From a virus, in IMG/VR virus record IMGVR_UViG_3300042863_001469, positions 1 to 30,559 of that record: a stretch of 30,559 nt of DNA, one strand, 5' to 3'. The notes beneath the pieces are model-generated. The model ran no database searches, was not told the DNA's origin, and saw only the letters and a program-made list of their open reading frames with translations. Positions 1-30,559 of this stretch are shown here, piece by piece (position 1 is the stretch's first letter; the number at the start of each line of letters is the position of its first letter). A program made the translations under genes and the position numbers.

Positions 1-402
1 GGTTGCAACATGCCCTGTGATGTTTTAATTTCCGAGTTTGCAAAAAATACCGATGAATACTTTAATGAATATGACTTGTTGATCATACCCGGTGGTGTTG
101 ATAATACCGAGTACCTAAGGATGGTACCCGAGGTGCAGGAATTTGTGCGTCGTTGGAATCAGGCCGGCAAATGCTTGTCTATTATTTGTCACTCCCCGCA
201 AGTTATCATAAGTGCCAACATGGCACAGGGCAGAACAATGAGCGGATTTTATTGTATCAAACATGACATCATTAATGCCGGTGCCACCTATGTGGACCAA
301 CCTGTCGTAGTAGACGGTAACTTAATTTCCAGCCCACACTATGATCACATGGGACCGTGGATGGAAGAAACTTTAAAGGTATACGAAAAAATAAATGGAT
401 AA
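1..402 (+). CDS. DJ-1/PfpI-family protein, 5' end cut by window edge
   Basis: The frame is open from base 1 and the first ATG is only at base 10, so the start almost certainly lies upstream. What remains is the C-terminal two thirds of a DJ-1/PfpI (class I glutamine amidotransferase-like) domain. A YDLLIIPGG strand-turn is followed by the nucleophile elbow SIICHSPQ, whose Cys is about residue 63 of the visible part; family members typically read AICHGPQ. Then come GRTMSGF, a NAGATYVDQ segment and VVVDGNLISSP, all in the family order. Relatives are cysteine peptidase-like, glyoxalase/deglycase or chaperone proteins, and the exact reaction cannot be read here. It overlaps the next gene by 8 nt and so opens, or lies within, the sugar operon. 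A role in protecting or trimming reactive carbonyl intermediates of the pathway is only a guess. Confidence 0.8.
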   Translation, partial: GCNMPCDVLISEFAKNTDEYFNEYDLLIIPGGVDNTEYLRMVPEVQEFVRRWNQAGKCLSIICHSPQVIISANMAQGRTMSGFYCIKHDIINAGATYVDQPVVVDGNLISSPHYDHMGPWMEETLKVYEKING

Positions 403-1081
403 TCATCAAACTGTTATTGTACGTAAGCCCTGGGGCTACGAATATCTAGCATATAAAAATGATACGGTTGCATTATGGGTGCTGCACATTGCACATGGGG
501 AACGTACCAGCATGCATTGCCATCCCACAAAAACAACTGGATTGGTGGTGTTGGGTGGCGAAGCAGAAATAAATTTCATTGCAGATAATCGAAGGTTGAC
601 TGCCCCGGCCAAGCAAATGATACGTCGGGGATTATTTCATCAGACCCATGCAGTAAGTGAACAAGGTGTCGTCATGTTTGAATTTGAAACACCCATAGAC
701 AAAGACGATTTAGTACGATTGCAAGACAACTACGGAAGAGAAAATTCCGGTTACGAAGACATACAGCATGAACTTCCAAAGACAGAAGATTGTGTCTGGA
801 TCGACGACACCAAGTTCAATCAATATTTTATTGGCTCTAGCACGGTCACTGTGATGCCGGTCGTCAATCTATCCGACCTGGATGAATTACAAGATGATGA
901 CATCATTGCTTTTATACGGGGCGGACTGATAAAGGTTATTAACCGTAGAGAACATTTGGTCACAATGCCCGGTGATGTGGGTCATGCCAAGGTTGTCAAA
1001 CATGTAGCAAAACAAATGGATGCATTTGCAGAAAATTCTGCAATAATGGTAATCCAAAAACAATACTTTAACCAATGTTAA
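395..1081 (+). CDS. Cupin-domain protein (sugar isomerase/epimerase-like)
   Basis: A 228-residue protein with a KPWGYE box near residue 11, as in cupins of the mannose-6-phosphate isomerase type II/sugar-isomerase group. The cupin core GERTSMHCHP contains the metal-binding HxH pair, but the usual Glu of cupin motif 1 is not visible after it. Downstream, GLFHQTHAV resembles the second cupin motif that supplies the last His. The C-terminal half (roughly residues 135-228) has a strand-rich MPGDVGHAK stretch and may be a degenerate second cupin. The gene overlaps the DJ-1 gene by 8 nt and is one base from the TPP-enzyme gene, so it is part of the same operon. A role in isomerising or binding a sugar phosphate fits the context, but the substrate is unknown. 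Confidence 0.75.
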   Translation: MDNHQTVIVRKPWGYEYLAYKNDTVALWVLHIAHGERTSMHCHPTKTTGLVVLGGEAEINFIADNRRLTAPAKQMIRRGLFHQTHAVSEQGVVMFEFETPIDKDDLVRLQDNYGRENSGYEDIQHELPKTEDCVWIDDTKFNQYFIGSSTVTVMPVVNLSDLDELQDDDIIAFIRGGLIKVINRREHLVTMPGDVGHAKVVKHVAKQMDAFAENSAIMVIQKQYFNQC

Positions 1082-1082
1082 T

Positions 1083-2876
1083 ATGAAAATATCCGACTAC
1101 GTAGCTGAATTTTTAAAATCAAAGAATGTTGATTGCGTGTTTGCAATCACAGGATCCGGAAGCATCAGGCTTATTGAAAGTGTGGATCAGGCAGGTATAC
1201 AATATGTGTGCCCACACCATGAACAGGCCGGAATCATGTCTGCACTTACCCGTATGCGAGCCTCGGGCAATCCTGCTGTCATGATGGTGACTGGTGGGCC
1301 TGGTGCCAGTAATACACTAATTGCCGTTGCTGATGCACACCTGGACAGTTTGCCACTGTTGATGATTGCTGGACAAGAAAATTCCGAGTACGTGTTCCCA
1401 GCAAACCGAATGCGTGGCAAGGGAGTGCAAGGACTGGACATGGTGGACATTACCAAGACAGTTACTAAATTTGGCCGCACATTACAGAATCCAATAGATA
1501 TACGTCGCTTGTTAGAAGAAGCATACTACTGGGCCTATGAAGGTCGCCCGGGTCCGGTCTGGATTGAAATTCCACAGAATCTACAACATGCACAAGTAGA
1601 TCCTGACACACTGGTAGGATTTACTCCAGTGCTAGAACCAAAAGCAGACATGGCACAGGCTGCAGCCAAGACGCTGGAATTAATTCGCAATGCAGAACGA
1701 CCACTATTGTGGGTGGGCCACGGGGTCAGATTGAGTGGCGCACAAAAGAAAATGCGTGAACTACTGGATCGGCTGGGAGTACCAGCCCTGGTAACCTGGC
1801 AGGCTGCTGATCTTGTTCCTGATGATCATCCGTTGTTTGTGGGCCGTGCTGGTACATACGGACAACGATTTGGTAATTTAGCATTACAAAACTGCGACCT
1901 CTTGATTACATTGGGTACCAGAATTGCATTACCACAACGAGGCTTTAATGATGCCAACTTTAGTCGTGCAAGCAAAAAAGTCATTGTGGAAATCGACCCT
2001 GTGGAACTTGAAAAGTTCAAATTTAATATAGACGTACCTGTGTTGGGCGACGTGGCAGACTTTATTGACAGTATGTTAACTGAATCGGAGTCAACCAAAG
2101 TGGATAACCGATTTGACTGGTGGAAAGACAAAATTAAATCCTGGCAATACAAATATCCCATGGCCACACCTCCGGCAAATGAAAATGCTCAGGGTATCAA
2201 CAGCTACTGGTTCATTGAACAGTTAAGCAAACAACTGGATCAGGATCATCTGATTGTTACAGACATGGGAACCAGTCTTACCTGTACACATGCCGGCATT
2301 AAACTTAAAGATGGACAACGCATGATGACGTCGACTGGTCTGGGAGAAATGGGATTCGGTTTACCAGGAGCCATTGGTGCTGCATTGGGCGCGAAAGATA
2401 AAAAAGTTGTTCTCATTGCCGGAGAAGGTGGCTTGATGATGAATCTACAGGAATTCCAGACACTGAAACATCTGGGCCTTGACATTAAAATATTTTTAAT
2501 CAACAATAACGGTTACCTGACTATCAAACATACACACAATGCTATCTATAAAAGCAATGGCAATGCCAGTGCATGTGGTACCAACTCGGGTGTGACTTTT
2601 CCAGACTTTAAACCCTTGGTTGAAGCTTTTGGCTTCCCATTCGTTAGAAAAGATACAGCAAAAGATCTAGGAGACTGGATTCGTGGTATTTTAGATACCG
2701 AGGGATCAGTAGTGGCCGAGATCGCCATGCTGGAGTTCCAGGAACTAATACCCAAGAGTGCTGTAAAAACTAGACCAGATGGCTCGATGTATTCCAGCCC
2801 ACTGGAAGATTTATATCCATTCCTGTCACCGGAAGAATTGGCGGCAGAGATGATTGTACCATTAATTAAGGAATAA
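1083..2876 (+). CDS. TPP-dependent acetolactate-synthase-like enzyme
   Basis: A 597-residue thiamine-pyrophosphate enzyme of the acetolactate synthase/pyruvate oxidase superfamily, close to the usual length. The N-terminal Pyr domain (about 1-170) has the catalytic Glu in CPHHEQAG (Glu47) and the TGGPGASN loop. The central domain (about 190-335) ends in VLGDV. The C-terminal PP domain carries the diphosphate/metal motif GEGG (447-450), with NNNG about 25 residues later. Relatives in polysaccharide clusters include two-carbon transferases such as YerE, which add an acetyl branch to a keto-sugar. Housekeeping acetolactate synthase would need a small regulatory subunit, and none is present. The surrounding sugar genes favour a sugar-branching or 2-keto-acid role, which is inference. 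A HpcH/HpaI aldolase gene follows after one base. Confidence 0.88.
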   Translation: MKISDYVAEFLKSKNVDCVFAITGSGSIRLIESVDQAGIQYVCPHHEQAGIMSALTRMRASGNPAVMMVTGGPGASNTLIAVADAHLDSLPLLMIAGQENSEYVFPANRMRGKGVQGLDMVDITKTVTKFGRTLQNPIDIRRLLEEAYYWAYEGRPGPVWIEIPQNLQHAQVDPDTLVGFTPVLEPKADMAQAAAKTLELIRNAERPLLWVGHGVRLSGAQKKMRELLDRLGVPALVTWQAADLVPDDHPLFVGRAGTYGQRFGNLALQNCDLLITLGTRIALPQRGFNDANFSRASKKVIVEIDPVELEKFKFNIDVPVLGDVADFIDSMLTESESTKVDNRFDWWKDKIKSWQYKYPMATPPANENAQGINSYWFIEQLSKQLDQDHLIVTDMGTSLTCTHAGIKLKDGQRMMTSTGLGEMGFGLPGAIGAALGAKDKKVVLIAGEGGLMMNLQEFQTLKHLGLDIKIFLINNNGYLTIKHTHNAIYKSNGNASACGTNSGVTFPDFKPLVEAFGFPFVRKDTAKDLGDWIRGILDTEGSVVAEIAMLEFQELIPKSAVKTRPDGSMYSSPLEDLYPFLSPEELAAEMIVPLIKE

Positions 2877-2877
2877 A

Positions 2878-3624
2878 ATGAAAAATTGTGAGCTGGGTGT
2901 GTTTGTTAAATGCCCCCATCCTGAAATGATTGAAGCCATTGGCATATCGGGATTGAACTTTGCTGTAGTGGACATGGAACACACACCACTGGGGCCTAAA
3001 GAATTATATCCCCTTGTACTTGCCGCTGAACGTAGGAACCTATCCCTTATAGTCCGTATCCCGTTTAAACAGGATGCATACTTTAAATGGTGCAGAGACT
3101 TAAATGTATCACGTATACAAGTACCGCACATTGAAACTGTTGCTGATGTAGAGTATGCTGTTCGACACAGTTACTTTAATCCAGTGGGTGAACGTGGATT
3201 GTGCCGATTTGTTCGTGCAGCAGATTTTGGTAACATAGAAAAAACAGAATATATCCAAAATGCAAATCAGTCAAATAGACTGATACTACAAATAGAAGGA
3301 CAATGTGGGCTAGACAACATTGATGCTATCATTGATGCTGTGCCACCGGGAGTCTCTTTGTTTATTGGCCCATATGACCTATCGCAGTCCATGGGCAGAC
3401 CCGGAGATATATGGCACGAGGATGTGGTTAATGCCATGCAGAGTATTGTAACAAAATGTGAACAGCGAGGTATAAGTGTAGGTACATTTACTGACACCCA
3501 CGAAGGTATTGAATTTTGGTCCAAACGTGGACTACAGTTTGTGCAATATGCGTCGGACCTAGATTTATTCATCCATGCAGCAAAAGATTTACGATATACC
3601 ACCATTATGAAAGATTTACTGTGA
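2878..3624 (+). CDS. HpcH/HpaI-family aldolase
   Basis: A 248-residue class II (metal-dependent) aldolase of the HpcH/HpaI family, near normal length. The family signature is visible: VVDMEH with the catalytic His (His35), LIVRIP with the substrate-binding Arg (Arg60), LQIEGQ with metal ligand Glu140, and FIGPYDLSQSMG with metal ligand Asp167. Relatives reversibly cleave or join pyruvate, or a similar enolate, with an aldehyde; 2-keto-3-deoxy-rhamnonate aldolase is one example. Directly after a TPP carboligase gene, it suggests carbon-carbon bond chemistry on a sugar precursor. The stop overlaps the GTG start of the next gene (GTGA), so the two are probably translationally coupled. Confidence 0.88.
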   Translation: MKNCELGVFVKCPHPEMIEAIGISGLNFAVVDMEHTPLGPKELYPLVLAAERRNLSLIVRIPFKQDAYFKWCRDLNVSRIQVPHIETVADVEYAVRHSYFNPVGERGLCRFVRAADFGNIEKTEYIQNANQSNRLILQIEGQCGLDNIDAIIDAVPPGVSLFIGPYDLSQSMGRPGDIWHEDVVNAMQSIVTKCEQRGISVGTFTDTHEGIEFWSKRGLQFVQYASDLDLFIHAAKDLRYTTIMKDLL

Positions 3625-4319
3625 GCATAGACACATTTGTAGAAGAAATTTTCCAGCACATTACTATCAAAGAAACTGAATACGGTGACTGTTATTATTG
3701 GCCCCGAAACGATCAGTATTGTTGGCAAGGTCTTAACTCAACAACAATAACTCCGGATAGGATTGCACAGTATGTGGACAAACGTTCTTGTGTTATACAG
3801 GCCGGTGGCAATGCTGGATTTTATATTAAAAAATATGCCGAGATGTTTGATCGAGTGTATACGTTTGAGCCTGATCCGTTAAACTTTTTTTGCTTGAATG
3901 CCAACACTGTAAATCACCCCAATGTAATAAAATTTCAAGCTTGCGTGGGCAATGAACGAAAAATTGCCAACATAGAAATGCATAACCAGGATTTTGGCGG
4001 AATCCATGTGTTTGAAGGCGTAACAGAAGTAAGTAAATTTAACATGACACACAAAATTGGTGTGCCCGTTATGCTAATTGATGATTTATCCGTTGAATCC
4101 TGTGATCTGCTACAACTTGACACCGAGGGCTATGAATATTACGCACTATTGGGTGCAGAAAAAACCATTGATCAATTTCGTCCGATAATATGTATAGAGC
4201 ATGTTTGGTCTGAATCAAGGTACGGAATTAAATTGGCAACTATAGAAGAATTTTTATCAAAATGGAACTACAAACTAATTGATTCGTTTGAAGCAGATCG
4301 TGTATACAAAGCACAATGA
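3621..4319 (+). CDS. FkbM-family methyltransferase, GTG start
   Basis: A SAM-dependent methyltransferase of the FkbM type, 232 residues from the GTG at 3621. The frame is open back to 3516, but that stretch lies inside the aldolase gene and is not homologous to anything sensible. The GTG sits in a GTGA overlap with the aldolase stop, which is the coupling style of this operon. The SAM-binding motif I appears as VIQAGGNAGFY and motif II as VYTFEPDP. The family hallmark LLQLDTEGYEY (usual form KiDvEGyE) comes later. FkbM proteins O-methylate hydroxyls of sugars, polyketides or glycans, so this enzyme may cap a sugar in the pathway. It ends with an ATGA overlap onto the next SDR gene. Confidence 0.85.
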   Translation: MSIDTFVEEIFQHITIKETEYGDCYYWPRNDQYCWQGLNSTTITPDRIAQYVDKRSCVIQAGGNAGFYIKKYAEMFDRVYTFEPDPLNFFCLNANTVNHPNVIKFQACVGNERKIANIEMHNQDFGGIHVFEGVTEVSKFNMTHKIGVPVMLIDDLSVESCDLLQLDTEGYEYYALLGAEKTIDQFRPIICIEHVWSESRYGIKLATIEEFLSKWNYKLIDSFEADRVYKAQ

Positions 4320-5269
4320 AAAAAATATTAATAACCGGAGCTACTGGATTTCTAGGACACTTTTTAGTTAGAGAATTTGTATCGGACCACAAAGTTGTTT
4401 GCCTTGTGCGTCCAGGAACTAAAAACTTATCAAGACTCGAAGATGTTCAGGATCAGGTGGAATTTATTGAACATGATGTACGTACCAACTACGATAGTTT
4501 ATTGAATAAACTAAATGACGTAGAAGTGATATTACACCTCGCTGGAAACCCCAGTGCAGAAGCTTCCATCAATGACCCCACGGCCGTGGTAATAGACAAT
4601 GTGGTGGGAACTGCACATTTACTAGAGCTAGCAAGAAAATTACCATTAAAAAGATTTTTCTTTTATAGTGCTGGTGAAATCTTTGGTCCGATCCCCCCGG
4701 GCACAGACTCAAATGAAAATGATAGATACAATAGTGTTAGTCCTTATGCAGCCAGTAAAGCCGGTGGGCAAGAACTATGTGTCTCCTATACCAATACATT
4801 TAATGTTCCGGTGAGTATTATTCATATCACAAATACTTTTGGCCAACGAAGCCAGGGAAAACGCTTTCCGGTGATCACAATTAAAAAGTTGCTCAACGAT
4901 GAAGCATTAGACGTACATATAGGGCCTGATGGATCCATTGGTGGCCGCAGATGGTTACACGCTGCCAATGTGGCATTGCATACCAGATTTATCTTGGATA
5001 ATCAAAAAACTCTTTGTGAAAAATGGAACAGTGCCGGTAATAAGTTTATTAACAATCTTGAATTTGCAGAAATGATTGCTGGTGTATTGGGCAAAAAATT
5101 AAAGCATAATTTTATACCAGTAGACAGACCCGGCCATGACTCATATTTTTCATTATCGCCTGATAAAATTTATAATGCCGGTTGGGTTGAACATATCAGC
5201 ATGGAACAACGTTTACAAGAAACAGTTGATTGGTATAAACAAAACATTACCTGGTTAACTAGAGAATGA
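4316..5269 (+). CDS. NAD(P)-dependent sugar epimerase/dehydratase (extended SDR)
   Basis: A 317-residue extended short-chain dehydrogenase. The Rossmann motif GATGFLG is at residues 8-14. The catalytic pair YxxxK is intact in SPYAASK (Tyr144, Lys148). The preceding FYSAGEIFG occupies the site where dehydratases have TDE, so a 4-epimerase or keto-reductase role is more likely than 4,6-dehydratase, though this is not decisive. Downstream NTFGQR and RRWLHAANVA match the substrate-domain motifs of nucleotide-sugar enzymes. It overlaps both neighbours by 4 nt. It probably acts on the same nucleotide sugar as the RmlB-like enzyme at the end of the operon. Confidence 0.87.
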   Translation: MKKILITGATGFLGHFLVREFVSDHKVVCLVRPGTKNLSRLEDVQDQVEFIEHDVRTNYDSLLNKLNDVEVILHLAGNPSAEASINDPTAVVIDNVVGTAHLLELARKLPLKRFFFYSAGEIFGPIPPGTDSNENDRYNSVSPYAASKAGGQELCVSYTNTFNVPVSIIHITNTFGQRSQGKRFPVITIKKLLNDEALDVHIGPDGSIGGRRWLHAANVALHTRFILDNQKTLCEKWNSAGNKFINNLEFAEMIAGVLGKKLKHNFIPVDRPGHDSYFSLSPDKIYNAGWVEHISMEQRLQETVDWYKQNITWLTRE

Positions 5270-6072
5270 AAATAGCAATACTAGGCGCCAATGGATTTAT
5301 TGGTAAATCATTGATTCCGTTCTTGCAATACGAACACACACCAATACCGGTCACCCGAGATGTACTTGACCTAACTGACTTTGTGTCTGTACAAAAATTC
5401 TTGACCCAGGAACAATTTGATACTGTTGTAAATTGTGCTACGTCCTACCAGCTGGATCAGACATTATTGACAGATACCAGAAACAACCTAGGTATCTTTT
5501 CAAATTTTTATCATAACAGTAATCTTTTTGGTAAATTCATTAACCTGGGTAGTGGTGCAGAATATGATGTCGTCACCAACATTGACCATGCGAAAGAAGG
5601 ATCTATTTTTAATTGCTCACCAGCAGACAGTTATGGATTTGGGCATAATATAAAAAGTAGACTGTGTAGTAGCAAGGAAAACTTCTATACTTTGCGAATA
5701 TTCGGATGCTTTGGTGCCAACGAGACTGCACGAAGACTGATACCAAGATTTTTAGATACACAGCAAACATTTTATCTAGAAAACGATAGATACTTTGATT
5801 TTATATCTGTACAGGATCTATGCATTGTAATAAAAAGTTTTATTGAAAACACACACATGATCAAAGACGTCAATTGTGTGTACAATGATAAACAAACACT
5901 AAGTGCATTCTTAAATAAATTTAAAGAACTACACCAAATAAATACCAACGTTGTAGTAAAATCAACAAACAACAACAATTACACCGGCGATGGTCAATTA
6001 TTGGACTCGCTAAACATTCAATTATCCGGATTAAAAACTGGATTGGAAAATTACTTTATGGATTTCAAATAA
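5266..6072 (+). CDS. Divergent SDR-type nucleotide-sugar reductase/epimerase
   Basis: A 268-residue protein with the Rossmann motif GANGFIG (7-13) and a DLTDFVSVQ stretch as in RmlD/GDP-fucose-synthase-like SDRs. LGSGAEYD stands at the catalytic Ser region. The usual YGLSK-type active site is altered to DSYGFGHNIKS. Tyr123 is kept, but the residue four positions on, normally Lys, is His127, with a Lys at 130. The later LRIFGCFG segment also fits the family. Activity may therefore be unusual or lost. It overlaps the upstream SDR by 4 nt and shares one base with the downstream methyltransferase. Possible roles are nucleotide-sugar 3,5/4-reductase or a non-catalytic partner. Confidence 0.78.
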   Translation: MKIAILGANGFIGKSLIPFLQYEHTPIPVTRDVLDLTDFVSVQKFLTQEQFDTVVNCATSYQLDQTLLTDTRNNLGIFSNFYHNSNLFGKFINLGSGAEYDVVTNIDHAKEGSIFNCSPADSYGFGHNIKSRLCSSKENFYTLRIFGCFGANETARRLIPRFLDTQQTFYLENDRYFDFISVQDLCIVIKSFIENTHMIKDVNCVYNDKQTLSAFLNKFKELHQINTNVVVKSTNNNNYTGDGQLLDSLNIQLSGLKTGLENYFMDFK

Positions 6073-6860
6073 TGTACGTAGAACAAAAATGTGTGGCATG
6101 TCATTCTACAAATATAACAACAGCTCCTGCAAAACTAGCCAGATTTGTTGCCTGGAAAGCTCTTGACGTTCCAGTTGATGCAGATATCGAAGTGCAAGGT
6201 ATGCAATGCCTGGATTGTTCGTTTGTGGGATCAGTGGATCGATTCTTGCCCCAAGAAGAACATAACTTATACAATGATTATCGCGGTGCTGAGTACACTC
6301 GGATCAGGACTATTTGTGAACCTGAATATCCCAAGATTACAGAATTTATCGAACATGATTACTGCGATAACAGAAAGATTGGTATTAGTGCATTAATTAA
6401 AAAACATGTAGACGTTACCAAAATAATAAACATGCTGGACTACGGCGGTGATACTGGATCAATGATTCCAGATACGCTAGTGGATAGCAACAAGTATGTG
6501 TATGACATCAGTGAAGTTCCGACTCTACCGGGTGTAAAAAAATACAATCAGTATAAGTCAGATCAGCCGTTTAATTTTATAATGTGCTGTCATGTACTGG
6601 AACATAAACCCGATCCTGATGATTTGCTAGAGGACATCAAACGATTCGGTAATGCCAATACTTGGTTTTATTTTGAAGTTCCAAATAATCCCAATCCGTT
6701 TATTGGTACCTTCCATGAACACATCAACTTTTTTAATTTAACGTCATTGACTGCGTTACTTGAAAGAAATGGATTTAGAATCGAAGATCATTTCGAGTAT
6801 GGATTTAGTTCTGCTATTCCCTGTCATAAAAATAACCTATGTGTACTGGCTAAACTATGA
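6072..6860 (+). CDS. Zinc-ribbon SAM methyltransferase (NDP-sugar C-methyltransferase-like)
   Basis: A 262-residue class I methyltransferase with an N-terminal zinc-ribbon-like domain, formed by CVAC (residues 8-11) and CLDC about 40 residues later. The catalytic core follows, with motif I LDYGGDTGSM, a CCHVLEHKPDP motif typical of Methyltransf_11/23 folds, and WFYFEVPN. A paired-Cys N-terminal domain ahead of such a core is the layout of NDP-hexose C-3-methyltransferases of the TylCIII/TcaB9 kind, which methylate 4-keto-6-deoxysugars. This protein is shorter than those (about 400 residues), so the assignment to that reaction is tentative. Its start shares a base with the upstream stop, and it overlaps the glycosyltransferase gene by 4 nt. 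Confidence 0.8.
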   Translation: MYVEQKCVACHSTNITTAPAKLARFVAWKALDVPVDADIEVQGMQCLDCSFVGSVDRFLPQEEHNLYNDYRGAEYTRIRTICEPEYPKITEFIEHDYCDNRKIGISALIKKHVDVTKIINMLDYGGDTGSMIPDTLVDSNKYVYDISEVPTLPGVKKYNQYKSDQPFNFIMCCHVLEHKPDPDDLLEDIKRFGNANTWFYFEVPNNPNPFIGTFHEHINFFNLTSLTALLERNGFRIEDHFEYGFSSAIPCHKNNLCVLAKL

Positions 6861-7732
6861 CCGTGTTTGATTGCTGTATGTTCCTAAATGAGAACGATCT
6901 CTATGAGATACGGTTAAATCAGCACTGGGATTTTGTAGACAAGTTTCTGGTAGTCGAAGCAGGAGAAACACATACCGGTATCAAAAAGTCCTATAACTTT
7001 GACCATGAGCGGTTTGCTCCTTATGCATCCAAGATAGAGTATAGAAAGTTTGACAGTTTTGATGAAGCCATGGCACAGTATCCTGAACTATTAGATGCCA
7101 GTGCCCAAGCCGAGCGTGGTCCTCTACATGATAACATGTCCTGGACCAGGAATGACTTCCAGACCAACTACTATTATATGTTGATGCAGGAACTTGGAGC
7201 ACAAGACGATGATATTGTGTATTACTCTTGTGCTGATGAAATTATTAAAAAATCTGCATTTGATCAATGCGTACAAATATTAAAAGATACACCAAAATCT
7301 GATGAACTAAGACCAATTTTTATGTTCCATTATTGGTTGTATGCGTACAAGATTAACCTACTACACAAACACTGGTCTGTTGATCGATCGGGCGGATTAA
7401 CCGAATTCGGTAACTTTAAGCAAATGTTACCCGCAACTATTAGAAATCATTATGTATGCAGTCACAACGTTGCTGATGCAGGCTGGCATTTTACATTCTT
7501 GGATAACACTGATGGTGAGATGGTGTTACAAAAACAACGAAGCTGGGCACATAGTAAAGACACTATACCAGGCCAGAAGGTAAAGTTTGAGCATACCACG
7601 AAACAGGAAGCAGTGGCCAGATTGTTTGCTGATTACAAATTACAACTAGTGGACATATTGCCTGACACTCATCCTCAGTATATAATAGACAACATGGAAA
7701 AATTTCAAAATATAATTTATAAAGCACAATAA
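6857..7732 (+). CDS. Family 17 glycosyltransferase
   Basis: A 291-residue protein matching the Glyco_transf_17 (GT17) pattern. It opens with FDCCMFLNENDLYEIRL, a QHWDFVDKFLVVEAGETHTG segment and a WTRNDFQTNY stretch. An acidic site follows in GAQDDDIVYYSCADEI. GT17 includes eukaryotic beta-1,4-mannosyl-glycoprotein GlcNAc-transferase and many bacterial and phage LPS-cluster enzymes. There is no signal peptide or membrane helix, so it should act in the cytoplasm with a nucleotide-sugar donor. It is the only recognisable glycosyltransferase in the operon and so the likely step that attaches the finished sugar to an acceptor. The acceptor cannot be deduced. Confidence 0.85.
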   Translation: MTVFDCCMFLNENDLYEIRLNQHWDFVDKFLVVEAGETHTGIKKSYNFDHERFAPYASKIEYRKFDSFDEAMAQYPELLDASAQAERGPLHDNMSWTRNDFQTNYYYMLMQELGAQDDDIVYYSCADEIIKKSAFDQCVQILKDTPKSDELRPIFMFHYWLYAYKINLLHKHWSVDRSGGLTEFGNFKQMLPATIRNHYVCSHNVADAGWHFTFLDNTDGEMVLQKQRSWAHSKDTIPGQKVKFEHTTKQEAVARLFADYKLQLVDILPDTHPQYIIDNMEKFQNIIYKAQ

Positions 7733-7733
7733 T

Positions 7734-8687
7734 ATGACAACAAAAATAGTTTACGTTACCGGATGTTTGGGATTTATTGGTTATAGTGTAACCCGCCAAT
7801 GTTTAGATGCAGGATACCATGTGATAGGTGTTGATAAAAAAACCTATGCAGCAAATGTGCATTTTTTACCTGAACTACTGAAGTTTCAGAATCAGTTTAA
7901 ATTTATTGAATCTGACATCAATGACCTTGAAATGCTATATGACTGTGATTATATCATCAATACAGCAGCAGAAACGCACGTTGATAATAGTATAGCAAGT
8001 TCGGATGTATTCCTGCGTAGTAATATCAATGGAGTACATCATTTACTAAAGTTAATTAAAGAAACCAGTAGATACAAGAAGCCGGTGCTGTTACATTTTA
8101 GCACTGATGAGGTCTACGGCGATATCGTTGAAGGTGCACATGCTGAAACAGATTTACTAAAGCCCAGTAATCCCTATAGTGCAACAAAAGCAGCAGCAGA
8201 CATGTTGATACTTGCCTGGGCACGTACATTTAATGTACCCTATGTGATAGTAAGACCCACAAACAATTACGGTATTGGACAATACACTGAAAAGTTTATC
8301 CCCAATGCTATCAAGAGTCTTAAACTGGGAAGGAAAATTCCCTTACATAATTTAGGAACACCAAGACGAACCTGGTTGCATGTGGAAGATACTGCTCGTG
8401 CTGTAATTACTATTGTGGAGTCCGGTGTACAGAACGAAATCTACAACATATCCGGAAACTATGAAGAACAAAATGTTATCATTGCAATGAAAGTTTGTGA
8501 TTTATTTGGCCATGGCAAGATTGATTACATGAACCAACTGGACCTTACCATCACTAGACCCGGCCAAGATGTACGCTACAGTATCAATGATGATAAATTA
8601 CGAAGCCTAGGGTGGAAACCCCAGGCTGTTTTTGATACTGAACTAGCTAAAATAGTAGAATACTATCGAACTAATTTTGTGTGGTAA
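7734..8687 (+). CDS. rmlB: dTDP-glucose 4,6-dehydratase-like enzyme (RmlB)
   Basis: A 317-residue extended SDR carrying a nearly full set of RmlB signatures. These are TGCLGFIG (residues 9-16), VDKKTYAAN, AAETHVDNSI, the catalytic TDE in HFSTDEVYGD (124-126), YSATK (Tyr148, Lys152), NNYGIGQYTEKFIP, PRRTWLHVEDTARA and a RPGQD box near the C-terminus. RmlB dehydrates dTDP-glucose to the 4-keto-6-deoxy intermediate used for many deoxysugars, so this is the natural entry step of the pathway even though it is last in the operon. It is somewhat shorter than typical RmlB (about 350). No thymidylyltransferase (RmlA) gene is present in the window, so dTDP-glucose would come from the host or another region. 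Its 3' end overlaps the opposing gene by 17 nt. Confidence 0.85.
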   Translation: MTTKIVYVTGCLGFIGYSVTRQCLDAGYHVIGVDKKTYAANVHFLPELLKFQNQFKFIESDINDLEMLYDCDYIINTAAETHVDNSIASSDVFLRSNINGVHHLLKLIKETSRYKKPVLLHFSTDEVYGDIVEGAHAETDLLKPSNPYSATKAAADMLILAWARTFNVPYVIVRPTNNYGIGQYTEKFIPNAIKSLKLGRKIPLHNLGTPRRTWLHVEDTARAVITIVESGVQNEIYNISGNYEEQNVIIAMKVCDLFGHGKIDYMNQLDLTITRPGQDVRYSINDDKLRSLGWKPQAVFDTELAKIVEYYRTNFVW

Positions 8688-9150
8688 CTTCAATCCAGGT
8701 ATAATCACCCAAACAACTCACTTGAGCAATGTAAGCGTAATGCTCGGGTGGGCCGGTACTCCAACCACTGGGACCTTGATGGCACAGTCTTGTGTTGTTT
8801 ATCTTGGTGTCAAAACATAACCAATACGTTTGTCCAGGATATATTTGAAACTGATATTCTGCAGCATGTACTGCGTCTGTAATATACAATCTACGTTTAA
8901 TATCTTCTGCTTGTTTCTGTAAAACCTTTACCAAATCCATAATACGATTATATTCTTGCTCGGCATGCATGCGAGCAATATTAATCATGAGATCTTTTTG
9001 TTTTTCTATAGGAATTAAATCAAAGGCAGGACCACCGACTTCAGTGGGGTATGGAGTAATATTTTTATTAAAAAAGGCAATGAGGCCGCCATCGACCTCA
9101 CTGTCATAACTATTTTTACCCTTGGCTACATTACTCTTTTTCTTTGTCAT
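8671..9150 (-). CDS. DUF2452-like conserved protein
   Basis: A 159-residue soluble protein. The central helix (roughly residues 50-95, with IARMHAEQEYNRIMDLVKVL) is followed by AEYQFQIYPGQTYWLCFD, GPSGWSTGPP and YIAQVSCLGDYTWIEV. That order, a long helix, then 'PGQtYwL', a 'W' segment and 'LgDyTW', is what I recall of DUF2452 proteins, including human C1orf50. No catalytic residues are recognisable and the function is unknown. It overlaps the upstream membrane-protein gene by 20 nt and converges on the RmlB gene with a 17-nt overlap, leaving no room for a terminator between them. Confidence 0.65.
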   Translation of the reverse strand: MTKKKSNVAKGKNSYDSEVDGGLIAFFNKNITPYPTEVGGPAFDLIPIEKQKDLMINIARMHAEQEYNRIMDLVKVLQKQAEDIKRRLYITDAVHAAEYQFQIYPGQTYWLCFDTKINNTRLCHQGPSGWSTGPPEHYAYIAQVSCLGDYTWIEVTTQN

Positions 9151-9529
9151 AGGGCTTTTTAAGGATCACAGGCTGCTCCTCCTTTAGTACTGGTTCCAGT
9201 CTGAGTTCTTCTGGACGCATAACAGCTGAATCAGGATTTCGAGTATTCGACAATACCAGGGAACACCCGTTGAATATCGCAGTTAACGGATAACATATCA
9301 CTGCCAGTACTGCAACTAGTGCCACTCCCGCGGTTAATACGCCAATACCAAAAATAGTCATTGAAATCTCCAACATCAAATTCCAAAATCCCATTACCCC
9401 AAAGTCCAGATAGTTTGAAGGATCAGAAGTTATTTGTTTATGAGATCTAACATGATCTCTAAGTGTAATCACTAGATCATTATATTTTCCAAACAAAATT
9501 AGCAAGATACCTCTATACAGTTCAGTCAT
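9131..9529 (-). CDS. Small inner-membrane protein, unknown
   Basis: A 132-residue protein not recognised as any family. Residues about 46-66 and 67-90 are strongly hydrophobic (LMLEISMTIFGIGVLTAGVA and VLAVICYPLTAIF), giving one long or two tightly spaced membrane helices. The C-terminal 35 residues are charged (EEQPVILKKPYDKEKE) and the N-terminus has a short amphipathic stretch. There is no signal-peptidase site. An AAGGA ribosome-binding site lies about 10 nt before the ATG. The size and topology are compatible with a holin-like or superinfection-related membrane protein, but nothing in the sequence proves either. Confidence 0.65.
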   Translation of the reverse strand: MTELYRGILLILFGKYNDLVITLRDHVRSHKQITSDPSNYLDFGVMGFWNLMLEISMTIFGIGVLTAGVALVAVLAVICYPLTAIFNGCSLVLSNTRNPDSAVMRPEELRLEPVLKEEQPVILKKPYDKEKE

Positions 9530-9544
9530 TTTAATATTTCCTTT

Positions 9545-10432
9545 TTAATTAGTTAAATCTTTTATTGATTCATGATCAATGTCATTGAAATCCGCCTTGG
9601 AAAAATCCAAAGCAATCCTGTGCAGTAGGCGGCTTTCTATGTCTTTAAATTCCCATCGTTTGTGTATGCCCAACCATTGCTCGGATATCACAATATCACC
9701 ATCTTGCCACTCATGATGATACATGTACTTTTCTTGTAACACATGATCCCGAAGTTTAGTAATAAATTGACCACTTTCTTCTTCAGTCATACCATCAATT
9801 TGATGTATTTGCAAGAATGGAAAAAATAATCCGGTTTGTCCGGCATTATTGGTATGAACCAGGTTGGGAGTAAAATGATAATTTACATCCTCGTCCTTTC
9901 CAAAATCTTCTTCACTGTACGCACCTTTTTTAAACCCATTTATTAACTTTTTATCATTGTAATAAATTTTATCTTGATCACTTAACTCATTATAGCTCAT
10001 GATGTTGTTGATCCAACTTGTTTTACTTCCTTTGGTACCTTTTACTCCATACAGCCAAATAATTGGGTGACGCCATTCATTTGCAGTTTGATTTGCATGC
10101 CAGTCCAGTTCACTCACATGCCCAAATACACCCGGTTGTCCATGTTCATTTTTTTCTCCAGTCACACGTACAACTTTATTGTCAGAATCAGGTATAACAA
10201 TCTCGGAGAATCTATTACCAGTAGTATTCACCTGAGTGTAATCTTCTATATTCCCAATTAAACTACAAGCTCTTAACTCATCGTCTAGTGTTAGTTGTTG
10301 ATTCTTGATTACCACCACAGTATTGCTGGCAAGATACTTGGCAATTGTATTCATTTCCTGTTGTGTGGCGTCTTGTAGTCGTAAATCTTCAACCAAGATC
10401 GTCCAATTATTTTCATGTAATTTGATCTTCAT
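9545..10432 (-). CDS. TauD/TfdA-like 2-oxoglutarate/Fe(II) oxygenase
   Basis: A 295-residue protein of the TauD/clavaminate-synthase fold. The N-terminal part has VVVIKNQQLT, the position of the usual 'vvfrgQ' strand. The iron-binding region is ELDWHANQT (His112), the distal His lies in WLGIHKRWEF (His257), and a downstream SRLLHR supplies the 2-oxoglutarate-binding Arg. The acidic ligand expected two residues after the first His is Asn114 instead of Asp or Glu. Such enzymes hydroxylate or otherwise oxidise small molecules, using 2-oxoglutarate and O2. The start overlaps the ferredoxin stop (TAATG), so both are co-translated. Substrate unknown; taurine dioxygenase activity should not be assumed. 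Confidence 0.8.
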   Translation of the reverse strand: MKIKLHENNWTILVEDLRLQDATQQEMNTIAKYLASNTVVVIKNQQLTLDDELRACSLIGNIEDYTQVNTTGNRFSEIVIPDSDNKVVRVTGEKNEHGQPGVFGHVSELDWHANQTANEWRHPIIWLYGVKGTKGSKTSWINNIMSYNELSDQDKIYYNDKKLINGFKKGAYSEEDFGKDEDVNYHFTPNLVHTNNAGQTGLFFPFLQIHQIDGMTEEESGQFITKLRDHVLQEKYMYHHEWQDGDIVISEQWLGIHKRWEFKDIESRLLHRIALDFSKADFNDIDHESIKDLTN

Positions 10433-10761
10433 TATGATCCTTTCAATAAATGTTTTTTGTCTGTGATAGATTTAAATTCATCAGCTTCGGACATTGGAGG
10501 TTTTCTTTTAGTTATAACGGGCCAGGTACGGCTGATGTCGCTGTTAATTTTTATCCAGTAATCTAAATCTGGCGTTGTGGTATCGCCATCAGCCACAATA
10601 GCGTTAACTGGACACTCGGGCACACAAACAGCACAGTCAATGCATTCATCGGGATTAATAGCTAGGAAGTTGGGGCCTTCGTAAAAGCAATCCACTGGAC
10701 AGACTGCCACACAATCAGTATATTTACAATTAATACATGCCCCAGTTACTACATAAGTCAT
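10432..10761 (-). CDS. fdxA: Seven-iron ferredoxin (FdxA type)
   Basis: A 109-residue ferredoxin strongly resembling Azotobacter FdI/Fdx[15 protein letters not shown] is followed by [14 protein letters not shown] and [14 protein letters not shown]. All cluster Cys are present at matching spacing. Cys9, 17 and 50 would bind the [3Fe-4S] cluster and Cys21, 40, 43 and 46 the [4Fe-4S] cluster; Cys12 and Cys25 are extra conserved Cys of the family. The C-terminal tail (about 60-109), with [13 protein letters not shown] and ITKRK, also matches FdxA. It is a soluble one-electron carrier. It lies between two tRNA genes and a TauD-like gene. Host FdxA is chromosomal, so this is probably an acquired host gene serving phage redox enzymes such as the nearby radical-SAM proteins. 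Confidence 0.93.
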
Positions 10762-10788
10762 ATTATATTATTGTTCCAGTTAAAAACG

Positions 10789-10875
10789 TGGTACCCGGAG
10801 CCGGAATCGAACCGGCATGCCCTTGCAGGCGAGAGATTTTAAGTCTCTTGTGTCTACCTATTTCACCATCCGGGC
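10789..10875 (-). tRNA. tRNA-Leu (UAA)
   Basis: An 87-nt class II tRNA with CCA encoded. The acceptor stem GCCCGGA pairs with TCCGGGT (one G-T wobble), with discriminator A. The anticodon arm is AGAGA-CTTAAAA-TCTCT, giving anticodon TAA. A long variable arm (GCC...GGGC) follows, then a T arm GCCGG-TTCGATT-CCGGC. The long variable arm plus TAA identifies leucine. It would read UUA, a codon much used in AT-rich phage genes. It is 27 nt upstream of the ferredoxin gene on the same strand. Confidence 0.95.
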
Positions 10876-10884
10876 AGTTTAAGT

Positions 10885-10963
10885 TGGTGGGCCGGGAGAG
10901 ATTCGAACTCTCTGTCTTCCGATTATGAGTCGGGCGCCTATACCAGGTTTATGCTTCCGGCCC
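10885..10963 (-). tRNA. tRNA with CAU anticodon (Met or Ile2)
   Basis: A 79-nt cloverleaf with encoded CCA. It has a perfect 7-bp acceptor stem (GGGCCGG/CCGGCCC), anticodon loop CTCATAA (CAT), and T arm GAGAG-TTCGAAT-CTCTC. The G1-C72 pair excludes an ordinary initiator tRNA. The D stem has an A-G mismatch and the outermost anticodon-stem pair is C-A, so folding is slightly irregular. CAU could be elongator Met or a lysidine-modified Ile2 reading AUA, and sequence alone does not settle this. A 9-nt gap separates it from tRNA-Leu. Confidence 0.9.
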
Positions 10964-11002
10964 ATAAATGGATTATAGTTTTTTTGAGCTTGAAAGTCAA
11001 CT

Positions 11003-11010
11003 TATTTATA
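11003..11010 (-). promoter_or_regulatory. T4-type late promoter (TATAAATA), leftward
   Basis: An exact TATAAATA octamer on the minus strand, the T4 late-promoter -10 element. It lies 40 nt upstream of the tRNA(CAU) 5' end and could drive the tRNAs, ferredoxin, TauD-like enzyme and downstream genes. It is paired back to back with a second octamer on the plus strand. Confidence 0.6.
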
Positions 11011-11034
11011 AGTGTTTAATGTGCTGCGTTGCAA

Positions 11035-11042
11035 TATAAATA
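11035..11042 (+). promoter_or_regulatory. T4-type late promoter (TATAAATA), rightward
   Basis: An exact TATAAATA octamer on the plus strand, 27 nt before the GTG start of the small gene at 11069 and well placed for a short leader containing its AAGGAG ribosome-binding site. It is 24 nt from the opposing octamer at 11003-11010. Confidence 0.7.
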
Positions 11043-11068
11043 ACAGTATCACCCACAAGGAGAAAAAC

Positions 11069-11236
11069 GTGATCGACTTCAAAAGTCTCAAGGAACGTCT
11101 ACGAGAAATGTTTCCAACTCAACATAAAAGCGATGTAGAACAATTTATAGCAAGTAAAAATCCTAAATCAGCTGCAGATGTTGAGCATTGGATAAAGCAG
11201 TGGACCTATGGTAAAGAAAAGCCGTTGGGTTTATGA
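11069..11236 (+). CDS. Small conserved-looking phage protein, GTG start
   Basis: A 55-residue protein. The frame is open from an ATG at 11012, but that stretch contains the late promoter, and a strong AAGGAG at 11057-11062 sits 6 nt before GTG 11069, so GTG is chosen. The sequence is helical and charged: FKSLKERLREMF, then DVEQFIASKNPKSAADVEHW and IKQWTYGKE. No domain is recognised. The SKNPKSAADVEHW pattern resembles small uncharacterised proteins I recall from marine T4-like phages, but I cannot verify that here. It is expressed from its own late promoter and overlaps the next tiny ORF by ATGA. Confidence 0.75.
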   Translation: MIDFKSLKERLREMFPTQHKSDVEQFIASKNPKSAADVEHWIKQWTYGKEKPLGL

Positions 11237-11319
11237 TAAGTAAAATTCTAAAACTAATCATTGCAGCTAGACAACGTAGAGCAGATTTGTATCTACGATG
11301 CTTGGTCTCAACAATTTAA
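11233..11319 (+). CDS. Tiny coupled ORF, 28 residues
   Basis: A 28-residue ORF starting in an ATGA overlap with the upstream small gene and ending two bases before the stop of the opposing methyltransferase gene, so it exactly fills the gap. The peptide is MISKILKLIIAARQRRADLY followed by LRCLVSTI, a basic amphipathic helix. No family is recognised. The tight junctions on both sides argue that it is translated. Confidence 0.5.
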   Translation: MISKILKLIIAARQRRADLYLRCLVSTI

Positions 11320-11320
11320 G

Positions 11321-12088
11321 TTATTCCTTGGGGAAATGAAAATCTTTGTCCAACCAGGTGGTTATTATTTCCTCTTGTTTAACAAATCCAAACCGATTTA
11401 TACAATGTACCACGCTGTCATTTAGTAAATTCATTTCTGCTAAATTATACCAGGTGGTTGTTTTTGGATTCATGGGTGCAACATCTGATTTGTAAACTGC
11501 AACATGTAACCAGGGGTCGTTGGCTTTTTTAAGGAAATAAGCATCTCTGCAGTCAAACCCATTTACTGCCAACATATACATTAAATTAACTATGTTATAG
11601 TTATGATAGCACCCGGACCAACTTGCATTTTGTAATCGATTGTATGCGTAATGCACTGGTTGAGGGAAAATTAGAACCATCATACCATTTACATTAAGTT
11701 GTTTATTCCATATCTTTAACGTATGCAACGGGTTAGTCACATATTGAAATGAGTCATGCGACCAGATAAAATCAATTGTTCTGGGAACTGGCTGATCATT
11801 CTGATCGAAATCTTGTTCAAGGATTCGAATATTTGGTATATTGGGTATATTTTTATTTTGTGCTATACTTTTTAAATTGGTGTCTACGCCAATACATTTA
11901 TAGTTCCTAGGCTCGGGAGGATCATCTCTGGTTTCCAGGGTTGCCCACCATTCTAAATCTAATCCAGATCCACACCCAAAATCAGCAATAAATTCTAGAC
12001 TGTCAAGAAAACTATCATACATGTAAAATAAATTTAAAGTTTCTAAACTGTGTGCATGACTTTCTTGTGCATTTTTAAACAGTACCAT
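11321..12088 (-). CDS. Class I SAM-dependent methyltransferase
   Basis: A 255-residue methyltransferase. Motif I is FIADFGCGSGLDLEWW (around residue 33), motif II CIGVDTN, and motif IV is in IDFIWSHDSFQYVTNP, where cyclopropane-synthase/UbiE-like enzymes have the 'hvleHv' region. MMVLIFPQP follows. The C-terminal third (CYHNYNIVNLMYMLAVNGF onward) probably contacts the substrate. The acceptor (small molecule, protein or glycan) cannot be told. It overlaps the upstream 84-residue gene by 14 nt and belongs to the leftward recombination/modification transcript. Confidence 0.8.
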   Translation of the reverse strand: MVLFKNAQESHAHSLETLNLFYMYDSFLDSLEFIADFGCGSGLDLEWWATLETRDDPPEPRNYKCIGVDTNLKSIAQNKNIPNIPNIRILEQDFDQNDQPVPRTIDFIWSHDSFQYVTNPLHTLKIWNKQLNVNGMMVLIFPQPVHYAYNRLQNASWSGCYHNYNIVNLMYMLAVNGFDCRDAYFLKKANDPWLHVAVYKSDVAPMNPKTTTWYNLAEMNLLNDSVVHCINRFGFVKQEEIITTWLDKDFHFPKE

Positions 12089-12329
12089 TTGTTAAAACCT
12101 CTATAATAACTTTTTTCTTTAAGGGAATCAGTCTTGATTCAAGTTGATGGCATGCTTCTGCGACATCAGTGTCTTCACCCCAGTTTATTTGTCTGATCAG
12201 ATGATTTGCCCACTTGGTGCATGCATCTTTTTCTAATTGAATATCCACAGCGTTGTATCGTGGTTTTGCGTGTAAGCACAAATAAAATTCTGCCAACAAG
12301 TTTCTGGCATCTTCTCTAACGTCTATCAT
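12075..12329 (-). CDS. Hypothetical protein, 84 residues
   Basis: A small soluble, mostly helical protein with no recognised domain. Features seen are an acidic N-terminus (MIDVREDARNLLAEFYLCLH), a WANHLIRQINWGED segment and a basic, strand-like C-terminus (RLIPLKKKVIIEVL). Its ATG overlaps the uvsY stop by 4 nt (ATGA) and its 3' end overlaps the methyltransferase by 14 nt, so it is translated within this operon. The coupling to uvsY hints at a recombination or replication accessory role, but that is weak. Confidence 0.7.
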   Translation of the reverse strand: MIDVREDARNLLAEFYLCLHAKPRYNAVDIQLEKDACTKWANHLIRQINWGEDTDVAEACHQLESRLIPLKKKVIIEVLTNGTV

Positions 12330-12778
12330 ATTACAATATCCTCCATACCTGCTGTACGCAATCGTACCACATGACCCAACATAAAGTTTTTACTCTCAAG
12401 GCCTTTCATAACACCCAGCCATTTATTTCTTATAAGCGCAACCTCATTGATGATAGTCTCAAAATCAATCACCTCATCCTCACCGTCAACATACTTTTCA
12501 GCATCTCTACTAGTCAGTGATCTGGCATAAGATTCGAGATACTTTTGAAAATGTTTACGTCTAATTTTACGTAACTGTATATTTAAGTAGTTAAGAACAG
12601 CTTCAATTTCTTGCAATTGATTAAAACGATGCTCAGTGATGCCGGGGAGGTTTGCAACAGACTTTTCCACGTTACCTTTAATATAAGTTTCACTTTTAGC
12701 CTGTGCAAGCTCACCTTCATAATAATCAATGAAATCAGGAATCTTTGAAAGATCTGCAACTACTTTATTATACCACAT
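12326..12778 (-). CDS. uvsY: UvsY recombination mediator
   Basis: A 150-residue protein matching the long UvsY form of environmental T4-like phages. Its central and C-terminal parts, LRKIRRKHFQKYLESYAR, LTSRDAEKYVDGED, INEVALIRNKWLGVMKGLES and LGHVVRLRTAGMEDI, are the conserved blocks. UvsY loads UvsX on gp32-coated ssDNA during recombination-dependent replication and repair. T4 UvsY is about 137 residues. The gene lies about 2.3 kb from uvsX, with radical-SAM and small genes between them. It starts in a TAATG overlap with the upstream radical-SAM stop. Confidence 0.85.
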   Translation of the reverse strand: MWYNKVVADLSKIPDFIDYYEGELAQAKSETYIKGNVEKSVANLPGITEHRFNQLQEIEAVLNYLNIQLRKIRRKHFQKYLESYARSLTSRDAEKYVDGEDEVIDFETIINEVALIRNKWLGVMKGLESKNFMLGHVVRLRTAGMEDIVI

Positions 12779-13941
12779 TATGTATCAATCCATTTTAGAA
12801 AACTTGAGGGAAATATACTGGTGTTCAAATTTCTTCTACTAGAGAATTCTTTAAAAAAAGTAGATAAATTCTTTCTGTCAAATTCGGAACAAAGTGTACT
12901 ATTTTCCAAATTTTGAATAATTACATTCAATCGACCATCATTTTGATCTCGATAGGATTCCAATAACTGAGATTTAGTATACTCGTCGAGAACAGTTATA
13001 TTCATGAAAGCGGGGGAGTTACAAAATTGCTGCTTGATTGGCGCATCTGCATATTTTAAAAAATCAATAAATCCAAAAATTGTAAGGTTACTTAGAACTG
13101 ATGAAAAAATATATTGTATTCCAGATTTTTTAATTAGTTTTACAATTTTATCAAAATTTTCAAAGCTTTGACCAAAGCGATTAAACTCATAAAAATGCCC
13201 CACATTTTCAGAACTGATTGCAATTTTTAAATTAGGAAATGACTTTAACTCATCCAATCTACCTGCAAATTTAATTATATCTATACCAGTCCCAGTATAC
13301 ACAGTCACTTTTACATTTTTTGGAATTTGTTTGATTAAATCAAATGTGAAATCATATAAAAAAGGTTCGCCCCCGCTTATTTGTATATGATCTACTGATT
13401 CAAACATTTCAGTTAAACTGTTTAACAATAGTTCAAAATTTTGTCCCGAGTACAAATTTGACTGCGACAGATTTTTGACCACATGATCCCTTGCAGTTAA
13501 AGAATACTTGTTACCTTCATTTTTAATATCGTAGCTGCCATTTTTTACTATGTCTTGCAACCATGTTCTACTATAATTTTTGCAGCAGTACGAACAGGTT
13601 AAATTACATCGACTGCCAATAACAATGTCTATGGAATTTAGGCTATCAATTTTGGTTGATTGGTGCGTCTTTATGTTAGTACCGCCAGTTTGCCTGACAC
13701 TCAATTGTCCAACATCTTCAAGATTCCAACAATATTCCCTGCAACTATCAACAGCCTGGTTGTTGAGCATTGCCGTTCTGTCATTTACTAAAAAATCAAC
13801 ATTTGCAATATTGTTCGATTTTAAATTATTAAAATTAATTCTTTGAAAGGCTGCTGAACAACACGAAGCCACAGAACGATTTTCTAAGTTGACCGATAAT
13901 TCAGTAAACTTTCGAGAACAATAGTAATCCCTATCAGACAA
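12778..13941 (-). CDS. Radical SAM protein with N-terminal twitch-like Cys domain
   Basis: A 387-residue radical-SAM enzyme. The cluster-binding CNLTCSYC (Cys112, 116, 119) is followed by IQISGGEPF, the SAM-contacting GGEP motif. Ahead of it, residues 1-85 carry extra Cys (8, 27, 28, 67, 71) in a LSVNLENRSVASCC...CREYCW pattern, as in phage twitch/SPASM-type proteins that bind an auxiliary Fe-S cluster. The TTG start at 13941 is chosen because GAGGA lies about 7 nt upstream and no ATG is closer. Its base composition looks more AT-rich than uvsX. The substrate is unknown; relatives modify peptides, proteins or small molecules. Confidence 0.85.
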   Translation of the reverse strand: MSDRDYYCSRKFTELSVNLENRSVASCCSAAFQRINFNNLKSNNIANVDFLVNDRTAMLNNQAVDSCREYCWNLEDVGQLSVRQTGGTNIKTHQSTKIDSLNSIDIVIGSRCNLTCSYCCKNYSRTWLQDIVKNGSYDIKNEGNKYSLTARDHVVKNLSQSNLYSGQNFELLLNSLTEMFESVDHIQISGGEPFLYDFTFDLIKQIPKNVKVTVYTGTGIDIIKFAGRLDELKSFPNLKIAISSENVGHFYEFNRFGQSFENFDKIVKLIKKSGIQYIFSSVLSNLTIFGFIDFLKYADAPIKQQFCNSPAFMNITVLDEYTKSQLLESYRDQNDGRLNVIIQNLENSTLCSEFDRKNLSTFFKEFSSRRNLNTSIFPSSFLKWIDT

Positions 13942-13943
13942 GG

Positions 13944-14165
13944 TTAATCCTCATAATCTTCGTCTTCGTTTTCTTCTACAGAATATTCAGTTAACGCACG
14001 AGATAAGAAATTATCAGCACTTGCAAATTCTTTTAATTCCAAATCACTTAACAGATCCACCATAACGCTCATTAGATTGTCTGCCACTTCTTGTCGATCT
14101 TTAACTGAAATATACTGCTTCATGATGATATACGCTTCACCTAATACTTCTACATCTATAGACAT
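13944..14165 (-). CDS. Small acidic protein between radical-SAM genes
   Basis: A 73-residue acidic protein, no recognised family. It begins MSIDVEVLGEAYIIMKQYIS, continues KDRQEVADNLMSVMVDLLSD, and ends in a very acidic tail (SVEENEDEDYED). It is mostly helical, with no Cys. A clear AAGGA ribosome-binding site precedes the ATG, and the upstream frameshifted radical-SAM gene ends two bases before. It resembles small acidic proteins I recall from marine T4-like phages. Being flanked by two radical-SAM genes makes it a possible partner or substrate, but it lacks an obvious leader-core arrangement. Confidence 0.7.
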   Translation of the reverse strand: MSIDVEVLGEAYIIMKQYISVKDRQEVADNLMSVMVDLLSDLELKEFASADNFLSRALTEYSVEENEDEDYED

Positions 14166-14167
14166 AG

Positions 14168-14473
14168 TTATGGTTCCTTTTTAAAAATTAATAAATCGTC
14201 TGTACAACCGGTGCATCTTTCTTTTTTACATATCGATGGGCCACTAAACAACTGCCATCCTGTAAGTAAATTTCCTAAATTGTCATTTGAACATTCCCCA
14301 CTCAACACGGTAAAATCAGAGTCAATATGTATTCTATTATACCCTGCATCACACTCCCAACCTTTCCAAAAATCTAGTTGTTGGTTGTGAATCCAATTGG
14401 CGCCAACATTGTATGTTTCACCAGTGGATAGTTTAATCGAGCAATTGTAATATGGTTGATTTTTAAAGTTCAA
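14168..14473 (-). CDS. SPASM-like Cys-rich C-terminal part of radical SAM protein (shifted frame)
   Basis: A 101-residue frame with six Cys (11, 41, 61, 82, 87, 90). The pattern KGWECDAGYNRIHIDSDF...SGEC...ICKKERCTGC resembles a SPASM/twitch auxiliary-cluster domain, where 'C.aG...l.id..G.v..C' is typical. No ATG start exists: the frame opens at a TTG overlapping the last codons of the radical-SAM core gene, with no good ribosome-binding site. It is therefore most likely the C-terminus of that enzyme, reached by a +1 shift at the CTT-TAA site, or separated by a sequencing or natural indel. Alone it would have no catalytic core. Confidence 0.75.
   Translation of the reverse strand: MNFKNQPYYNCSIKLSTGETYNVGANWIHNQQLDFWKGWECDAGYNRIHIDSDFTVLSGECSNDNLGNLLTGWQLFSGPSICKKERCTGCTDDLLIFKKEP
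14463..14468 (-). other. Candidate +1 frameshift site CTT-TAA
   Basis: On the minus strand the radical-SAM core ends GAA-CTT-TAA. Slipping forward one base on CTT gives TTT, then AAA-AAT-CAA, and enters the SPASM-like frame. CTT followed by a stop starting with T is the same slip arrangement as bacterial prfB (CUU-UGA). A purine-rich AAAGG lies about 15 nt upstream, farther than the prfB internal Shine-Dalgarno. A single-base error in the read is the alternative. Confidence 0.5.
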
Positions 14474-15083
14474 GATTTAACTTACCTTTAAAAATTGGAA
14501 TATTACGTGTTTGGTGTGAGTAATCGATTTCATTTACAGTAAAACTGACAGAATGATCTGATAATATTTTTTTATAATATTCAATTCTGTCCTGATTCCA
14601 AAATTCATTCATTATGTTTACATGTAAAAACTTATCTGGTGCCAATTTATTGTGCAGTGCTATGATTGTATCAAAAAACTTGGTTTCGTCCATGTGTTCG
14701 GAATGTGTACTGAATGAAATATTGTCAACATACTTATATAGCTTTAGATAATACTGTAAATTTGCGCTTCCATTGGTTGTTACCAGAATTTTTATTATGT
14801 CATTACCATAGTACAGCCTTAGCCACTTAATAAAAGGTAAAAAATTCTTGTTAACAGTGGGTTCACCTCCTGAAAAACCAATTTTATATTTTAGTTTTCG
14901 TAATGATGTTTGAGAATGTAAACTTATCCATGCTTGTTGCAACTGAGCTAAACTATGAGCAGTGTCAGTATCATTATGATAAGTGGGAGAACAATACATA
15001 CAATCGTAGTTACACCTTAGTCCAATTTTCCAAGTCAGACTAAAATATTGCTCAGTAGGTGCAACTTCAATTATTTTATTCAA
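14463..15083 (-). CDS. Radical SAM enzyme core domain, TTG start
   Basis: A 206-residue radical-SAM core. CNYDCMYC (Cys24, 28, 31) binds the [4Fe-4S] cluster, and IGFSGGEPTVNK (residues 68-79) carries GGEP. A barrel with ILVTTNGS and ISFSTHSEH strands completes the fold. The TTG at 15083 starts inside the uvsX stop region with an 8-nt overlap. At about 206 residues it is short and ends just where the SPASM-like frame begins. Core and auxiliary domain together (14168-15083) would give about 300 residues, a normal length for a SPASM/twitch radical-SAM enzyme. The organisation resembles 7-carboxy-deazaguanine synthase-like or peptide-modifying rSAMs, but the substrate is unknown. Confidence 0.85.
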   Translation of the reverse strand: MNKIIEVAPTEQYFSLTWKIGLRCNYDCMYCSPTYHNDTDTAHSLAQLQQAWISLHSQTSLRKLKYKIGFSGGEPTVNKNFLPFIKWLRLYYGNDIIKILVTTNGSANLQYYLKLYKYVDNISFSTHSEHMDETKFFDTIIALHNKLAPDKFLHVNIMNEFWNQDRIEYYKKILSDHSVSFTVNEIDYSHQTRNIPIFKGKLNLEL

Positions 15084-16143
15084 TGTCTTCTGGTACCAGA
15101 TCTGGCTCCACTACTTGTTGATGTGGATTCGCTGTAAAATTCACCATCACTCGATCTAAACTACTATCTTCGTTACGTTCCCAGGCTTTGCGGAATTGCT
15201 TGATAACTGTACCGTCTGCTAGCGTATAACTTAGACTGTTGCCTTCTTTCTTTAATAGTCCTTTACTCTCAAACATATCCACTAGTCCGCTATATGGATT
15301 CATGCCTGTTTCATAAGGAATCTTAACTTGGACACTTTCAAATGGTTTATTGTAACGTGTTTTCATAATCTTGCAAGCGGCTCTAATACCTTTAACTTCA
15401 CTTATCTTGTTGCCATCCTCATCTTCTTTGAGTTTGAGCTTCTTCATGGCAACAACAATACTGCTGGCATAGATAAAGCCTTGTCCACCCGATATCTTGT
15501 CGTCAGGATCAAACATGTCTTGACTTGCATAAGTGTGATTGGTACATACTAGACCAATATTTAAATTACCAAACATGTTTACACAGTTACGTACCAGACT
15601 GGTAAGTGCCTTGGGTTTACGGCCCATATCACCCTTCATTTCACCTGCTTCAAACTGGTTAACGTCAGTGGGTGTTAACAACATACCCAGGCTGTCCAGG
15701 ACAAATAGCACTTTGGGCCTACCTTCTTCGGGCAGTGTCTTGTACTCCTTGACAAAATCGCTGATGACTTTGGCTACATCATCAATCATGGCCAGGTTAA
15801 GTTTAAGCATTTTATCTTCACTGGTATCCACGCCCAATGCATGCAACCAGGCTTCATCTAGCGCATTTTCAGTATCAACAAGAATAACATAGATACCCTG
15901 CTGTTGTGCATTTTTAACTAAATTGCCCGAACAGATAAAACTTTTTCCTGCACCGGATTCCCCGGCAAACACAGTAACCTTGCCCATGGGTATACCTTTA
16001 TTAAAGTCTCCGCTGATAAGGTAGTTTAGTGCAAAGTTGTTTGTTGAGATCCAGTCTGTTGGATCTGTAAAGCCCACACTAATGCCATCAATTGCTTTAG
16101 TGATATTTTTTCGAAATTTTGATACGTCAAATGGTTTTGCCAT
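15076..16143 (-). CDS. uvsX: UvsX RecA-like recombinase
   Basis: A 355-residue RecA/Rad51-fold recombinase with the T4 UvsX layout. Walker A is GESGAGKS (61-68) and Walker B is KVLFVLDSLG (about 144-153). Loop regions include TNHTYASQDMFDPDDKISGG, and the C-terminus is acidic (VVEPDLVPEDIE). It polymerises on ssDNA with UvsY help to drive strand invasion in recombination-dependent replication. Length is close to T4 UvsX (about 390), slightly shorter. An AAGGA site precedes the ATG. It overlaps the upstream radical-SAM gene by 17 nt and the downstream one by 8 nt. Confidence 0.95.
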   Translation of the reverse strand: MAKPFDVSKFRKNITKAIDGISVGFTDPTDWISTNNFALNYLISGDFNKGIPMGKVTVFAGESGAGKSFICSGNLVKNAQQQGIYVILVDTENALDEAWLHALGVDTSEDKMLKLNLAMIDDVAKVISDFVKEYKTLPEEGRPKVLFVLDSLGMLLTPTDVNQFEAGEMKGDMGRKPKALTSLVRNCVNMFGNLNIGLVCTNHTYASQDMFDPDDKISGGQGFIYASSIVVAMKKLKLKEDEDGNKISEVKGIRAACKIMKTRYNKPFESVQVKIPYETGMNPYSGLVDMFESKGLLKKEGNSLSYTLADGTVIKQFRKAWERNEDSSLDRVMVNFTANPHQQVVEPDLVPEDIE

Positions 16144-17281
16144 GATATAGGTCCTTAAAAATTTTAGTGCTATCTAGGCCTCGCCGTTGATCCAGAATTT
16201 TTATTTGATCAAACGATTCGGCTAAATTCTTTTCTACTGGTTGGTTAATATGTTCTAATACATTACGATATCCGTTTTCTAATAAGAATCCGGGATGTTC
16301 GTTAATTCTTGTCATTAATTGCTCCTTGACTAAGTCTAGCATATTGTCAGGTAGATGTCTAATGTTTAAATAGTCAGGTCCTGTTAAAGCACCAATAATA
16401 AAACTGTTATTGTGAAATTTCAGGCCTTTCAAGAAGTCCACACAATTAAAGATTGACTGATAATTCAATAAAAAATGCAGCATGTTAAAGGATACTTTAT
16501 GATTTAACTTCCGAACAATGTTCAAGTTATCCAGGAAATCTGCCCATTTTCCACCATATCTGATGTACTCATATTCTTGTTCCATGGACTCAACACTTAT
16601 AACCCAGTGTACATTTTTAAACGTACACACCAAGTCAAATGTATGTGTATCAACCTTGCTTAAATTTGTGTTTATGCGTAAATTAACTTCGGGATTTTTT
16701 TCTTTAAGCAGTTCCAGGAATTCTAAATTTTCTTTCATCAATAATGGTTCACCTCCGGCCATGTACACATGTTTTAATTGAGCAGCATGACCAAATATAT
16801 AATCCTTGAATTGACGTTTCTTGTTTTCTTCCGGAGTCTCAACTTTGATAGCCAATTCGTCGACCCATTGGCTGCTGAATTGCGGTCCGCAGTATACACA
16901 GGAAAAATTACAAAGATTACTCCAGCGTACATCAACTGTGTGTAAATCAAATGTAGTTGGTTCATCATAGGTACTAAGAGGAACTGATTTGAGTTCTTTG
17001 AGATAAAACACTCGATCACTAATGATATCAAAACTTTTCTTTTGGGTTTCTAACTCATAACACGGAGAGCATCGTGGACCAGGTTCATTGATAATCATGT
17101 TAAATCGTGTATGAATATTCTTTACATTGTTTACAATATCTTGAATTGGAGTGTCTTGTATATTGCCAATGGGTGCTGCACTACGAATACAATTTTTAAC
17201 GTTGCCATCAAAATTATACATTAAACCTGTCCAGGGAACAGGACAAAAGTTGTGATTGGTTAAATACTCTTTACTCTTCAT
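16127..17281 (-). CDS. Twitch-domain radical SAM protein
   Basis: A 384-residue protein with an N-terminal auxiliary-cluster (twitch) domain ahead of a radical-SAM core. The first part has FCPVPWTGLMYNFDGNVKNC, then GNIQDTPIQDIV, and CSPC at 71-74, a SPASM/twitch-like pattern. The core starts VRWSNLCNFSCVYCG (Cys124, 128, 131), with YMAGGEPLL as the GGEP motif. This architecture recurs in marine T4-like phages and has no assigned substrate that I know of. It shares 4 nt with the SDR gene upstream and overlaps uvsX by 17 nt downstream, so it is locked into the recombination operon. Confidence 0.88.
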   Translation of the reverse strand: MKSKEYLTNHNFCPVPWTGLMYNFDGNVKNCIRSAAPIGNIQDTPIQDIVNNVKNIHTRFNMIINEPGPRCSPCYELETQKKSFDIISDRVFYLKELKSVPLSTYDEPTTFDLHTVDVRWSNLCNFSCVYCGPQFSSQWVDELAIKVETPEENKKRQFKDYIFGHAAQLKHVYMAGGEPLLMKENLEFLELLKEKNPEVNLRINTNLSKVDTHTFDLVCTFKNVHWVISVESMEQEYEYIRYGGKWADFLDNLNIVRKLNHKVSFNMLHFLLNYQSIFNCVDFLKGLKFHNNSFIIGALTGPDYLNIRHLPDNMLDLVKEQLMTRINEHPGFLLENGYRNVLEHINQPVEKNLAESFDQIKILDQRRGLDSTKIFKDLYHGKTI

Positions 17282-17826
17282 GAATAGTTTACACCCAGTG
17301 CAATTTCACCTACATCCAGGTCCATCCCACAGTCCAGTATATTGACCAATTTTTCAGCCCAGGTATTGACCTCTGCAAACGGCCTCGGACTTGTTTGCCC
17401 CGGTTGTGTTGCAACTGCACCGGGTTTCACTAGACATAATTTAGGCCAATTGTGTAGGTATAATAGCTGCCGATGTGCCTCTTCTAGTGCCAATTTTTGA
17501 TTATGGTATTCGATCATTTCAATACCAGGAATAGTACTTACTGGTTCTAGAGTCATCATGGTACTGATATTAATAATTTTTTTATTTTCCTTGCCTTGCC
17601 ACTCTTTATAAACAGCAAATAACAATTCAGTTTGTGCAAATCCTGCCTGTGCATTATTAATAAAGACGTCACAGTCTCGTATTTTTTCTACCAGTTTAGG
17701 TATGCTACGAATATTGTACCCATTACGACGACTCAAACCAACAACGTCGTTTCCTTTTGCTTCGTAAATTTTTGCCAGTGCTTGCCCTATACCAGCACTG
17801 TGCCCTGTAATTGCTATTCTAGCCAT
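17278..17826 (-). CDS. Short-chain dehydrogenase/reductase
   Basis: A 182-residue classical-type SDR, shorter than the usual 250. The cofactor motif TGHSAGIG is at residues 7-14, FINNAQAG replaces the common NNAG, Ser is in INISTMM, and the YxxxK pair is in EYHNQKLALEEA. KPGAVATQP follows, as in other SDRs. All catalytic residues are present, so it should be an active NAD(P)-dependent oxidoreductase. The truncated C-terminus suggests a small or unusual substrate pocket. Small SDRs like this occur in marine T4-like phages. It is overlapped by 13 nt with the 2OG oxygenase gene upstream. Confidence 0.85.
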   Translation of the reverse strand: MARIAITGHSAGIGQALAKIYEAKGNDVVGLSRRNGYNIRSIPKLVEKIRDCDVFINNAQAGFAQTELLFAVYKEWQGKENKKIINISTMMTLEPVSTIPGIEMIEYHNQKLALEEAHRQLLYLHNWPKLCLVKPGAVATQPGQTSPRPFAEVNTWAEKLVNILDCGMDLDVGEIALGVNYS

Positions 17827-18287
17827 TTTAAAGGCTCATTGTGAAAAGTAAAACTTGCTACTATACGCGGCACTTCAGTTGCTGTGGTTTGTTCAACGCT
17901 ATGCTCAATTTGAGAATTAAACACAATTGGTTGTGTCATATCCAATAATTCTGCTACCATCGCACCATTAATATACCATCGATTGGCCCATCCAGTGGTG
18001 TTAATCACTGGGAAATTGATTTTTGCTATTACTGGCTTTTCATCAATATGTCTAGGAAGATGTGTGCTATCAGTTACTATTGTTACTGCAGCATGTCGGG
18101 GGACCAATTTATTTGTTTTAAAATACTCCAATAAATCAGGTGCTGCATCAAATAAACTTTTACAATCAATAAAGTGCCAGCCATATATTTTTGTATTTAA
18201 TATGTCTGTTTTTTCTTTGATATATTGATAAATTTGTTTTGAAATTATATTAACATTGTTACAAGGAAGTTCTACATAGCATTTCAT
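17814..18287 (-). CDS. 2OG-Fe(II) oxygenase-like protein
   Basis: A 157-residue double-stranded beta-helix oxygenase. The iron-binding triad is visible: LPRHIDEK (His80, Asp82) and IEHSVEQ (His129), plus VPRIVASFTF (Arg141) for the 2-oxoglutarate carboxylate. INFPVINTTGW between them is the family strand pattern. Its size fits small phage 2OG oxygenases related to aspartyl/asparaginyl hydroxylases. The substrate is unknown. A good AAGGAG ribosome-binding site lies before the ATG, and the start overlaps the upstream radical-SAM stop by 4 nt, linking the two enzymes in one translational unit. Confidence 0.78.
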   Translation of the reverse strand: MKCYVELPCNNVNIISKQIYQYIKEKTDILNTKIYGWHFIDCKSLFDAAPDLLEYFKTNKLVPRHAAVTIVTDSTHLPRHIDEKPVIAKINFPVINTTGWANRWYINGAMVAELLDMTQPIVFNSQIEHSVEQTTATEVPRIVASFTFHNEPLKWLE

Positions 18288-19216
18288 ATTCCACGTAACT
18301 CCTTTTGATGTTCAATAAACTCATCTAGTGCAATCTGGTTGTTCTTGTCAACTGCCACTATATCCGGAAATATATAATTATATGGTTCTGTTAGCGTATT
18401 TAAATATTTCACGTTAATCGGATCTGGGTCGTGCAAAAATGCATACGAGTGTTCTAGATGATGGTCAGAAACAAATTGTTTAATCGCCGTAAAATTATGA
18501 ATATTTAATGCACTAACTGTGGTCCAGGTGTTTAAGTCTACGCCAGGCATATTTTTATACGTTATAAGATTTTTATAAAACTTGTCCCATTTAATGGGCC
18601 AACGTACAAAATCGTGTGTTTCCTCTATGCCATCTAGGCTTACTGTAACAACGACTTTAATACCACGATTGGTCAAGTGTTCAATTTCTTCAATTACAAT
18701 TGAACAATTTGTATTAATCCGCACTTCTTTAACATTTGGTGGTAAATTACGCAATACCTCAAGATAATTTTTACTGGCACTGGGTTCACCACCATTGATG
18801 TCCAACTTGACAATACGCCCAATTGGCAATTGCCAAAAACGATTTGTATTGTCCACTATGGGGTACATCTTGGAAGTTAGGCTACCAATCTTGGTGCTAT
18901 GATTTTCGTCGCAGGTCAAACACCCACTATTGCAGATATTGTCCAGTACTCCACCAACAATCAAGTAATCTCGTCGTGTTTGTTGTTGATGAAATCTAAT
19001 AGTATGTACACGTATACTGTCTTGCTCTAGTGCTTCAGTTTCTTTACAGCGTATACACTCTGTGGGCCATGGTAATTGTTTTGCTTTGTATAGCCATTCG
19101 CTGTTTTCCATCTCCAACAACGAATTAAACTCTGGTGCATTAACCATATGACCACACCGGCTAACAGTACCGTTGGGATTAAATCTTACAAAGTGATTTA
19201 AACGAGGACATTGCAT
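18284..19216 (-). CDS. Twitch-like radical SAM protein
   Basis: A 310-residue radical-SAM enzyme. The N-terminal about 75 residues contain CPRLNHFVRFNPNGTVSRCG and a CIRCKETE motif, resembling the tail-end SPASM/twitch cluster module moved to the front. The core has DNICNSGCLTCDEN (Cys95, 99, 102) and KLDINGGEPSAS. Later VTVSLDGIEETHDFVRWP matches the typical barrel strand 'vSlDG'. It is adjacent to the sulfotransferase-like and 2OG oxygenase genes, overlapping both. The substrate is not deducible. Confidence 0.87.
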   Translation of the reverse strand: MQCPRLNHFVRFNPNGTVSRCGHMVNAPEFNSLLEMENSEWLYKAKQLPWPTECIRCKETEALEQDSIRVHTIRFHQQQTRRDYLIVGGVLDNICNSGCLTCDENHSTKIGSLTSKMYPIVDNTNRFWQLPIGRIVKLDINGGEPSASKNYLEVLRNLPPNVKEVRINTNCSIVIEEIEHLTNRGIKVVVTVSLDGIEETHDFVRWPIKWDKFYKNLITYKNMPGVDLNTWTTVSALNIHNFTAIKQFVSDHHLEHSYAFLHDPDPINVKYLNTLTEPYNYIFPDIVAVDKNNQIALDEFIEHQKELRGI

Positions 19217-19806
19217 AGGTTAATTGAACGTTGTACTACTTCTTGATAAACCGCAGGATACTCCTGTTTGATTGTTTCAATAATTTCGCCAAATGTCACT
19301 GTTTGTCCTAGTAGTGTTTCAGTCAACACTTTATCTATTTGAAGATAAAATTGTACCTTGGGATCATACAATCGATTATATGAAATCTTATTATGATTTA
19401 AATTTTCGTGTAAATTAGTTACTGTATGTAATTCAGATACAGGATTAATTTTTATTTTTGCTGACGTGAATCTACGAAGATTTACCAGCCAGTGGAATTG
19501 TGGGCAAAAATGTCTGTTTAAAAACAGATAATTATTAATTACCCATAACAAAGTTTCTTTATTGTGAATGGGAGTGTTGTGATGTAACCACGTGGTCACA
19601 CCAGATTGAAATCTGTCAAAAGGGTCTCTAACAAATATTTCCACCAGGTCCAAGGATGGCAATTCTGTGGTATCTAATGTTCTAAATCCAGAATTGTATA
19701 AACTGCTGCTGCCATTTTTATATATTGGATAAATGTACCGCTGCGGAGCAACTTCTAGTACTTCGCAGCGGTCCGGGAAAATAATGTTATCTAATTGCGA
19801 TAACAT
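19198..19806 (-). CDS. Sulfotransferase-family-like protein
   Basis: A 202-residue protein with the two nucleotide-binding patches of PAPS sulfotransferases. IYKNGSSSLYN (residues 28-38) resembles the 5'-phosphosulfate loop 'pKnGsTS', and FVRDPFDRFQSGV (58-70) resembles the 3'-phosphate motif 'vRdPyeRf.S'. Between and after these are LHHNTPIHN and HFCPQFHWL, seen in phage Sulfotransfer_2-type proteins. It may transfer sulfate to a sugar or protein, with PAPS from the host. The match outside these motifs is weak, so the reaction is uncertain. It overlaps the radical-SAM gene by 19 nt. Confidence 0.65.
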   Translation of the reverse strand: MLSQLDNIIFPDRCEVLEVAPQRYIYPIYKNGSSSLYNSGFRTLDTTELPSLDLVEIFVRDPFDRFQSGVTTWLHHNTPIHNKETLLWVINNYLFLNRHFCPQFHWLVNLRRFTSAKIKINPVSELHTVTNLHENLNHNKISYNRLYDPKVQFYLQIDKVLTETLLGQTVTFGEIIETIKQEYPAVYQEVVQRSINLCNVLV

Positions 19807-19817
19807 CTGTTACGACC

Positions 19818-20816
19818 TTATTTTGCGCGATTACGAATCATCGCTAGGATATCTTCAGCCTTTTGACTGGACGGTTTAGCGGTTACTGGTGCAGTAGCAA
19901 CTGGTGCATCATCCCCATCGTCAGTGTCAAACGGAGCAGTTTCCGCTGGTGCAGGTGCCGTTACCACGGCCGCGGTCGGTTGCGCCGCGGCGGCCGTCCG
20001 GTTATCATCATCTCCACCTTTGTTCTGAAAGCCGCTAGGCTTATAATACTGTCCCCAACGATCTGGGTCGTATGCCTGTCCATCTACACTTGCCTCAAAC
20101 ATTTCTTTGAGTACTTTAAGTTCAACATCACCAGGCCTCTTGGGTAAAAAGTCTGCTAGGTTATGTAAACCATGTGTGTCGATTGCTGCTTGCTCTTGTG
20201 CTGTTAGTGCAGTCTCTTTGCGGCTCCACTTGCTAGTGCTGTAGTCTGCATAACCACCTTTACTGGTCTTGGTAACAGTAAAATCCAAGCCAGCAGTGTA
20301 ATCAGTGGGCATACTTTCTAATTCTGGATCCATTAGTGCAGACTTGATTAAATTAAAAATCTGCGGGCTGATTGCAAACCGGCGTATTGGATTTTCTGGT
20401 GTTTTGTCATCCGACAGTGGATTATCTTTTACAAAGCCCTGGAACAAGTAACTTTTCTTCTTCCAATACTTACGACCCATTTCCTCAAGACTTGGATCTT
20501 TAAACCATGTACGCACTTCTGCCAGGATTGGGCAAGCCTCTCCATACATCTCCACGCATGGTACTTGTACTACTACAGGTTTACTGTCTGATTGACCTTT
20601 AATACCTGCAAACGGTAGTCGAATCATCAAACGTTCAACCCAGAAAAAGTCATTCTTGGGATTTGCGTCTGGTAAGAATCGAATTTTTGCACTAGTGCCT
20701 TCTGGAATGTTCCAGTGTGCATAGATGGCGTTGTCTCCGCCCTGTGATGAACCGCTTTGACCACGGTTGTCTTGCGCCTGTAATTTTGCGCGAATTTCTG
20801 CTAATGATGTTGCCAT
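19818..20816 (-). CDS. 32: gp32-like single-stranded DNA-binding protein
   Basis: A 332-residue homologue of T4 gp32 by order and composition. It has a basic N-terminus (SLAEIRAKLQAQDN), a core starting HWNIPEGTSAKIRFLPDANP, a VPCVEMYGEACPI segment with two Cys, aromatic-rich WFKD and RKYWKKKSYLFQGF strands, and an acidic C-terminal tail (DTDDGDDAPV). The end, AEDILAMIRNRAK, is also typical. T4 gp32 uses three Cys and one His for zinc; here only two Cys are visible, so the zinc site may be altered. It coats ssDNA and works with UvsX and UvsY. An AAGGAG site, two hairpins and a late promoter precede the gene. Confidence 0.93.
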   Translation of the reverse strand: MATSLAEIRAKLQAQDNRGQSGSSQGGDNAIYAHWNIPEGTSAKIRFLPDANPKNDFFWVERLMIRLPFAGIKGQSDSKPVVVQVPCVEMYGEACPILAEVRTWFKDPSLEEMGRKYWKKKSYLFQGFVKDNPLSDDKTPENPIRRFAISPQIFNLIKSALMDPELESMPTDYTAGLDFTVTKTSKGGYADYSTSKWSRKETALTAQEQAAIDTHGLHNLADFLPKRPGDVELKVLKEMFEASVDGQAYDPDRWGQYYKPSGFQNKGGDDDNRTAAAAQPTAAVVTAPAPAETAPFDTDDGDDAPVATAPVTAKPSSQKAEDILAMIRNRAK

Positions 20817-20829
20817 AATGTTTTCTCCT

Positions 20830-20842
20830 TAAGATGGTCTTA
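20830..20842 (-). other. Short hairpin beside the gene 32 Shine-Dalgarno
   Basis: A 5-bp stem (TAAGA/TCTTA) with a 3-nt loop lies just before the AAGGAG in the mRNA of the gp32-like gene, close enough to influence ribosome access. The mRNA runs leftward through it. Confidence 0.45.
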
Positions 20843-20858
20843 GAATGTGCCTAGATAC

Positions 20859-20879
20859 ATAATTGCACCGTGCAATTAT
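20859..20879 (-). promoter_or_regulatory. Perfect inverted repeat at 5' end of gene 32 mRNA
   Basis: A 21-nt exact inverted repeat (10-bp arms ATAATTGCAC/GTGCAATTAT, 1-nt centre), equal to a 9-bp stem with a 3-nt loop. It lies directly downstream of the late promoter, so it would form the 5' end of the leader. T4 gene 32 mRNA also carries a 5' structure used for autoregulation and stability. It could also act as a DNA palindrome. Confidence 0.6.
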
Positions 20880-20889
20880 ATAACAAATA

Positions 20890-20897
20890 TATTTATA
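20890..20897 (-). promoter_or_regulatory. T4-type late promoter (TATAAATA) of gene 32
   Basis: An exact TATAAATA octamer on the minus strand, 74 nt before the ATG of the gp32-like gene. Transcription would begin about 6 nt downstream, immediately before the perfect hairpin. Confidence 0.65.
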
Positions 20898-20914
20898 CTA
20901 CAATGAAAAATTAA

Positions 20915-22366
20915 TTATTTTTTAGAAAGACCACTGAGCCATTTTAACATGGCAATGTCTTCATTTACTACTGGTGCATCTGCAGTACTGGCACCAGTTG
21001 GTTGTGGTGCAGGTTGTGGTGAAACTGGCAGCGGCTGAGTTGATGCATTTTGATTTTGCATGTTGGTCAATATTGCTTTGGCCAATACTGTTTCACCATT
21101 GGACATCAACCAACCCAGAACTAGTTGTCTGGCATCAGCATCCGGTCCCTGACTTCTGGATAATTTATATAGTGCATTTTTAAGCTCATCGCTGTCCAGG
21201 AAATGAATTTCATCCAGTGCAGCCATGGCGTCGACACCGTCAACACCAGTACGTATCGGTGTTTGGGCTAAATCGATCAGGTCTTGTTCATCCTGGTCAT
21301 CGGAATCCGAATCCCAAGTTTCTTCAGTGATACCAGTTGCCCAGGATTCAAATTCTGTTGTCATAGGACTGTCCATTTTTTGACGATGTTTATATGCACG
21401 GAACACGTAAGGTAGTGCTTCGTTAAATCTATCGTCGTAGATTTTTTTAACAAAACGTTCACGTAGTGAATCCACATCGATATTTTCTTCTTCTAGATTA
21501 GACTCTTGAGTAATCATACTCATTAGCATTTCGTGACCTTTACGGCCTTGGAGTCTTTTTAAATGATCTCTAACTTCGTTATAACGATAAACTGCTGCTT
21601 CTACCATTCCGGTAGTTTCCTGATCTTCAAATGTACGATTACGCATACTACGAACAAAATGACGCATACTGGCCATTTCCTTGACCATTTCGTTAATTAA
21701 ATCGCTGCCTTCGTCACCAAATCGACCACCGTGTCTTAGATGATTGGCTGTGGCGCGGGCACCGTGTAGATTGGTATGGTCCAAAAGGAAACGCTCACCC
21801 ACTGGAGTTTCAACAAATACATGTTCAATTTGTCTGCCGCGGGCACCGTGACGATCAGGATCAATTTGATCACGATGTTTAATAATTAGTTTATGTGTGC
21901 CAACGTCGCCAAAACTTACATGTTTGTTATTGCCGTGACCGTATAAACGACTTTCGGCTATGGCTAATTCATCTTTGTCGTAGGTGCTGTCTGAGTTGCT
22001 CTGTTGCTTGATATCGCGAAGATCTAGATTGCTGCGATTGATATCTCTAACGTCAAACTGTAACATGTTTCTACGGGCGAACTTTCTTAATGCTCTTAAA
22101 AATCTGTGCCATTCAGATTCTTGCTCTTCATCAAGTCCTTGAGTAATGTTGGAGCTATAGTACACTCTTAACGAATCTTCGTCTATTAAACTTAGGGTAA
22201 CATTTCCAAAATTTTCTCCGGATTCGCTAACATAATCAAAGTTAAGGAATCGAGCTTTTTCTGGATCTGTAATACGTTGGGCTTTATCGTCGCCCAGATT
22301 GACTCGATCAAATCTTGATCTGATCTTATTGAAGAGTTCTTCGGAAATTTTATCTAATTCACGCAT
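20915..22366 (-). CDS. Large unknown phage protein with acidic and Pro-rich C-terminus
   Basis: A 483-residue soluble protein with no recognised family. The N-terminal about 230 residues are mixed and charged, with strands such as HKLIIKHRDQID and HVFVETPVGERFLLDHTNLH. The middle (about 235-345) is helical and charged, with a FVRSMRNRTF segment. An acidic patch DSDSDDQDEQDL follows, then helices around 400-430. A Pro/Gln/Ala linker (LPVSPQPAPQPTGAS) precedes the last residues DIAMLKWLSGLSKK. That terminal LxxLSG element recurs in other proteins of this block. Its position between gene 32 and terminase suggests a packaging or virion role; this is inference. Confidence 0.75.
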   Translation of the reverse strand: MRELDKISEELFNKIRSRFDRVNLGDDKAQRITDPEKARFLNFDYVSESGENFGNVTLSLIDEDSLRVYYSSNITQGLDEEQESEWHRFLRALRKFARRNMLQFDVRDINRSNLDLRDIKQQSNSDSTYDKDELAIAESRLYGHGNNKHVSFGDVGTHKLIIKHRDQIDPDRHGARGRQIEHVFVETPVGERFLLDHTNLHGARATANHLRHGGRFGDEGSDLINEMVKEMASMRHFVRSMRNRTFEDQETTGMVEAAVYRYNEVRDHLKRLQGRKGHEMLMSMITQESNLEEENIDVDSLRERFVKKIYDDRFNEALPYVFRAYKHRQKMDSPMTTEFESWATGITEETWDSDSDDQDEQDLIDLAQTPIRTGVDGVDAMAALDEIHFLDSDELKNALYKLSRSQGPDADARQLVLGWLMSNGETVLAKAILTNMQNQNASTQPLPVSPQPAPQPTGASTADAPVVNEDIAMLKWLSGLSKK

Positions 22367-22372
22367 AATGTA

Positions 22373-22939
22373 TTATTTATGGTCGAAATTCATAAAGTAT
22401 GTATAACTGCTTAACCGCCAGTGATCACTGGGTATTTCGTTCAGCATACCGTGCCATTGTTCTGGACCATTTATCATGATATAACCTGTATTCATCCGAT
22501 ATGGAACACTGTATCTCACATTTTCGCCCTGATCGTCGTGATAAAATACTGTTCCTAGCTGAGATTCTGCAGACTCAGACAGATATATCTGCATGGCTAA
22601 CTTGGGGGTAAGATTTCTTTCTGCTCCGTCCAGATGTACTGGGCAATGGAAACCCTGAAAGTCTAACCAAAAACTGCTCCAGCATCTTTTGTCATAAAAG
22701 CTGATACGCAGATGTTGTTCGATCATGGACAGACAAGAATTATAAACTTGGTCTACTTGGTTTAAAATACTGATGTCTTGGACCAATAACCGACGACGAT
22801 TGAAATCTGCTTGCATTTCTTGGGAATCCCAGGGATAATCGTAAAACTTTTCCTTTGTTACTAGCTCTAGTAGATCTTCAGGAAGTATGTCCTCTACCAG
22901 AAACAAATCCAGTCCATCATCAACAGCAGTTATTTTCAT
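22373..22939 (-). CDS. 2OG-Fe(II) oxygenase
   Basis: A 188-residue oxygenase of the small prolyl-hydroxylase-like type. The iron ligands are visible: PVHLDGA (His102, Asp104) and QWHGMLNEIP (His163), followed by WRLSSYTYF (Arg175) for 2-oxoglutarate. The core strands LAMQIYLSES and GTVFYHDD sit at the expected place between them. Similar small oxygenases are common in marine T4-like phages with unknown substrates, possibly phage or host proteins. The ATG overlaps the terminase stop by 4 nt, so it is translated right after terminase. The N-terminal 30 residues (DLFLVEDILPEDLLEL) match the lead-in helix of the fold. Confidence 0.82.
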   Translation of the reverse strand: MKITAVDDGLDLFLVEDILPEDLLELVTKEKFYDYPWDSQEMQADFNRRRLLVQDISILNQVDQVYNSCLSMIEQHLRISFYDKRCWSSFWLDFQGFHCPVHLDGAERNLTPKLAMQIYLSESAESQLGTVFYHDDQGENVRYSVPYRMNTGYIMINGPEQWHGMLNEIPSDHWRLSSYTYFMNFDHK

Positions 22940-24510
22940 ATCATTATAAACGGCATGGGTGCTATGTAATCATCCAGACTATCTCTGAGTTGTTCATCTA
23001 ACTTAGAATCATAATTTTGTAATGCTTGTGTTATTCGTAATGTCAACAATGTTGCTGAAACTAAATCGTCAGTTTCACCAATTTTGGCTGCAAAACCAGT
23101 ACCATGAGCAACAAAAGTTTTTAACTCACTAATTAAATTTTTACTGTTAATGGTTATCTTTTTATTTTCAATAAGATTTTTTAACTTGGCACAAACTGCA
23201 ATTTTAGACTTGTTGGTTGTGGTAAAACCTTTACGATGAATTCTGGATTGACCTATTTTATGTGGTTGACTCAAAAACGTACCTTTGATGTTTTCTTCAC
23301 CAACTTGTTCTATTACCACCAGGGCAGCTTCGCCCAGGGTGTTATTTTCTACACTGTAATAGATATCGTTTTGTGTGCCAATTGTGTCATACAAATACTC
23401 ACATATCTCTTTAAGAATAGCAATTTGCCTTTGTATCGGTGTTTTATTGTGTTGCCATTCGCCAACCTGAAGCATGGTGGGTAATTCGAATATCTGTATA
23501 GCAGCCGGATCGCCGCCTGTTCCAAGACTGGGGTCTAAACCAAGAACATAAGTTTTTCCACGTTGTGGTTTTCTATACCAGCGCACTTGCCCTTGTCGTT
23601 CGATTGGTTCCGAACCCTCGAGTTCAGACAGTTTAATGCTGTCGATCAGAGTTTCATCATAAATCAAGAACTCGCATCCGTGTTCGCGTCTAAAACGCTC
23701 TTCACCAATGCGGCCCATTTCTTCCTGTTTCCAGGTTTCGTCACGGTCCGGATGTTCGTCCCAGCGACTCTGATAAGCTTTGAATCCATTAATGCCAATT
23801 TTGGTAGGATTACCAAAACTGTCCACACATTTGTTGGCCTGTTTCCATATATGAGCAAACTGATCTTCGTCACTGTTTGGTGTGCTAGTAATAATAGCTT
23901 TACCGCCGGTGCTCAGTGTGGGCGATATACTGGTCCAGAATTCTTTGGCAATTGTGGGACGAACGAATGCAAACTCATCGCAGTAGAGTAGTGTAATACT
24001 CATACCACGACCAGTTGTTTCTGTGGTTGTTTGTGATACTATTCTGGATCCGTTTTCAAATTCAATTGATCCTTTGTTATAACTGGTAACACCGGCACGT
24101 ATAAAGTCCGGACATAATTCATAGGCATAGCGTACACGTTGCATAATCTCTTGTGCGCCAGTGTACTTGTGTGCAGCAATAAGTATTGTTGAGTCAGGTT
24201 GGAACATCGCAAACCACAATAGGTAACCGGCAGCACTTGTTGTCTTACCTGTTTGTCTGGGCATTAAACTAATGCTAAATCTATTGAAATGATAAGAATC
24301 TATAAGACGTTTTTGATATTCAAATGGATGATACAACATTTTTCCTCGAGTGGGGTGTTGTATATAAAAGTAGTTGTCCATGAAATGCCTAGGCCCATCC
24401 ACTGGATCTGCACATTTGACAAATTCTGTAATTTCCTCTTCAGTAAAGTTGACTTTCTGATAAGGACTCTTTATAATCGTAGTTTCAATTGGTCTTTTTT
24501 GTTTTTCCAT
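22936..24510 (-). CDS. 17: Terminase large subunit (gp17-type)
   Basis: A 524-residue packaging motor. The ATPase has Walker A PRQTGKTT (84-91), Walker B LLYCDEF (174-180) with the catalytic Glu, and the coupling motif region TSTPNSDED. The C-terminal RNase H-like nuclease carries GLDPSLG (Asp326), SVENN (Glu388) and GETDDLVS (Asp481/482) as metal ligands. Length is somewhat shorter than T4 gp17 (about 610). It cuts concatemeric DNA and pumps it into proheads together with a small terminase, which is not identified in the window. It faces a divergent HNH nuclease gene across a 39-nt gap. Confidence 0.95.
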   Translation of the reverse strand: MEKQKRPIETTIIKSPYQKVNFTEEEITEFVKCADPVDGPRHFMDNYFYIQHPTRGKMLYHPFEYQKRLIDSYHFNRFSISLMPRQTGKTTSAAGYLLWFAMFQPDSTILIAAHKYTGAQEIMQRVRYAYELCPDFIRAGVTSYNKGSIEFENGSRIVSQTTTETTGRGMSITLLYCDEFAFVRPTIAKEFWTSISPTLSTGGKAIITSTPNSDEDQFAHIWKQANKCVDSFGNPTKIGINGFKAYQSRWDEHPDRDETWKQEEMGRIGEERFRREHGCEFLIYDETLIDSIKLSELEGSEPIERQGQVRWYRKPQRGKTYVLGLDPSLGTGGDPAAIQIFELPTMLQVGEWQHNKTPIQRQIAILKEICEYLYDTIGTQNDIYYSVENNTLGEAALVVIEQVGEENIKGTFLSQPHKIGQSRIHRKGFTTTNKSKIAVCAKLKNLIENKKITINSKNLISELKTFVAHGTGFAAKIGETDDLVSATLLTLRITQALQNYDSKLDEQLRDSLDDYIAPMPFIMI

Positions 24511-24549
24511 ATTAATTACTTATGTATTACGTTATCAAGAAAGTTTATT

Positions 24550-25077
24550 TTGAACACTTTGCTTTTGAACAAAGATTATACACCAATTAGTGTACTTCCA
24601 CTAAGTGTTATACATTGGCAACATGCTATTAAACTTATGTACCTGGGACGTATTCAGGTTATTGAAACTTACCCGGACTGGATCATACACAGTGAAAAAC
24701 TTGCTATAAATGTGCCTAGTGTGGCTATGACTCGAGAATACTTTAACTTTAAACGTCGGGTAAACTTTACACGTTACAACATGTATCTACGTGATCTATA
24801 TCAATGTCAATATTGCGAAGATACATTTGATTTTGATGACTTGACTATTGATCATGTTGTTCCTGTAAGTCAGGGTGGTAAGACAGAATGGACCAACTGT
24901 GTGACCAGTTGCAAAGCCTGTAATTGGGCTAAAGCAGACAAGGCTGTTATGCAACCCACACGCAAACCATATCGACCGGATTATTGGGCACTGGCTGCTG
25001 CCTGGAAGCATAGTCCATTTAGAGTTCGAGATCCCAAGTGGAATCAATACTTGGGTAGAGATCGGGCTGCTGCTTAG
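24550..25077 (+). CDS. HNH endonuclease, TTG start
   Basis: A 175-residue HNH nuclease. The frame is open back to 24289, but the upstream part opposes terminase. The TTG at 24550 is chosen because AGAAAG lies 6 nt before it and the resulting N-terminus, LNTLLLNKDYTPISVLPLSV, is the usual opening of this HNH family. The catalytic part is CQYCEDTF (Cys86, 89), TIDHVVPVSQGG (Asp101, His102), WTNCV and CKACNWAKAD (Cys121, 124), a zinc-stabilised HNH motif. It may be a homing-type nuclease or a packaging nuclease partner of terminase. It is the only plus-strand gene among the minus-strand genes of the right-hand block. The convergent stops share TTAG at 25074-25077. Confidence 0.88.
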   Translation: MNTLLLNKDYTPISVLPLSVIHWQHAIKLMYLGRIQVIETYPDWIIHSEKLAINVPSVAMTREYFNFKRRVNFTRYNMYLRDLYQCQYCEDTFDFDDLTIDHVVPVSQGGKTEWTNCVTSCKACNWAKADKAVMQPTRKPYRPDYWALAAAWKHSPFRVRDPKWNQYLGRDRAAA

Positions 25078-25283
25078 ATTGGCTGTTCGCCTGTCAGGTA
25101 GGGTTTTGAAAACCAGAGTTTGAACCATTCTTCAGTACCCGGGCGAATATCATGTTTTTTCATGAGTTCGCCCTTTTCATTTCCAGTCACTGAGATGTTA
25201 CTACCAGCAAAGCCCTTGTACTCCTGCATTACCGCACGATTACCAATACCGGCCAATAGTTTGAGCTGTTGTATATCGTCCAT
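25074..25283 (-). CDS. Small protein with N-terminal LxxLAG motif
   Basis: A 69-residue protein of unknown family. It starts DDIQQLKLLAGIGN, a short helix-turn that recurs in larger proteins of this block. The C-terminal half has RPGTEEWFKLWFSKPYLTGE, a compact aromatic segment. A GGAGAA site precedes the ATG with good spacing. The stop shares bases with the convergent HNH stop. It may be a small structural or assembly protein. Confidence 0.7.
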   Translation of the reverse strand: MDDIQQLKLLAGIGNRAVMQEYKGFAGSNISVTGNEKGELMKKHDIRPGTEEWFKLWFSKPYLTGEQPI

Positions 25284-25351
25284 TAGTGTTCTCCGTAAGG
25301 CACTACTGGACGATCATCGTCGGGCGTGTCAGGACCGATCAGTTGCACCAT
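25283..25351 (-). CDS. Possible 22-residue ORF
   Basis: A short frame MVQLIGPDTPDDDRPVVPYG ending EH, sitting between the nuclease and the 69-residue gene. Its stop overlaps the next ATG (TAATG), the overlap style of this genome, and its start overlaps the nuclease 3' end by 13 nt. No strong ribosome-binding site is seen, so it may simply be a chance frame. Confidence 0.3.
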   Translation of the reverse strand: MVQLIGPDTPDDDRPVVPYGEH

Positions 25352-25773
25352 GACTGTTTGGCATCACCGTAGTATTCTCTAGCAAAACCGTTGGCAATCA
25401 ATTGAGCACGTAGACTCTTGCCGTTCAGAATGATGTCGCCCAATACACGACCACCAAACTTGTCCCACCCGTATAAAATAACTTGTCGCTGTTGGCTGGC
25501 ATTAATGAGTCCTTTAGTGAAAACGCTGGCAGCTTCTCCACGCTGCTTTTCGCTATCGCATTGGCCACGGAATCCTTTTTCTGGTGTGTCAACTCCATAG
25601 ATTCTAACAGCAAGTTCGGGCTTGAGGGGTGCAGGTAGAAAGGGTGCGGCAATAACAACTGTATCGCCATCTGTTACTCTGATAATTTGTGCGTCATATG
25701 TAACGCCTTGTGGTGCTTTTTGTGCAAATACAAATACGGGTGCTAATAATAGAATTGCTAATAGTTTTTTCAT
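25339..25773 (-). CDS. Secreted staphylococcal-nuclease-like (TNase) nuclease
   Basis: A 144-residue SNase-fold nuclease with an N-terminal signal peptide (MKKLLAILLLAPVFVFAQ), so it should be exported to the periplasm. The catalytic set of micrococcal nuclease is present. TDGDT (35-38) and VRIYGVDTPE supply Arg57, Asp62, Thr63 and Glu65, and DKFGGRVLGDI supplies Arg109. Two Cys (72 and 143) could form a disulfide. Length matches the bare nuclease domain. A Ca-dependent nuclease sent outside the cytoplasm could degrade host or competitor DNA, or help clear released DNA at lysis; which is unknown. It sits in the structural block upstream of the small LAG-motif gene. Confidence 0.87.
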   Translation of the reverse strand: MKKLLAILLLAPVFVFAQKAPQGVTYDAQIIRVTDGDTVVIAAPFLPAPLKPELAVRIYGVDTPEKGFRGQCDSEKQRGEAASVFTKGLINASQQRQVILYGWDKFGGRVLGDIILNGKSLRAQLIANGFAREYYGDAKQSWCN

Positions 25774-25794
25774 TGATTTTCCTTGTTAATTTTT

Positions 25795-26304
25795 TTACCA
25801 GGCTCTACATGACCAATATCTAGCACTTGTACGTGGACCTGGATTCTCGCAACGGTGTCTTGCTCTAAAACTTTTACGACGTTTGGGGTTTGACTTTTTA
25901 ATCTTCATGTTGGGATCACCAAAGTTAACTTTAACTACGTTACCTTTTGCGTTCTTGACATAAACTTTTGATTTTTTAACGTCACCTTGCATGGGCTTGC
26001 CGAGAGGAACATTACGACCTTGATATTCTGCTTCATCAATATCTCTGTTGTTACTGCCGTGTATGGGACTTGTACTATCATTGGCAACCGGCATGTTTGA
26101 ATCTTCAGTCAAGTATCCAACATGCATTAATATTCGCATTGTTTCGTCATCTGCTTCAATAACTATACCATCTTCAACAATATCAACAACTGTGGTTTCA
26201 ATTACAAGTTCTTCCCTAGCAATTTCTAAATCAAAATAATCACCTATGCTAGGATCATCGTATGACTCTTCTACCTGTTCGATATATTCTCTTAGAGTTT
26301 TCAT
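25795..26304 (-). CDS. Unknown protein with conserved Cys/Trp C-terminal module
   Basis: A 169-residue protein. The acidic N-terminal half (MKTLREYIEQVEESYDDPSI, then EELVIETTVVDIVEDGIVIE) looks like a small helix-plus-strand domain. The basic C-terminal 40 residues read FGDPNMKIKKSNPKRRKSFR, then ARHRCENPGPRTSARYWSCR and AW. That module, with two Cys and a YWSC(R/K)AW ending, is one I recognise as recurrent in phage proteins, but it has no function I can state. The two Cys and His could bind a metal. The start overlaps the preceding large gene by ATGA. Confidence 0.7.
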   Translation of the reverse strand: MKTLREYIEQVEESYDDPSIGDYFDLEIAREELVIETTVVDIVEDGIVIEADDETMRILMHVGYLTEDSNMPVANDSTSPIHGSNNRDIDEAEYQGRNVPLGKPMQGDVKKSKVYVKNAKGNVVKVNFGDPNMKIKKSNPKRRKSFRARHRCENPGPRTSARYWSCRAW

Positions 26305-28865
26305 CGCTTGGTTCCTGGTGCTGGTGCTGCTTGTGTTGCGCCCGGAATTCGTATATTTAATGCTGACTGCGTTGTCGTTTTTGGTGTCGGTGATGCTCCT
26401 GTACCTGTTGGTGCTGCTGGTCCTGCTCCTTGAGTCTTAAGGGCGCCTGCAAGTCCTGATTGACGGGATGTTTGTGTTCCTTGTACCGGGAATCCACTGG
26501 CTCCTGTACCTGTTGGTGCTGCTGGTCCTGCTCCTTGAGTCTTAAGGGCGCCTGCAAGTCCTGATTGTGCTGGTTTGCCCGTTGTAGGAGATTGGGTAGG
26601 GGCCGGAGCACTATCAGCTGGCGGCATTGTTGCACCTTTTGGAGGTGTAACCATCTTGCCAGTTTTTTCATCCTGATATGGTTGTTCAGCTTTTAGCACA
26701 TCGGTCATTTCTTCACGTACCAGGATGCTGTCCAATAGTGATGCTAGTTCTTCATCTAACTCCATGGCCATGGGGTTATCGCTATTGCGATAACTGTGCT
26801 TGTATTGTTGTTTTTCACGATTCAGATCGTCGCCTTGACGAATAATACTGTCCACAGTTTGATATTCTTCTTCTGGTTCATTGGCGTATTCTTCCTGCAC
26901 TGATCCTGATGCCTCCATTGCTTTGTTGTAGGAATCTAAATACTTTCCGCCTTCAAATTCTTCCCAAGATGTATCTTTAAGTTTATGGAATCCCTCGATA
27001 TCGCCTGCTACAACTACCGGCCAGGCTTCAACCATAATACCCACTCCAGAGTCGGTCACCAAGACATCACCGTCATGAATATCATCGTTAGTTTGCGTTT
27101 CGTCGTATAGCTCACGTCCTGACATTCTACTTAAATCGTGAACTTGCATACCGCCGGAGTCTTCCATCATTTCATTATTACCACGCTGCTGCATGAATTG
27201 TAATTCTTTCTGGGCAGTACTCATGGCATCATCTAAATCATCTGTGTGGTACCAGGATTCATCTGATGTAAGTTTCCCATCTTTAATAAACTTGACCACA
27301 TATTCGCCCCATTCCAAATCTTTATAAACCTTGGCGCCGAGAGCAGAATCCCCCAACTTGTCAATTAATCTTTGACTTGCCGCTTCATCCATCATTTGGT
27401 CGCGAGGCTCATTTCCTATCATGATAATTTCTGGCTCGGTCATACCCACATGATCATGATCATCATGTGGGCGCATGCCGGCCATTTTTAGCATCTGCAA
27501 TAGTGCATCTGCCTTGTCACCTTGTGCGCTAATACTTACACTCTTGTTACCGTCGCTGTTCATGTTGGTGCTAACGTTCATTGAATCGTCTTGTTTCATG
27601 TCCATATCGCCACATTCAGCAACTTGACTTTCACTTAGTCCAGCCAATCTGGCCAGTTCGGTTAACTCAGTCGACGGGGCAACTTCCAGCATACCCTCGC
27701 TCATGCCACTACCCATGTCCATGTAAAAACGTTCTTCTACCCAACTGTGCGGGTCATCCTTTACTGCACTGTAAGGTATTTCACCGGTATCTCGATAATA
27801 ATCGTACAATGCATGATATAAATCTGAGTCCATTTGGCCATGGGCCATGAAGTTTTTAACTTCGTGTTTAAATCTATTTTTAAGATGATCTAAAGTACCA
27901 CCACCCTCAGTTAGTGATAACCCCTCGGTTACCTTGGTTGTCGATGGAGCTTTTTCTTGCATGGGTCGACCACTTAACCGCATTAATTCGTTTAATTCTT
28001 CTTCTAATTCTTCTTCTAATTCTTCTTCCTTCATTTGGATACCCATTGGGCCTCTTTTTGCAATCACATCGTCGGAATCAGTTGACATGTTAGCACTGCC
28101 TGTTACTTGAGGGCCACCCACTGTGGGCGGATTAACTGATGCAGGATTTGATGCTGTTGCCATACCAGGTGCACCAATTGCAGAACCCAGTCCCACTGGT
28201 CCCGGGGCTGGTTTAGCTCCCTGACTTGCTGGTGCTGTGCCAGTTTGCATACCTGTAACATTGGCTTGTGGAGCAATACCCAGTGCATTAGCTTGTGGTG
28301 CGGGTGTTGGTTCTGCTGCAGGTCCAGATTGCATACCTTGAACATTGGCTTGCGGAGCAATACCCAGTGCATTAGCTTGTGGTGCTGGTGTTGATGCTGC
28401 TGCAGGTGCGGGTGCGGCGGCAGGTTTTGCACCACCGGCTGCTCCTGGCAAGAAACTGTTACCTTGACCCGAGGGGTCTTGTACACCCTGTGGTGCTTTT
28501 GCTTGGTTAGCAGCAAAAGCAGCATTAGCAGATTTAACTGCTGCTCCGTAATTTGGTGCAGCTGGTTTTGCTGTAGGTTTTGCGCTGCCGCCCGCCGGAG
28601 CATTAAAATTTTGTGTGGCAAGTTTAGCCGGACCAGCTTTGCCAGTGTTATATGCTGGTGCGCTAGGATTTGATGGCAATGGTGCAGAGGGCTTTCCGCT
28701 ACCACCGCGGCCACTGGTACCTGCACTGCCACCCTGGAAAAATCCAGACAGTGCGTTACCAATTGCTTTGGCACCGGCACCTACATTTGGATCATTTTGG
28801 AATGTACCATCACCTGGTGCTTCATTTAATATATTACTGTATTGTCTTAATAGTTTTGGGTTCAT
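26301..28865 (-). CDS. Large Ala/Pro/Gln-rich repetitive protein, probable virion or assembly component
   Basis: An 854-residue protein from ATG 28865, chosen over an upstream GTG (28895) because GTG lies inside the previous gene and the ATG has an AAGAGA site. The first about 260 residues are Ala/Gly/Pro/Gln low complexity with a 28-residue repeat (PQANALGIAPQAN). An acidic EELEEELEEELNELMRLSGR region follows, then globular parts around 310-690. The C-terminus has a 35-residue period repeat, with two copies of QSGLAGALKTQGAGPAAPTG. Several LxxLxG motifs are scattered in it. No enzyme motif is visible. It resembles tail-fibre, scaffold or prohead-core type disordered proteins, but the class is unproven. 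Confidence 0.75.
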   Translation of the reverse strand: MNPKLLRQYSNILNEAPGDGTFQNDPNVGAGAKAIGNALSGFFQGGSAGTSGRGGSGKPSAPLPSNPSAPAYNTGKAGPAKLATQNFNAPAGGSAKPTAKPAAPNYGAAVKSANAAFAANQAKAPQGVQDPSGQGNSFLPGAAGGAKPAAAPAPAAASTPAPQANALGIAPQANVQGMQSGPAAEPTPAPQANALGIAPQANVTGMQTGTAPASQGAKPAPGPVGLGSAIGAPGMATASNPASVNPPTVGGPQVTGSANMSTDSDDVIAKRGPMGIQMKEEELEEELEEELNELMRLSGRPMQEKAPSTTKVTEGLSLTEGGGTLDHLKNRFKHEVKNFMAHGQMDSDLYHALYDYYRDTGEIPYSAVKDDPHSWVEERFYMDMGSGMSEGMLEVAPSTELTELARLAGLSESQVAECGDMDMKQDDSMNVSTNMNSDGNKSVSISAQGDKADALLQMLKMAGMRPHDDHDHVGMTEPEIIMIGNEPRDQMMDEAASQRLIDKLGDSALGAKVYKDLEWGEYVVKFIKDGKLTSDESWYHTDDLDDAMSTAQKELQFMQQRGNNEMMEDSGGMQVHDLSRMSGRELYDETQTNDDIHDGDVLVTDSGVGIMVEAWPVVVAGDIEGFHKLKDTSWEEFEGGKYLDSYNKAMEASGSVQEEYANEPEEEYQTVDSIIRQGDDLNREKQQYKHSYRNSDNPMAMELDEELASLLDSILVREEMTDVLKAEQPYQDEKTGKMVTPPKGATMPPADSAPAPTQSPTTGKPAQSGLAGALKTQGAGPAAPTGTGASGFPVQGTQTSRQSGLAGALKTQGAGPAAPTGTGASPTPKTTTQSALNIRIPGATQAAPAPGTKR
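26395..26567 (-). repeat. Direct repeat, two 68-nt identical copies
   Basis: Copies at 26395-26462 and 26500-26567 are identical over 68 nt and lie 105 nt apart start to start, a multiple of three. They sit inside the large repetitive gene and encode the QSGLAGALKTQGAGPAAPTG segment. They could drive unequal recombination that changes protein length by 35 residues. Confidence 0.9.
27993..28028 (-). repeat. Tandem 12-nt repeat (Glu/Leu codons)
   Basis: Three exact copies of a 12-nt unit (plus strand TAATTCTTCTTC) encode EELE-type repeats in the large protein. Tandem short units can gain or lose copies by slippage, in frame. Confidence 0.85.
28245..28393 (-). repeat. Direct repeat, about 65 nt, 84-nt period
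   Basis: Two near-identical copies (about 28245-28309 and 28329-28393, a few mismatches) encode PQANALGIAPQAN and its surroundings in the Ala/Pro-rich N-terminal part of the large protein. The spacing preserves the reading frame. Confidence 0.85.
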
Positions 28866-28867
28866 TT

Positions 28868-30559
28868 TTATCTCTTTTGCCTTCCTGCTAACCACAGAAT
28901 GTCGTTTAGTTCAGTATTTATTGATTCTGATACTGTGTTTTGTTTTGATTTCTTGCTACCTTCTTTAAACATCCCCTTAACATCATCACCTGAATAATAA
29001 CGTGTTTCTGGTTGACGATAGCCAGCTGGCGCAGTAGGAGTTGGATCGGTATATTTTCTACCATCAGCATCTTGGCGGTATTTTATTTCAGCTCCCATCA
29101 ATCCTTTATCTCTTAACGGATATTTTTCATCTGAACTATTACTAGTTGATGGCATAGCTGATTGTTTTTGTTTAATAACGTCACCAATTGGGTCAGACGA
29201 TGGTGAAGCCGCTGCAGCGGATTTAGCAAAATCTGCTCGGGATTTTTCTGCACCTAGTCTTGCGTTAACATCAGCTGCGACATTTGCTGCATTTGCTGTG
29301 TTAGCTTTGGTAGCAGCATCGATATCAGCCTGACTGGGCTCAGTACTTGGTGATGCGGTAGGTTTATTGGTTTTTCCTAGTTCTGATCTTAACCATTGAT
29401 CTGATCCTGGTCCCGGACGAGTATTGGTTCCCACTGCTTGTAGATCATACGGATCTGCAGGGATAACTCCGGTACGACGTGGTGGCGTAGGATTTATTGT
29501 TGGTGTTGTATCTGGAGTTGGCAGTGGGCCTTGTCCTTTGTCATCTGATCCTAGACCATAACCTATCAACCCGCCACCTGCAGCAGCGGCAAGCGCGGTA
29601 GCTGTTCTACTTAATGGTTTACCACCCGTAGCAGCAGCGGTAGCGGTAGCGGCTTTGTTACCACCTGCGACAGTAGAAGCTGCTGGTGCTGGTTGACCTT
29701 TGCGCCATACTGCTGGATCTTTTGCCACAGTATTAGTAGTCTTGACACCCATACCCGGATTGCCATATGGATTAAAATCTTTAACGGGATTACCTTTTGA
29801 ATCCGCTGGTAACTTACCAAAGTTTTTACTGAGGGGAACATCTCCAGTTACACTTTTCTTGACTAGTTTTGCTGCGTCATCGCCGTAGCCTCGCATTTGT
29901 CTTAAAGCAGCTAATCCAGCACCAAATTTATCCTCTAAGGTTTTAATTAACTGTGCTTTTTCTTCTTCAAGTTTTTTAATTCTATTCTGTAATTTTTTAT
30001 CCATTGGGGTATCACTTTCTTTTAACTTTGGGGTAGCAGACGCTACCTCTTTATCTTTGTCTACTGCTGTTTTTAATTCTTCATCAGATGGAAAAAACGA
30101 TCCTGTACGATACTTATCTCTAATTGCATGGGTTGCAACAGCAGGAAGCCCTAGTATCGGAACAGCCCCAGCGGCCGAAATAGCTGACCCTGTATAATCA
30201 CCTAGACTGGCTCTCCTTAGTGCATCAGCACCTTGATAAGCAACGTTTAGTCCTGGTACTGCCTTGGCAATGACTCCGCCTACCTTGGGTAAAAATTGTC
30301 CTGCGGCAGCAGCCAGACCAGTAACACCTGCCACATCTGCTGCTTTACTATATGGTGTTAAATTTTCTGCGCCTTTAACTGCTGCTGTAACAGGTGCTGC
30401 AGTGGGACTAGGCTTGGCTCCTTGACCAGACTGAGGAGCAGTTACTGGTTGTTGTCCGGCGATTTTACTCAGTGTATCACCTTTTTGTACAGTGTATGTT
30501 CCACCACCGGGTAAATTAATTTTTTGACCAATCTGTATTTTGTTGGGATCGGCTATGGT
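28868..30559 (-). CDS. LysM-containing large protein, N-terminus beyond window
   Basis: The frame is open to the window edge at 30559; a GTG at 30334 is in frame but not convincing as a start. The first visible residues IADPNKIQIGQKINLPGGG are the end of one LysM repeat, and GTYTVQKGDTLSKIAG, just after, is the start of another, degenerate copy. LysM binds peptidoglycan-type glycans. Then come a Gly/Ala-rich, mildly hydrophobic stretch (VPGLNVAYQGADALRRASLG), a coiled-coil-like EEEKAQLIKTLEDKF, and long Ala/Pro/Thr-rich, probably disordered regions. The C-terminus ends TELNDILWLAGRQKR, the LxxLAG motif. It is probably a virion protein that contacts the cell wall. About 563 residues are visible. 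Confidence 0.78.
   Translation of the reverse strand, partial: TIADPNKIQIGQKINLPGGGTYTVQKGDTLSKIAGQQPVTAPQSGQGAKPSPTAAPVTAAVKGAENLTPYSKAADVAGVTGLAAAAGQFLPKVGGVIAKAVPGLNVAYQGADALRRASLGDYTGSAISAAGAVPILGLPAVATHAIRDKYRTGSFFPSDEELKTAVDKDKEVASATPKLKESDTPMDKKLQNRIKKLEEEKAQLIKTLEDKFGAGLAALRQMRGYGDDAAKLVKKSVTGDVPLSKNFGKLPADSKGNPVKDFNPYGNPGMGVKTTNTVAKDPAVWRKGQPAPAASTVAGGNKAATATAAATGGKPLSRTATALAAAAGGGLIGYGLGSDDKGQGPLPTPDTTPTINPTPPRRTGVIPADPYDLQAVGTNTRPGPGSDQWLRSELGKTNKPTASPSTEPSQADIDAATKANTANAANVAADVNARLGAEKSRADFAKSAAAASPSSDPIGDVIKQKQSAMPSTSNSSDEKYPLRDKGLMGAEIKYRQDADGRKYTDPTPTAPAGYRQPETRYYSGDDVKGMFKEGSKKSKQNTVSESINTELNDILWLAGRQKR

Follow-up and report, generated by a model that had tools for sequence, protein, structure and literature searches.

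The scaffolds of P22 (gp8) and of herpesviruses (the assembly protein) grip the shell through a short helical element at their C-terminus, which is capable of carrying cargo when fused, and encapsulin cargo-loading peptides are short terminal peptides that, on a flexible linker, direct enzymes of unrelated kinds into a shell of the HK97 fold. Encapsulins have neither the scaffold nor the protease of phage proheads. In T4, the CTS of IPII and IPIII is described, in parts of PMC9026906 and PMC3012670, as a short portable address that takes varied proteins into the prohead and ends at a protease site, with a constant tag on diverse cargo; the rule given for the protease is L/I-x-E (same part of PMC9026906). 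Passages of a 2023 review state that conservation of the CTS does not extend to other core proteins and call the routing of proteins to the T4-type prohead core mysterious (PMC9958956). T4 Alt has a C-terminal propeptide according to a section of PMC5694885. In P1, a terminal peptide of DarB is sufficient to send a reporter into the phage head; this signal is N-terminal, and the relevant portion of the source reports no consensus among Dar proteins and says that P1 has no identified separate scaffold (PMC9024508).

Here, we analyzed a 30,559-nucleotide stretch of viral DNA (positions 1 to 30,559 of IMG/VR record IMGVR_UViG_3300042863_001469), referred to as the window. Its sequence marks the window as part of the genome of a jumbo T4-superfamily phage, and its TerL is 55% identical to that of PA5oct. 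The first-pass annotation had quoted five similar peptides from four genes as a shared motif. All five are present in those genes, on the minus strand, and the observation was understated: a looser pattern adds LLQMLKMAGM (27503) and VHDLSRMSGR (27143) to the 26301 gene. The features are as follows.

20915 to 22366, minus strand: 483-aa protein, gene after TerL; matches the virion structural family phrog_13484 (1.5e-11)
20930 to 20956, minus strand: tag IAMLKWLSG, then LSKK, at the C-terminus of gene 20915-22366 (motif scan)
22936 to 24510, minus strand: large terminase TerL (synteny anchor)
25074 to 25283, minus strand: 69-aa protein upstream of TerL with an N-terminal tag; no family match
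25248 to 25274, minus strand: tag IQQLKLLAG, residues 4-12 of gene 25074-25283 (motif scan)
25795 to 26304, minus strand: 169-aa protein with a CTS-like N-terminus, MKTLREYIEQ; second, separate candidate targeting signal
26301 to 28895, minus strand: 864-aa protein rich in Ala, Pro, and Gly, with acidic stretches and 3-4 tag copies (from sequence)
27117 to 27143, minus strand: tag-like VHDLSRMSG in gene 26301-28895, new, the weakest copy (looser pattern)
27477 to 27503, minus strand: tag-like LLQMLKMAG in gene 26301-28895, new (looser pattern; homologues keep a similar sequence after AQG)
27639 to 27665, minus strand: tag LTELARLAG in gene 26301-28895 (motif scan)
27969 to 27995, minus strand: tag LNELMRLSG in gene 26301-28895 (motif scan)
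28868 to 30559, minus strand: LysM-containing protein with a C-terminal tag, open at the contig end (domain match)
28883 to 28909, minus strand: tag LNDILWLAG, then RQKR, at the C-terminus of the 28868 gene (motif scan)

The tag has the make-up of an amphipathic helix with hydrophobic residues at positions 1, 4, and 7, ends in L(A/S)G, with L, I, or R as the usual next residue, and usually lies at an end of its protein. The strict pattern had 4 matches in the 39 open reading frames (ORFs) of the window compared with a mean of 0.21 in shuffled sequences, and 4 was reached in none of 200 shuffles; the reversed motif had no match, and 24 controls with altered spacing averaged 0.71 matches and never exceeded 3. 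The looser pattern also matches unrelated window proteins, including the Walker A region of a UvsX-like protein and a sugar epimerase, and the VHDLSRMSG copy had no counterpart among the sibling matches of the 26301 gene. The GTG start of that gene is probably wrong and the true start an ATG near 28865, because homologues begin with, e.g., MNPKLLRQ or MDPKLLR.

For comparison, we used 126 IMG/VR contigs, some of which represent the same phage twice, with 1404 ORFs of at least 50 aa. The strict motif had 193 matches, of which 189 belong to five gene families (gp22, 80; 20915, 45; 25074, 17; 26301, 38; and 28868, 9) as sorted by simple signatures, with two 20915 rows and nine 28868 rows assigned manually from their tails; the gp22 and 20915 counts are partly by design, since contigs were selected for carrying one or the other. 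The scarcity of strict matches outside the five families is not a product of that selection. The tag is near the N-terminus only in the 25074 family and is C-terminal or internal in the other four. The first-pass annotation had named equal frequency in unrelated proteins and absence from homologues at these sites as outcomes that would speak against the motif. Neither was observed: 4 of the 193 strict matches fall outside the five families, and the tag is retained at 45 of 46 20915 loci, the remaining one being cut by a contig end, and in 17 of 17 homologues of 25074 found, including those with an N-terminal extension (L036 and L043).

In this phage lineage, the gp22-type prohead scaffold has the motif as its C-terminus, and the connection to the prohead, earlier a guess, thereby gains comparative support. 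The tag ends the gene between the head maturation protease and the major capsid protein at 80 of 80 sibling loci when F is permitted at the second position (70 of 80 before that), despite a variable linker ahead of it, and is also at the C-terminus of the gene at this position in G001. The order in L279 is portal (phrog_213), protease (phrog_207), tag-ended gene, and major head protein (phrog_138), to be compared with 20-67-68-21-22-23 in T4; the PA5oct protease also matches phrog_207. In PA5oct, Phosso, Atu_ph07, and Vibrio phage 2.275.O, the gene immediately before the capsid gene ends in the tag; its counterpart carries LSGI versions in 121Q and RaK2, and CBB has a degenerate NAGI version. 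Thus, each of the seven named distant jumbo phages that we examined has a scaffold ending in a strict or degenerate tag. In the PA5oct record, "prohead assembly (scaffolding) protein" is the label of the protease gene, and the tag-ended gene is called hypothetical.

We assign the gene as gp22 from its position, its predicted long helices, and the annotation of the phAPEC6 protein. The gene lies between a gene 21-type protease and a gene 23-type capsid gene in L279 and PA5oct, and immediately before the capsid gene in six more jumbo records. Modeling and mass spectrometry (MS) data agree with an elongated helical protein of which little is left in the virion: AlphaFold predicted long helices of modest confidence and a low-confidence tail (pLDDT of the tail helix about 39, very low), the PA5oct protein at the scaffold position (EST35_0153) has no MS note in the record, and phAPEC6 gp226c, annotated as scaffolding protein, was detected with 2 peptides (4.9% coverage). 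Alignment to T4 gp22 using hhalign gave a weak match (probability 8%, 30 columns at the N-terminus).

In eight jumbo T4-superfamily records pooled (3854 ORFs), we identified 51 strict matches compared with a shuffle mean of 20.7 (maximum 27, 100 shuffles), and 14 within the last 16 residues compared with a mean of 0.72 (maximum 5). The 24 altered-spacing controls reached at most 34 matches in total and 4 at the C-terminus; the 6 N-terminal matches were within the altered-spacing range (maximum 9). Single genomes gave weak signals, one altered spacing having 8 matches compared with 6 true ones in Vibrio phage 2.275.O and 8 compared with 9 in PA5oct, and G002 showed no motif excess (1 compared with 0.65). 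In the control phages T4, S-PM2, HTVC008M, and phiKZ, there were 2 matches where 6.7 were expected, none of them C-terminal. Using two patterns, we found the T4-type gp22 tail on gp22 only and on no other protein in T4, S-PM2, and HTVC008M (P-SSM2 and KVP40 were covered only in 20-kb pieces and CBB only in 40 kb); accordingly, sharing of the scaffold tail seems to be peculiar to the jumbo lineage.

Outside the tag, some carriers match families that differ from one to the next and others match none; descent from one common ancestral domain is unsupported. All 27 distinct full-length 20915 homologues keep the tag and a PV[VTM]xE sequence ahead of it, 54 residues apart in L043. AlphaFold placed a low-confidence linker at residues 443-468 and a helix at 469-477 of the 20915 protein, in a poor model (mean 59) that gave no match at E 0.001 or better in a structure search. 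The 69-aa 25074 protein had no match in phage records and no family match. At the 28868 position, domains are swapped in front of a constant tail: tag-ended proteins there match SLT, GH19, LysM, GDSL-like, or PG_binding_1-like domains, the siblings having SLT, GH19, GDSL-like, or PG-binding-like domains in place of LysM. An [LIV]xE sequence lies upstream of the tail in 12 of the 13 28868-type tails listed, among which G001 and L018 are one contig. A NUDIX-like protein is among the tag carriers of Atu_ph07.

Virion proteomics covers a minority of carriers. EST35_0203, a two-copy carrier of PA5oct, is noted as found by MS, and the 121Q two-copy carrier (35.95 kDa) corresponds by mass to phAPEC6 gp267c (35.96 kDa), detected in virions with one peptide. 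The MS status of PA5oct proteins was transcribed by hand from record notes; because 93 proteins are MS-noted, two or three carriers among them are only suggestive. The PA5oct 20915 homologue EST35_0206 is MS-listed and lacks the tag, which is thus not needed there.

Because the tail of the scaffold is also found on other head-region proteins and on unrelated wall-degrading enzymes, the tag is probably an address label into the growing head. We consider it probable, from these comparisons, that it is a portable docking tag that mimics the scaffold tail and lets its carriers co-assemble into the prohead. The 20915, 69-aa, 26301, and 28868-type proteins, which bear the same kind of tail as the scaffold, would occupy the scaffold-tail site, either on the capsid protein's inner surface or in the core itself, and would thereby be co-assembled into the head. 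At maturation, a gp21-type protease could remove the tag at the [LIV]xE sequence upstream of it in the scaffold, the 20915 protein, and most 28868-type proteins. V at P3 departs from the L/I-x-E rule of T4. In eight gp22 proteins, the L and E of an LxE site are invariant; gp22 proteins contain a mean of 8 [LI]xE[SGTA] sites each, and a site upstream of the tag therefore proves little.

These same sites fit an unlikely alternative, in which the tag recruits or is recognized by the gp21-type protease and marks proteins for processing rather than binding shell or core: [LIV]xE shortly precedes the C-terminal tag in the 27 20915 homologues (at a distance in L043) and in nearly all of the listed 28868-type tails, and the eight gp22 proteins share the invariant L and E of LxE. 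However, the tag of the 69-aa protein begins three residues from the start, so no preceding site is possible, the 26301 copies are internal, and the T4 protease is described in part of PMC9026906 as needing only the short L/I-x-E motif. Slightly less probable still is binding to the portal or packaging machinery to organize the packaging vertex. This would explain why, in the window, Phosso, PA5oct, and Atu_ph07, several carriers are neighbors of TerL or encoded close to it, but tagged wall-degrading enzymes are hard to place at that vertex, tens of kilobases separate TerL from the two-copy carriers in RaK2, 121Q, and Vibrio phage 2.275.O, and the about 580 scaffold copies given for T4 in a passage of PMC9958956 exceed what portal binding would lead one to expect. 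A recurrent helix type without common function, arising by chance or domain reuse, is very improbable: the looser pattern does match unrelated proteins such as the UvsX-like one, and altered spacings equal the true number in some single genomes, which alone are indecisive, but the pooled shuffles and altered-spacing controls (above all for C-terminal placement), the concentration of matches in five families, conservation against variable linkers, and the four control phages disfavor it. An ssrA-type degradation tag was set aside because LK, IK, LSKK, or RQKR follow the tag, which also occurs near an N-terminus.

Compared with the systems above, the proposed docking tag is best read, from sequence, as distinct from the T4 CTS. 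The CTS is N-terminal and has another sequence (MKTYQEFIAE, in two T4 ORFs), whereas the tag, which is the tail of the scaffold itself, is in most cases C-terminal or internal; outside the 25074 family, it does not take the N-terminal ~10-residue position, and by inspection it does not resemble MKTYQEFIAE. The P22 and herpesvirus tails belong to the scaffold and its precursor forms, whereas here separate genes share the tail. The likeness to encapsulin peptides is one of description. The end of the 683-aa T4 ORF that we took as Alt does not resemble the tag, and we found no description of the motif in the openly searchable journal literature. A single pattern common to scaffold and passengers makes routing to the prohead core directly testable, gives a sequence rule to predict packaged, perhaps injected, proteins of jumbo phages, and may offer a means of loading very large heads with foreign proteins.

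The 25795-26304 gene seems to have a CTS of the T4 kind: the pattern that found the two T4 ORFs also retrieved its N-terminus, MKTLREYIEQ, making the gene a candidate T4-type CTS carrier. More tentatively, scaffold mimicry may be a second packaging code of jumbo phages beside the N-terminal CTS, in which unrelated proteins copy the terminal helix of the scaffold, 26301-type proteins cross-link docking sites, and the protease clips the tags. The proteins entering by scaffold mimicry would then include transglycosylase, chitinase-like, LysM, GDSL-like, and, in Atu_ph07, NUDIX-like proteins.

The window is a 30.6-kb fragment of a T4-superfamily jumbo phage, catalogued as a virus record; its large terminase (TerL) shares 55% identity with the TerL of Pseudomonas phage PA5oct, and its genes include a gp32-like one and, by eye, a UvsX-like one. 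Also by eye, positions 1-9000 and 12778-19216 contain a series of sugar/lipopolysaccharide-type genes and, to the right of these, several radical-SAM-like proteins surrounding the uvsX-like gene. The first-pass annotation had reported similar short LxxLxxL(A/S)G helices in four minus-strand genes (20915, 25074, 26301, and 28868) and proposed, as a guess, that they are a tag for docking or for prohead targeting. All five of the peptides that it quoted are present; 26301 has two further copies under a looser pattern. Using the strict pattern [LIMVF]xx[LIMVF]xx[LI][AS]G[LIVMR], we found 4 matches in the window's 39 ORFs compared with a shuffle mean of 0.21, and none of 200 shuffles reached 4. When the window was pooled with a sibling contig of 137 kb and with six distant jumbo phages (in all 3854 ORFs; 770,196 residues), there were 51 matches versus 20.7 expected and, in the last 16 residues of proteins, 14 versus 0.72 expected, while 24 altered-spacing versions gave maxima of 34 and 4, respectively. 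The control phages T4, S-PM2, HTVC008M, and phiKZ together had 2 matches versus 6.7 expected, none of them C-terminal. Taken one by one, the distant genomes provide less clear evidence: in Vibrio phage 2.275.O alone, another spacing gave more matches than the true one (8 versus 6). Contig G002 showed no excess of the motif, and matches near N-termini in the pooled set did not exceed those of the altered-spacing versions (6; control maximum, 9). The case is carried by C-terminal placement and conservation. Across 126 IMG/VR contigs with a 20915 or scaffold gene, some of which are the same phage twice (e.g., L018 and L235), 189 of 193 matches fell in five families. Because ORF calling was automatic and took the longest frame, some ORFs may be false.

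The motif forms the C-terminal end of the gene between those for the head maturation protease and the major capsid protein, which, based on T4 gene order, is the place of gene 22. PHROG matches identified the portal, protease, and capsid protein in locus L279 and the protease in PA5oct. The tail of this gp22-type gene is VFEIKRLAGLK in the sibling contig G001 and VEELRRLAGIK in PA5oct.

Tails of the gene directly upstream of the capsid gene in distant jumbo phages
Phosso: IHELRRLAGIEK
Atu_ph07: INDLKRLAGIKK
Vibrio phage 2.275.O: LDRLTKIAGIRK
121Q: LKELDVLSGINKK
RaK2: LEELSILSGIIKK
CBB: degenerate form

Among sibling loci, the gp22-type gene ends in the motif in 80 of 80 (the best 80 of 256). 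The PA5oct and sibling proteins are ~42% identical, with a variable linker before the tail and VxExxRLAG(L/I) kept. The protein corresponds to phrog_10922, listed there as of unknown function; a phAPEC6 protein whose mass equals that of the 121Q gp22-type product (42.21 kDa) is annotated as a scaffolding protein, and the PA5oct record attaches the word scaffolding to the protease gene instead. In profile comparison, the protein matches T4 gp22 weakly. T4 gp22 ends in EDIVSVYAKVASRF, and cyanophage and pelagiphage gp22 in MxxYxxxxxR forms; such tails were found on no other ORF of T4, S-PM2, or HTVC008M. The AlphaFold gp22 model has long helices and a low-confidence tail from 319, and the final helix is very uncertain.

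Of the carriers, those of the 28868 type are the most informative. Proteins in this position share the tail and have LysM, SLT transglycosylase, GH19, GDSL-like, or peptidoglycan-binding-like domains, with GDSL_2 and PG_binding_1 scores below the Pfam cut-offs and Lipase_GDSL barely above. Two of the eight proteins scanned (from loci L016 and L005) had no match, and several were cut by contig starts. At three loci (L013, L016, and L025), two such genes lie in tandem.

The 20915 protein, assigned to a virion structural family, ends in the tag in 45 of 46 loci, the remaining one being cut by the contig end. In the 38 loci that were full length and used for comparison, PV[VTM]xE precedes the tag in all 27 distinct homologues. 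The PA5oct homologue lacks the tag, which is therefore not kept on all orthologues. The AlphaFold model of the 20915 protein is poor overall (mean pLDDT, 59); in it, a stretch of very low confidence (residues 443-468) is followed by a helix (469-477) that overlaps the tag. One homologue (L043, 3915-5519) has a 54-residue insertion between its PVMNE site and the tag. In 121Q, the place after TerL (3901-5184; L217) encodes a 48.48-kDa protein matching the phAPEC6 virion protein gp205c in mass; its end, LESLKEWANGKK, is perhaps a degenerate tag.

In the 69-aa protein (25074), the tag lies close to the N-terminus in all 17 homologues found, two of which have an extension ahead of it. In Atu_ph07, the tag begins a 113-aa protein that adjoins TerL and is otherwise without evident likeness to the 69-aa protein, and stands at the start of a 148-aa NUDIX-like protein (domain by eye). 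The 26301 protein has three or four copies in complete or nearly complete siblings and fewer in cut ones; a small conserved stretch (window 26301-28895, residues 520-563) matches phrog_7884 and is the source of tblastn matches in Pseudomonas phages and Limnohabitans phage DC31. Vibrio phage 2.275.O, RaK2, and 121Q share a family of two-copy proteins with acidic stretches, which PA5oct EST35_0203 joins through a 33-residue C-terminal match (E 4e-4). According to record notes, EST35_0203 and EST35_0235 are structural proteins found by MS. The 121Q member matches phAPEC6 gp267c in mass (35.95 and 35.96 kDa), for which one peptide was detected in phAPEC6.

Because the helix ends the scaffold and ends or begins several other proteins independently of attached domains, it is best read as a prohead docking tag. 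Passengers would display a tail like that of the scaffold and, as the prohead assembles, enter the core or line the shell, and a gp21-type protease would remove the tag at an upstream [LIV]xE site. The L and E of this site are invariant in eight gp22 proteins, and the site occurs in 12 of the 13 tails listed for the 28868 type. The sites in gp22, 20915, and most 28868-type tails fit such removal, but sites of this type are frequent, and V at P3 departs from the T4 rule, given as L/I-x-E in PMC9026906.

The T4 N-terminal capsid-targeting sequence (CTS) works alike but differs from the LAG tag in position and sequence. A T4 review (PMC9958956) describes the localisation of core proteins as mysterious and the CTS as not conserved in other core proteins; according to PMC5694885, a CTS serves all T4 internal head proteins. 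In the literature searched, we found no description of a tag common to scaffold and passengers. The N-terminus of window gene 25795-26304, MKTLREYIEQVEE, resembles the T4 internal-protein CTS, and its siblings begin, e.g., with MKSFREYIAEAE or MVMKSFKDYLLETE. The pattern that picked out this gene (MKTLREYIEQ start) also picked out two T4 ORFs (100 and 193 aa), which we take to be two of the internal proteins (IPs). The shared pattern suggests that CTS-type and LAG-tag systems may coexist in this phage. A T4 54-aa ORF (L086:18969-19130) has another CTS-like N-terminus, MKTFKEFIKED, and the Atu_ph07 113-aa protein (81806-82144; L197:1806-2144) has, near its end, KTLREYVEQV, closely resembling the start of 25795.

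Window 25339-25773 encodes a Staphylococcal-nuclease-like protein (PF00565) with a signal-peptide-like start (by eye), present in 16 sibling loci. On the opposite strand (24289-25077, +), an HNH-like endonuclease ORF (by eye) lies between the 69-aa gene and TerL, overlapping both as called. TerL is in two pieces in the L013 contig (G008, 5465-7470; ~434 bases between pieces) and the L028 contig (G006, 28757-30163; residues 335-381 unmatched), perhaps reflecting a deletion, an inserted element, or misassembly.
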